A stretch of 64,000 bases of DNA from Bolinopsis microptera (Eukaryota > Ctenophora > Tentaculata > Lobata > Bolinopsidae): the NCBI RefSeq assembly GCF_026151205.1, contig NC_087080.1, positions 1,063,812 through 1,127,811 of the forward strand, read 5' to 3'. A program made the translations under genes and the position numbers. The notes beneath the pieces are model-generated. The model did not search any database. It had not been told where the DNA came from and saw only the letters and a list, made by a program, of their open reading frames with translations. Position 1 is the stretch's first letter; the number at the start of each line of letters is the position of its first letter. This document shows, piece by piece, positions 1 through 64,000 of the stretch.

Positions 1-779
1 TTACCACTCATTGGAATTTGGCATTGAGTATGGTTTTCATGAGCTGTCAGTCTTCAACTTTTAAAGTTTTAAGCAAGACAATTCAAAACATTTGTAATAT
101 AGTGTGTTTTCTCTTTTTCCCCACTGCACTACCTCGCCGCAAAATGCAAATGATCACATTGAATTGAATACCATCCCGTCCATAGCCACGTTGCAAAGTC
201 ATGCAATGACGGTCTTATTTGTCCTTAGTAACAGTTAACATGACACAATATACTAAATTACAGAAATAGGTCGCACTTGAATCAGTGGTGTAACTGTAAC
301 GTTGCCTGTTGGCGCCGAAAAAGCGCCCCCTGTTGATGCCCCCTTCCCTTTTGGCGCCCCTCCTAAAATTGAACAAATTAGGTGATTTTAGAGGATACGC
401 CGGTAAAAAATCTCTAAAAAGTGTGTTTCTAGAGCAAAACGCGCAGTTTTGCTAGTACTACTACTTCAGTTAAGTTTTCCAAAATTATCCCACATTCAAA
501 CGACAATTTGGCCAAGGATGTTAAGTACGTAGCGTATCTTATAAACGTACGGCATACGAGCGTATTCAGTATTCGGACAAAATTTAACATCAAACTTTTT
601 TTTCTAAAGTTCTAAAGCTGCAAAATGTGCCGTATTTCACGTATGTCTTAGAATTTAGACAAACGGCGTATTTTCGACTGGTTTTTCGGCGTACTTAACA
701 TCAATGATTTTTGTGCCCCCCTAAAGCCCTAAGATGCAAAATGAAATTTGTGATAGAGCCGAACCATTTTTTCTTTTGA
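1..779. other. No gene seen
   Basis: AT-rich sequence without a convincing reading frame, splice-bounded exon or RNA gene. A short GC-rich patch near 310-360 has repeated GGCGCC words but no clear structure. Confidence 0.5.
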
Positions 780-822
780 ATGCACCTTTTTGTTGCCTCT
801 ATAATCTATATCTTACTTATAA

Positions 823-1720
823 GTCTCAGAGAATTATCTTTGTTTGTCGTTTGTACGACCGCCCGCGTGCAAATCAGACGAGAAATAGGTAGTTGCGTAG
901 TTACCATGGTAACAAGGATTATTACACGCACGTGCACGTGCAATGATTGTTTTAACGTCATTTTGATCAGTTTTATTAATATTACGCTGTGTTTAGTACG
1001 AGCAACATTTTAATTGGCTGTATCTTCGGTTCATGTGTAGGATATTTTTTGATGCCATTTAAACTTACCAACGAAGAATCCTATTAGCTTCCTCCCACGG
1101 GTTTTCTAGTCATATAATCTCTACTATAATTCAGAAAATTCTTTTTGTTGTCTGTATGTACGACCGCCCACGTGCAAATTAGATGAAAAATAAGAAGTTG
1201 CATAGTAACCATGGTAACGAGGATTTTTACACGCACGTGCACGTGCAATGATTGGCGAACGGAATTTTTATCGGTTTTGTTGATATTACGTTTTGTTTAG
1301 TTCGAGCAACATTTTAATCGGCTGTATCTTCAGTGGGGATGAATATTTTTTGACACGATTAAAACTGACTGCCAAAGAATACTAATAGGTTCCTCCCGGT
1401 GACCACGGGTTTTCTAGTACTATAATAATTCAGAGAATTATCTTTGTTTGTACAATGTCTGTACGACCGCCCACGTGCAAATTAGGTAAGAAGCAAAAGG
1501 TTGTATAGTAACCAGGATAACGAGGGTTGTTACACGCACGTGCACGTGCAAAGATGGTTAAAACGGCATTTTTATCGGTTTTGTTGATATTACGTTGTGT
1601 TTAGTGCGAGCAACATTTTAATCGGCTGTATCTTCGGTTGAGTAGGATATTTTTTGATGCAATTTAAACTTACTAACAAAAAATACTATTAGCTTTCTCC
1701 CTGTGACCACGGGTTTTCGA
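823..1720. repeat. Three tandem copies of a ~300-bp repeat with CACGTG cores
   Basis: Three diverged copies lie head to tail, at about 823-1120, 1131-1421 and 1430-1720. Each runs from CAGAGAATTATCTTTG-like sequence through a CGACCGCCC block and an ACACGCACGTGCACGTGCA core (near 925, 1229 and 1531) to a CCACGGGTTTTC end. The core is a double CACGTG palindrome kept in all three copies while the flanks drift. A short open frame across the first copy is not shared by the others, so I do not call a gene. Confidence 0.8.
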
Positions 1721-1944
1721 GTATCATATAATATGATGTTTGCCTCTAGAAAGGTATAAGATTAAAATTATTTAATCGCAAAATTAATCGCAAGATGGTG
1801 ATTGTAGACCCGCTTATTTAGTCTTTAGAAGAGGGTAGATGGTGTAGAGCATGGGCTTTCTTCTAGTTATCACTCGCCGATGATATTTGAAACGTTTAGG
1901 AAAGAGCCCAGCCATGAAAGTATGTAAAATGTCAATAGTATAAG

Positions 1945-2075
1945 CTTCGTTCGATGTATTTTGGACGCTGATTCCGAATTACCTGCTATAAATATATATA
2001 GGGTTGCTATAAATGTATAGGGTTGAAACGCTTGCCCAAGAAGTTATCGGCAAAAACTGTTTTGGTCACACGACA
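1945..2075. repeat. Dispersed repeat shared with the fold-back element core
   Basis: Words such as TCGATGTATTTTGGACGCT, ATTCCGAATTA, TAGGGTT and TCGGCAAAAACTGT recur in the same order and orientation at about 9317-9430, inside the fold-back element. The two are diverged relatives of one dispersed sequence. Confidence 0.6.
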
Positions 2076-2520
2076 GGCTTGTAAAACACGAATTACGGTC
2101 ATTATAGTGATCAGCTTCGGGGTCATGGTTACTGGATTGGATTAGGGGTTATAAAACCGTTTCGTTCGGCTGCAAATCCACAAATTCATTTAATTCACGT
2201 GATATAAGCACTCTGGCGAGTTAATTAGTCTTTTTTCTTTTGATTGGTCGGCGTCGACTGTAAGCCTTCCTTGCGGTGGCTTTCACACCTGTCCCCATTC
2301 TCCAACTCCTGCTGCTAGAGAGAGAGACTCTTAAGTTAAATACCATAATTATATTATACATAGATATCGAGAACAGACTCCGAGAGTCTTTAAGTTCTGT
2401 TACCACCGCCCCTGGTGCAACCCCTTACGGGTTAACGATGAGGAGACAGGGAGTTCCGGTCATGCGGCATGCCTGCTACGTGCAACTCGTAGGAGTATGC
2501 AATGTTCCTGTAACGTCACT

Positions 2521-3500
2521 GTAGACCACTCCTCTGTCGTTGTTTTGAGTGTCCGATCCAAAAACCAAATCCTAGGGTACACGAGACGTGGAAGCCTGTG
2601 AGCGTGTTAGAGTCTGTTAAGTATTAGAGTCCTAGGGTTACACGAGACGTCGTAGCCTGGGAGCGTGTTAAATCCTGGGGTTACACGAGACGTGGTAACC
2701 TGTGAGAGTGTTAAATCTTGGGGTTACACGAGACGTGGTAGCCTGTGAGCGTGTTAAATCCTAGGGTTACACGAGACGTCGTAGCCTGTGAGCGTGTTAA
2801 ATCCTGGGGTTACACGAGACGTCGTAGACTTTGAACGTGTAAAATCCTGGGGTTACACGAGATATGCTAGCCTGTGAGCGTGTAGTCCGCTCCTCTATCG
2901 TTGTTTTGAGTGTCCGATCCAAAACCAAATCCTAGGGTACACGAGACGTGGAAGCATGTGAGCGTGTTAGAGTCTGTTAATTGTTAGAGTCCTAGGGTTA
3001 CACGAGACGTGGTGGTCTATGAGCGTGTTAAATCCTGGGGTTACACGAGGCGTGGTAACCTGTGAGCGTGTTAAATCCTGGGGTTACACGAGACGTGGTA
3101 GTCTATGAGCGTGTAGACCGCTCCTAGCTCTAATATCGTTGTTTTGATTGTCCGATCCAAAACCAAATCCTAGGATACACGAGGCGTGGTAGCCTGTGAA
3201 CGTGTAAAATCTTGGGGTTACACGAGACATGGTAGCCTGTAAAGCTGTAAGCGTGTAGACCGCTCCTCTATCGTTGTTTTGAGTTTCCGATCCAAAACCA
3301 AATCCTAGGGTACACGAAACGTGAGCGTGTTAGAGTCTGTTAAGTGTTAGAGTTCTGCGGTTACACGAGACGTGGTAGTCTGTGAGCGTGTAGACCGCTC
3401 CTCTATCGTTGTTTTCAGTGTCCGATTCAAAACCAAACCCTGTACTGGGGTTACACGTCATGTGGGAGCCTGTGAGCGTGTTAGTTTCCTGCGGAAGGTG
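2521..3500. repeat. Two-level minisatellite
   Basis: The basic unit is ~43 bp (GGGTTACACGAGACGTGG, then TAGCCTGTGAGCGTGTTAA). It is grouped into higher-order blocks, each opened by CTCCTCTATCGTTGTTTTGA and TCCGATCCAAAACCAAATCC (starts near 2525, 2886, 3117, 3260 and 3396). Units per block differ, so block number and block length have both changed. Confidence 0.85.
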
Positions 3501-3787
3501 TTATTTGCCTTTGGGAAAAGGGGTTATGCTGCGGTTCTAAGGTTAGTAGAGGCTATTAGAGCCTTTCCTTGTTGTAGAGATGGCTAGTCCCTTCCTTTGC
3601 ATAGGTTAGAAACACCCATGCACCTCCCGTTCGAATCACCCACCCCACACCGCGTGGAGGTTCGGTGAGGTTTTTCGTGGGGCGAGTTAATTATTAAACT
3701 TGTATTATGTACTTTCCTCAATCTTCAGTTGTTGATATTTCGTTTAAAGTTAAACATCGATTTTTCTAACAATGTAGAATGGTAGAC

Positions 3788-3845
3788 ATGCGGAATCTTC
3801 AAACGAAGTTAATATTCCTACAAATCATCTCGCTATCTCTCTGTG
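3788..3845 (+). CDS. Signal-peptide first exon (probable start of the repeat-protein gene)
   Basis: An ATG at 3788 opens a short exon reading MRNLQTKLIFLQIISLSLC: basic N-terminus, hydrophobic core, small residues at the end, as in a secretory signal. It ends one base into the next codon at a consensus donor (G/GTAAGT). The donor phase (1) matches every repeat exon that follows on this strand, which is why I join it to them. The next exon visible is about 2.5 kb away and an exon between cannot be excluded. Seen: ATG, hydrophobic stretch, donor, phase. Inferred: the link to the downstream gene. Confidence 0.6.
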
Positions 3846-5184
3846 GTAAGTTACGTGACGTGTGCATGCATGAGCTGCTATTTTACTTATCATTGATCAA
3901 AAATAGATCAATAATTTATCGTTATAGAAAATAGAAATAGTACCACTTATACCCGTTGAAATGAGATAATTATAGTATTAAATACTTTTCACCAAAACCA
4001 AAAATTGGGTAGATTGGACCATCGACCGTATCTCCTTTTTCCAGACACAAAGGAAGTAGATCAATTTAAGTTACCGTTCTCAAATTTATGCAAAATGATA
4101 CCGGGAATGTAATCGGTCGCTCATTTTCCCCATTCATTCACGGCCTGCAAATTGTAACGAATTTAGGTTAACTAAATTAATGAAACTCAGTAGAAATATT
4201 TTTGAGCTGCTTTCGGGCTGATACTTAGTGTACGTCGGGATAATAGCTGTAGGTAGTGTGTCCAATGAGGTGAAGTTTATCCAGTAGAAGTGCAAGTGTC
4301 AAAAGTATTATCTTTGAATTGACCACAGGGTGACAGGGATCAAACAGAAAAGAATCAAGAACTAAATGAAAACATTAAAAATCCTGATCTGGTGCCACTA
4401 CAATAAGTTCAAATTGTTTAATTCTCGGTAATTCACTCTTCTGTTTGCTTCATGCTAAATCTAACAGCTGAAACAAACAGGGGTCTGACTCTGAGTTAAC
4501 AACTTATACTCAAAACGGCATTTTCTAGATGTCTTAGCCTACATATCATAGACTTATAATTGCTACATATCATAGACTTATAATTGCTGTGGCTTGTGTA
4601 GTTACATTATCTGATTGGAGATACATCTATTGTTGAATAAGTGTTTTGTTTGAATATAACTTAAAACTAAGATCTTGATACTAGTGACCTCCGTCAATAC
4701 AATTAACGCTCTAGGGAAAAAAGTTTGCTGTTTTTCAGCATTGTAACAGTCTGTATGCTTTGATCTTTTGTAAATACAACAAGGTGTAAAGTTCTAGAAT
4801 ATTGGATTATAAAAGATAGCATAATATATCGTTGTAAGAAACAATGTTTACAGAGCTGGTCGCATAAATACTGCTGCCTATCGAGTGACGGCAAGGCACC
4901 TAATAGGCAGCGAAGTAATCGAGAAATGAAGTAATCGGGAAAAATTTGAATTACATGGTTCCTGCAAACCGGATAACAGGTTAAATCAAATGATTACATA
5001 ATATACTGATTAAAAGTTTACCATAATGATATTTATGCGATGTATCGCATAAAAAATACCTTAAGGACTAAGGTCAATAAATTTGGTTCACAATAAATTT
5101 GGTTACAAACATTTTGGTAATACCATAATTTTAGTCACAAATTTCGCAAATTTGTATACTTCCTATGGGAAAAGGAAGTAAGAA

Positions 5185-6231
5185 CCATACTATGACTGTT
5201 GTCACGAGTAAAGGCACGGCCTCTTAACACACTGTGCCATTTGTCATGATTTTAGGCTCGATTTCTAAACATAAATTATTTTGGATGAAAATAGTAAAAT
5301 GTGAGTGCTGTCACGTCGGCCGGGTGGTTTAGTTGTTTTAATACATTTACTTCCCACACGGACGACTGGGGTTCGATTCCCAGTGGGGACCAATCTGTTT
5401 CCCAGTGGGGACCAATTCGGTCGGATGCAGTTCGGCCACCAAACCATGGTTTGATGCTTTCATTAGAACTTCTATTCGAAAAAACTTTTGGCGGAAAACA
5501 AAATTTAAATTTTCGAAAGTCTTTTCATAAACTACCTATACTACCTTTCCCGGTATTTCAAGAAATTCCGATAATTTTGAGCCAATAAACATTTTTGTGA
5601 TTTTTGGTTACTTGCTAATTAGTAACTATCCAATTATCTAATTGTCAGTGTCTGACATGAACATTTGTCTTACAAAAGTTTTTCTCGTCGATATGATAAT
5701 TACCCTCTATTAATTCGTATCCTTCTACGATGTTCACAGCTGAAGATATTTGACAAACAAGAAAGGAGGTAAAAAGTGGCAAAAGTGGCAAAAAGTGGCC
5801 TTAAGACACGTGGACAATTTTGGAAAAGTTGGCCACCCGAATGAAACTTAAAATTGAACCTAAAAACGTCATAAATCCTTTGGAAGCTTCTTCTGTCAGT
5901 AGATCGATTATTTTAGACGGATCTGTCTGTACTATAGTACTATCGTCTATCTTTGCATTCTGCACTGCAAATGTCCATATCACGCAAAATATTGACCTTA
6001 TTAGGTAATCGTGACGTCGTGTTATCCATGACGGTTGGCACGAGTACTGAATAGACTGTGCCTGCAGTCACGTCAGGCACGGATTATCAGCTAGGTACGG
6101 CTTTTGAAAAGCCGAGTGCCTGAGGAGTTGTCACGTATCCTTGGCACGCCCTATAAACACACTACGTACATATGGTCATTACATCTGACCGCACCATGAC
6201 AACAGTCATGGTGACAACAGTCATAGTATGG
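5185..6231. mobile_element. Possible nonautonomous DNA element with ~21-bp terminal inverted repeats
   Basis: CCATACTATGACTGTTGTCA at 5185 is matched in inverse orientation by TGACAACAGTCATAGTATGG ending at 6231. The right end also has a second partial copy of the motif just inside. The interior shares GGCACGG-type words near both ends. No clear target duplication and no transposase frame are seen. Confidence 0.45.
5315..5391 (+). pseudogene. tRNA-like sequence (tRNA pseudogene or SINE head)
   Basis: An A-box-like GGTGGTTTAGTTG is followed 30-40 bases later by a perfect B box GGTTCGATTCC. The T stem CTGGG/CCCAG pairs fully but encloses an 8-nt loop, one base too many. The 3' TGGGGAC has no matching 5' acceptor strand. 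CCCAGTGGGGACCAAT is partly repeated just downstream. This fits a decayed tRNA or tRNA-derived SINE better than a working tRNA. Confidence 0.5.
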
Positions 6232-6343
6232 TCGGGCCCTTAAATTCTTAGAATAAACTATGGGCGACATTCATACAATTCCTTTACAATTTTTCTAGAA
6301 CACCTCTTCTTTAAATTCATGATATTCATGAATCGTTGCTCAG

Positions 6344-6801
6344 TAGTCATGAATTAAACATACAATTAACAGGTTGGTTACCAGTCGAACGTAACGTGAA
6401 AATAGAGTGGGATCTTGAGTCGACACCTTTAGAAATTAAAACTAATAGTGTGCTGAAGAGTGTGCAGGTGGTAGTGAACTTCTACTCTGCTGGGGGACAG
6501 TTTGCAGGAGCAGTCTACCTCTACTTCAGATCTACTACAGAATACATCCTCAACGGGTGCACCACATCCTCCACTAACCTCCCTGTTAAACCCCCCTCTA
6601 CTGCTGTCAAGGTGTGGCGTATAACCAGAACTGCAGGTGTTAGAGTAGTGATACACTGTAACGAGGTAGAGGTGCTCAACATACTGCTCTCTCAAGCAAC
6701 GTGTAGTCGCAGTGACTGGAGCACGTACTGGAACAGGGACGTGACAAAGATAGAGTTCTCTTCCTATGACGAAGCATCTGATTACTACGGAACACAACCA
6801 G
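6344..6801 (+). CDS. Exon for the N-terminal extracellular domain of a sushi/ephrin-like repeat protein
   Basis: An open frame of about 150 residues with an extracellular-type composition (LTGWLPVERNVKIEW near the start, VNFYSAGGQFAGAVYLYF in the middle, VIHCNEVEVLN and YWNRDVTKIEFSS near the end). The 3' end is a donor after ACACAACCAG (CCA-G/GTGAC), phase 1 like the repeat exons. Two acceptors fit: the CTCAG ending at 6343, or an ACAG ending at 6372 whose phase matches the signal-peptide exon. I do not know a named domain for it. Its place in front of ephrin-receptor-like and sushi exons suggests a secreted or cell-surface binding protein. Confidence 0.65.
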
Positions 6802-7609
6802 GTGACTAATAACAACAAGCATTGGTTTAACAAAGTAACAATAACTTTAATTTACATATACGCCAACTTGCTGATTCTCTCGTAAGCTTGTGATTACGTG
6901 TTTTCTGTCTAAATTTCAAGTTTGTTATTTAGTTATTTGACATAAACGCATATATTATAGGATATGGGATATAGGATAGTTACTACATATTGTTATTTAT
7001 AACTTAATAAAGTGGTCATAATTTTATCAATTACTGTTCTCCGAATAAAATAAAATCATATTCTTTCAGATTGCAAAATAGCTAACTATAATTTAGAAAT
7101 ATTGCATATTTTGTAGTAGACATCATGGAGACAAGCCATTTTCAGCTCCTAAGGTTGAAACAATTATCAATTGAAAACTGATGTTTTTACAAAATATCTT
7201 CAACATAAGCAGTAAGGTATTTTACCAGACAAACTGAAAACTTTTTTGGTTCAATATTTATTTTGCAGAGTTTACACAATATGTGCATTGTGCAATGTGC
7301 ATTGTGCTGCATAGTTTGTTGATGAGGCGAATTTTTAGCGTTAATCCTAATGCAAATGACTGATAGCAATTTGAGTTAGTATTGGGCTTAGAGCCAAGAA
7401 GGAAAATTTGTGGTACGAAAATTTCAAGAACCGTAAGAGTCTGGGTGGCAATAATTTCCTCGAAAAACCGTGGAATATGTGGATATTTAATTTTTCAATT
7501 TTAAATCTAATGTTATTGTAACACATCTGAACTGTACTTAAATAGTTATATAATAACGATTTTCTTATCTTCCACTACGATCTGCCAGTTTTAACGTTAT
7601 TAATTCCAG

Positions 7610-7705
7610 AGCCGTGTGGAGAAGGAAAATATCGGAATTATGATATGACAAGCTGTGAGACATGTGACGCTGGATTGACACCAAACTCTGACGAAACAGC
7701 CTGTG
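7610..7705 (+). CDS. Repeat exon type A, copy 1 (ephrin-receptor-like cysteine repeat)
   Basis: A 96-nt exon between TTCCAG and GTAAGA, phase 1 on both sides, starting PCGEGKYRNYDMTSCETC. Its CxxGxY..C..C spacing is that of the GCC2/GCC3 or ephrin-receptor-like domain. Symmetric phase lets any number of these exons be added without breaking the frame. Flanking intron sequence is also repeated with each copy, so the duplication unit is larger than the exon. Confidence 0.75.
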
Positions 7706-7785
7706 GTAAGATAACTTTAAAACTTATATTTAATATTATTGTTGTGTTTTAAATTTGAATTAACTGTGCTATAGAATGGAAACCA

Positions 7786-7831
7786 ACTTGTGAACTTGGC
7801 CAGGAACGAAACTCAGGGAGAACAAAATGTG
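7786..7831 (+). pseudogene. Truncated type B exon remnant
   Basis: The last ~46 nt of a type B exon (ACTTGTGAACTTGGCCAGG and onward) are fused to the intron that follows type A exons. The B exon's acceptor and 5' two thirds are missing. Its donor has changed from GTAAGA to GTCAGA. This is a deletion junction between repeat units. Confidence 0.7.
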
Positions 7832-8149
7832 GTCAGAATTGTTAACAAGAACCGAGCTGAGATGATTATATAGATGGGCAAAGATAGGTTAAGGGTAATG
7901 ACGGGATAAGGAAAAGGCGCCAGATAGGACTTAGAAGGCAAATTTGTGGTACGAAAAGACAAGAACCGTAAGAGTCTGGGCCGTAATAATTCTATCAAAA
8001 ATCCGTGGTTGTGTGGATATTTAATTTTTCACACATTGTTTTAAATCTAATGTTATTGTAACACATCTAAACTGTACTTAAATACTTATATAATAACGAT
8101 TTTCTTATCTTTCACTACGATTTGCCAGTTTTAACGTTATTAATTCCAG

Positions 8150-8245
8150 AGCCGTGTGGAGAAGGAACATATCGGAATGATGCTATGACAAGCTGTGAGA
8201 CATGTGACGCTGGATTGACACCAAACTCTGACAAAACAGCCTGTG
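8150..8245 (+). CDS. Repeat exon type A, copy 2
   Basis: A 96-nt phase-1 exon with the same TTCCAG acceptor and GTAAGA donor as copy 1, reading PCGEGTYRNDAMTSCETC and on to NSDKTAC. Very close to the other A copies, which points to recent duplication or gene conversion. Confidence 0.75.
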
Positions 8246-8409
8246 GTAAGATAACTTTAAAGCTTATATTTAATATTATTGTTGTGTTTTAAATCTGAAT
8301 TAACTGTGCTATAGAATGAAAACCGAGGATATTGTTACTCACAATAACTTCTTAATATTAATAAGCTAGTTCAAACGAATTGCTGCTTAACGATTTCCTA
8401 ATTCTTCAG

Positions 8410-8553
8410 AGTCATGTCCAGCTGGAAGCTACAAGAACATTGAGATGAACACATGTAAAGAATGTCCTGATAACACGATCAGTTCAGAAGGAGCAGCCTT
8501 GTGTACAACTTGTGAACTTGGCCAGGAAAGAAACTCAGGGAGAACAAAATGTG
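8410..8553 (+). CDS. Repeat exon type B, copy 1
   Basis: A 144-nt phase-1 exon (acceptor TCTTCAG, donor GTAAGA) reading SCPAGSYKNIEMNTCKEC, then PDNTISSEGAALCTTC and GQERNSGRTKC. It is one and a half cysteine-rich ephrin-receptor-like modules. It alternates with type A exons. Confidence 0.75.
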
Positions 8554-8620
8554 GTAAGAATTGTTAATAAGAATCGAGCTGAGATGATTATATCTATATT
8601 ATACAGATGGGCAACGAGAG

Positions 8621-8628
8621 GATAAGGG
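8621..8628. repeat. 8-bp target-site duplication, left (GATAAGGG)
   Basis: GATAAGGG lies directly outside the left end of the fold-back element and again outside its right end (10417-10424). The uninterrupted paralogous site at 11159-11166 has it once. Confidence 0.9.
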
Positions 8629-10416
8629 GGTTCTTTTGCGATAGTCAAAACGCGACAACTAGCGCTGGATGGCGACAACTAGCGCTATCCAGTGCTAGTT
8701 GTCGCCATCCAGCGCTAGTTGTCGCTATCCAGCGCTGGATAACGCTGGCCAGCGCAAAATATATATGTTCGATAATTGTCGCTATCCAGCGCTAGTTGTC
8801 GCCATCCAGCGCTAGTTGTCGCCATCCATCGCTAGTTGTCGCTATCCAGCGCTAGTTGTCGCTGGCTATGCGACACTGTCGCACGCGATAGTTTGCGATG
8901 GCCAGCGCAACTGGCCATCGCAGAAAACAGTTCGATAACTAGCGCTGGATGGCGACAACTAGCGCTGGATAGCGACAACTAGCGCTGGCCAGCGCTGGCC
9001 ATCGATATCCAGCGCAAAATTTTTGCGCTATTACTCGTCAGCTAGCGCTAACCAGCGCTGGCCAGCGCTAGCCAGCGCTAGCCAGCGCTAACCAGCGCTA
9101 ACCAGCGCTAACCAGCGCTAGCCAGCGCTAACCAGCGCTAGCCAGCGCTAACCAGCGCTAGCCAGCGCTGGCCAGCGCTAGCTGACGAGTAATATCGCAA
9201 CTATATTGCGCTGGCCAGCGCTGGCTGACGAGTAATACTAATATCGAGCGTGCTAAATCACTCTACAGTCGATCTTCGAGATTGTTCTAAAAGGGCCCCC
9301 GATGGTTGTGTCCAACTTCAATCGATGTATTTTCGGACGCTAATTCCGAATCAACCCCCATGGGCCCATGACATAGGGTTAAAATGCTCTCCTGACGAGA
9401 TATTGGCGAAAAACTGTACAAGTATCGATCACGTGATATGACCGTATAAGGAAGTTAGTCTAATTTCTCGTTATTGTTAGGGTTTCAGCATATGTTTTTG
9501 TTAAGGATTGGGTTAGGGTTAGGGTTGGGATCAGATTAAACTTAGAGGGTTGGGGTTTCGAAAAGTCGTTCAGAACCAGCTAGAGTCAGAGAATGGATTA
9601 AAAAAGGCACGTGACAGTCAAGTGTAAAGTGATTAATCATCATCCGAGTAATATCGCAAGTATATGATTTTGACACATTGCGCTGGCTAGCGCTGGTTAC
9701 CGCTGGCTAGCGCTGGCTAACGCTGGCTAGCGCTGGCTAGCGCTGGCTAGCGCTGGCTAGCGCTGGCTAGCGCTGGCTAGCGCTGGCTAGCGCTGGCTAG
9801 CGCTGGCTAGCGCTGGCTAGCGCTGGCTAGCGCTGGCTAGCGCTGGATAGCGACAACTAGCGCTGGCTGGCGCTGGCTAGCGCTGGATAGCGACAACTAG
9901 CGCTGGCTAGCGCTGGCCAGCGCTGGATAGCGACAACTAGCGCTGGCTAGCGCTGGCCAGCGCTAGCTGACGAGTAATAGCGCAAAAATTTTGCGCTGGA
10001 TATCGATGGCCAGCGCTGGCCAGCGCTGGCTATCGCTTAGCGCTGGCCAGCGCTGGCCAGCACTAGTTGTCGCTATCCAGCGCTAGTTGTCGCTATCCAG
10101 CGCTAGTTATCGAACTGTTTTCTGCGATGGCCAGTTGCGCTGGCCATCGCAAACTATCGCGTGCGACAGTGTCGCATAGCCAGCGACAACTAGCGCTGGA
10201 TAGCGACAACTAGCGCTGGATGACGACAACTAGCGCTGGATGGCGACAACTAGCGCTGGATAGCGACAATTATCGAACATATATATTTTGCGCTGGCCAG
10301 CGTTATCCAGCGCTGGATAGCGACAACTAGCGCTGGATGGCGACAACTAGCGCTGGATAGCGCTAGTTGTCGCCATCCAGCGCTAGTTGTCGCGTTTTGA
10401 CTATCGCAAAAGAACC
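8629..10416. mobile_element. Fold-back DNA transposon, 1,788 bp, nonautonomous
   Basis: The ends are exact inverted repeats: GGTTCTTTTGCGATAGTC at 8629 is mirrored by GACTATCGCAAAAGAACC ending at 10416. The inverted arms extend for most of the element and consist of short tandem repeats around AGCGCTGG, some joined by GCGACAACT (for example 9050-9180 and 9680-9960, which are reverse complements in pattern). The centre (about 9240-9660) is non-repetitive and holds a dispersed repeat and a short TTAGGG-like run. No transposase is encoded. Long TIRs built of short tandem repeats are the layout of Foldback-type elements. An 8-bp target duplication is known for hAT- and P-type transposases, but the ends do not let me assign a superfamily. 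Confidence 0.9.
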
Positions 10417-10424
10417 GATAAGGG
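10417..10424. repeat. 8-bp target-site duplication, right (GATAAGGG)
   Basis: Second copy of the target duplication. It continues into TTAAGACGGGATAAGG exactly as at the unoccupied paralogous site (11159 onward). Confidence 0.9.
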
Positions 10425-10684
10425 TTAAGACGGGATAAGGATAAGGCGCCAGATACGACTTAGAATCAAGAAGGCAAATTTGTGGTATGAAAAGACAAGA
10501 ACCGTAAAAGTTTGGGTAGTAATAATTCTATCAAAAACCGTGGTTGTGTGGATATTTAATTTTTCACACATTGTTTTAAATCTAATGTTATTGTAACACA
10601 CCTAAACTGTACTTAAATACTTATATAATAACGATTTTCTTATCTTCCACTACGATTTGCCAGTTTTAACGTTATTAATTCCAG

Positions 10685-10780
10685 AGCCGTGTGGAGAAAG
10701 AAAATATCGGAATGATGCTATGACAAGCTGTGAGACATGTGACGCTGGATTAACACCAAACTCTGATAAAACAGCCTGTG
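10685..10780 (+). CDS. Repeat exon type A, copy 3
   Basis: A 96-nt phase-1 exon between TTCCAG and GTAAGA, PCGERKYRNDAMTSCETC. It resumes the A/B alternation on the far side of the fold-back element. Confidence 0.75.
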
Positions 10781-10947
10781 GTAAGATAACTTTAAAGCTT
10801 ATTATATTTAATATTATTGTTATGTTTTAAATTTGAATTAACTGTGCTATAGAATGAAAACCGAGGACATTGGTACTCACAATAACTTCTTAATAATAAT
10901 AAGGTAGTTCAAACGAATTGCTGCTTAAAGATTTCCTAATTCTTCAG

Positions 10948-11091
10948 AGCCATGTCCAGCTGGAAGCTACAAGAACATTGAGATGAACACATGTAAAGAA
11001 TGTCCTGATAACACGATCAGTTCAGAAGGAGCAGCCTTGTGTACAACTTGTGAACTTGGCCAGGAAAGAAACTCAGGGAGAACAAAATGTG
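10948..11091 (+). CDS. Repeat exon type B, copy 2
   Basis: A 144-nt phase-1 exon, nearly identical to B copy 1 and starting PCPAGSYKNIEMNTC. The intron after it carries the empty insertion site that mirrors the fold-back element's target. Confidence 0.75.
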
Positions 11092-11425
11092 GTAAGAATT
11101 GTTAATAAGAATCGAGCTGAGATGATTATATCTATATTATACAGATGGGCAACGAGAGGATAAGGGTTAAGACGGGATAAGGATAAGGCGCCAGATACGA
11201 CTTAGAATCAAGAAGGCAAATTTGTGGTACAAAAAGACAAGAACCGTAAGAGTCTGGGTGGTAATAAGTCTATCAAAAAACCGTGGTTGTGTGGATATTT
11301 AATTTTTCACCTATTGTTTTAAATCTTATGTAATTGTACATTGCAACACATCTGAAGTGTACTTATATAATAACGATTTTCTTATCTTCCACAACTATTT
11401 GCCATTTGTAACATTAAAATTGTAG

Positions 11426-11521
11426 AGCCGTGTAGAGAAAAAACATATCGGAATGATGCTATGACAAGCTGTGAGATATGTGACGCTGGATTGACACCAA
11501 ACTCTGACAAATCAGCCTGTG
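11426..11521 (+). CDS. Repeat exon type A, copy 4 (divergent)
   Basis: A 96-nt phase-1 exon with acceptor TTGTAG, reading PCREKTYRNDAMTSCEIC. The usual Gly after the second Cys is Arg, so this copy may be drifting, but frame and splice sites are intact. Confidence 0.7.
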
Positions 11522-11682
11522 GTAAGATAACTTTAAAGCTTATAAAATGTAATACTATTGTTATGTTTTAAATTTGAATTAACTGTGCTACAGAATGAAA
11601 ACCGAGGATATTGGTACTCACAATAACTTCTAAATAAGGTAGTTCAAACGAATTGCTGCTTAAAGATTTCCTAATTCTTCAG

Positions 11683-11826
11683 AGTCATGTCCAGCTGGAA
11701 GCTACAAGAACATTGCAATGAACACATGTAAAGAATGTCCTGATAACACGATCAGTTCAGAAGGAGCAGCCTTGTGTACAACTTGTGAACATGGCCAGGA
11801 ACGAAATTTAGGGAGAACAAAATGTG
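11683..11826 (+). CDS. Repeat exon type B, copy 3
   Basis: A 144-nt phase-1 exon, SCPAGSYKNIAMNTCKEC, ending CEHGQERNLGRTKC. Leu-to-His and Ser-to-Leu changes set it apart from copies 1 and 2. Frame and both splice sites are intact. Confidence 0.72.
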
Positions 11827-12156
11827 GTAAGAATTGTTAATAAGAATCGAGCTGAGATGATTATATCTACATAGATGGGCAAAGATAGGATAAGGGTTAA
11901 GACGGGATAAGGATAAGGCGCCATATAGGACTTAGAATCAAGAAGGCAAATTTGTGGTATGAAAAGACAAGAACCGTAAAATTTGGGTGGTAATAATTCT
12001 ATCAAAAAACCGTGGTTGTTTGGATATTTAATTATTCACACATTGTTTTAAATCTAATGTTATTGTAACACATCTAAACTGTACTTAAATACTTATATAA
12101 TAACGATTTTCTTAGCTTCCACTACGATTTGCCAGTTTTAACGTTATTAATGCCAG

Positions 12157-12252
12157 AGCCGTGTGGGGAAGGAAATTATCGGAATGATGCTATGACAAGC
12201 TGTGAGACATGTGAAGCTGGATTGACACCTAACTCTGACAAAACAGCCTGTG
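12157..12252 (+). CDS. Repeat exon type A, copy 5
   Basis: A 96-nt phase-1 exon, PCGEGNYRNDAMTSCETC, acceptor TGCCAG, donor GTAAGA. Frame intact. Confidence 0.72.
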
Positions 12253-12416
12253 GTAAGATAACTTTAAAGCTAATATTTAATATTATTGTTGTGTTTTAAA
12301 TTTAATTAACTGAGCTATAGAATGAAAACCGAGGATATTGGTACTCACAATAACTTCTTAATAATAATAAGGTAGTTCAAAACGAATTGCTGCTTAAAGA
12401 TTTCCTAATTCTTCAG

Positions 12417-12560
12417 AGCCATGTCCAGCTGGAAGCTACAATAACATTGATATGAACACATGTAAAGAATGTCCTGATAACACGATCAGTTCAGAAGGAG
12501 CAGCCTTGTGTACAACTTGTGAACTTGGCCAGGAACGAAACTCAGCGAGAACAACGTGTG
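12417..12560 (+). CDS. Repeat exon type B, copy 4
   Basis: A 144-nt phase-1 exon, PCPAGSYNNIDMNTCKEC, ending NSARTTC with donor GTAAGG. Frame intact. Confidence 0.72.
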
Positions 12561-12846
12561 GTAAGGATTGTTAACAAGATTTTATTATATTAAAATTATT
12601 AATTATTATTAGGGGCTTAGAATCAAGAAGGCAAATTTGTGGTACGAAAAGACAAGAACCGTAAGAGTCTGGGTGGTAATAATTCTATAAAAAAAACCGT
12701 GTTGTGTGGATATTTAATTATTCACCTATTGTTTTAAATCTAATTTAATTGAAATACATCTGAAGTGTACTTATATAATAACGATTTCCTTATCTTCCAC
12801 AACGATTTACCAGTTGTAATAATATATAATAACGTTATAATTCCAG

Positions 12847-12942
12847 AGCCGTGTGGGGAAGGAACATATCGGAATGATGCTATGACAAGCTGTGAGACAT
12901 GTGACGCTGGATGGAAACCAAACACTAACAAAACTGCCTGTG
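12847..12942 (+). CDS. Repeat exon type A, copy 6 (last before the sushi exon)
   Basis: A 96-nt phase-1 exon, PCGEGTYRNDAMTSCETC, continuing GWKPNTNKTAC. The DAGWKP wording differs from the GLTP of the other A copies, so this 3'-most copy may be the older single-copy form. Confidence 0.72.
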
Positions 12943-13196
12943 GTAAGATAACTTTAAATTTTACTTTATTGTTATGTTTTTAATTTAATTTAACTGCGCT
13001 ATAGAATGGTAAATTGTATACAGTATGTAAGACTTGGACCCTAACAAACGATAGTATAGTTATATTTGAGGTTGCTTGAAAGGGTTCGGGTTGGGACAGG
13101 AAAACTAAATCGCGGAACTGCGGAAGAGAACATAAGAAACCGTCAAAATAACCCTTATTAATCAGTTTAACGTGATTTAATATGACATATCGACAG

Positions 13197-13391
13197 TGAG
13201 CTGTACGGGACTGAAGGCTGAGTGGAGAACTGCGATCAGAACAACAACACAGTTCCCAGTAGTCCCAGGAACCGTGGTGGAAGTGAATTGTATTGAATCC
13301 AGAGCTCTCAATAAAGGGAGCAGCGATGTGACCTGCACCTCAGGAACGGAATTTATTTTCGATTTTAATGAACCCGAGTGTATAAATACAG
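13197..13391 (+). CDS. Sushi (CCP) domain exon
   Basis: A 195-nt exon with acceptor CGACAG and donor G/GTATAA, phase 1 on both sides. It reads SCTGLKAEWRTAIRTTTQFP, then VVPGTVVEVNC, DVTCTSGTEFIF and EPEC. Four cysteines and a Gly/Phe pattern in CCP spacing indicate a complement-control-type module, a protein-binding beta fold in secreted and surface proteins. It follows the ephrin-like repeats in phase and probably belongs to the same protein. Confidence 0.72.
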
Positions 13392-13654
13392 GTATAATTG
13401 TAAAAGCGGATATGCTAAATGACCATATCATCACTACAAAATGATAACTAAACTCTTCATACAACCAGGATAGTATCAGCATAACCGACGAAAGGGGGTA
13501 AAATAATGTCTTAAGGGGGAGAGTTGGTTAATGGCTACATTACTATAGAAAACTGATTTATTTAATCTTACAGTTGATGGGCTATGACAAATAGCTCAGA
13601 TGATACTGCAATCTAACTTAGATATCTAAATAAGAAAATGAATGTTGGAGTTTT

Positions 13655-13740
13655 CCGGGTGGAAAAGTATGACAGCAGAAACCCAATACCCATAAGTCCC
13701 CAGAAAAGTTATCGAGGTAACCTGCTCTGAGATCTCAACA
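13655..13740 (+). pseudogene. Decayed second sushi exon
   Basis: Line-by-line similarity to the sushi exon (GGTGGAAAAGTATGACAGC, then ACCCAATACCC and TATCGAGGTAACCTGCTCTG) but with internal stops and no clean splice ends. A dead duplicate of 13197-13391. Confidence 0.55.
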
Positions 13741-15643
13741 CAACAGCATTTGACAAAGCAAAATAAAATGTAAAATCAATTTAAATTCAAAAATTTAACA
13801 AAGAATGCATTTTCTTTCTAACATAGTAAAACACTTTGTTTCATAAATATATTAAATTTAAACTAAAACACTTAATGCAATCGTGAGATGTACGTAGAAT
13901 CTAGCTCAATGTTACAACATAAACCCTTGATAATATAGTCTAGCAAATATTAGATACTAACCGCAAATCCGGTGATTTCCATTTCAAATGACAAAAACCA
14001 GAGGATCTTCATAAGGTCTAATGATAATCTACTCGATCCTATCTCAAGTTATTAATTAACAACCCCAGGAACAATGACGATGATGTATAAAGTCTATGCG
14101 AATGTCGACAGAATAGAGATGAACAGGAAGAAAGAGAGAGAATATCACCTCCAATTAATCTATGAGAATTCAAGGTTAGTAAGAAAAATGTCCACTTAAA
14201 GTGTTTGTTTTTTTTCGTCATATACTGCAACACTTCTATTGTGCTGAATTCCTAAAATTCAATTGCTCTTTAAAACACATTGCTATTATCTAAATTATTT
14301 TCAATTTAACTGTGACCAAATTTTACATTTTGAACATGAACCGTGTTGATTACCAGAAATTACATGTACAATACCAGAAATAATGTGTCACTCAGCAATC
14401 AAATCACCATTTCAGAATACAGATTACAGAAACGAGCTTCATGGCATTGATAAGTGATGAATACCCTGAAAAAAGACACATAACTCCATCACTGTGAGAC
14501 ATATTTGTGTTTTTAAACATTCATAAAAATTATTCAATGTTAAATACATATTATTTATAAATATGTATTTAACATTAAATTAAATTCAAAATCTATTCAA
14601 AGATTTAACAAAGGTTTGATGTATTGCTATTATATCATATTATAACAATTTGTTTCAGACCCTTACTCAGTAGGAACGAACCTTTCAACTGAAAAGATGT
14701 GAATCCTTTGTTGACCATTTTATGAGCTGTGAGCAGTAAGTACAAGATACGGAGGATTACTCTTTTCGTTGAAATCTTTCAAAAAACTGCTCAATCAATA
14801 TCCAAAAAATGTTAACATTATTAGGCTTATTTTAATACTTCTCATACAAAGTTACAACAAAGTCTTCATGTTATGTATCCTGGGTTTGGACAGGATAATA
14901 TTACCCGCTTAAAATATTTCCATCGCGTTACATAATACTCAATAAATGTAATAGATTTGTAGTGTTGTAATTAGTTTTGAACTGCTGAAGTTTATCCAGC
15001 CCTGATATATAACAACCTTAGAAAAGCAAACTTATTTGCCTTCGTTTTTAAACCTACTTTCAGCTTTTATCAGCAGCTACAATTACGGTACGTACCTATA
15101 CTTAATACGTAGAATCTAGTCAATTGTAATAACATACGCCATTGATAGCTTGGTGATATTGTCTAGTAAATATTAGAAACTGACTGGAAATCCGGTGCTT
15201 TCCATTTCAAATGGCAAAAGCGAGAAGATCTTTATATCGTCAATTAATGATAATTTACTCTTATTTTAAGTTATTGATAACCAACTCCAGGAACGAAGAT
15301 GATGCTGTATAGAGACTATACGAATGTTCAACAGGAAGAAAGAGAGGATATCAGCTTCAACCAGTTCAACGAGAATCAAAGGTTAGTAAAAAATGACCCT
15401 TTTTAAGTGCTTTTTTTCGTGATAACACTTCTATTTTTGACGGCCCCAACGTTAATGTGGCTCCTGCTATGTGTTGGTTCAGCCGAATTAATTATTATGT
15501 AATCAAGTTTATTTTTCTCGTTAGTTGTCATCCGGCCAAACATTATGCAACTTATATTGCAGTACCATTTATCAATTAGTATATCAAAATATGTCATTGT
15601 ATTTTTGCATGGCTGAAATGTAACGCTTGATTTATATATACTA

Positions 15644-15957
15644 GCAGGAACCCGTCTTACCCTAAAGTGGTGTCAAGACTCGAGAGACTAAAATAATTAT
15701 TACCTATTTAATTCGCGTTTTTGACACCACTTAAGAGTCCAAATTTTGGGCACTAAAATTATTATTCCTTGGCCAATTTTTTATTTTTTCTTGCTGATTC
15801 GAAGGCCATTAAAGCATTTGACTCAGTCAAAAAAGTTTCAGTTGTATATCTTTTACGGTTTTTGCGGAAAGTCGCGTTAAAGTTGATGCCGTGGTGTCAG
15901 TAAAATGGCACGGATATATACACATATATATATCGTCTCGCTTTATATATAGTAAGA
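15644..15957 (+). mobile_element. ~310-bp interspersed element, copy 1
   Basis: It begins ACTAGCAGGAACCCGTCT and ends TCGTCTCGCTTTATATATAG. Middle landmarks are TAAAGTGGTGTCAAGACTCG, TTGACACCACTT and TGCGGAAAGTCGCGTTAAAG. Related copies lie at 42304, 42906, 48284 (inverted) and 56489. Noncoding. The ATATCGTCTCGC end also occurs beside the Penelope fragment at 21.7 kb. Confidence 0.8.
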
Positions 15958-17876
15958 TATAATAATTAATTCAATTTTCAAATAAAAAATTGTGCTGAAT
16001 TCCTAAAATTCAATTGCTGTTTGATACACACATTGAAATTATCTAACTTATTTTGAACTTGACTGTGAACAAATTTACTTTCGCATTTTGAACATGAACT
16101 GTGCTGATTACCAGAAATAACATGTACAATACAAAATAATATTTTGTTAAATATTAAAAATTTAACAAAATTTTGATGTTTTGCTATTATATCATATTAT
16201 AACAATTTATTTCAGACCCTTACTCAGTAGGAACAAACCTTTCAACTGACAAAACAAAATGTGAACCCTTTGTAAACCTTGTTAGGCAGCTGTGAGTAGT
16301 AAGTACAAGAAGTGAAAAATATTCTTCTCGTTTAAATTTTTGTACAAACTGTTCAATAATTATTATTTTATGAAATGTGATCATTTCTACTTTTACGTTC
16401 CGAACACGAAATGTGGTGTTTACCAAAAACTACATAATAACAGATTTTTGTCACTCGACCATTTCAGAATCCAGGAACGAGCCTCATGATATTGAAACGA
16501 AGATCTCGAGAAAAGACACCGACCTCCACCACTGTGAGATACTGCTGTAACCAGGCAATTTCACTAGTATCAACCTACCACTGAAGATGGTAAACATTGT
16601 ACACCGTACCAAACGGTAACTGGTGTCCTTTTTAACTTTTTGAGAAATGCAACCGATTGATAAATGGAATCGGATTAATCATTTTGAACTTTTTCATAAA
16701 TCTGCATGTATTGCTATTATATCATATTATAACAATTTATTTCAGACCCTTACTCGGTAGGAACGAACCTTTCAGCTGACAAAACAAAATGTGAACCTTT
16801 TGTAAACCTTGTTAGGCAGCTGTGATAGTAAGTACAAGAAGTGAAAAATATTCTTCTCGGTTAAATTTTTGTACAAACTGTTCAATAATTATTATTTCAT
16901 GAAATGTGATCATTTCTACTTTTACATTCCGAACACGAAATGTGGTGTTTACCAAAAACTACATAATAACAAATTTTTGTCACTCGACCATTAAAAAATC
17001 CAGGAACGAGTCTCATGATATTGAAATGAAGATCACGAGAAAAGACACAGACCTCCGCCACTATGAGATACTGCTATAACCAGATATTTTAAGCTATCTT
17101 AAATCTTAATGAACAATTTGATGAGTAATAGTATCAACCTACCACTGAAGATGGTAAACATTGTACACCGTACCGAACAGTAGAACCGTCGTGCCTTTTC
17201 ACATTTTAAGAAATGCAACCGATTGATAGATGGAACCGGATTAATCATTTTGAACGTTTTCATAAATCTGCATTTATTGCTATTATATCATATTATAACA
17301 ATTTATTTCAGACCCTTACTCAGTAGGAACGAACCTTTCAACTGACAAAACAAATGTGAACCCTTTGTAAACCGTTTTAGGCAGCTGTGAATAGTAAGTT
17401 AAAGTACAAGAAGTGAAAAGTATTCTTCTCGTTTAAATTTTTCTACAAACTGTTCAATAATTATTATTTCATGAAATTTGATCATTTCTACTTTTACGTT
17501 CCGAACACGAAATGTAGTGTTTACCAAAAACTACATAATAACAGATTTTTGTCACGCTACCATTTCAGAATCCAGGAACGAGCCTCATGAAATTGAAATG
17601 AAGATCACGAGAAAAGACACAGACCTCCGCCACTGTGAGATACTGCTGTAACCAGATATTTTAAGCTATCTTAATGAACAATTTGACTAGTAATAGTATC
17701 AACCTACCACTGAAGATGGTAAACATTGTGCACCGTACCGAACAGTAGAACCGGTGTCCCTTTTAACATTTTAAGAAATGCAACCGATTGATAGATGGAA
17801 CCGGATTAATCATTTTGAACGTTTTCATAAATCTGCATTTATTGCTACTATATCATATTATAACAATTTATTTCAG

Positions 17877-17956
17877 ACCCTTACTCAGTAGGAACGAACC
17901 TTTCAACTGACAAAACAAAATGTGAACCCTTTGTAAACCTTGTTAGGCAGCTGTGA
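17877..17956 (+). CDS. Best copy of terminal-exon-like block C
   Basis: After TTATTTCAG the frame reads (D)PYSVGTNLSTDKTKCEPFVN and stops at TGA (17954-17956). The start phase fits the upstream sushi exon's donor, where G plus AC makes Asp. It could be an alternative last exon adding a short C-terminus. Several near-identical copies compete, so use in mRNA is uncertain. Confidence 0.4.
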
Positions 17957-18128
17957 ATAGTAAGTACAAGAAGTGAAAAATATTCTTCTCGTTTAAATTT
18001 TTGTACAAACTGTTCAATAATCATTATTTCATGAAATGTGATCATTTCTACTTTTACGTTCCGAACACGAAATATGGTGTTTACCAAAAACTACATAATA
18101 ACAGATTTTTGTCACTTGACCATTTCAG

Positions 18129-18211
18129 AATCCAGGAACGAGCCTCATGATATTGAAATGAAGATCACGAAAAAAGACAAGGACCTCCGCCACTGTGAGA
18201 TACTGCTGTAA
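18129..18211 (+). CDS. Best copy of terminal-exon-like block D
   Basis: After CATTTCAG the frame reads (E)SRNEPHDIEMKITRKD, then LRHCEILL and TAA. Phase 1 start as for block C. Conserved between unit copies at the amino-acid level apart from single changes. It may be another alternative terminal exon or a dead duplicate. Confidence 0.35.
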
Positions 18212-18309
18212 CCAGACATTTTAAGCTATCTTAATGAACAATTTGACTAGTAATAGTATCAACCTACCACTGAGGATGGTAAACATTGTACACCGTACCG
18301 AACGATTGA

Positions 18310-19105
18310 TAAATGGAACCGGATTAATCATTTTAAACGTTTTCATAAATCTGCATGTATTGCTATTATATCAATGAAACTAATAAATCAATGAAACTAA
18401 TAAATCAATGTTTTAGCTCATTTTACAAAGTCAAATATTTAAAACAATTAAAATTGTATAGTGCTCAATTTGTAAATGACTAGTTGATCTTTGCTATTGG
18501 AAGTTTGTCAAGGACTGGCAGCTAGCGGGGCAAGGAATGCACGGGCTTAGGGGCTTTTGTGCACACCAGAACACTAGCTCGGTAGATTTTTGGAAACTAG
18601 AAGGACTGAAAACTAAAATTGTTTTTGATGGAGGCTGAGGCATGTTTTTGAGAGGGACGGTATAATAGCTTGTGGTAACAACTGGCCTTTACTTTAATAG
18701 GATGAAGTTTTAGTTTTAGGACAGGAAGAAGGCATTAAGAAGATTTGCTCTTTGTTTACAAGGCAGAATATAAGCAATGTTGGTTATAATATGTATCAAT
18801 ATCTAGATCTTCGTTTATCAATTTTCACTAAATGGGTTTAAAATTTTAATAGGGAGGGAAATTCATCAACTTTATTAAGTACCTATCAAAAATAAATCTT
18901 ATATCAATGTAATATATTAAAAATCATAATCCTAAGTCTAATAATAAATCTGTTAAAAACACTTTCTCACTACACTGCGCTCACACACGTTAGTAAGACA
19001 AAGGAAAATGCACACCCAGCTAATTTTCAATTTCAAGATAATCATTTTGGATGTGTGGACCCTAGGGTAGACTTAATGTCAAAATTTAGATTAGAGCATT
19101 CACAT
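18310..19105. other. Unique sequence interrupting the 566-bp array; no gene seen
   Basis: The array breaks off at about 18310 and resumes at about 19110. The sequence between is not similar to the units, has no convincing frame and no terminal repeats. Confidence 0.5.
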
Positions 19106-20170
19106 ATCATATTATAACAATTTATTTCAGACCCTTACTCAGTAGGAACGAACCTTTCAACTGACAAAACAAAATGTGAACCCTTTGTAAACCTTTTTAG
19201 GCAGCTGTGAATAGTAAGTTAAAGTACAAGAAGTAAAAAGTATTCTTCTCGTTTAAATTTTTCTACAAACTGTTCAATAATCATTATTTCATGAAATGTG
19301 ATCATTTCTACTTTTACGTTCCGAACACGAAATGTAGTGTTTACCAAAAACTACATAATAACAGATTTTTGTCACGCTACCATTTCAGAATCCAGGAACG
19401 TGCCTCATGATATTGAAATGAAGATCACGAGAAAAGACACAGACCTCCGCCACTGTGAGATACTGCTGTAACCAGATATTTTAAGCTATCTTAATGAACA
19501 ATTTGACTAGTAATAGTATCAACCTACCACTGAAGATGGTAAACATTGTGCACCGTACCGAACAGTAGAACCGGTGTCCCTTTTAACATTTTAAGAAATG
19601 CAACCGATTGATAGATGGAACCGGATTAATCATTTTGAACGTTTTCATAAATCTGCATTTCTTGCTACTATATCATATTATAACAATTTATTTCAGACCC
19701 TTACTCAGTAGGAACGAACCTTTCAACTGACAAAACAAAATGTGAACCCTTTGTAAACCTTGTTAGGCAGCTGTGAATAGTAAGTACAAGAAGTGAAAAA
19801 TATTCTTCTCGTTTAAATTTTTGTACAAACTGTTCAATAATTATTATTTCATGAAATGTGATCATTTCTACTTTTACGTTCCGAACACGAAATATCAAAT
19901 ATGGTGTTTACCAAAAACTACATAATAACAGATTTTTGTCACTCGACCATTTCAGAATCCAGGAACGAGCCTCATGATATTGAAATGAAGATCACGAAAA
20001 AAGACAAGGACCTCCGCCACTGTGACATACTGCTGTAACCAGACATTTTAAGCTATCTTAATGAACAATTTGACTAGTAATAGTATCAACCTACCACTGA
20101 GGATGGTAAACATTGTACACCGTACCGAACAGTAGAACCGGTGTCCCTTTTAACATTTTAAGAAATGCAA

Positions 20171-20811
20171 CCGATTGATAAATGGAATCGGATTTTTTTG
20201 AGAGATAACTTTCAATCATTTTGAACGTTTTTATTAATCGGCATTCACCGAGAAATTTAGAGATTTATTTTGAAATTTAAAAAATAAATGTTGTGTGGAG
20301 TGTGATTATTTTCTTTAAGGTGTGTATTATTACTTACCCTTTTTAACTGATGTTTTTTAAATAATTAATTTAAATAGATTTTACTTTACAATTTACATTA
20401 CTTTTTTAAAGTATTAATTTAAAAGCACATAGTTGTATTACTTTTGACTTTTCAGTTTTACATTACTTCGTTAGTAATGACTACGATTTGTTTCAAACAG
20501 GTGCAATAATTAAATGTGTAATCTCACAACTCTCTTCCGAATAAAACATTTCAGAAAGGCCATAAAATAATACATCATATACATATAATAAAAAAATAAT
20601 TAATTTAACAAGGTACTGTAAGTGCTTCTAAACTCACCATTTAAACAAAATGCCACTCTAAGACCCAAAATTAGTGGCTCACGAAATGAACTTATTGGCC
20701 AAAATTAAAGAGTGAGAAAATATTCTGTTTAAATCATTTATGGCAGAAATCGACCACAATATTGCGTAAGTTACTATTTGATAATCTCAACGAGATACTA
20801 TTTAGATTATT
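20171..20811. other. AT-rich spacer, no gene seen
   Basis: Long runs of A/T, no frame above background, no RNA-like structure recognised. Confidence 0.5.
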
Positions 20812-21345
20812 ATGCTAATTATGGTTAATTTACTAATTTCACTAATTATAATAATTTTGCTAATTATAATGATTTTGTTAGTTATATTAGTTTTGCTAAT
20901 TATACTAATTTTGCTAATTACACTAATTTCGCTAATTACACTAATTTTGCTAATTATACTAATTTCTTTAATTACACTAATTTTGTTAATAACACTAATT
21001 TTTCTAATTATACTAATTTTTCTAATTACACTAATTTTTCTAATTATACTAATTTTGCTAATTATACTAATTTTGCTAATCAACTAATTTTGCTTATTAT
21101 ACTAATTTTGCTAATTATGTTGATTATGGTAATTATACTAATTCTGATAATTTAACTAAATATGCTAATTATATTAATAATGCTAAATTAACTAATTAAT
21201 CCAATGATACCAATTTTGCTAATTATACTAATTATACCAGTTATACTAATTTTGCTAATTATTCTAATCATACTGATCATAATAATTATAATAATTATAT
21301 TTATTGTACTAATTAAACTAATTGACTTAATTACACTAATTATAG
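20812..21345. repeat. Degenerate AT-rich tandem repeat
   Basis: Repeats of CTAATTNTRCTAATTATA type (9/18-bp periodicity). It resumes after the Penelope fragment at about 21757-21845. It reads as long Ile/Leu-rich frames on both strands, which are artefacts of the period. Confidence 0.85.
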
Positions 21346-21757
21346 TTGGCCTGTGGAGATCAACTTCTGCTCTGCAGCACTTAATAAATGCCTCGAGTGC
21401 AGGGTTTTTACATGATTCAAAAGTACGTGATGATTCGGCCTTGATGAGGCAGCGCTCCATGTCAGTAACTCTTCTATCTGCTTTGTTGGGTCCAAATTTG
21501 AAGCTATCAAAAACAACTTTGGCTCTCATTTTGGAAAACCATGTACACAAATCGTTCTCGAAGCGACTCAGATCTGGTAGGGGAGGTGTAGGTGCAAACT
21601 TATGAGACAAGAAGAAGACATATAGTTGCTCTTCGGTGAGCTCCTTGTCTGTAAGGTTAACAACTGTTCTGGACATGTTTTCCATTGACAAGTCTTCTAC
21701 CTTCGGAAGGGTGCCTTTATATATATATATATCGTCTCGCTTTATATATAGTAAGAT
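21346..21757 (-). mobile_element. 5' fragment of a Penelope-like element
   Basis: The minus-strand frame reads SRTVVNLTDKELTEEQLYVF, then LSHKFAPTPPLPDLSRFENDL and VFDSFKFGPNK. The 'L+DKELTEEQ..L+.G.KF.PTP' wording is typical of the region before the reverse transcriptase in Penelope-like elements. No RT or endonuclease follows, so the copy is truncated. Upstream of the frame is CTTACTATATATAAAGCGAG, the same end as the ~310-bp elements. The flanking AT repeat is near-identical over ~43 bp on both sides and may be a long target duplication. Confidence 0.65.
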
Positions 21758-22104
21758 TATCCTTATTGTATTAATTAAACTAATTGAATTAATTACACTT
21801 ATTATAATAATTATACCAATTTAAATACTTATTATACTAATTCAAATTCTATTTATACTGTTTACTCACCACAATGATTTTAATATGGATGCATATGGTG
21901 TTACTCAGACTCCAGCTCCAATTAAAACCGTAGTCTTGTACTTGAATATGTCCTGAGTTCATAAAATGTAAGGTGAAACTCACAGGTTTCTCGTGAATAA
22001 TAGCTGATACATCCTTATCGATTATTCTTTGGTTGACTGGTTGGGCTATGAGTTCATTATAGGATATAAAGCAAGTCGAGTTTGTACAGAAAATGTGGAT
22101 TGAC

Positions 22105-22206
22105 ATCCGATGGTGTCCCATAAGGTCCATCAACTGCTATCTTAAAGTTCAGCTCTACTCTCTTTCCCTCTTTGGTAGTTTTGTCTTTAGAATGCATAAT
22201 GACCGG
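22105..22206 (-). pseudogene. NADPH oxidase exon, NADPH-domain entry (KIAVDGPYGTPS)
   Basis: After acceptor CTGTAG the minus strand reads PVIMHSKDKTTKEGKR, VELNF, then KIAVDGPYGTPSD. This matches the 'KIAVDGPFG' turn that links the FAD and NADPH lobes in NOX enzymes. The donor at GAT/GTCAAT is weak, so the low-coordinate end is uncertain. Its start phase does not match the end of the preceding exon, so an exon between is missing or the copy is damaged. The following NADPH-binding exons (GAGIGVTPF-type) are not found further along. Confidence 0.5.
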
Positions 22207-22392
22207 CTACAGCTTTCAGTAGGGAAGCTGTATAAATAATTGGGTTAGGTAATATGTTTAGTTTTCTTCAAACTATGTCTCCAAAACTAAACGAAAGCTT
22301 AAAAAGATAAACTGGAGAGAACAGGACATATCAATTGACACAACAATACAATTTACTACTAACACCAGGTAAACATCTTGGTAATAACTCAC

Positions 22393-22501
22393 TTGTCCGA
22401 TTTCCTGATATGCACGGAGAGATAGTCCTCTTCAGGAGCCGACGTTAGGATGAAGGGATGCCACTCAAATATAGACAACTCACTACTTGCAGGAAGACAT
22501 A
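22393..22501 (-). pseudogene. NADPH oxidase FAD-binding exon, the only complete copy (one base missing)
   Basis: After CTCCCCAG the minus strand starts YVFLQ. It then continues, one base out of register, as [20 protein letters not shown] and [11 protein letters not shown] before donor GTGAGT. HPF(T)LTSAPEED is the FAD-contact motif of NOX/ferric-reductase enzymes. Compared with the repeated units, one base is absent near 22490 (TGCAAGTAG instead of TGCAATGTAG), which breaks the frame and leads to an early stop. This is the last unit of the 77-bp array and the only one that runs on into the rest of the exon. Confidence 0.75.
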
Positions 22502-25500
22502 CTGGGGAGGATGAATTGGGTTAGGGTGAAGGGATGCCACTCAAATATAGACAAATCACTACATTGCAGGAACACGTCCTGGGGAGGGTGTAGTGGGTTA
22601 GGGTGAAGGGATACCACTCAAATATAGACAAATCACTACATTGCAGGAACACGTACTGGGAAAGATGTAGTGGGTTAGGGTGAAGGGATGCCACTCAAAT
22701 ATAGACAAATCACTACATTGCAGGAACACGTACTGGGGAAGATGTAGTGGGTTAGGGTGAAGGGATGCCACTCAAGTATAGACAAATCACTACATTGTAG
22801 GAACACGTACTGGGGAGGGTGTGGTGGGTTAGGGTGAAGGGATGCCACTCAAGTATAGACAAATCACTACATTGTAGGAACACGTACTGGGGAGGGTGTA
22901 GTGGGTTAGGGTGAAGGGATACCACTCAAATATAGACAACTCACTACATTGCAGGAACACGCACTGGGGATGATGTAGTGGGTTAGGGTGAAGGGATGCC
23001 ACTCAAATATAGACAAATCACTACATTGCAGAAAAACGTACTGGGGAGGGTGTAATGGGTTAGGGTGAAGGGATACCACTCAAATATAGACAACTCACTA
23101 CATTGCAAGAACACGTACTGGGGAGGGTGTAGTGGGTTAGGGTGAAGGGATACCACTCAAATATAGACAAATCACTACATTGCAGGAACACGTACTGGGG
23201 AGGGTGTAGTGGGTTAGGGTGAAGGGATACCACTCAAATATAGACAACTCACTACATTACAGGAACACGTACTGGGGAGGGTGTAGTGGGTTAGGGTGAA
23301 GGGATACCACTCAAATATAGACAACTCACTACATTGCAGGAACACGTACTGGGGAGGGTGTAGTGGGTTAGGGTGAAGGGATACCACTCAAATATAGACA
23401 AATCACTACATTGTAGGAACACGTACTGGGGAGGGTGTAGTGGGTTAGGGTGTAGGGATGCCACTCAAATATAGACAAATCACTACATTGCAGGAACACG
23501 TACTGGGGAGGGTGTAGTGGGTTAGGGTGAAGGGATACTACTCAAATATAGACAACTCACTACATTACAGGAATACCTACTGGGGAGGATGTAGTGGGTT
23601 AGGGTGAAGGGATACCACTCAAATATAGACAACTCACTACATTGCAGGAATACGTACTGGGGAGGATGTAGTGGGTTAGGGTGAAGGGATACCACTCAAA
23701 TATAGACAACTCACTACATTGCAGGAACACGTACTGGGGAGGGTGTAGTGGGTTAGGGTGAAGGGATACCACTCAAATATAGACAACTCACTACATTACA
23801 GGAATACGTACTGGGGAGGATGTAGTGGGTTAGGGTGAAGTGATACCACTCAAATATAGACAACTCACTACATTGCAGGAATACGTACTGGGGAGGGTGT
23901 AATGGGTTAGGGTGAAGGGATAACACTCAAATATAGACAACTCATTACATTGCAGGAACACGTACTGGGGAGGGTGTAGTGGGTTGGGGTGAAGGGATAC
24001 CACTCAAATATAGACAACTCACTACATTGCAGGAACACGTACTGGGGAGGGTGTAGTGGGTTAGGGTGAAGGGATGCCACTCAAATATAGACAACTCACT
24101 ACATTGCAGGAACACGTACTGGGGAGGATGTAGTGGGTTAGGGTGAAGGGATACCACTCAAATATAGACAACTCACTACATTGCAGGAACACGTACTGGG
24201 GAGGCTAAAGTGGGTTAGGTTGAAGGGATACCACTCAAATATAGACAACTCACTACATTGCAGGAACACGTACTGGGGAGGATATAGTGGGTTAGGGTGA
24301 AGGGATACCACTCAAATATAGACAACTCACTACATTGCAGGAACACGTACTGGGGAGTGGGGAGGGTGTAGTGGGTTGGGGTGAAGGGATGCCACTCAAA
24401 TATAGACAACTCACTACATTGCAGGAACACGTACTGGGGAGGATATAGTGGGTTAGGGTGAAGGGATACCACTCAAATATAGACAACTCACTACATTGCA
24501 GGAACACGTACTGGGGAGGGTGTAGTGGGTTAGGGTGAAGGGATGCCACTCAAATATAGACAACTCACTACATTGCAGGAACACGTACTGGGGAGGGTGT
24601 AGTGGGTTAGGGTGAAGGGATACCACTAAAATATAGACAACTCACTACATTGCAGGAACACGTACTGGGGAGGGTGTAGTGGGTTAGGGTTAGGGGATAC
24701 CACTCAAATATAGACAACTCACTACATTGCAGGAACACGTACTGGGGAGGGTGGAGTGGGTTAGGGTGAAGGGATGCCACTCAAATATAGACAACTCACT
24801 ACATTGCAGGAACACGTACTGGGGAGGGTGTAGTGGGTTAGCGTGAAGGGATACCACTCAAATATAGACAACTCGCTACATTGCAGGAACACATACTGGG
24901 GAGGGTGTAGTGGGTAAGGGTGAAGGGATACCACTCAAATATAGACAACTCACTACATTGCAGGAATACGTACTGGGGAGGGTGTAGTGGGTTAGGGTGA
25001 AGGGATACCACTCAAATATAGACAACTCACTACATTGCAGGAATACGTACTGGGGAGGGTGTAGTGGGTTAGGGTGAAGGGATACCACTCAAATATAGAC
25101 AACTCACTACATTGCAGGAATAAGTACTGGGGAGGGTGTAGTGGGTTAGGGTGAAGGGATACCACTCAAATATAGACAACTCACTACATTGCAGGAACAC
25201 GTACTGGGGAGGGTGTAGTGGGTTAGGGTTAAGGGATACCACTCAAATATAGACAACTCACTACATTGCAGGAACACGTACTGGGGAGGGTGTAGTGGGT
25301 TAGGGTGAAGGGATGCCACTCAAATATAGACAACTCACTACATTGCAGGAACACGAACTGGGGAGGGTGTAGTGGGTTAGGGTGAAGGGATACCACTCAA
25401 ATATAGACAACTCACTACATTGCAGGAACACGTACTTGGGAGGGTGTAGTGGGTTAGGGTGAAGGGATGCCACTCAAATATAGACAACTCACTTCATTGC

Positions 25501-28500
25501 AGGAACACGTACTGGGGAGGGTGTAGTGGGTTAGACTGAAAGGGATGCCACTCAAATATAGACAACTCACTACATTGCAGGAACACGTACTGGGGAGGGT
25601 GTAGTGGGTTAGGGTGAAGGGATACCACTCAAATATAGACAACTCACTACATTGCAGGAACACGTAATGGGGAGGGTGTAGTGGGTTAGGGTGAAGGGAT
25701 ACCACTCAAATATAGACAACTCACTACATTGCAGGAGCACGTACTGGGGAGGGTGTAGTGGGTTAGGGTGAAGGGATACCACTCAAATATAGACAACTCA
25801 CTACATTGCAGGAACACGTACTGGGGAGGGTGTAGTGGGTTAGGGTGAAGGGATACCATTCAAATATAGACAACTCACTACATTGCAGGAACACATACTG
25901 GGGAGGATGTAGTGGGTTAGGGTGAAGGGATACCACTCAAATATAGACAACTCACTACATTGCAGGAACACTTACTGGGGAGGATGAAGTGGGTTAGGGT
26001 GAAGGGATACCACTTAAATATAGACAACTCACTACATTGCAGGAACACGTACTGGGGAGGGTGTAGTGGGTTAGGGTGAAGGGATACCACTCAAATATAG
26101 ACAACTCACTACATTGCAGGAACACGTACTGGGGAGGGTGTAGTGGGTTAGGGTGACGGAATACCACTCAAATATAGACAACTCACTACATTGCAGGAAC
26201 ACGTACTGGGGAGGATGTAGTGGGTTAGGGTGAAGGGATGCCACTCAAATATAGACAACTCACTACATTGCAGGAACACGTACTGGGGAGGGTGTAGTGG
26301 GTAAGGGTGAAGGGATAACACTCAAATATAGACAACTCACTACATTGCAGGAACACGTACTGGGGAGGGTGTAGTGGGTTAGGGTGAAGGGATACCACTC
26401 AAATATAGACAACTCACTACATTGCAGGAACACGTACTGGGGAGGGTGTAGTGGGTTAGGGTGAAGGGATACCACTCAAATATAGACAACTCACTACATT
26501 GCAGGAACACGTACTGGGGAGGGTGTAGTGGGTAAGGGTGAAGGGATACCACTCAAATATAGACAACTCACTACATTGCAGGAACATGACTGGGGAGGGT
26601 GTAGTGGGTTAGGGTGAAGGGATGTCACTCAAATATAGACAACTCACTACATTGCAAGAACACGTACTGGGGAGGATGTAATGGGTTAGGGTGAAGGGAT
26701 GTCACTCAAATATAGACAACTCACTACATTGCAGGAACACGTACTGGGGAGGATGTAGTGGGTTAGGGTGAAGGGATGCCACTCAAATATAGACAACTCA
26801 CTACATTGCAGGAACACGTACTGGGGAGGGTGTAGTGGGTTAGGGTGAAGGGATACCACTCAAATATAGACAACTCACTACATTGCAAGAACACGTACTG
26901 GGGAGGATGTAGTGGGTTAGGGTGAAGGGATGCCACTCAAATATAGACAACTCACTACATTGCAGGAACACGTACTGGGGAGGATGTAGTGGGTTAGGGT
27001 GAAGGGATGCCACTCAAATATAGACAACTCACTACATTGCAAGAACACGTACTGGGGAGGATGTAGTGGGTTAGGGTGAAGGGATACCACTCAAATATAG
27101 ACAACTCACTACATTGCAAGAACACGTACTGGGGAGGGTGGAGTGGGTTAGGGTGAAGGGATACCACTCAAATATAGACAACTCACTACATTGCAGGAAC
27201 ACGTACTGGGGAGGGTGTAGTGGGTTAGGGTGAAGGGATGCCACTCAAATATAGACAACTCACTACATTGCAAGAACACGTACTGGGGAGGTTGTAGTGG
27301 GTTAGGGTGAAGGGATACCACTCAAATAAAGACAACTCACTACATTGCAGGAACACGTACTGGGGAGGATGTAGTGGGTTAGGGTGAAGGGATACCACTC
27401 AAATATAGACAACTCACTACATTGCAGGAACACGTACTGGGGAGGGTGTAGAGGGTTAGGGTGAAGGGATACCACTCAAATATAGACAACTCACTACATT
27501 GCAGGAACACGTACTGGGGAGGGTGTAGTGGGTTAGGGTGAAGGGATACCACTCAAATATAGACAACTCACTACATTGCAGGAACACGTACTGGGGAGGT
27601 TGTAGTGGGTTAGGGTGAAGGGATACCACTCAAATATAGACAAATCACTACATTGCAGGAACACGTACAGGGGAGGTTGTAGTGGGTTAGGGTGAAGGGA
27701 TCCACTCAAATATAGACAACTCACTACATTGCCGGAACACGTACTGGGGAGGGTGTAGTGGGTTAGGGTGAAGGGATACCACTCAAATATAGACAACTCA
27801 CTACATTGCAGGAACACGTACTGGGGAGGATATAGTGGGTTAGGGTGAAGGGATACCACTCAAATATAGACAACTCACTACATTGCAGGAACACGTTCTG
27901 GGGAGGGTGTAGTGGGTTAGGGTGAAGGGATGCCACTCAAATATAGACAACTCACTACATTGCAGGAACACGTACTGGGGAGGGTGTAGTGGGTTAGGCT
28001 GAAGGGATACCACTCAAATTTAGACAACTCACTACATTGCAGGAACACGTACTGCCACTGGGGAGGGTGTAGTGGGGTAGGGTGAAGGGATACCACTCAA
28101 ATATAGACAACTCACTACATTGCAGGAACACGTTCTGGGGAGGGTGTAGTGGGTAAGGGTGAAGGGATGCCACTCAAGTATAGACAAATCACTACATTGT
28201 AGGAACACGTACTGGGGAGGGTGTAGTGTGTTAGGGTGAAGGGATGCCACTCAAATATAGACAACTCACTACATTGCAGGAACACGTACTGGGGTGTAGT
28301 GGGTTAGGGTGAAGGGATACCACTCAAATATAGACAACTCACTACATTGCCAGACCACGTACTGGGGAGGTTGTAGTGGGTTAGGGTGAAGGGATACCAC
28401 TCAAATATAGACAACTCACTACATTGCAGGAACACGTACTGGGGAGGATGTAGTGGGTTAGGGTGAAGGGATACCACTCAAATATAGACAACTCACTACA

Positions 28501-30259
28501 TTGCAGGAACACGTACTGGGGAGGGTGTAGAGGGTTAGGGTGAAGGGATACCACTCAAATATAGACAACTCACTACATTGCAGGAACACGTACTGGGGAG
28601 GGTGTAGTGGGTTAGGGTGAAGGGATACCACTCAAATATAGACAACTCACTACATTGCAGGAACACGTACTGGGGAGGGTGTAGTGGGTTAGGGTGAAGG
28701 GATACCACTCAAATATAGACAACTCACTACATTGCAGGAACACGTACTGGGGAGGATGTAGTGGGTTAGGGTGAAGGGATACCACTCAAATATAGACAAA
28801 TCACTACATTGCAGGAACACGTACTGGGGAGGGTGTAGTGGGTTAGGGTGAAGGGATGCCACTCAAATATAGACAACTCACTACATTGCAGGAACACGTA
28901 CTGGGGAGGGTGTAGTGGGTTAGGGTGAAGGGATGCCACTCAAATGTAGACAACTCACTACATTGCAGGAACACGTACTGGGGAGGGTGTAGTGGGTTAG
29001 GGTGAAGGGATGCCACTCAAATATAGACAACTCACTACATTGCAGGAACACTTACTGGGGAGGATGTAGTGGGTTATGGTGAAGGAATACCACTCAAATA
29101 TAGACAACTCACTACATTGCAGGAACACGTACTGGGGAGGATGTAGTGGGTTAGGGTGAAGGGATACCAATCAAATATAGACAACTCACTACATTGCAGG
29201 AACACGTACTGGGAAGGATGTAGTGGGTTAGGGTGAAGGGATACCACTCAAATATAGACAACTCACTACATTGCAGGAACACGTACTGGGGAGGGTGTAG
29301 TGGGTTAGGGTGAAGGGATACCACTCAAATATAGACAACTCACTACATTGCAGGAACACGTACTGGGGTGTAGTGGGTTAGGGTGAAGGGATGCCACTCA
29401 AATATAGACAACTCACTACATTGCAGGAACACGTACTGGGGAGGGTGGAGTGGGTTAGGGTGAAGGGATACCACTCAAATATAGACAACTCACTACATTG
29501 CAGGAACACGTACTGGGGAGGATGTAGTGGGTTAGGGTGAAGGGATGCCACTCAAATATAGACAACTCGCTACATTGCAGGAACACGTACTGGGGAGGTT
29601 GTATTGGGTTAGGGTGAAGGGATACCACTCAAATATAGACAACTCACTACATTGCCGGAACACGTACTGGTGAGGGTGTAGTGGGTTAGGGTGAAGGGAT
29701 GCCACTCAAATATAGACAACTCACTACATTGCAGGAACACGTACTGGGGAGGATGTAGTGAGTTAGGGTGAAGGGATGCCACTCAAATATAGACAACTCA
29801 CTACATTGCAGGAACACGTACCGGGGAGGGTGTAGTGGGTTAGGGTGAAGGGATACCACTCAAATATAGACAACTCACTACATTGCAGGAACACTTACTG
29901 GGGAGGGTGTAGTGGGTTAGGGTGAAGGGATACCACTCAAATATAGACAAATCACTACATTGCAGGAACACGTACTGGGGAGGGTGTAGTGGGGTAGGGT
30001 GAAGGGATACCACTCAAATATAGACAACTCACTACATTGCAGGAACACGTACTGGGGAGGATGTAGTGGGTTAGGGTGAAGGGATACCACTCAAATATAG
30101 ACAACTCACTACATTGCAGGAACACGTACTGGGGAGGTTGTAGTGGGTTAGGGTGAAGGGATACCACTCAAATATAGACAACTCACTACTTTGCAGGAAC
30201 ACGTACTGACTACTGGGGAGGGTGTAGTGGGTTAGGGTGAAGGGATACCACTCAAATAT
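22445..30259. repeat. 77-bp minisatellite derived from the NADPH oxidase intron/exon boundary (main block, ~101 copies)
   Basis: Each unit on the minus strand is 18 nt of intron end (CCACTACACCCTCCCCAG) plus the first 59 nt of the FAD exon ([20 protein letters not shown]). The 18 + 59 = 77 count is exact. Units are 90-99% alike. Recurrent variants (GATACC/GATGCC, GACAACTC/GACAAATC, GGAGGATG/GGAGGGTG) are mixed along the array. Since 77 is not a multiple of 3, each added unit shifts the frame, and the shifted frames soon meet TAA or TAG. Every unit keeps an AG acceptor and pyrimidine tract. Confidence 0.95.
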
Positions 30260-30340
30260 TACCTGAGGACCCCAGGCTATTATGTTCATTAACATAAATA
30301 AAGATTTGGCGGAATGACAGGCTGAGCGCGGCCCAGTAAC
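30260..30340. mobile_element. ~81-bp miniature element with 8-bp target duplication
   Basis: It begins TACCTGAGGACCCCAGGC and ends GCGGCCCAGTAAC, and is flanked on both sides by TCAAATAT, a word that occurs once per minisatellite unit. A second copy in opposite orientation lies at 51050-51123. The termini are only loosely inverted (TACCTG/CCAGTA). Far too short to code for anything. Confidence 0.8.
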
Positions 30341-30349
30341 TCAAATATA

Positions 30350-31177
30350 CCTTATCGGACCTTATTTGGACGGACATTACATGAACGGACATAATTATGA
30401 ACGGACATTAATATGAACGCTCGAAGGCATTCAAAACCATCAAAAATCCGAATTTTTTTCAATTTTTTGACGTTTTTTTAATTTCAGCAGTTTTTTAAGC
30501 AGTCATTAAGCAGTAAAAATGTTAAAATATGTGTACATGATCAGTGTCTAATATCACATATCATCTTCATCAAATGAGTTTTCGTGCATGAAATAGTCCA
30601 TGCTTAAACAAGCATCAGTGATTTCTAGCTTTATGGAAACCTTTTTTATCAAACTACCCGGTCCTGCATTTCAGCGTTAACTTTTACAAGCCATTCGGCG
30701 TGAAGTGGTTTTATCTTAGACAACTTTAGGTTAACCTTAACATCACGTGGAGCTTTCCTAGCACTGTTTCATTACCTCCCCTCAGTAATATGAACTATAA
30801 CAACGTCGGACAATGTCCTTGGCAACACGATTTACCGTAATATCTAGAGGCTGGAACAAGTTTGTTATGTTGGCGGGAACTAGCTCATGAACTATGTTGT
30901 TGAGTGCCATAATTTCGTTGACTTTTTAGAGTAGAGTTTTCTGTGCCTCCGGCAGACCAAGGAGAACCTTTCCGTCGTTAACTTACGGCACAATAAAGTT
31001 CTCATAGTTGTCATATTCTGGACAAAAAGTTCGAAATGGAAAAATTTTTGAAAAAATTTCAACGGACTTTAACTTGGACGGACATTAATTGAACGGACTT
31101 TATTAGAACGGACATTAAGATGAACGCTAGGGCCTCCAGCGTTCAAGTAATGTCCGTCCAAATAAGGTCCGATAAGG
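30350..31177. mobile_element. 828-bp TIR element with TA target duplication, inserted in the minisatellite
   Basis: CCTTATCGGACCTTATTTGG at 30350 is mirrored by CCAAATAAGGTCCGATAAGG ending at 31177. The TIR continues for about 35 bp, and sub-terminal GAACGGACATTA words repeat near both ends. TA stands on each side, and the interrupted word (AAATA-TA-GACAAC) is intact in neighbouring units. No transposase frame. TA duplication and length fit a nonautonomous Tc1/mariner-type element. Confidence 0.85.
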
Positions 31178-31178
31178 T

Positions 31179-31772
31179 AGACAACTCACTACATTGCAGG
31201 AACACGTATTGGGGAGAATGTAGTGGGTTAGGGTGAAGGGATACCACTCTAATATAGACAAATCACTACATTGCAGGAACACGTACTGGGGAGGGTGTAG
31301 TGGGTTAGGGTGAAGGGATACCACTCAAATATAGACAAATCACTACATTGCAGGAACACGTATTGGGGAGAATGTAGTGGGTTAGGGTGAAGGGATACCA
31401 CTCAAATATAGACAAATCACTACATTGCAGGAACACGTACTGGGGAGGGTGTAGTGGGTTAGGGTGAAGGGATACCACTCAAATATAGACAAATCACTAC
31501 ATTGCAGGAACACGTACTGCCACTGGGGAGGGTGTAGTGGGTTAGGGTGAAGGGATACCACTCAAATATAGACAAATCACTACATTGCAGGAACACGTAC
31601 TGGGGAGGGTGTAGTGGGGTAGGGTGAAGGGATGCCACTCAAATATAGACAACTCACTACATTGCAGGAACACGTACTGGGGAGGATGTAGTGGGTTAGG
31701 GTGAAGGGATGCCACTCAAATATAGACAAATCACTACATTGCAGGAACACGTACTGGGGAGGATGTAGTGGG
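31179..31772. repeat. 77-bp minisatellite, second block (~8 copies)
   Basis: Continuation of the NADPH oxidase-derived array on the far side of the two inserted elements. It ends at GGG/TTTTTATTTTTATTTT, which on the minus strand is the native intron running into its CCCACTAC..CAG acceptor. Confidence 0.93.
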
Positions 31773-31980
31773 TTTTTATTTTTATTTTTATCGAGAGGAC
31801 TGATATTGAGATGACTTGGCAGTAGTTTAGAAACTGTTAAAATAGCTTTAATAACTTGGATTGAGTATTAATCATTTATTCTGTATGAACTATAACCATA
31901 TTAACATGAATTAACTATAGATGTGACTAGTAGATTCTTCACCACTATCACTACGTGTCATGTTGTGCTGTATTTCTCAC

Positions 31981-32145
31981 CTGGCCAGCATGCTGTTTCC
32001 AGCCCTTCTTCCTCATCCTTAGTTCCAGACAAGGTCCAGGATGCTCAATAACCTTGTACAAAACCGCCGGGTTGAACCGCCTTGACCACCGTACAATCCG
32101 GTCAATAGTGTAGATTATCAGGGGCACTCCGACCCACCAATACGA
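31981..32145 (-). pseudogene. NADPH oxidase exon: last transmembrane helix and start of the FAD domain
   Basis: A 165-nt exon (acceptor CTTCAG, donor CAG/GTGAGA, phase 0 both ends) reads SYWWVGVPLIIYTIDRIVRW, then AVLYKVIEHPGPCLELRMRK and KGWKQHAGQ. It matches the NOX pattern of a transmembrane helix, an Arg-rich turn, 'V..HP...LEL.M.KKGF....GQ'. The next exon would begin YVFLQC, which is what each 77-bp unit encodes. NOX enzymes pass electrons from NADPH via FAD and haem to oxygen. The exon itself is undamaged, but its neighbours carry lesions, so I label the locus a probable pseudogene. Confidence 0.85.
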
Positions 32146-32353
32146 CTGAAGATTTAATGTAAGAGAAGAATAAAGTTTTCTGCGGAGAAAATATACAACA
32201 GTAATCTCATTACAGCATCTTTAAAATACTTAAATGCGACAAGGACCAATAATTGGTGAAATGAGGAACAATCGAAAAATTATCAGACACACCAGTCATT
32301 GAGTCACGACGAGACTAATATTTCCAAAAGAGCCAGACCACAGTTAAACAAAC

Positions 32354-32506
32354 CTTGGAGTAGTTGACATAGCCAGGACCCTTAAAAGTTAGATCTTTAC
32401 AGATGGTGGTCCCCGGAAGACACTATTTTGTCGTAAGTGTCACAGACACCACTTCTTGTCCTCCCCAATCATACACTCTGGTCCTTGCAGTGATTTTACC
32501 ATCTGA
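32354..32506 (-). pseudogene. Probable NADPH oxidase exon (extracellular loop) with an in-frame TAG
   Basis: 153 nt between acceptor TTCAG and donor AAG/GTTTGT, phase 0 at both ends, so it can join the next exon as LTFKGPGYVNYSK-SYWWVG. Codon 28 of 51 is TAG. The rest is open (SDGKITARTRVYDWGGQ and CLPGTTICKDLTF). The loop before the last helix is poorly conserved in NOX proteins, so the assignment rests on position and phase. The nonsense codon adds to the case for a dead gene. Confidence 0.45.
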
Positions 32507-32529
32507 CTGAATATAAAAATCAATAAAAT

Positions 32530-32998
32530 TATGTAGGTATTGTGTGATGAAGTGTGCTTGTAGTCACAGTTCTAATTATATAGGTATTGTGTGATGAAGT
32601 GTGCTTGTAATCACAGTTCTAATTATGTAGGTATTGTGTGATGAAGTGTGCTTGTAATCACAGTTCTTATTATGTAGGTATTGTGTGATGAAGTGTGCTT
32701 GTAGTCACAGTTCTAATTATGTAGGTATTGTGTGATGAAGTGTGCTTGTAGTCACAGCTCTAATTATGTAGGTTTTGTGTGATGAAGTGTGCTTGTAGTC
32801 ACAGCTCTAATTATGTAGGTATTGTGTGATGAAGTGTGCTTGTAATCACAGTTCTAATTATGTAGGTATTGTGTGATGAAGTGTGCTTGTTATCACAGTT
32901 CTAATTATGTAGGTATTGTGTGATGAAGTGTGCTTGTAATCACAGTTCTAATTATGTAGGTATTGTGTGATGAAGTGTGCTTGTAGTCACAGCTCTAA
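32530..32998. repeat. 47-bp minisatellite, ~10 copies
   Basis: Unit TATGTAGGTATTGTGTGATG plus AAGTGTGCTTGTARTCACAG plus TTCTAAT. It lies just beyond the acceptor of the candidate NADPH oxidase exon at 32354-32506, inside its upstream intron. Copies are very uniform. Direct contiguous repeats with no spacers, so not a CRISPR. Confidence 0.92.
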
Positions 32999-33660
32999 CC
33001 TGAAGCCTTAGTATTATCAAGTTTCAAAAGTAAATAAGGTCACCACTGTACTTTAAATAATAAAGTGCATTTCCCATACAATGTAAGATAATGGTCATTT
33101 TAATGCACTAATACCTTTAGAATTGAATAATTATAATAATGGATAAGGAGAGTCAACACAATGCAAAATATTAAATAAATATTAGTACTGCGCAGGGTGA
33201 ACATCATATTATAGGTTAGGAAACATTATAATATATCATAATTATTGACACAGCTACATCAATTAATAATATCATTGTTTCATCGGGCACCCTGAAACAA
33301 TAAGGGTTTATACTCCCATGCGCCTATTACCCTTTTCTATTTTACCAAATTATCCAGGTTGTTGGTAACTCAACTATATTTACTTTGTCAATTTTAGTGT
33401 CGCTGTACCAATGTCATATGTTACAATATCACATGTTACAACAACTGGGTAACCGAGGGTGTGACACCCTGTTACAGCTACACCCCTCGTGACAATTGTA
33501 AAAAACGATGGTTCTTGTTGGTTCTCGTTGCCCGATAGGTTCCTCAAACTCGAAACATCCATTATTCTGACTAGCGCGACATTACTGCATGTGAGAGGGT
33601 AACCGACCCTCAAATAGCCCTGGTCAACTCGCAGTCAATCATTAGCTTTTTACACATTCG
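32999..33660. other. Spacer, no gene recognised
   Basis: A 77-codon minus-strand frame at 33380-33613 has no resemblance I recognise. Otherwise AT-rich. Confidence 0.4.
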
Positions 33661-33681
33661 TTGAACTTGAAGAACAAGACG

Positions 33682-34863
33682 ATGAAAGCCTCGCTGGTTT
33701 TCATTTGCGTGGTAACAGGATGTGTTGCTGCAGCAGCCGCAGAAGATCAAGAACTGACGTTGAGAAAGAGAGTTAAGGGGATAAAACGCCTGGTGAAGAC
33801 TCTGGCTAACCACACTTTCCCTACTTGTGATCTTATCCTCTTTGCTGAGTTGGCAGATTACTAAACCGCTGGAGAGAAATGTAGGACGTTCAACCTAGCA
33901 GCCACAAGCTGAGAAGAGGGTAATCTAGCGACCGTCAACGATAAGGAAAAGAACGACTACCTGAGGATGCTTTTGAACATTGCACTTCCAAAAGATGATC
34001 AAGACCTTTACAAATATTCAGCCTCGCGCAGGGTATGGACCGGGTTGAGAAAGACAAAGAACACTAATGCGAAACACATTAAAAGGATTAAGAATAGGGC
34101 TCCATACAAGCCTGAGGATTGGTCCTGGCACGATGATACTCACCCCGAAGATTGGCACAACTGGCACAGAGGACAGCCGGATCAGAGACCACTGAAGAAG
34201 GGCGAGAAAAGTGACGTGGGAGGAGAGGAGCTCGGGGCGACCTGTGAAGAAAAAACGTGTCGGAAGAATCAAATGAGAATGAGCAACGATGGAAGATGGG
34301 ACGATGCATATGCATTCGAGGAACACCCGTACGCCTGTGATTGCCGTGGCAGATTCATCTGCTCTGCGGAGAAGATGAAGTGGGATGACGCCAAGAAAGC
34401 ATGCGAAGCAGCAGGCTTGACATTAGCTTCTGTAAAATCTCCGGAAGAAACAGAAGAACTACTGCAAGCGCTTGAATACTTTTTGGGTGCTTCCAAATTC
34501 GCACCTTGCAAAGGTATATTCGGACACAAAACATTAAAAGGAGGAAAGGTAAACCCGGCACTGCTGGTAACTAAAGAACAGGAAGACAATTGTTCCGTTG
34601 TAACAGGAAGATGGGACCCTCAACATTGGGCTTGGATAGGTGGAAATGATAAATGGGGTGAGGGATCGGAGGGTCACTTTAAATGGTTAGACGGCAGTGA
34701 TGTTGAGTATGAAGGCTTCCCGTGGATTACAAAAGCAGGGGGTGATAACGGAGAAAGTAAAGGAGGAGGCCAGAACAGCTTGAGCATTTCCAAATGGGGC
34801 GAATTTGACGACGAGTTTGGCAAAGTAAAGCGACCATTTGTATGCGAGTGTCCCCGTGGATAA
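33682..34863 (+). pseudogene. Intronless double C-type-lectin-domain protein with two in-frame stops
   Basis: An ATG at 33682 gives a clear signal peptide (MKASLVFICVVTGCVAAAAA). The same frame runs to TAA at 34861 through two C-type lectin domains, broken only by TAA at 33862 and TGA at 33910. Domain 1 has CRTFNLAATS, EEGNLATVND, VWTGLRK and a closing YACDC. Domain 2 has FICSAEKMKWDDAKKACEAA, WAWIGGND, FKWLDGSD and a closing RPFVCEC. Such domains usually bind sugars in secreted defence or adhesion proteins. Each stop could come from one base change (Lys-type AAA to TAA; the usual Trp TGG to TGA). The absence of introns suggests a retrocopy. Readthrough or an allele-specific null are alternatives. 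Confidence 0.8.
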
Positions 34864-34869
34864 TAACAA

Positions 34870-35469
34870 CTAAGGTATTTGAATTAAACCCGGTGCCAGT
34901 CAATCGAGAGATATGTTTTTGGCTGATTTCTATTTTTCAAGAAGCTTCTTTATTTCTAAAGATAATATTTCTATTTAAAACTTTGTACTTAGCGTAAAAA
35001 TTATAAAAACGATAATAATGGACCGTGTCTTATAGATGATTAAAAGTGAAAACTAGCAATTAGTAGTAGTATGACAATTACAAAACTGAAAGAAGATCAA
35101 ACTTAATATTGGTGATTAGATCTTTTACCTCAGTATTTCGCATTAAAGTCTTACCACTTATGTATTCTTGTGTTAATTTTTATTGATCCCGTTTGATGCG
35201 ACGAGGAAAAATGCTCTTATCAGAAAAGGAATTACTCAACGTTTCAATGTTACAACATCGTATTCATGATCTCAAATTATTTGTTATATAGTAGTGTTGA
35301 AAGTATTAAAACTTTTAATACTCCAATCCACTTAATAAGACCTGTAGTTCTTCTTCCTCTTTGAGTCTTACAAAAGACTAAAGGTTAAAAAGTTCCTATC
35401 ATGTTACTTTTCGTTACGTACAGATTGTCCGTACAGTTATCCGATAGGAAATTCAAAATTACCCGGGGA
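34870..35469. other. AT-rich spacer, no gene seen
   Basis: No credible frame or RNA. The lectin's polyadenylation region presumably lies at the start of this stretch. Confidence 0.4.
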
Positions 35470-36190
35470 AAAAGTCATTGGGCATACGTGTTTTATATTT
35501 GAGAGCTGTTGCTTTGCAGATAGCATACTGTACCTTCTGGTTCGAGGGTTTTGTCGTCCAAATTTGGAAATTCAGTTATTTTAGACCACCCCCATTCATT
35601 ATTAAAACACCTTTATTGTTCTTTCTTAACATGCTGGACGCCCTTTTACAGAGACGGTAGATTATTAAATTTTGCATGTGATCTGAAAAAATGATGTGAA
35701 ACGGATGAGAAATGACGAAGTTATCAAGTATTTTGTGTATCTTGTTAGCAAAATTGATTGGATGTTATGTGACACCGTGACACGACCCCTTAATTGTGCA
35801 GCCTTAACGATTCCCATAATGTTTAACGGGGTGGTTAACGGGGTCACCTTATCACGTGATTAGGAAGCCAATCAGCTGATCCCACGTAATGAATAAACTC
35901 GGTCATCTAAGAAGCTACGACTCTAATTTTTTCAGGCGAAACGTAGTTCGAATGGCCAAACACAATTCAAAAAAAATTTGGCTCGATCCGACTAACCAAA
36001 CTATCAAATAAATGTGAAAACGAACCTTCATTTGAAAAAAATGAACTCGAATATTTTTCGATTTGACAAATTCCCCGAAACAGTGGAGGGTAGTAAGTCA
36101 TACCAAAAACAATTATTTCAATTGGACACTCAGTGACTGAGCTATTAAGGCCAACGTATACCCAATGACTTTTGGCCCACACTGTATAAA
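35470..36190. mobile_element. Tc1/mariner-type MITE, diverged copy
   Basis: The left part (AAAGTCATTGGGCATACGTG, then TATTTGAGAGCTGTTGCTTT) and right part (GGCCAACGTATACCCAATGAC, TTTTGGCCCACACTGTATA) match, in inverse order and strand, the element at 47551-48184. The 5' end has lost the G-run. Its interior differs in length from the other copy. Confidence 0.65.
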
Positions 36191-36325
36191 AAGTAAAATT
36201 TCCTATTCGATCAATCATAGCAATATAAAATTAATACTCGAGTTAATTCGTTCTCTGGAAAGAAAAATAATTTAAAATAATGAAGTGGAGTCATAGGGAT
36301 AGAAATTAGAAAATTACGGATCAGA

Positions 36326-37905
36326 TGTAGAGGGATCAGAAAGAGAGAGATTGGAAAGAGAGGGATCAGAAGGAGAGGAATCGGAAGGAGAGGGATCAGA
36401 AGGAGAGGGATCGGAAGGAGAGGGATCAGAAAGAGAGGGATCAGAAGGAGAGGAATCGGAAGGAGAGGGATCACAAGGAGAGGGCTAGGAAGGAGAGGGA
36501 TCAGAAGGAGAGGGATCACAAGGAGAGGGATCGGAGGGAGAGGGATTAGAAGGAGAGGGATCGGAGGGAGAGGAATCAGAAGGAGAGGGATCAGAAGGAG
36601 AGGGATCGGAGGGAGAGGAATCAGAAGGTGAGGGATCAGATGGAGAGGGTCAGAAAGAGAGGGATCAGAAGGAGAAGGATTGGAAGGAGAGGGATCAGAA
36701 GGAGAGGGATCAGAAGGAGAGGGATCAGAAGGAGAGGGATCAGAAGGAGAGGGATTGGAGGGAGAGGAATCAGAAGGAGAGGGATCAGATGGAGAGGGGT
36801 CAGAAAGAGAGGGATCAGAAGGAGAAGGATCAGATGGAGAGGGATCAGAAGGAGAGAGATCAGATGGAGAGGGAGTACAGAGAGAGGGATCAGAGGGAGA
36901 GAGATCAGAAGGAGATGGGTCAGAAAGAGATGAATCAGAAGGAGATGAGTCAGAAGGAGAGGGATCAGAAAGAGAGGGATCAGAGGGAGAGGAATCGGAA
37001 GGAGAGGGATCAGAAAGAGAGGGATCAGAGGGAGAGGAGTCAGAAGGAGAGGGATCAGAAAGAGAGGCATCAGAAGGAAAGAGATCAGAAGGAGAAGGAT
37101 CGGAAGGAGAGGGATGATCGGAAGGAGAGAAGTCAGAAGGAGAGGGGTAAGAAAGAGAGGCATCAGAAGGAAAGAGATCAGAAGGAGAAGGATCGGAAGG
37201 AGAGGGATGATCGGAAGGAGAGAAGTCAGAAGGAGAAAGATCAGAAAGAGATGAATCAGAAGGAGAGGGATCAGAAGGACAGGGATCAGAAGGAGAGGGA
37301 TCAGAAGGAGAGGGATCAGAAGGAGAGGGATCAGAAGGAGAGGGATCAGAAGGAGAGGGATAAGAAAGAGAGGGATCAGAAGGAGAGAGATCAGATGGAG
37401 AGGGCTCGGAAGGAGAGGGATCAGAAAGAGAGGGATCGGAAGGAGAGAAATCAGAAGAGGTAAACCAATCAATGGTTATGGTAGAAAGTTCGGCAAATTT
37501 ATAAAATATTCTAGCTGGGTTAAATTTAACCATATATTTTTTCAATCGGGCGCTATATATAAAAGGATTAATAACTGAGTTTATTGGAAGTATGACAATA
37601 GAAAAGAGGCTGTACTGCGCTGAAGCGTCAATAACACCGAAGTAGTGAAGACCACTCACAATCACGAATGGTATCCAGCAAACAAAGTTTGTACCGATGA
37701 TAGCAGCTATCTTTCTTTGTAGTTTTTGGTTCCTCCTTCGGACCATTTTTCGTCGTTGGGGTCTTTCCCTTTGTCAGAATGCCGGAATCTTTAATTGTTT
37801 TGGCGTTTATAAAGATATACGAAATAGCAACTATGGCAAAACAAAGAATGTTAATTGATAAAATTGTCAAACTGAACCGTCTCTGAGGATCATTCTGGTG
37901 AACAA
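36326..37905 (-). pseudogene. Truncated second copy of the LDL-receptor-repeat GPCR (TM5 end to C-tail)
   Basis: The minus strand reads KYFVHQNDPQRRFSLTILSI and ILCFAIVAISYIFI. After a frame break near 37740 (CGTCGTTGG where the other copy has GACGTTGG) it reads VRRRNQKLQRKIAAIIGTNF, CWIPF and NSVINPFIYS. This is over 90% like the 43.9-kb receptor. The tail is a long run of SPSDP-type pentapeptides that changes frame inside the array; the original frame ends SLSDPSTSDP and stop near 36320. The similarity stops at about 37905, after which Penelope sequence begins. With its 5' receptor part gone, it cannot make a receptor. Confidence 0.85.
36330..37455. repeat. 15-bp coding minisatellite in the truncated receptor tail (~75 units)
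   Basis: The plus strand repeats AGGAGAGGGATCAGA with single-base variants; on the minus strand this codes for (S-P-S-D-P)n. Other frames give long artefactual open frames on both strands (Glu/Arg-rich on plus, Leu/Ile/Pro-rich on minus). Confidence 0.9.
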
Positions 37906-37959
37906 AATATTTGAAGAGGAATTTGGAACAAGGGGACAGGAAACTTTGCTTATATGTAT

Positions 37960-39800
37960 ATATATATATATAGAAAAGGTCTACCAATGGGGTACACCTG
38001 ATGACTTTTGTAAGCCCGGGAACAACTATGTCAACCCCAAAGCACACAAGCCAGAGTAGAACTACCCTGGTCGTATGATTAGCACAGGATGCGCATCAGC
38101 AATCAAGAATCTCTCTGCACTTACAGCGTATGAGCTTACTAAGGTTGATCTAAAATATGCCATCCAGGACAATAATCATATACTAAGAAAACTCGATGAC
38201 TTAAATAACTCTAAATCCCTTTAGGGCAAGACAGTTATTCATGCATCCTTTGACAAAGAGGCTATGTTCCCGAGTATCCAAAAGGAGTTAGGATTGGAAC
38301 AATGTAGGCTCCATTTAGACAAGAGAGAGGACCCAATACTCTCTACAGATTGTATAATAGATGCCTTAGAGACAACTCTAGACAACAACATAACAGAGTT
38401 TGAAGGAGTCATATACAAGCAGAAAAAAGGTACTGCAATGGGACCAAAGAACGCTTGTGCTTATGCAGATACAGCCATCGACAAGATAGACAGAGATGTT
38501 ATGGAAGGGACTTGGAGCCACCCTCCTCTCCTATGGGCCAGATACCGCGATGATGTGTATGTCCCTTGGACCCATGGACAGGAAATGCTCGAGGAATTCC
38601 ACTTATGGCTCAATTCTAGAATGCCAGGCATAAAATTCACGTTGAAGGCTTCATTAGAGGGCACTGAATTCTTTGACACTTTTATATACATGAAACCAGG
38701 CCAACTACATACCAAACCTTACAGTAAGCCATGTGATGACCAATGACTATGCCTTCCTAGTTCCCACCTCTTGCCATCCTACACATACCATAAAAAACAT
38801 ACCTTATAAATCAAGAGGCTTGCATATAATGAACATATTGACACGGGTGCAGAGTTGAGTCTGTACGGAACCTAGTAGTTTCAGATCCTTGTTTAACTTG
38901 CCGTACAGCAAGGTCATCCACTACTTTAGCACTGCACTTAGAATCTTTAAACTTACTTCTGAGCATGATGAGTACATACAAGCACGAGCACAATACACAA
39001 ACTATCTTGTGGCAAGAGGTTATAGCAATATCTTAATTAACCAGGCCTTTGATAAAGTGGAAACCAAGAGCAGGCTCTCCTACTATCAACAACAGAGACA
39101 TAAGGAGGATGACAGTAGCAAAGGGAGACTCATTCCCCTTGTAACAGATTTCAACCCAGGTCTCCCCAACATAGGACGGATACTTAACTCCCACAAGCAC
39201 ATCCGTCATCTAGATCTCGAGCTTTGCAAGGTGATTGACCCTGATGGTATTTTCACCTCTTTCAGAGGGACAAAAACACTTCATGAAATTCTTATTCATA
39301 GCAAACTCCCTCCTGTTGAAGAGCCAGCTGTAGAAGATCCAGGCCACGCCTCTCCAGACGCAGCTGAGGATTCTGATTCTGGAGGTTGCTTCCCTTGTGC
39401 TAAGAAATGTGATCTCTGCAAAAACTTCCTGAAACCATCAACCAAGTATTCAGTATCAAAGGACGATTGGCCTGTGGTACCGAAAATGTTGTGTACATAG
39501 TTAATGATAATATTTGTAAGTTAAGTTATATAGGATGTACTTCAGACTCTCTAAAGGTTAGATTTAGGAACCATAAATCCCACATTAAAACTCAAAGAAG
39601 GACTTGTGAACTTTCCTGCCATTTTATAGATAATGAGATTTTGCACAATCTTGTCCGTACCACCACTAAGTTGTTTACCAGTACTTTAAGTAAGGACATT
39701 AACTTTTCTATTATAGAGCAAGTTGACGTTGGGAATTTTGAGTATATGTAAACAAAGGGAGGACTTTTGGCAAAACCAGCTTAAAACTTTAAAGCACTTT
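37960..39800 (+). mobile_element. Decayed Penelope-like element with C-terminal GIY-YIG endonuclease
   Basis: Reading through stops, the plus strand shows RT features: ISTGCASAIKNLSALTAYEL, ALETTLDNNI, KKGTAMGPKNACAYADTAID and the catalytic WARYRDDVYVPW (YxDD type). It continues with SYYQQQRHKEDDSSKGRL, a Cys-rich CAKKCDLCKN and a GIY-YIG block (VVYIVND, YIGCTSDSLKVRFRNHKSHI). The coding region is cut by in-frame stops near 38055 and 38221 and by frame changes near 38746-38890 and 39480. The order RT then endonuclease is the classical Penelope layout. It sits exactly where the truncated receptor copy breaks off. Confidence 0.85.
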
Positions 39801-40090
39801 TGGAGGGATGAATGTTAGAGAAGAAAGATGATTTTTTTCTTGCATATTTTATTTTCTCACCTCTACCACTCATTTGGGATTTCCACCCACCATAATTTGA
39901 ATTGCTCAGTTACATAAATTTCTAAATTTCTTTTATTTGATTGATTGATGGATTGATATTTTGAATAAATTTACTAACATGTCTTTATATCAGGATGACT
40001 GTAAAGGTACATTTTACCGACATTTGAAGTCAAGGCGTTGTTTTACTGATAGGTGTGGCTGACTAATAATATATATATATCGTATATATA

Positions 40091-40262
40091 TATAATTCGA
40101 ACAATTGAAACAAATCAAATTGGCGGGCAAACGATCCGTTTCATGATATGTATAAAAACAATACCAATCATCAGTGCACTAACAATTGGTATTGTTTTTA
40201 TACATATCATGAAACGGATCGTTTGCCTGCCAATTTGATTTGTTTCAATTGTTCCAATTATA
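40091..40262. repeat. Near-perfect 78-bp-arm hairpin
   Basis: The arm from TATAATTCGAACAATTGAAA to AAACAATACCAAT is mirrored by ATTGGTATTGTTTT to CAATTGTTCCAATTATA, with about two mismatches and a ~16-nt loop (CATCAGTGCACTAACA). It could be a MITE or a precursor of small RNA. No target duplication is clear. Confidence 0.85.
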
Positions 40263-40427
40263 ATGCTCCTGCTTAACTGCAGTCGAGCACTCTCTTTGGG
40301 AAACCAAACAACAACTATTTATTATATATATATATATATTTCATGGCTGGACTTCTACACAATAAAAGAAAGCGGTTGTGATATATATATACATAATACA
40401 TATTATATATCAGTTCTGATTTTGTAC

Positions 40428-40497
40428 CTGAAGCAACGATAAATGCAGGAGTGAGAATGATGAATTGCATCAACGAGATCGTATAGCCTCTGAACAT
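40428..40497 (-). pseudogene. Signal-peptide exon of the second receptor copy
   Basis: ATG at 40497 (minus) reads MFRGYTISLMQFIILTPAFI, then VAS, and ends in phase 1 at G/GTACAA. The start, the 5' flank (CAACAACAAAGTAACC before ATG) and the donor match the first exon of the full receptor at 49130-49181. This pairs with the truncated tail at 36.3-37.9 kb and shows the original duplicate spanned about 4 kb plus what was lost. Confidence 0.7.
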
Positions 40498-40779
40498 GGT
40501 TACTTTGTTGTTGACATAAATCTGTTAATAAAGAATTAATTCGAAGGACGATCGCCTTTTTATTTTTGTTACAAACTAGATAACCAGGCAACCAACCAAA
40601 CGTGGAACTAAATCGTGTTTTTTTTACTATGATTTATAAATACAACATCAATTATATAATTATATAATTATATAATTAATTATATAATTATAGATGTATT
40701 GAGTCTTCGAAATTTACTATAGAACTAGAAGTATCCCAAAATCCCAGTCTAAAATATCAGACTGTTCACATTCACACTT

Positions 40780-41267
40780 TTTCTCGCATAACTCACATTG
40801 GCCATTGTATTGACATGGCTAACAGCTTCGGTTGCGAAACATACCTGTCGATCAACCTACGGCCACAGCAGACTAGGAGACTTGCGCAACTCAGAACAAG
40901 CTCGCATCAATACAACATCGAAACTGGAAGACACGGCATGCATCGACATAAACTTTCGAATAGGGCATGCAAACACTGTTCTACTACAGATGTGGAGTCA
41001 CTCGATCTTCTTCTAGAGCTTCCTTTCCCTGATCCAATCATCGAAGATGAACTTCATGTATTGCGTACTTGCCCTCTCTATGAAGATCTCCGCCACTGTT
41101 TGTCCCAACAAAGTAAAACATTACTCTTCTCTGACATTGGACAGATCTTCGCACACCCTACAACCATCGGAGACCTAGGAAGGTTCCTTACCAAAGCTCA
41201 TGAACGAAGATTCCCTAAAGCGTCCTCCAAACAAATTCCTAACATTAACAATATTGCCAAATTATAA
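40780..41267 (+). mobile_element. LINE ORF2 C-terminal fragment
   Basis: The plus-strand frame reads RRLAQLRTSSHQYNIETGRH, RACKHCSTTD, PIIEDELHVLRTCPLYEDLR. This is the usual tail of non-LTR retrotransposon polyproteins: a C-x2-C finger followed by DE-HVL..CPLY. No RT core is present. About 60% alike to the inverted fragment at 41640-42284. Confidence 0.75.
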
Positions 41268-41442
41268 TCTATGACTCGGAACACTTTCAGATAAGTTCAT
41301 TTAAATTATTAAGTATTTTGAATCTCACTCTTAAGATTTACGGGGTTCATTGTATATATATATACTTTATGACTTTTGGGTAAATTTAATTTTTTATATC
41401 TGGTCAGACGTTACCATTGTAAATGTAATTTGACTTTTGAAT

Positions 41443-41535
41443 CGTTTAATCCGTTTAATCCGTTTAATTGTGTTGTTGGTTAATCTGAATAATACTAGCA
41501 TTAAACGGATTAAACGGATTAAACGGATTAAACGT
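41443..41535. repeat. Short inverted repeat of AATCCGTTT units
   Basis: Three ATCCGTTTA units are followed, after about 35 bp, by four TAAACGGAT units, which form an imperfect hairpin. Confidence 0.8.
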
Positions 41536-41639
41536 TAATTGGTCAAGAGAAGCCCTAACACTCCTGGCTTGACAATACAAGAATGAAATCATAACCTAGA
41601 AATCAGATACGAAAACCGTGAAAAAACAAATATCATAAT

Positions 41640-42284
41640 TTAAGCTAAGTCTCTCGGGAAACGAAGTGAATCTATATTAACTAAAAATTTAGCAATCTCT
41701 TTTAAAAGCTTTGGTTGAGTGAATATGAGATCCATTCCCTCGAAGAGGTTGGTTTTAGCTTCAGGGCTAAGGCGGTCCCTGTTGTCTTGGTAGAGGGGGC
41801 AGGTTCTAAGCACATGAACCTCATCTTCAATTATGGGATCAAAGAAGGGTAACTCTGCCATGTACTCCAGAGTGTTCTTGTCCTTAGTGGAACATGTAGG
41901 ACAGATACGATTTAGGATGTTGTTTCTTCTGTCTTGTCCATGGCGTCCCGTTTCAATATTTAGGCGGTGAGAGCTAGTCCTTATTTGGGCTAGTCTTTTT
42001 GACTGGTTATATGGAAGATAGAGAGAGAGGTATTTTTCACAACCAAAACTTGATTTAATCGAATTGTAAAATCCAAGTTTTCTGTTGAGCTGTCTCTCTT
42101 CATCCCATTGCGTTCTAAAGCAAGAACGGAGAACATCTCGTTTCTGAATGGGTGATAGTTGCCTTTCGTTCGTTTCTGCCAGAAATTGATTCATCGACGT
42201 AATGCCGGAGTACCATGATAGGCCCATTTTCTTTTGTTCTGTGAAAGCATGTCGAACAAGGGCGTCCGATCCGGAAGTTTCCAT
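41640..42284 (-). mobile_element. LINE ORF2 C-terminal fragment, inverted
   Basis: Minus-strand frame of 214 residues: RKLGFYNSIKSSFGCEKYLS, SSHRLNIETGRHGQDRRNNI, CPTCSTKDKNTLEY, DEVHVLRTCPLYQDNRDRL. Same family as 40780-41267 but longer and less damaged. Immediately 5' of it lies a diverged ~310-bp element. Confidence 0.78.
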
Positions 42285-42303
42285 GCTTTCTAGTCTTCGA
42301 ACA

Positions 42304-42630
42304 TAGCATGAACCCGTGTTCCTCTAAAGTGGTGTCAAAAGAAATTAAGACATTAGATCATGTTATTTATTTAATGTAATTTTGAGACCACCTTGGGGTC
42401 TATTTTTCGGAACCTAAATTATTTATTGCTTGGCCAATTTTTTCTTTCTTTATACTGGCCAAAAGCCAATAAAAGCATTCGACCCAGCCAAAAAAGTTTA
42501 AAAATTATGTCTCTTACGGTTTTCGAGGAAAGTCTTGTTAAAGTTGAAGTCGTGGTGTCAGTAAAATGGTAACAGATATATACAGATATAACTATATATA
42601 TACACATATATGTGTATATATATACACATA
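42304..42630 (+). mobile_element. ~310-bp interspersed element, diverged copy
   Basis: GCATGAACCCGTGTTCC, TAAAGTGGTGTCAAAAG, CGTGGTGTCAGTAAAATGG, then a run of TATATACACATATATGTG in place of the usual end. Confidence 0.65.
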
Positions 42631-42677
42631 TTGTATTCCCATTTTTCCATCCGTTTAGAAAATAATTGTGTTTTAAT

Positions 42678-42905
42678 AATGTCTCATTATACATTATATA
42701 CATTATACATTATATACATTATATACATTATATACATTATATACATTATATACATTATATACATTATATACATTATATACATTATACATTATATACATTA
42801 TATACATTATATACATTATATACATTATATACATTATACATTATATACATTATATACATTATATACATTATATACATTATATACATTATACATTATACAT
42901 TATAT
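42678..42905. repeat. (TATACATTA)n microsatellite
   Basis: About 25 units of 9 bp with occasional 7-bp steps, directly adjoining the next ~310-bp element. A similar TATAATGTA run adjoins the copy at 48.6 kb in the mirrored arrangement. Confidence 0.95.
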
Positions 42906-43240
42906 ACACTAGCAGGAACCCGTCTAACCCTAAAGTGGTGTCAAGACTCGAGAGACTAAAATAATTATTACCTATTTAATTCGCGTTTTTGACACCACTT
43001 GAGAGTCCAAATTTTGGGCACTAAAATTATTATTCCTTGGCCAATTTTTTATTTTTTCATGCTGATTTTAAGGCCATTAAAGCATTTGACCCAGTCAAAA
43101 AAGTTTCAGTTGTATATGTTTTACGGTTTTTGCGGAAAGTCGCGTTAAAGTTGATGCCGTGGTGTCAGTAAAATGGCACGGATATATACACATATAAATA
43201 TATATCGTCTCGCTTTATATATAGTAAGATATAGTAAGAT
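42906..43240 (+). mobile_element. ~310-bp interspersed element, copy 3
   Basis: CACTAGCAGGAACCCGTCT to ATCGTCTCGCTTTATATATAG, with all the middle landmarks and about 95% alike to copy 1. Confidence 0.8.
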
Positions 43241-43871
43241 GAGCGGGATATAAATAAATCATCTCATTTCAGATACGAAATGTATGTACTTAATACGGCA
43301 TACGGATTACGTAAAGATTCACACTACAGTGCATCGATAACTAAAATAAAAACTGGTGATACTTTACAGATTCTCACTTTTCAGTAACAGACTATATAAG
43401 GTCAACCAATCAAATATACATGGGGCCATAAATCAATCAAATATTGAATAAAATGTTCTGCACGCGATTGAAAAATGGATCATTCAAACAGGAAAACAAA
43501 CAAAGATGAGTCTCCAACGGTCATTTTATTTTTATGCAACCATTTAAAAAGTTAAAAAGTGATCCTTTCTTTGTATGATATATAAAGTTTAAATATATCA
43601 TTTAAAAGGTTCAGCAATGCTGAATGCTCTGCCATACGCATACATTTTATATTTTTTAGTCTGATATTCTATCCTATCCCCTATGACTAACCGATGCTTC
43701 TCCGGCAACATACAATTATTCTCTTTTAAGTAGGCAAAGGATTTTAAGTATCATTAAAGGTAGTTGAAATCATATTCCCACCGATGCAAATTTCTGATGA
43801 ATCCGTGTATGCAACAAAGGGAAAATGCTCTTTTCAAGTTATTACATGAAAAATAATTTAAAGAATTGCAA
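43241..43871. other. 3' flank of the receptor gene, nothing else seen
   Basis: No frame or repeat recognised. Probably contains the receptor's 3' UTR on the minus strand. Confidence 0.4.
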
Positions 43872-46800
43872 CTACGGATCAGATTTAAAGTGATCGGAAG
43901 GATAGGGATCAGAAAGAGAGGGATTAAAAGGAAAGAGATCGGAAAGAGAGGAATCGGAAGAAGAAAGATCGGATGAAGAAAGATCGGAAGGAGAAAGATC
44001 GGAAGGAGAAAGATCGGAAGGAGAGGGATTGGAAGGAGAGAGATCGGAAGGATAGATATCAGAAGGAGAAAGATCGGAAGGAGACGGATCCGAGGGAGAG
44101 GGATCGGTAGGAGAGGGATCAGAAGAAGAGAGATCGGAAGGAGAGATATCGGAAAGAGAGGGATCGGAAGAAGAAGGATCAGAAGAAGAGGGATCAGAGG
44201 GAGAAGGATCGGAAGTAGAAAGATCGGAAGTAGAAAGATCGGAAGGAGAAAGATCGGAGGGAGATGGATCAGAAGGAGAGGGATCGGAAGGAGAGGGATC
44301 GGAAGGAGAGGGATCGGAAGAAGAGGGATCGGTAGGAGAGGGATCAGAAGAAGAGGGATCGGAAGGAGAGATATCAGAAAGAGAGGGATCGGAAGTAGAA
44401 AGATCGGAAGGAGAAAGATCGGAGGGAGATGGATCAGAAGGAGAGAGATCAGAAGGAGAGGGATCAGAAGGAGAGGGATCGGAAGGAGAAGGATCCGAGG
44501 GAGAGGGATCGGAAGGAGAGGGTTCAGAAGGAGGGGTAGAAGGATCCAATGGATCAAGGGGAATGCAATCGATCGGATTGGGAAGAATTTCGGCAACTTT
44601 ATAAAACATTCTAGCTGGGTTAAATATAACCATACATTTGTTTAAAAAGGTGCTGTATATAAAAGGATTGATAACTGAGTTTATTGGAAGTATGACAATA
44701 GAAAAGAGGCTGTACTGCGCTGAAGCGTCAATAACACCGAAGTAGTGAAGACCACTCACAATCACGAATGGTATCCAGCAAACAAAGTTTGTACCGATGA
44801 TAGCAGCTATCTTTCTTTGTAATTTTTGGTTCCTCCTTCGGACCATTTTGGACGTTGGGGTCTTTCCCTTTGTCAGAATGCCGGAATCTTTAATTGTTTT
44901 GGCGTTTATAAAGATATACGAAATAGCAACTATGGCAAAACAAAGAATGTTAACGGATAAAATTGTCAAACTGAACCGTCTCTGAGGATCGTTCTGGTGA
45001 ACAAAATATTTGAAGAGACACACTCCATCGTTACCAAAAAAATCAACCCTTCCTACTTTTCCATCTAAATTGCCATAATCATTTGAAAACATAGTCATCA
45101 TAAGACTCAAGATAAGTGACCACTTCAATTGCTGCCTCTTTGCCCTGCCAAAGTATCGCTGTATCACATCAAAATGCCTATCCTTTCCAGCTTGTTCGAT
45201 AAATAGCTTCATGTCAGTATCGTAGGTCAATCCATTTACAAATAAGTCTTCGAAATATGGAAGCAAGGGTGCAAGAGCAATTAATGAGGTCACAATAATT
45301 ACAGGAAATATCATCACCACAAATTGAACGAGAATTTTTGTAAAGCTCATTCTCAATCCAGAATTTGATCCCACCATACTGTTTTGAATTCCAAAAACTC
45401 GACAGACACTGAGAATGGCTAACGATACAACAGAGATCTGACTTCCAATCGTGCTGATTACCCCCAAAGCTGAGCAATATTTACTGCTCAGCCATTTCAA
45501 CTGCCTTTCGCAGAAGTTTGCACCATACGTATAGTCAACAATTGCTAATGAAAATAGATACTGTCCGGTTAGGAAGTCTCCAATACTAATAACCATAATC
45601 ATTATCTTGTTTGCCAGCATTGTGCGCGATTTGCATTTCTTCAAATCCGCCCCATTTTCAATCATAACAACGATATTAAAAATGGTCGCAAGGAAACCAA
45701 TTCCAAAAGCGGCAATTTTTTGAGCTAATCCATTTATTACATTCTTACCACACTCTTCATTACACTCATCCGACCAATCTTCGCAGTTTGCGGTGCCGTC
45801 ACATTTTTGGGTGATTGGAATAAACGCACCACCACATTCGAAATGGTTTCCGCAGTTCAGTTCATCTGAACTATCCCCGCAATTGTCAACTAGGTCACAG
45901 ACTTTAGAATACTCCACACACAGATTGTTGGCGCAAGGAAAGTAATCATTGGTGTATTTTCCTGATTTTTTACTGACGAAAGTGAGGTGCTTGTTATTGA
46001 CCAATGTGTAGACTCTGTCCTTAAACTGGTCTTTGCAATCATTGTACTTAATTGAACTTGTGATAGGGCATTTAGTTGAATGCAGACACTTCCCAAGACA
46101 GCTCAAATAGAGGTAAACTTCTCCATACAGATGGTTACAATTATACAGCAAATCTGGATATATTACTTGCATCCTGCTGTAGACTCCATAGATAGTTTCA
46201 TTAAAAACGTTAAACTCATCAGATATGCAAGAACTTTGCTGGTGCTCAACGTCGTGCAGGCCTTTGACGCAATAAGAAATAATTTTAAAAGTCTCAGCCG
46301 TATTAACCGTTGTAGAGACTCTTGCTTTGCCTCTACTCATTTTGCATATGTTATTTTCATTTCCGCATGTCTCGAGGCCATCACATAGATCAGGCAGCTC
46401 AATGAATCCAACACTTTCGTATGAGTGGCATAAAAACACGTCTTGACAGTCTGGATTCTTTTTTGTGGCAAAACGTGTTGTTGCATGGAAACCACATGTA
46501 GGCCAATAAGTAGAATTTTCATCGAGGCCACCAAGACAGTCTTCAAGACCGTCTCCAAGCCATGATGAAGGAATACTTAAAGCCTCTTCGTGTCTGTAGT
46601 TCCTATAGCATCTTTCCTCAGTCATTGAGAGACACTCTGACATGTCTTCGTCACTGCCATCCCCGCAGTCCTCCACTCCATCACATAGCTGATGTTTGTG
46701 GCAGGTACACGTGATGCCCATATAAGGAGGTACAGTCAACTGACGCCTCGATACACTGCAGGTCCATCTTGTTCTCGCAGAGTCCTCTCCTCACTTCGCC

Positions 46801-47517
46801 ACACACCATCATCTTAGAGACAGTGCTAAAACCATACTCTGGGATATGGCACCTCACAGCTACTTTATTTAGGTCACTGCAGTTAGTTTGGTCTATGTAA
46901 TTTGAGCAATACGGCTTTACATAGAGCCCAGAACTAGAATCAATACTCCTGAAACCCGTACCTAGTGCTGAGTTTTTGTAGTGATAGATGAATGTGGCAC
47001 ACCTGGTGAAGTTGAATATGGGTCGGACAAAATTATCCATTGTTTTATAATCATAGCTAAAGCACGAGGGGAATGTTGCCTTAATCGCATCTTCGCACAG
47101 CGTTTCTTCACTTTTGAATGCTCCTAGATCCATACAATTAGGGATTCCGTTACAAATTATAGAGGGTTCCAGTCCTGACCATGACACAACCAATGATTCC
47201 GTCACAAATTCTCGTGGGTTCCATGTAATAGCGCTTGTGACACCAAAGTCCGTATTTGTAGCCGTTACATTCACTTTCATCTCACAGCCTTCCATTTCAC
47301 ATATATTGTTACAGATTGTAAGTGTGGAATTTTCTACTTGTTCCACCTCTGGACATCCTATCTTTCCCAGGTCGGGAATGTTAGAGCAACTGACCTGTCG
47401 AGAACATATTTCGCTAACAGATCGAGCTTCAATAGCTAGATCCAGATCACAAAGGAAGAATCCGCAAACAGAAATGTCATCTGAAACAACATTCCAATCA
47501 GGGGACGAACCGCAAAC
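43872..47517 (-). CDS. Receptor main exon: ectodomain, LDL-receptor A repeats, 7TM, pentapeptide tail (one frame break)
   Basis: The exon starts at acceptor TTTGCAG (VCGSSPDWN) and ends at a stop at 43872. Order: Cys-rich ectodomain, then LDL-receptor class A repeats (CDGVEDCGDGSDED, CDGLETCGN, CDLVDNCGDSSDELNC, CDGTANCEDWSDEC, one degenerate). Next come seven transmembrane segments with CRVFGI after TM3, CWIPF in TM6 and NPFIYS in TM7, and a tail of about 40 SPSDP-type pentapeptides. LDLa plus rhodopsin-like 7TM recalls relaxin-receptor or GRL101-type receptors, but I see no leucine-rich repeats. One frame shift near 46740 separates ..QCIEASVDC from ITCTCHKHQLCDG. No intron fits there, so it is a lesion or a consensus error. 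The ligand is unknown. Confidence 0.8.
43890..44535. repeat. 15-bp coding minisatellite in the receptor C-tail (~43 units)
   Basis: The plus-strand unit is GGATCGGAAGGAGAG; in frame on the minus strand it codes S-P-S-D-P/L with Ser-to-Leu, Pro-to-Thr and similar changes. Being a multiple of 3, it can grow without breaking the frame. Serines ahead of proline and aspartate make a phosphorylation-rich tail plausible (inference). Confidence 0.92.
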
Positions 47518-47550
47518 CTGCAAATATGAAATTGAATTATAGTTTTTATA

Positions 47551-48184
47551 CAGGGGGGGGCCAAAAGTCAGTACCCATACGTTGGCCTCAATAGCTCAAT
47601 CACTGAGTGCCAAATTGAAATACTTCTTCTTGGTATGACTTACTACCAGGTTCGAGGAATTTGTTAAATCGAAAAATATTTGCGTTCATTTTCTTCAAAT
47701 GAAGGTTTTTCGCATTTGTTAGATAGTTTGGATAGTCGGATCGAACCAAATTTTATTGAATGGTGTTTGGCCATTTGAATTACGTTTGTTCAGGTGATTG
47801 TGTTGAGGCTAGATCCGCATTACGGGAATCGTACAGAGAGCCCAATTACGGTGTCGTAATTGGGTAATCATTGAGTACCCAATCAATTTTGCTAACGAGA
47901 TAAACAAATTGCTGATTATATTCCGGATTAAATGATCTATTGCAATGTGTTACAATCGAGTCTCTAATAGCTAATATGTTCACAAACAGTGAACACCAGT
48001 ATAAGCAATTCAATGTTGATTGGGTGTGGCCCCCTAAAATCGAATTTTCAAATTTTGGTAACGGAATCCTTGAACAAGTAGGTACAGTATGTCATCTGCA
48101 AAGCAACAACTCTCAAATACAAAACACGGCGGTGGTATAAGACCCAACTTATGGGTACTGACTTTTGCCCCCCCCCCCCCCCTG
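47551..48184. mobile_element. Tc1/mariner-type MITE with G-run ends, in a receptor intron
   Basis: CAGGGGGGGGCCAAAAGTCA at 47551 is mirrored by TGACTTTTGCCCCCCCCCCC..CTG ending at 48184. TA stands on both sides. TIR about 30 bp including GTACCCATA. No transposase. 634 bp. A diverged relative is at 35470-36190. Confidence 0.85.
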
Positions 48185-48283
48185 TATATAGAAAGAGACA
48201 TTTTTGAATACAGTTATGAGGAGACATTTTTGAATAAAGAGATGCATTTTCAAGTTCTGATAAGTGTAATGTAAGAATGTATA

Positions 48284-48606
48284 ATCTTACTATATATAAA
48301 CTTATAAAGCGAGACGATATATATGGAGGGTTCCGTACCATTTTACTGACACCACGGCATCAACTTTAACGCGACTTTCCGCAAAAACTGTAAAAGATAT
48401 ACAATTTAAACGTTTTTGACTGGGTCAAATGCTTTAATGGCCTCCAAATCAGCATGAAAAAATAAAAAATTGGCCAAGAAATAGGAGTTTTAGACCCCAA
48501 AATTTGGACCCCCAAGTGGTGTCAAAAACGCGAATTAAATAGGTAATAATTATTTTAGTCTCTTGAGTCTTGACACCATTTTAGGGTTATACGGGTTCCT
48601 GCTAGT
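48284..48606 (-). mobile_element. ~310-bp interspersed element, inverted copy
   Basis: Runs from CTTACTATATATAAACTTAT to ATACGGGTTCCTGCTAGTG, the reverse complement of the other copies. It lies in the receptor intron between 47518 and 48723. Confidence 0.8.
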
Positions 48607-48682
48607 GTATATAATGTATAATGTATATAATGTATATAATGTATATAATGTATATAATGTATAATGTATATAATGTATAATG
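48607..48682. repeat. (TATAATGTA)n microsatellite
   Basis: About eight units adjoining the TAG end of the inverted ~310-bp element. Confidence 0.9.
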
Positions 48683-48723
48683 AGACATTATTTTACACAC
48701 GTAAGTTTACTTATCTGAGTTAC

Positions 48724-48914
48724 CTGGTAACCGAACGGGTCATTGCTACAGGTTGCATTGAACATATTCGACCTCGAGAAAGACAATTTTTCCACAATCC
48801 AGTACGTCTCATCCGAGTAGGGACACTTGTACACAGCAAATCCATCGTAAATCTTCGAGCAGGCAGTTTGTAGAAAACTATTTGTTTCCTTAATCTTGCA
48901 AGACTGATTGATTT
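48724..48914 (-). CDS. Receptor exon 2 (N-terminal ectodomain)
   Basis: A 191-nt exon from acceptor TTTTCAG to donor CAG/GTAACT. It reads (E)INQSCKIKETNSFLQTAC, AVYKCPYSDETYWIVEKL and FNATCSNDPFGYQ. It joins exon 1 in phase 1 (G + AA = Glu) and the main exon in phase 0 (FGYQ-VCGSSP). Cysteines and N-glycosylation sites fit an extracellular part. Confidence 0.8.
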
Positions 48915-49129
48915 CTGAAAATGGAGAAACTTACCAACATTTCAGTTATTACTATTAGTGAATTGTGACGGCAAAAATTGGGGGGAAACGGAAAATTGCG
49001 TTATTTTTAAGTGAACCTCTCTATAATTGTCTATACACTATACAGTGTGTTTTCTATATGGTACAATTTGTGTTTCCCCCAATATGCCTGGTATATAGTA
49101 GATTTAAAGGTTTAACTCTAATTTTGTAC

Positions 49130-49181
49130 CTGAAGCAATGATAATCACAGTAGTAAGAATGATCGTATAGCCTCTGAACAT
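49130..49181 (-). CDS. Receptor exon 1 (signal peptide)
   Basis: ATG at 49181 (minus) codes MFRGYTIILTTVIIIAS and ends in phase 1 at G/GTACAA. This is a short but clear hydrophobic leader. The same start and donor context occur at 40428-40497 in the broken copy, supporting the call. Confidence 0.8.
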
Positions 49182-49429
49182 GGTTACTTTGTTGTTGATA
49201 TCCATAAATCTGTTCAAAAATGTAATAAGAAATTAATTCGAATGACAATTCGTTGCACATATGCAACCACGTATGCAGATCGGCGAGATACGAAGGATTG
49301 ACATCATGAATCAAATGTTACATTGTGTTTGTCCTGACTGTTATTTATAAATATGGTATCAATTTATATTATTATAAATGAACCATGAACTGTCCGTCTT
49401 TAAGATTAACGATAGAAGGTCCCAAATTG

Positions 49430-49985
49430 ACACACAGTGGCACAGGGTTAGAAAGGGAAAAGCGTGGGGTGCCCTACATAGACTGAAGGATGTCTGGAAA
49501 ATCCAAACTCTCAAAGAGCCTCAAGATTAAATTGTTCATAGCGGCTTGTGAATCAGTACTGCTCTACGGATCAGAAATCTGGACACTGACAAAAGCTCAA
49601 GAGAAAAGTTTGGACGGGACATGCACAAAAATGTTGCGTATGGTGCTGGGTATCTCATGGAAGGACAAGGTCAGCAATATAACTTTGTATGGTAGCCTAC
49701 CAAGGCTGTCAAACAAGTTACGAAGCAGGAGATTAAAAATGGCGGGACACTGCATCCGACATCCTGAGCTACTTGCCAGTGATTTAGTCTTATGGGAACC
49801 TACGCACGGTAGAGCACAGCAAGGCCGACCAAGACAAAGCTACTTGTCTATTGTCTATGTTACTGAAGGAAGTTGGGACAAACTCTAAAGAGGAACTGCG
49901 AACCCTGATGCGGGACAGGGATATATGGAGGGGGTTTTCTGGCGTAGATCGGACTTAACTCCGACATAGTAGTAGTAGTAGTAAA
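49430..49985 (+). mobile_element. LINE ORF2 tail with (TAG)n end
   Basis: Plus-strand frame LFIAACESVLLYGSEIWTLT, MLRMVLGISWKDKVSN, GHCIRHPELLASDLVLWEP is the familiar C-terminal region of endonuclease/RT-type LINEs. The copy ends in AGTAGTAGTAGTAGTA, a 3' microsatellite tail. It is 5'-truncated and frame-shifted at the end. Confidence 0.8.
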
Positions 49986-50339
49986 AGTGGCTGAAATCCC
50001 AAATCAGAAGCCCACTTCTCTCTTAGACTTAGAGATCAGGAACTCTTTGGTGGCTTAAGATTAAAAACAGTTGCCTTGTATGTGAAGAATCGCTTTGATA
50101 AACCACAATGCGACGGCTACTCGGACTTTAATACTAATAAATACGGATAACCAAATACCAGTAGTTTTACACTGAAATCAAATATGGAATATTCTAGAAA
50201 TGCAATACTGATCAACCAACTTTAAAATGTTTTCTAAATACTGCACCAAACGCCATTATTACTCGTTTAAATTTCTTCGAAGTAGCGCGCGCCGCTTTCT
50301 TCTCGAAATGGCCCAAGGCAAGTGCAACGAAGTAGTGCG

Positions 50340-50455
50340 CGCTTGTATCACGTTGCGACCCCCACGGTCGTTTCACTTTATCGTTCTGACGATACAGGGG
50401 GAGCCGCGCACTTCGTGCGCGGCGGGTCATACAACGTATGACAAGTGCGCGCTGG
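50340..50455 (+). mobile_element. GC-rich hairpin element, copy 1
   Basis: GTATCACGTTGCGACCCCCAC to GTCATACAACGTATGAC. It contains perfect hairpins GCCGCGCAC-TTC-GTGCGCGGC and GTCATAC-AAC-GTATGAC. Other copies at 50935-51035 (inverted) and 53820-53936, and a fragment at 50648-50672. Noncoding. Confidence 0.75.
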
Positions 50456-50934
50456 GCTAGTCCATTAAGTTTAAAAATGGACAACCAATCGGCCAATCCC
50501 GGTTTAATCCCGGTCTTATTCGGCCGGTCCCGGTCCCGGTTTTATATATTAGGACCGTCGATGGTCGACGAGTCCAACTCGGCGCGCGTCTTGGTAGGTT
50601 ACAAACCTACAAAGAAACGGTACTTAGCTTAGTGAAACAACAATGGGGGTCACGACGTGATACAAGTTTACTCCTTGGAGGACTAATTCGCCGCTTCTAT
50701 TCGACGCATCGCTTGTATAAGGTTTATAACCTACCAGCAGTGCAGTATAACCTATACCAGGACGCGCATCGAGTTGGACAATGATTTGATTTGAAATTTT
50801 TACAAAGTAGCAAGTATACAAATGTACAGTAAATCGAACAAACATATAAAATAGGCCGAAATCAGAAATGTATAAATGCTAAAAAGCGTGGGTCAGTGAA
50901 TAAGTACAAAGGACAATTCGCAGAACAGGAGGTT

Positions 50935-51035
50935 TTTGTCATACGTTGTATGACCCGCCGCGCACGAAGTGCGCGGCTCCCCCTGTATCGTCGAAGACAC
51001 TATAGTGAAGCGACAGTGGGGGTCACCACGTGATA
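50935..51035 (-). mobile_element. GC-rich hairpin element, inverted copy
   Basis: GTCATACGTTGTATGACCCG, then GCGCACGAAGTGCGCGGCTC to GTCACCACGTGATACAAG, the reverse complement of copy 1 with changes in the middle. Confidence 0.75.
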
Positions 51036-51049
51036 CAAGAGTTTTTTAC

Positions 51050-51123
51050 TGGGCGGCGCTCAGCCTGTCATTCCGCCGAATCTTTATTCTTTATGTTTAT
51101 GAACATAATAGCCTGGGGTCCCC
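51050..51123 (-). mobile_element. Second copy of the ~81-bp miniature element
   Basis: ACTGGGCGGCGCTCAGCCTG to GGGGTCCCCAGGTAAA, the reverse complement of 30260-30340 with few changes. AGTTTTTT occurs on both sides (left copy ending at 51049, right copy just after the element), which again fits an 8-bp duplication. Confidence 0.75.
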
Positions 51124-51129
51124 AGGTAA

Positions 51130-52800
51130 AAGTTTTTTGGCCGCCCAAAGTCTCAATAACATCACTTCCACCTTATTACGAATGATGATTAATAAATCTA
51201 CACTCGACTGTCATTTGATTTTTTAACACGTCCTCTAGGTGGCTCTGAATGACTATTCCGGCTCTGAATGACTATTCAGTATTATCAAATATCAATAGAT
51301 GGCCATCTACTTATTAGGACGTCCGCCAAAATCGCAAATTTTCAGACCACCCCTCCCTCGCGCGGACGTCCGGATTTCCTATTACTTTTATTAAAAAGTA
51401 TTTGAAAAAATATAAGAGTACAAAAGTATAAGTATAAAAACCCAATCAAATTCATAGTTAATAAAATTCAAAGAGTTGAAATAAAATTCATAAAGTTAAA
51501 ATAAATGGGACTTTTTCGTTAATTCTACCAAATTTCCGGACGTTCGGATTTTCAGAAACCACCCCTTCCCCCTGTCCGGAGTTGTCCGAAATTCCAAAAC
51601 CACCCCCTCCCTATTTGCCGGACGTCTTAAGTAGGGGGTGCACCATAAAAATAAATTTGCTCGGATTTTAAAAATTTTTGTACCATTGTTTTCTAGAGAC
51701 TGTGAGAATTTTCACAATACCAAATTTGTCATACCTTTTTGGAAAGATCAGTGAGTTTCGCCTAGGTGCCATATTTGATGGTGCGCGGCTTTTGGAGCAA
51801 AATTAGCTGTAAAAGTCGCGTAATTTGACCAAATTTGACCAAATTCGTTTATTTTTGTCGTATTATTTGGATATATCTTCAGTTCCTTGAATGAGATCAT
51901 TCTGAAAATTGGCGACGACCTTCCAATAGGGCTTTCACAACTGTCCGAAAAATTTGGTGGATATCGGAGTTGATATAGTGATCAAAATACGCTGCTTTTA
52001 GCTGTAACATAATGTCTGATGGTTGGATATGCTTTAAACTTTTCGGACACCTTCCTTGTAAGTCTATGAGTAAGCTTACCAATTTTTGTTGCAATCGGAG
52101 GTCGGGAAGGATACTTAATATCTATTTGTTTGAAGAAAATTGTGCTGGCCGAAATTAGCGCTAAAAAACCATCCTACAGTCGGCACGCGCGGCTCACTGT
52201 CGATGGCGCACTACCTATCTTAAGAAGATTGTAGGTTTAAAACCTACCAGGACGCGCGCCGAGTTGGACTCGTCGACGGTCCAATATATGGAACAAATAT
52301 TTTACGAGTATCACCCGTTAAAGTTAGTAACGCATTTCGCCGATCTAACTACGGAGAAGCATAATTGATTGGAGGACTTCGCTGCTTCGACGCGCAAACT
52401 CGATCAAAACTATGAACTAGCATTCTTGCTTCGCATCGAGATGGTTGCAGAGCAACGATCTGGAAGGGTTGACATCGTCAATAGACATAATTGAGTGCGA
52501 GGCCCAGTAACGAATCTCGCTACAATGACACAATAGCTATGTGTAAAACTGATTGCGGATTAGGGTAAAAAAGTTCAAAACATTGATTACGTAATATATG
52601 AACAACCCCTCACTATATACCGTAACATTCTTTACTAAAGCATACCAGTAACAATATGGCTGCGCACTTGCGCGTCGGGCCCACTACGTGAGACAGCATA
52701 AGTGTCAACAAAAAATATGATGCTAAATCTCTATGGAAAGACCAGATGCAGAGTTCTACGAAATGACGCACGACGCGTGAGTCTGTTAATATAAATATAA
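51130..52800. other. No gene seen apart from the inverted-repeat piece near 52230
   Basis: AT-rich with repeated GGACGTC/CCGGACG words near 51315-51625 around CACCCCTCC motifs, probably an old element. No convincing frame. Confidence 0.4.
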
Positions 52801-53031
52801 AAATGTGAGTACTGAGTCCATTAGTGTAACAAAAAGTTCTATTGTGTCAAAAGTTCTATTGTGTATAAAAAGTTCTATAGTGTCGAAAAAGTTCTATTTT
52901 TATCAGTTTGTAGATTATATATTCGCATATATCCAAGCTACCCACAAGCACAACGTGATACCATTAACAATGCAGTGTGTACAACACCAACCAATTGCAA
53001 AGATGCGAAAACATTTATTATTATTATTACA

Positions 53032-53262
53032 TCGAGATGGCAGGGCCTACTCTCATGCTGTCTATAATAGATGATGATTAACTCTGAATAAGTGCTGTAT
53101 ATGAGTGATGATTTCGCTCTGAAAATCATGGATAGTAGCTCAATAGGTACTAGGTAGAGCAAGGCCGCGATATGTGAAGGTTCTGGGATCATTCCCCAGT
53201 TTTTCACAGTTAATCATCATCCATAGACAGCATGAGAGTAGGCCCTGCCATCTCAATACTAC
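53032..53262. repeat. Inverted repeat around a tRNA-like core
   Basis: GAGATGGCAGGGCCTACTCT and CATGCTGTCTATAATAGATG at 53032-53080 are mirrored by CATCCATAGACAGCATGAGA and GTAGGCCCTGCCATCTC at 53217-53255. Arms of about 45 bp. Confidence 0.7.
53129..53212 (+). pseudogene. tRNA-like remnant (SINE head?)
   Basis: TAGCTCAATAGGTACTAGGTAG recalls a tRNA D arm/A box, and GGTTCTGGGATCATTCCCC a distorted T arm. No acceptor stem pairs. Lies in the loop of the 53-kb inverted repeat. Confidence 0.3.
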
Positions 53263-53279
53263 TAGCTGTTTTGTAGTAC

Positions 53280-53585
53280 ATGCCCTGCTTCTCCTTTGCA
53301 ATTCACCTCATATTTATTACTACAGTATCTGCCAAAACCAACATGGCCCATGTAGGAAAGGGCATTGACGTTGTTTCACACTTGGCCCTGCATCCCAGGC
53401 TGACGGTCGGCCTCCACTCTGTAAGAATTACCTTTAGTGAAGGCCGATGGTCAATAAATAGCGATGTTAGAGCCTGGTGTGAACAAATCCTGACCTCCTT
53501 TTACACCATTGGAGTCGACTCTCGCAAATGCGAGAGGAAAGATCCCGAGGAAGGCACCATTAGTTTTGGTAGGTTGCATATTTAA
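53280..53585 (+). other. Unidentified open frame
   Basis: 101 codons with balanced composition (HVGKGIDVVSHLALHP, RAWCEQILTSFYTIG). I do not recognise the family. No splice or start context decides whether it is a gene, an exon or a transposon scrap. Confidence 0.2.
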
Positions 53586-53819
53586 AAATTTAAACAAATA
53601 TATATATATAACAATGGACAAAGCAAAGCATTGCTCAACCTTTTAAAATAACTTATTTCACAGCTTTATGTATTATATAAAGAAAGAGCGTTTTTTAAAT
53701 GGATGCAAAAATAAAATGACTGCTTGCTTGAGAGTTGGGACGCCATGAGATTCGACTATGGCATTGTAATGGACTCAATATTTACTTTTGAAAGGGAAGA
53801 CCCACACAACCGGGACAGT

Positions 53820-53936
53820 GAGAAGCTCTTGTATCACGTTGCGACCCCCACGGTCGTTTCCATGACTCAGTCGTTTCACTATGGTGAAGGGGGAGCCGCG
53901 CACTCGTGCGCGGCGGGTCATACAACGTATGACAAA
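53820..53936 (+). mobile_element. GC-rich hairpin element, copy 3
   Basis: GTATCACGTTGCGACCCCC to TCATACAACGTATGACAA, with a changed middle (CATGACTCAGTCGTTTCAC). The hairpin GCCGCGCAC-TC-GTGCGCGGC is kept although the loop is one base shorter. Confidence 0.75.
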
Positions 53937-54265
53937 GAAGCTCCACAACTTTAACAATTGGATTGCTGCGACCATGACTCAGCCTCAAGCTAAATTGAAA
54001 GTGCTTTAATTCTAACAGTCCACATTTTTACATTTTTAACCGGTAACGTCCACTTAATAAAGTAAACAAGACTTTTAAAATCATTCAAAGCAATAATTTA
54101 CGCCGATTCCATGTAAACAATTAATACTCACAATGAGGAGGTAAAAATATTAATTTTGAAGATAACAACACTTTTACCACAAATAAATGACGTGTAGCAC
54201 GGCTAAAAAAGCCGAGCTCAAATGTTTGGAACACTTGCACGCCCAACAACACGATATCGTTTACA

Positions 54266-54420
54266 CATTAGATTAGTTAGCCAGGGGGCCGGAGGGGGGA
54301 GGGGGGTATTAGATTAGTTAGCCAGGGGGCCGGAGGGGGGGTATTAGATTAGTTAGCTAGGGGGTTTACATATTAGGTTAGCTATGAAGTGGTCAGTGGC
54401 CGGAGGGTTGTTTAGCAATA
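54266..54420. repeat. Short tandem repeat TTAGATTAGTTAGCCAGGGG
   Basis: Three copies of a ~45-bp unit ending CCGGAGGGGGG, then a decayed fourth. Confidence 0.8.
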
Positions 54421-54574
54421 TAGGTAATTTACACATAACTTATGCCATGTAATGGTTATGCTAATAACTATCTTTACTGCCTAATAACTCGCGAAGGAGA
54501 GGTTTAAATGGCAGATACGTGGCTTACGTAACCATGGTAACATGTAAACGATTCCATAACAACTAAAAGAGCAC

Positions 54575-54797
54575 CGTTAGTAAGAGTTATAACTCCCCGG
54601 TCGGGGAGGGGATAACCTCCTCGCCCAGGTAACCAGGTAACCAGGTAACCAGGTAACCAGGTAACCAGGTAACCAGGTAACCAGGTAACCAGGTAACCGT
54701 TACTAAGAGTTATAACTCCCCGGTCGGGGAGGGGATAACCTCCTCGCCCAGGTAACCAGGTAACCAGGTAACCAGGTAACCAGGTAACCAGGTAACC
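54575..54797. repeat. Duplicated end of the ABCF1 last exon with (GGTAACCA)n linkers
   Basis: Two extra copies (54575-54627 and 54699-54750) of the last ~50 bp of the ABCF1 gene, from CTGGGCGAGGAGGTTATCC on the minus strand past the stop codon. They are separated by 8-bp GGTAACCA arrays. The coding copy follows at 54798-54850. The copied piece covers the last 13 codons, the stop and about 15 bp of 3' UTR. Confidence 0.9.
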
Positions 54798-54808
54798 GTT
54801 AGTAAGAG

Positions 54809-54981
54809 TTATAACTCCCCGGTCGGGGAGGGGATAACCTCCTCGCCCAGTGACTCCAACACTTCCTGTTTGTAGTCCAGGAAATCTCCGTCTATCTGTT
54901 CTATAGACTGGTCCTCAACTATCCACAAGTTACAGTTCGTTTCTGTGATGAGTCGAGAGTCGTGGGAAACTATCACTACCC
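54809..54981 (-). CDS. ABCF1: ABCF1 last exon
   Basis: Acceptor TTTCACAG, phase 1. Reads (G)[55 protein letters not shown] and stop (54809-54811). VSHD is the H-loop of the second ABC domain, and the rest follows the ABCF1 C-terminus closely. ABCF1 is a cytosolic ABC-F ATPase without membrane segments, linked to translation initiation. Frame and splice site are intact. Confidence 0.9.
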
Positions 54982-55282
54982 CTGTGAAAGAGAGAGAGGT
55001 CGCTACATGAGTTGAATATCAAATTTCTATAATGATGAGATCACACACGTACATTCCACACTCTTACATTCTAGACGGTACACAATCTCCATTATATAAT
55101 ATACTATATATCATTCAACGCTGCAGCTGCTGTTATAGTTATGTTGTAGTTCTTCCACTGTAGCGATAGTATATTATATAGTAGCAAAGCTTTAGGGGAC
55201 ACAGTTTTCGCCGGATTAAATTAATTCCGAAATATTACTCTTGGTGACTACATAATTCCATTATGAAGATTACACGTGTACT

Positions 55283-55510
55283 TACCTTAAACCCCACTAT
55301 ATATCCCCAATATATATATGTATATTTCCAGTATATTTCTAGTTAAATGTGTTTTACTTACCTTAAACCCCACTATATATCCCCAATATATATATGTATA
55401 TTTCCAGTATATTTCTAGTTAAATGTGTTTTACTTACCTTAAACCCCACTATATATCCCCAATATATATATGTATATTTCCAGTATATTTCTAGTTAAAT
55501 GTGTTTTTAC
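55283..55510. repeat. 76-bp tandem repeat x3 next to an ABCF1 donor
   Basis: CTTACCTTAAACCCCACTAT to GTTAAATGTGTTTTA repeated three times, abutting the donor of the signature exon. On the minus strand each unit carries a GGTAAG donor-like word, so this is a copied 5' splice-site region. Confidence 0.9.
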
Positions 55511-55684
55511 CTCCAGTGAACTCGTTAATGGCCTCTGCCAGAGCGTCTATACTCTCCAGATCCAGGTTGTTTGTAGGTTCGTCTAGAATCAGTATATCGG
55601 GCTCTCGGAGACTCAGATCTGCGAACACTACCCTCGCTTTCTGGCCGCCTGATAACGCTTTTATCTTGATAGTGTGGGCATGAC
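55511..55684 (-). CDS. ABCF1: ABCF1 exon with ABC signature and Walker B
   Basis: 174 nt, phase 1 at both ends (acceptor AACCCCCAG, donor G/GTAAAA). Reads (S)[53 protein letters not shown] is the signature and ILILDEP the Walker B of the second nucleotide-binding domain. The [17 protein letters not shown] string is diagnostic for ABCF1. No damage seen. Confidence 0.93.
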
Positions 55685-55686
55685 CT

Positions 55687-55915
55687 GGGGGTTACTGGTG
55701 TTATTACACAGGGGGGGGGGGGGGGGGGGGGGTTACTGGTGTTATTACACAGGGGGGGGGGGGGGTACTGGTGTTATTACACAGGGGGGGGGGGCTTACT
55801 GGTGATATTATACAGGGGGGACCTGGGGTTTACTGGGGTTACTACACAGGGGGGGGGGGGGGGTTACTGTGGTGTTATTACACAGGGGGGGGGGGTGTTA
55901 TTATGGAGGACGTTC
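55687..55915. repeat. Poly-G / GGTTACTGGTGTTATTACAC array at an ABCF1 acceptor
   Basis: Five or so copies of TTACTGGTGTTATTACACA followed by runs of 9-23 G. On the minus strand these are C-runs leading into the acceptor of the signature exon, so the polypyrimidine tract itself has been amplified. Confidence 0.9.
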
Positions 55916-55980
55916 TAAAAAGTTACTTTTCACAGCTTATAACCTAACTTGAGATTTAACATTTTAACTTTCTCACTTAC

Positions 55981-56113
55981 TAGCAAGTCCATATCTCCCA
56001 AGGTTCTTCCTCGCGTCCTGGTAGTCCAGGTTAAACTGGTCCTGTAGGTACTCCACAGCCGTCTTCTCGTACGGAAACTGGTCCGCCGCGTGCTGGTTGT
56101 ACGTTCCTATCCT
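55981..56113 (-). CDS. ABCF1: ABCF1 exon after Walker A
   Basis: 133 nt, starts in phase 0 (acceptor ATTTTAG), ends in phase 1 (CTA/GTAAGT). Reads [44 protein letters not shown](S). It matches the Q-loop region of ABCF1's second ATPase domain and joins SHAHTI of the next exon. Confidence 0.92.
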
Positions 56114-56488
56114 CTAAAATAGTTGTCATCATTTTATTATTGTAAATTAGCATTCTCAGATTGAAATCACTCAACCTAATTTGTTAACTGTAGACTAATG
56201 GGTTTCGATCAGGGCAAACGAATGTATTGAGCGTGAGACAATTGTCCAAATATCATTTCATACGGGCGTTATCTAGATCTATAATTGCTGAGCATATTAT
56301 CGCCTTGACCTTGACAGATATTGTCCACTATCATATTATTGGTTAATTTCTATATTATTCTTCTTAATTAATAGAATACTGATAGTTGGATAATATTGTC
56401 TCAACTCTCATTCAACCGGATCCAACTATCAGTATTTCAATCATGAGACTAATAAACAGCGAACTACTCCAACATTTGAATTAATAGA

Positions 56489-56812
56489 ACTAGCAGGAAC
56501 CCGTCTAACCCTAAAGTGGTGTCAAGACTCGAGAGACTAAAATAATTATTACCTATTTAATTCGCGTTTTTGACACCACTTGGTAGTCCAAATCTTGGGC
56601 ACTAAAATTCTTATTCCTTGGCCAATTTTTTATTTTTTCATGGTGATTTGATGGCCATAAAAGCATTTGACCCAGTCAAAAAAGTTCCAGTTGTATGTCT
56701 TTTACGGTTTTTGCGGAAAGTCGCGTTAAAGTTGATGCCGTGGTGTCAGTAAAATGGCACGGATCCATATTTATATATCGTCTCGCTTTATATATAGTAA
56801 GATAGTAAGATA
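56489..56812 (+). mobile_element. ~310-bp interspersed element, copy 5
   Basis: ACTAGCAGGAACCCGTCTAA to TATCGTCTCGCTTTATATAT. It ends about 115 bp before the helicase start codon, so it may supply promoter sequence (inference). Confidence 0.8.
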
Positions 56813-56927
56813 TAAAACAGTACTTAATTTCAATGTTCAGGATATGGCTCGGGAGGACAATTCTGACATCTGCTCGACTGTCTAGCAAGATAAGGAATCG
56901 AGAATTATTGTGTCATAGCCAGTCCAA

Positions 56928-59308
56928 ATGGAAGACTCACTGATAAAGAAAATAGTCAGACTCGGGATAGAAATCTCCGTGTCTTACTGCAATAAGGAAT
57001 GTAAACGTCCTACCATGCTGCCTCCAGTTCCTCTTTGTAAAGTAATAGATAAGTATCCAGAAAATATGGAAAAAGAACCACCCGTAGTTAAACAGCAGCG
57101 TGAATACGAAGGAGAAGTAGACGTGTACAGAGCTCTGTATGATACAAAATTGGACTTTATTGTTCTTCATGGGTTACGTTTTACACATCAGCAGTATAGT
57201 TTGTTTGTTGAACATGATTGTACTAAGAAAGACACTGAGGAGGAGGGAGAAATAGACTTTCTTGTGATTCACGATAAATTTGTAGCTATATTGGAAGTCA
57301 AAGCAACTGATTGCGAGAGGGAAGATAGGTTTACAAATAACTACAAGAAATCAAAGAAGCAAAGAAAAACCGTGCGTGACCTTATTATGGGTATTAGCAG
57401 AACGTTCAAGTTCATTGAATACCCCACAGTGAGCCAATTTACTGTTTTTGCCAACATAAACAGACATTTTGCAGAGGAGAAGTTAGGAAAAAAGTACGCT
57501 TCTCTGACTGACGAAGAAAAACATAGCATCCTCTTCAAAGATGACCTAGAAAATCGAGAGGTTCTGAAGAGTCGCTTATTAGCGAAACCAGGACTGCACA
57601 TAGAAAATAAGGTTAAATGGGCTCTTCTAGGATTGTGGTGTGTAGATAACAAAAATGACAGCGATGTTCAAACGATCTGTGATTTCAGTAAAAACATCGA
57701 ACGAGTCGACTGTCTGCTGAGAATGTCGGAAATAACGAGTGGTATAAAAGGTGGAAAGAGATCGCCCTTGGTGAAGAGTGCCCCTAAAATTATCAGAGAT
57801 TATCTGAACATACTTTGTCTTACAGAGGACCAGCTCGCGATTTATAATAGTAAGCGGAATAAACTATGGATCAGAGGACCAGCCGGAAGTGGGAAGACTA
57901 TTTTGCTCGTGGCTAAAATTATTGAAATATTTCTAAACACGAGTAAAAAAGTAACAATTCTGGTTCCCAGTCACGCTGCAGCTTTGATGTATGAAGATTA
58001 CTTGAAACACGCCAATATCGAGCCGATTCTGTGCGGATTAGATTACACAACCAACCAAACCATTTTAGATCAAAATCACAGAGTTTTTGTTAAGTATTTT
58101 CAAGATCTGAAGTTAGGCCGTATCATATCGACAAACGATGATTCCGATAGACTGCATTTCTTATTAGCTACTTTGTCATCGGACTACGAAGCGATATTCA
58201 TAGACGATTTCCAAACGTTTTGCTCAGGAATGGATAAGGATATGCAACATATTACCATCGAAAAATTTACTGAAGAGCTGAAGCAGACCATTCAAAACTA
58301 GTTTGGATAAGCTGTGATTTTTTACAGGGTCAGTACATGGATTGTTCGATAGAACAAATTCCAGAGTTAGATCACTTAACATCGGAATTTGACGTTATTC
58401 ATGACTTATCAACAAATTTAAGAAACACCTTTGAAATATGCCATCTACTTGAAAGAATCAGAAATCTGAGGACGGAGTCAGGGTCTCTAAAATATAGCCA
58501 AAGTGGACACTTCATACACGGACCAAATAGTTCGGCTCATTTTTTAATATGTGATCATCCCAACACGATTGCCGTAGTATCGCGTGTGCAAGAATTTCTT
58601 GAGGGGGAATTATTTCATTTAAAGAAAACTAAGGTGGCACTCATCGTTGACTTTGACAGTAAGGTCAATCCACAGTCAAAATTGTACCACGAACAAATGT
58701 TTACCATTAAAATCGGTCGCGAAGCAAGGTATGGTCAAATATTTGAAAGTACATTAAAAGAAATAGATCATATGAAAGGAGGACAAATTGACTGGGAAAA
58801 AGGTTGCAGGGATGTTCTTGAAAGGGCTGATACAGAACCTGATGTTGATTTATGCGACTATGAGGGAACATTTTCATTGGAATGGTCGGCGGCAATAGGA
58901 ATACTAGAGATACAATTACCCAACATCATGTCATATCCAGAAAATCCTTTTAAAGAGGACGGATTTTTGCAAGAATTTTTGCAACGATTATACAATGAAA
59001 CATTATCCAAGATATATATCATAGCCTCACGAGCAAGGGTTTACTGCTCAATAATAATTGTGATCAGAAACATAATAGGTTTCGTTGAATTTGTTCAAAT
59101 GTCACCGCCATATGAATTAATAAATCGGACGTACAAAGAAATCTATCCTGATGATGGACGGTTTATAAATTGGACAGAGAAAAAAATGGAAAACGCTGAA
59201 AAACAAGCTATACTATACATGAATAATCTGACTAGAGATTTTTTTCAAAAGTTGGAAAACGATACAGCCGAGGCATTCGGAAGTTTTTCTAATCTAAGTA
59301 AACTATAG
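56928..59308 (+). CDS. NERD-like nuclease fused to SF1 helicase (one frame break)
   Basis: ATG at 56928. Residues ~60-150 are NERD/restriction-endonuclease-like: EGEVDVYRAL, then GEIDFLVI and ILEVKA (D110, E123, K125 as the D..ExK site). Residues ~298-430 start an SF1 helicase: LTEDQ (Q motif), GPAGSGKT (Walker A, 317-324), AIFIDDFQTF (Walker B). A stop at 58299 follows one missing base. In the +1 frame the protein goes on as LVWISCDFLQGQYMDCSIEQ, NLRNTFEICHLL (motif IV), DYEGTFSLEWS (motif V) and IYIIASRARVY (motif VI), ending at 59308. Together about 795 residues, no introns. The C-terminal fold recalls the DUF2075/Schlafen-type helicases. Nuclease plus helicase suggests nucleic-acid surveillance or defence (inference). 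It lies inside an ABCF1 intron on the opposite strand. Confidence 0.8.
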
Positions 59309-59497
59309 GTAAAAATATAATATTAATCATAAGCTAAAATGTACTAATCTTTGTATTCTAAATGGGGAAAAGGAAGAAACATTGTCAGTCAGTCGAGAAA
59401 ATTGTCAGTCAGGCTATATGGCAGCTTTGTAGATGTTGTGACTATGCTAGTAGTGGTCCCAGGCTTGCGACTGGAATTGCGGTGTTAAATCGATTTA

Positions 59498-59626
59498 ATG
59501 GTACCAACGATCCACCTCCCACTTGTTGTTTGGTACTTAGCATTAATAGTGTTAGCTGTAGCCATTTATAGCAAGAATCTTAAAACTAAAGGGGATGACA
59601 AGGAAAAGAGGAAGGAAAAAGAATAA
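59498..59626 (+). CDS. Possible 42-residue single-pass membrane protein
   Basis: ATG-to-TAA frame reading MVPTIHLPLVVWYLALIVLA, VAIY, then a Lys/Glu-rich tail (KTKGDDKEKRKEKE). One strong transmembrane segment followed by a basic, charged tail. It starts 190 bp after the helicase stop. It could be a separate micropeptide or a terminal exon of the helicase gene; no splice sites decide. Low certainty because it is short. Confidence 0.35.
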   Translation: MVPTIHLPLVVWYLALIVLAVAIYSKNLKTKGDDKEKRKEKE

Positions 59627-59849
59627 CGGGACAAACAATTAATTAAAGTATTAATAGGAGCATTAGATATTGTAATTACAAGCTTCAATAATAAATCACT
59701 GACTAAAACTTCTAATTAAAATGACACTTGGTACGCTCGCCCATTTTCACTGGTCAGTCTGAACTTCGGTTTAGCACGTTGTACACTTATTCACCTAAGT
59801 TTCAGAATTTGTTCAGTTTAGCAGAGTTAGTACCCGTGTTTCAATAAAT

Positions 59850-62660
59850 CAAAAGATATCAGGGGAGTTCTTTAATAATGTTACGGTCATCTAGAATACC
59901 GAACTTCCTGAAAACGTTATCATATTTCCTCAGACAACGTTTAATGCCTTTAATCAGTCTATCACGGCTATATCCTCTATCAATTAGAATTTTGAATATT
60001 TTGTGAAGATGGGAGGTAAAGATATCCAATCTAGTGCAAACATTACCATATCTAAGAACTTGACTTGAAAAAACGTTGTAGCCAACCTCGGTTGGGATGT
60101 TACTGTGAGGAAATGTAAGGGATACAACATGAAAATTAAAATCATCAGTTTTGTTATACACTGATATTTCTAGTCCTTCTGTGGAAATATTAATATTTAA
60201 ATCAAGGTAGTTAATGATTTTATTATTGGAACCAGCTCGCTCCATCTCCAATGAATTAGGATAAATATCTTTAATCAATTTATGAAAGTAAAGGTAGTTA
60301 ATAATAGATAAATCGTCAACATATCGTTTATTATTGGATAATATCTTTGCTAATCCCATTTTCTTTTCCTGAAGTAAACGTTTCATATAATTAAATTCCT
60401 TTTTGCCAACAGTGAGATCAGCTATAGGGGAACTTGAATTTCCACCCATAGGAATACCCTTGGTTTGTATGAATACAATCCCACCGAAGACGACATAAGT
60501 GTTATAAATAATAAATTTAACAGCCTCTTTTAGGTCATCTTGACTAAAGCAGGCATGACAATCATAGGTTTTATTGGAAAAGAAACATGTATTACTGTCT
60601 CTTTTAGAAATACAAATATATCTATTACGGTCTGAAAATATTAAATCAATAACTTCATTAATCATATTCTCTACTTCAATCAAGTCTAATCTGGTATAAA
60701 GAGTAGTAAAATCATATACTTGTATATTATAAACATCGCTATTTTTGATAGCTTCAAGGAATTCACTTGAGGAATCTATGCTCCAAAACATGTTTATACC
60801 GCTGTTGTTGTAGATTGCCTCGCAGTATTTCTTGAAGTATTTCCTCAAAAGTTTCAGACAACAGTTAACTTGGACGTTAAGTTGTTTCGTAACGCAAAAA
60901 CGGGCACCTGCAATGAACCTCGCCTTGTAAGGGTTCTTATGAAGCTTAGGGTTCCAGAAGATGCGTGCTAGTCGCAAGTTTTTATCTTCAACTTGTACAT
61001 TAAATCTCTCCTTTAGACTCTCAGATATTTTATTGACATAATGAGTCTCGTCTTCGCTACAGGGTTTATATGTATCATTACCTATACATTCTAGAGTATT
61101 AGGATCAAAACCCATTTCATTGACAAGAGTTTTTACATAAAACTTTTTACAAATAAATGAAAAATTACCAGAAGCTTTGTCGATACTACAAATAATGTAT
61201 TTACTTTTCAGCAATTTAAGACTTCTTTTAACATCATCTTTTTCCAGTGTGTTTTCTTTTATTTCAAATGTTTCAGGAAAGTTTTTCTTGTAATATTCAA
61301 TACGATTGGAAACTATTGATAACACTTTTTCCTTCCAATCGCTGAACTTTACTTCTTTTTGACAGTACTTTCTACTTTTTGATTTTATAAATTTATCGAC
61401 AGCTTCGGTAACTGACATATATATCTCATCTGGAGATTTAAATGTGGGAATTCTGTATTTACAACCGTAGGAAAGTACTTCCCTAAGTTCAACATTATCA
61501 ACAATATCTAAATTACCAGTAACTACATGTCCATGAGGAGGATAATTGAAAGGGGAGGAGTGACAATCGCATGGACTACCTAAAATAGATTTAATATCAG
61601 AAATAGAAAGTTTCTTTAAGAATGAAGCATAGTTACAAATAGAAAGACTTATAGGATCATTATACTCATAATAAATCTGTAATGGTGTAAAAGACTGAAT
61701 CAAAATGGGAAGCAAATCAATGACTGAAGTGTCAGAGAAAATAGATTTTAGGTTAAGATTATCAATGAATTTGCAATTAAATGGAACAATTATAAATTCT
61801 CTATTACTGGATTCAGATTTGTTCTGATGGTATTTGGGGGAAAATGTTGAACAGAAAGAGGAACATACGTTGTAAATCAATCCTGAATTATTTTGACTCA
61901 AAGAGTAGAGAGTGTCTAAATCTGATAAGCTATAACATTTTAATGTTTTGTATATGGAATGTTCTGAAGAGATGTTATCTTTCAGCCTGTTAATATCAGA
62001 CTCTATGGTATCCAGAGACTTCTTAGGCTGAACTTTCTTCTTTCCATTCCCTCTGCCACGTTTGTATCGAGCAATCTGTCCACTAAAATAATTCATAACC
62101 CGATCTTGGGAGATGTTGCCCGTTCCTTTCTTCTTGTCATTAAGACCAAGAGGGAATGCTGTCCCAAGCTTCTCTATCCAGTAATCCTCCAGGAGAAGTA
62201 AATCATTTTTGACATCGGTGGACATGTCAGAATCAACATAATCTACAATCTGTATGGAAGCATCTGAGAAGACGTGACCAGGAATATTAAAATGTTCATA
62301 TAAAAATGTGGATGATTTGGCTTTGACACAATTTCTGTGGCCATTGACTCTTTTATGAAGTGGTTGAGTTGTTTCTCCAACATATTGTTTTTTACAGGTA
62401 GAACAGGTAATAACATAAATAACATTATTAGTTTTACAATTAAATATAAAATTGTATGTCCAAAGATAAAATCATTATTAAAAGTACTGCTCCTAAATGT
62501 ATTAACAGGATTAAAACTGTTGCAAGTGAGACAACCTCTACCATTGCAACATCTAAAAGTGCTAGAAAAGACATTACTAGGGGTTACCCATTTATTCAAG
62601 GATTTTGAGAAAAATTTACCATTACGTTTAAGTCAAGAAGGTAACATCATCCCTTTCGGC
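59850..62660 (-). mobile_element. Penelope-like element with N-terminal GIY-YIG (Naiad/Chlamys-type layout), nearly complete
   Basis: From the 5' side (62.6 kb, minus): a Cys motif (CCNGRGCLTC), then a GIY-YIG domain (VIYVITCSTCKKQYVGETTQ, HKRVNGHRNC, EDYWIEKLGTAFPLGLND). A long N-terminal spacer and a reverse transcriptase follow (LARIFWNPKLHKNPYKAR, VYDFTTLYTRLDL, TKGIPMGGNSSSPIADL, catalytic RYVDDLS), stopping at 59859. The 788-residue downstream frame is fully open. A single frame shift near 62455 splits the first ~45 codons from the GIY-YIG core. An endonuclease before the RT is the permuted order described for Naiad-type elements, unlike the element at 38-39.8 kb. Confidence 0.88.
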
Positions 62661-62930
62661 GTTTCCGCCTAGACCCAACGACTCGAGATAGGCCAAGGAC
62701 AACGGGTCGGACATCAACCTATTGTCATGGGGCTGCCATGATTGGGCGGGCGTTAGATGTCATGAACCTAAATAGTTCTCCCACCGACGCAGTGTAGCCT
62801 GGCGAGATTCTTCGCGACCATAAAAATCTCTTAGAACCGGATCTTGCACTGCCGCTGTTTCTCGTACCGTAGCATGGCGGACAGCTCACGCCAGAAAATG
62901 AAATAAACAGGTAAATACAGGATAAATCAG
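62661..62930. other. GC-richer spacer, no gene assigned
   Basis: Noticeably richer in G+C than its surroundings. On the minus strand an ATG near 62715 opens a 28-codon frame (MSDPLSLAYLESLGLGGNAE) that ends just before the Penelope Cys motif. It could be the element's leader. No rRNA or tRNA recognised. Confidence 0.35.
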
Positions 62931-62933
62931 GAG

Positions 62934-63278
62934 ATGTATGTACAACAACAAGACTTCAAGGAGGGCGCCCAAGAAAACAAAGATCAACCAAATCTCGGAA
63001 CCAATGGCCGGGAGAGATATAAATGTAATTATAGAGCAATATCAAGAAAAGCTAAGGAATACCAACCCGGCGACTGTAGCAAAAACGAACCGGAGACATC
63101 AAATTTTCTAAAAGGAGCAGCATTGAAGAAGATGAAAGAAGAAATCAGAGTGGTTCCTCTAACAAAAAGTGAACGAGATCTTGCCGAAGCTAAAGAGGCA
63201 TTAAGAAATGTCGTACACCTGGAAAATGCTGATGGTTCCGGACTTGTGATATTTCCCAATAACTTACACTCAGAGTGA
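62934..63278 (+). other. Unidentified open frame, 114 codons
   Basis: Hydrophilic (NGRERYKCNYRAISRK, KSERDLAEAKEALRN). A +1 frame over the first half is equally open (RRAPKKTKINQISEPMAGRD), so it may be a frame-shifted relic. Family not recognised. Confidence 0.25.
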
Positions 63279-63354
63279 TTTTGATATTTAAAATTAGAGT
63301 CCTTGCTTGTATTTTGATAAACAAATGCACATTTTAGTGTTTTTTATTTCACTA

Positions 63355-63377
63355 TCACTAACCAGGTGATGGTTAAC

Positions 63378-63445
<68 letters not shown>
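63355..63445 (-). repeat. Truncated ABCF1 exon end abutting a 66-base G-run
   Basis: The minus strand has GTTAACCATCACCTG/GTTAGTGATAG, a variant of the 3' end and donor of the ABCF1 Walker A exon. Its 5' part is replaced by a C-run (66 G on plus, 63380-63445). Confidence 0.75.
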
Positions 63446-63448
<3 letters not shown>

Positions 63449-63584
63449 TATACTTTTTTGCCTTTTTTGGTGTATGGACATGGTGTAAAAAAGTGAAGAG
63501 AACCCCCCATATATTATAATATATATCAATATAATATATATTATAATATATATTATTTAAATATCCTATATCACTACTACTAAC

Positions 63585-63659
63585 CAGGCGGTGGTTGACT
63601 CTGCGTTCTCCAACATTAGACTTCAGTTTGCCGAGTAGCAGGTTGAGAAGTGTAGACTT
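63585..63659 (-). CDS. ABCF1: ABCF1 Walker A exon, intact copy nearest the next exon
   Basis: The minus strand reads (G)KSTLLNLLLGKLKSNVGE, RRVNHRL and then donor CTG/GTTAGT, phase 0, fitting the RIGTYN exon at 55981-56113. GKSTLL is the end of Walker A in the second ATPase domain. Upstream, in place of the expected GPNGV codons, is a G-run preceded by TATAGGGTAT. The true 5' half of the motif must therefore lie in another copy or exon beyond the window, or the copies are non-coding duplicates. Confidence 0.75.
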
Positions 63660-64000
63660 ACCCCCCCCCCCCCCCCCCCCCCCATACCCTATACCACTAC
63701 TACTAACCAGGCGGTGGTTGACTCTGCGTTCTCCAACATTAGACTTCAGTTTGCCGAGTAGCAGGTTGAGAAGTGTAGACTTACCCCCCCCCCCCCCCCC
63801 CCATACCCTATACCCTATATCACTACTACTAAACAGGCGGTGATTGACTCTGCGTTCTCCAACATTAGGTTCCAGTTTGCCGAGTAGCAGGTTGAGGAGT
63901 GTAGACTTACCCCCCCCCCCCCCCCCCCATACCCTATACCCTATATCACTACTACTAAACAGGCGGTGATTGACTCTGCGTTCTCCAACATTAGGTTCCA
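63585..64000 (-). repeat. 123-126-bp tandem repeat of the ABCF1 Walker A exon (at least 4 copies)
   Basis: Exon starts at 63585, 63708, 63834 and 63960 (low ends), spacing 123-126 bp, running off the window. Each unit holds about 75 nt of exon, its donor, CACTACTACTAA on plus, (ATACCCT)n and a C-run of 14-20. The last two copies share GATT/GGTTCC variants against GGTT/GACTTC in the first two. Confidence 0.92.

Follow-up and report, generated by a model that had tools for sequence, protein, structure and literature searches.

The window, a stretch of 64,000 nt from the ctenophore Bolinopsis microptera, contains 110 tandem copies of a 77-bp unit that runs across an intron/exon boundary. We consider it very probable that this array is a minisatellite of the 'mirage' type, formed by amplification of one NOX2-type 3' splice junction within a dead, truncated gene copy.

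A tandem array of a 3' splice junction

Read on the minus strand, the unit consists of 18 nt of intron end (CCACTACACCCTCCCCAG) followed by 59 nt from the start of an FAD exon of NOX2 type (TACGTGTTCCTGCAATGTAGTGAGTTGTCTATATTTGAGTGG(T/C)ATCCCTTCACCCTAAC). TRF reports 101.4 copies of 77 bp with 95% matches at window positions 22444-30259 and a second block of 7.7 copies at 31178-31774. Units were counted by wrap-around alignment with a cut-off of at least 75% identity to the consensus; 125 pieces were parsed and 15 of them (partial units, insertion or flanking sequence) were dropped. The 110 that were kept bear out the original prediction of a tandem array of about 109 copies of an intron/exon junction. 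Their mean identity to the consensus is 97.0% and 98 of them are exactly 77 nt long; 110 copies at 97% identity cannot be due to chance. Unit numbers, here and below, are lengths in the assembly.

Every unit had been predicted to be an acceptor followed by codons, and this is true of most units but not of all. The AG is kept in 104 of the 110 units and the CAG in 103, and the 57-nt exon part is open in 90. There is a CTAAC, a sequence resembling a branch point, about 19 nt 5' of the next CAG across the tandem junction in 99 of the 110 units, and since CTAAC and AG are kept in most units, each unit resembles a complete acceptor. Two features of a mirage are present, namely a repeat unit that spans the boundary between intron and exon and a splice signal in many of the units. 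The commonest unit peptide is not the ...EWHPFTL that had been put forward but ...FEWYPFTL (Y in 75/110 units, H in 33/110, 2 undecided), and the H of HPFTLT is the state found at single-unit loci. A search of the window against Rfam at the gathering threshold gave no match.

The array is interrupted by an insertion with inverted ends (Table 1). Beside it there is a smaller insert flanked by TATTTGAG, recognized by eye in the gap between the TRF blocks. We take both to be MITE-like transposable elements.

Table 1. Positions of the features described in the text (window positions unless a contig is given)
Feature	Position	Strand	Evidence and remarks
77-bp splice-junction minisatellite, 110 units	22443..31774	-	TRF and unit decomposition; break at ~30260-31177
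Insertion within the array	30260..31177	.	Element recognized by eye: TA target duplication, inverted ends of ~30 bp (CCTTATCGGACC...)
Upstream NOX2-type exon, broken	32351..32514	-	tblastn: three pieces, different frames
NOX2-type exon NLQSYWW...KQHAGQ, open, phase 0 end before the array	31981..32154	-	tblastn
Exon start (last unit) and remainder of the exon	22394..22501	-	1-bp deletion in the unit; donor position by eye
NOX2-type exon (..KIAVDGPYGTPSD), frame disturbance near its start	22105..22225	-	tblastn
NADPH-site exon, DIFKYKTTVLIGAGV and VTPYASILKSLW on either side of an in-frame TGA at 21907-21905	21869..21952	-	tblastn
DUOX-like 5' splice junction array, at least 225 copies, most of the intron	C12:2266840-~2274710		23-nt core search
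NOX5-like array, 53-61-bp repeat of exon end and donor, 8 donors	C9:~4602142-4602607		

The NOX2-type gene copy in the window

The exons of a related locus on contig C3, when joined, match the cytochrome b-245 heavy chain (NOX2) over 160 of 164 amino acids (residues 5-164) with an E value of 2.3e-49, and the alignment runs through the motif GQY.F..C...., which had been named as the FAD-contact region of NOX enzymes. In a Pfam search that covered ten chosen sequences, the C3 exons match FAD_binding_8 with an E value of 8.4e-25. The NOX identity proposed for the exons is upheld by both matches. The window copy differs from NOX2 in being a truncated relic that lacks the transmembrane exon tested.

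The C3 locus, near 11.447 Mb, has a transmembrane exon, the exon that precedes the array in the window, one single unit and the following exons, all open where read, with a long insertion in one intron. A permissive Pfam search added pieces of the NADPH-binding domain at C3:11445236, 11427502 and 11417291, in order and on the same strand; all three fall below the Pfam cut-off, with E values of 0.24 and 0.97 for the outer 3' exons. C3:11.417-11.448 Mb is likely to be the parent of the window copy. It is also likely, though not proven, that this parent is a complete NOX2-type gene, the reservation being due to the weak matches of the outer 3' exons. Further NAD_binding_6 matches, above the Pfam cut-off, lie on C2, C6 and C12 (6.03 Mb).

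The exon before the array in the window ends in phase 0 with ..KQHAGQ, as predicted, and by tblastn it is 96.6% identical to the C3 exon. The last unit was expected to continue into the remainder of the exon. It does so in the DNA but not in frame, because the unit that is joined to the real exon start carries a 1-bp deletion (gcaaGTAGTG vs gcaaTGTAGTG). Read from its own acceptor, this unit runs into a stop after 18 codons, and near the donor of the same exon about 8 bp are missing by eye in comparison with C3:19187k. The FAD segment with HPFTLT that a functional NOX2 needs is present in the DNA but is not open in the frame-shifted last unit. Neither an open NADPH-binding exon (that of the window contains a TGA) nor the transmembrane/haem exons, of which one was tested, were found in the window. 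The best tblastn match to this transmembrane exon in the window has an E value of 0.034. Genome-wide there is a single strong match, at C3:11448128-11448283 (E 1.4e-27), and the other match, on C12, has 27% identity and an E value of 0.1.

As a splice test, the upstream exon was linked to all 104 AG acceptors one by one, and reading continued without further splicing. None of the 104 joins (0/104) reaches SAPEED in an open frame and 72 of them stop after 44 codons. The lack of a transmembrane exon, the broken upstream exon, the loss of 1 bp in the last unit and the TGA together indicate that the window copy is a dead, 5'-truncated relic. This relic may nonetheless be transcribed and its RNA spliced, perhaps into another gene.

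Copies of the segment and history of the array

The genome searched consists of 232 contigs with 264.65 Mb in total. Fifteen places in it match the exon and intron that follow directly on the array: the window, three places on C3 (parent included), two on C5, one on C8, five on C4 and, as fragments, three near 3.31 Mb on C9. Parts of the C3 NOX2 gene are found at 11 other loci (window included) in addition to the C9 fragments. For the sequence that precedes the array there are 26 matches, some of them fragments on C11 and C13. Among the matches listed genome-wide, the places of the unit also carry the rest of the exon, which supports the proposed tie between the unit and NOX.

Among the loci that were decomposed, there is a single unit at the C3 parent, at C3 19.187 Mb, at C3 19.609 Mb and at C9 3.316 Mb. 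The arrays of the two C5 loci have 3 and 7 full units, and C8 and one of the five C4 copies have 17 full-length pieces each, made up of about 15 clean units and 2 pieces of insertion sequence. The unit number across paralogous loci in this one assembly is thus 1, 3, 7, about 15 or 110. C8 and the five C4 copies all have a distance of about 1.4 kb between their flank matches.

An unrooted maximum likelihood tree was made from 693 columns after the array at 8 loci, with a single C4 copy out of five and excluding the C9 3.316 Mb fragment, whose coverage is too small. In this tree the five array carriers are split from three single-unit loci with a UFBoot value of 96. The C4 copy has a long branch (0.163), and the order among the window, C5 and C8/C4 is open to doubt, with a support of 36. 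The split in the tree, together with the single junction as the ordinary state of the gene, suggests that the array probably arose once, then spread with its segment and grew to 110 units in the window. Independent expansions at each locus receive no support from the 8-locus tree. The tyrosine variant is absent from the clean C8 and C5 units, and two units of the C4 copy encode Y. Since the variant is not private to the window, it gives weak support for local growth, which rests mainly on the unit numbers.

A different reading of the dispersal is that the segment is a mobile element which carries a NOX piece and the minisatellite, the array being part of its structure. There are long collinear matches on C3, C4, C5, C8 and C9, and two copies on C3, separated by 422 kb, share 99.8% identity over 1381 bp, as would suit such an element. 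However, the C3 parent has the same exons and introns, the extents of the matches differ between copies and ordinary segmental duplication accounts for the data equally well. Transposase evidence was looked at through Pfam on ten chosen sequences. On balance we regard a mobile element as unlikely, and prefer amplification of a junction within a dead gene copy.

The five C4 copies of the segment, at C4:155-235 kb, are evenly spaced, about 19.5 kb apart. The C4 copy analysed differs from C8 by 13.5% and has many 1-bp gaps, whereas C8 is hardly changed; the divergence of C4 reflects either fast decay or an unpolished stretch of the assembly. The NOX relic adjoins a C-type lectin reading frame (PF00059, E 1.6e-10) at window 33913-34860 (+), a region with a further match close to the C3 19.61 Mb copy. 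The dispersed segment with the NOX relic also contains a cysteine-rich exon (PEPCGEGTYRNDAMTSCETCDAG...) at window 7400-13450 (+), which is repeated in tandem every ~740 bp.

Origin of the array and variation among its units

The edges of the unit at single-copy loci are two AAC triplets 77 bp from each other, one in the intron and one closing the 59 nt of exon. The first duplication of 77 bp may have taken place through this 3-bp repeat, and later slippage or unequal exchange would have extended the array, with strong growth at the window locus. As a by-product of the duplication, the exon-end CCCTAAC would have become a branch-point-like sequence about 19 nt before the next CAG. A transcript crossing the array would then meet about 100 equivalent acceptors, each with CTAAC, a C-rich tract and CAG. 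No acceptor restores the NOX frame, so the window array would not be expected to give any NOX protein.

The AG columns of the units show no extra conservation (0.982 and 0.964 vs 0.969 elsewhere). Among the units without gaps in the exon part, the distinct variants of this part comprise 11 synonymous changes, 38 non-synonymous changes and 7 stops, where neutrality predicts fractions of 0.225, 0.713 and 0.062, respectively. The window units vary as expected without selection, and selection on the array is not seen.

These figures bear on the suggestion that the array is a selected splice-acceptor trap, in which about 100 acceptors catch the upstream exons of minus-strand read-through transcripts and give chimaeric, mostly non-coding RNAs. 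A trap would agree with the CTAAC placed about 19 nt before the CAG in 99/110 units and with the AG in 104/110, but the acceptor columns are no better conserved than others and the stop and non-synonymous variants are near their neutral fractions. The acceptor signals are preserved because amplification was recent, and we hold a selected trap to be very doubtful.

That the window holds a working NOX gene, in which some 109 competing acceptors lie before the real exon and acceptor choice regulates the protein, as first proposed, is scarcely credible: acceptor signals in 104/110 units and an open pre-array exon speak for it, but the transmembrane exon has no match in the window, the upstream exon is broken, there is an in-frame TGA, the real exon start has a 1-bp deletion and the AG columns lack added conservation, and in this assembly the exon damage and the 0/104 productive acceptors refute it. 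Competing sites in a train are a better fit for the DUOX-like and NOX5-like genes.

Splice-junction arrays in other NOX-family genes

The DUOX-like and NOX5-like loci were chosen through Pfam matches and not through repeats. The best solved relative of the DUOX-like gene, on C12, is Dual oxidase 1 (E 6.3e-44). This gene has a 27-bp tandem repeat made up of the last nucleotides of the exon ...DYSNYE and the donor GTATAG. With 3 mismatches or fewer, a 23-nt core of the repeat has 225 genomic occurrences and its reversed control has none; the core matches listed are all on C12, at 2266840-2271265. The array, which was read outside 2271265-2273351, starts at the exon end and runs to 140 bp before the next exon (Table 1). 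Joining the first donor to the next exon gives an open frame, and all of the downstream donors tested (51/51) give a stop.

The NOX5-like gene, on C9, matches NADPH oxidase 5 (E 3e-37), and its repeat contains the exon end ...EHAVLIAAGI and the donor G|GTTAGTA, with 8 occurrences. The first donor reads ...AAGIGVTPYASILQ; the other donors give stops in 7/7 cases. Junction arrays are thus present in 2 of the 4 other NOX-family loci analysed here (the C3 parent, the NOX5-like gene, the DUOX-like gene and the C9 3.50 Mb locus), and TRF found no array at the exon edges available of the C3 parent and the C9 3.50 Mb locus. We take the process to act on 5' splice sites too, in two genes whose available exons make them look alive, and the phenomenon thus recurs in genes of that kind.

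In these live-looking genes only the exon-proximal site is productive among the near-identical ones tested, so that the cell would have to choose by position. We propose, tentatively, that the genome recurrently amplifies splice junctions into long minisatellites, 3' as well as 5' and in live genes too, with donor-bearing repeats in an ABC-F-like gene of the window as another instance, and that the exon-proximal site is chosen by its position. If this is true, the arrays would be natural, titrated tests of how the spliceosome chooses among many identical sites. Correct splicing of the DUOX-like and NOX5-like transcripts would mean that the choice is made by position (exon definition, nearness to the exon) and not by local sequence.

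Comparison with known junction repeats

In the portion of the amphioxus report drawn on here, mirages are minisatellite-like tandem duplications of intron/exon boundaries in Adh3 and in the globin genes BflGb6 and BflGb9 (PMC3087553). BflGb6 has 3 and 6 units of 150-160 bp in two haplotypes; its authors judged its splicing to be regular from RT-PCR and proposed mirages as a source of new introns (PMC3087553). The window array is a member of this known kind, a large and dead one. As in BflGb6, the 3' intron end and the 5' part of the exon are repeated, with splice signals in many units, but the window array, which lies in a dead copy, has 110 units and a unit length of 77 bp, against 3 and 6 units of 150-160 bp.

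The human CBS gene has a 31-bp VNTR of 16-21 copies at the boundary between exon 13 and intron 13 (PMC1395315, PMC2630376). From the parts of these papers that give its position, we read c.1444_1467+7 as 24 nt of exon and 7 nt of intron, which makes it a repeated 5' splice site. It differs from the window array in repeating a 5' and not a 3' junction and in having far fewer copies, and is nearer to the DUOX-like array. Related subjects in the literature, as far as the excerpts of these papers go, are the gain of introns through tandem duplication (PMC2891723, PMC4974935) and, in Caenorhabditis elegans, minisatellites close to multiple splice choices (PMC4039745).

In the parts of the open-licence literature covered, we found no description of junction repeats on this scale (110 and at least 225 copies) or of their recurrence in one genome. 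Copy numbers exceed the 3 and 6 units of the amphioxus globin gene by a factor of about 20 to 75. Several genes of this one genome have junction repeats, and their competing sites are nearly identical. The genome may provide more cases that bear on mirages as a source of introns, as raised in the cited portion of PMC3087553. Additionally, in the section of PMC9524095 that concerns it, the ctenophore Mnemiopsis is reported to have NOX5 only, whereas the genome searched here has NOX2-, NOX5- and DUOX-like genes.

Other repeats in the window

The window also contains an ABC-F-like gene, two joined exon pieces of which match ABCF1 (E 1.7e-19), with tandem repeats at several exon edges. An ABC-F-like exon that ends ..AEAINEFTG has the donor GAG|GTAAAA, and immediately 3' of this donor, at window 55279-55507 (-), a 76-bp sequence is present in three identical copies, all of which have a donor AAG|GTAAGT. 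In the 126-bp repeat at window 63561-63994 (-), of which there are 3.5 copies up to the window end, part of an ABC-F-like exon (GKSTLLNLLLGKL..VNHRL) is accompanied by a donor-like CTG|GTTAGT and a run of G. A further repeat, at window 54573-54850 (-), comprises the C-terminal end of the gene together with runs of an 8-bp unit.

Finally, there are 15-bp coding repeats (SPSDP...) at window 36318-37457 and 43892-44533. The latter form the C-terminal end of a GPCR that has LDL-receptor class A repeats and lies at 43.9-46.8 kb; the former are the C-terminal end of a similar reading frame at 36.2-37.8 kb.
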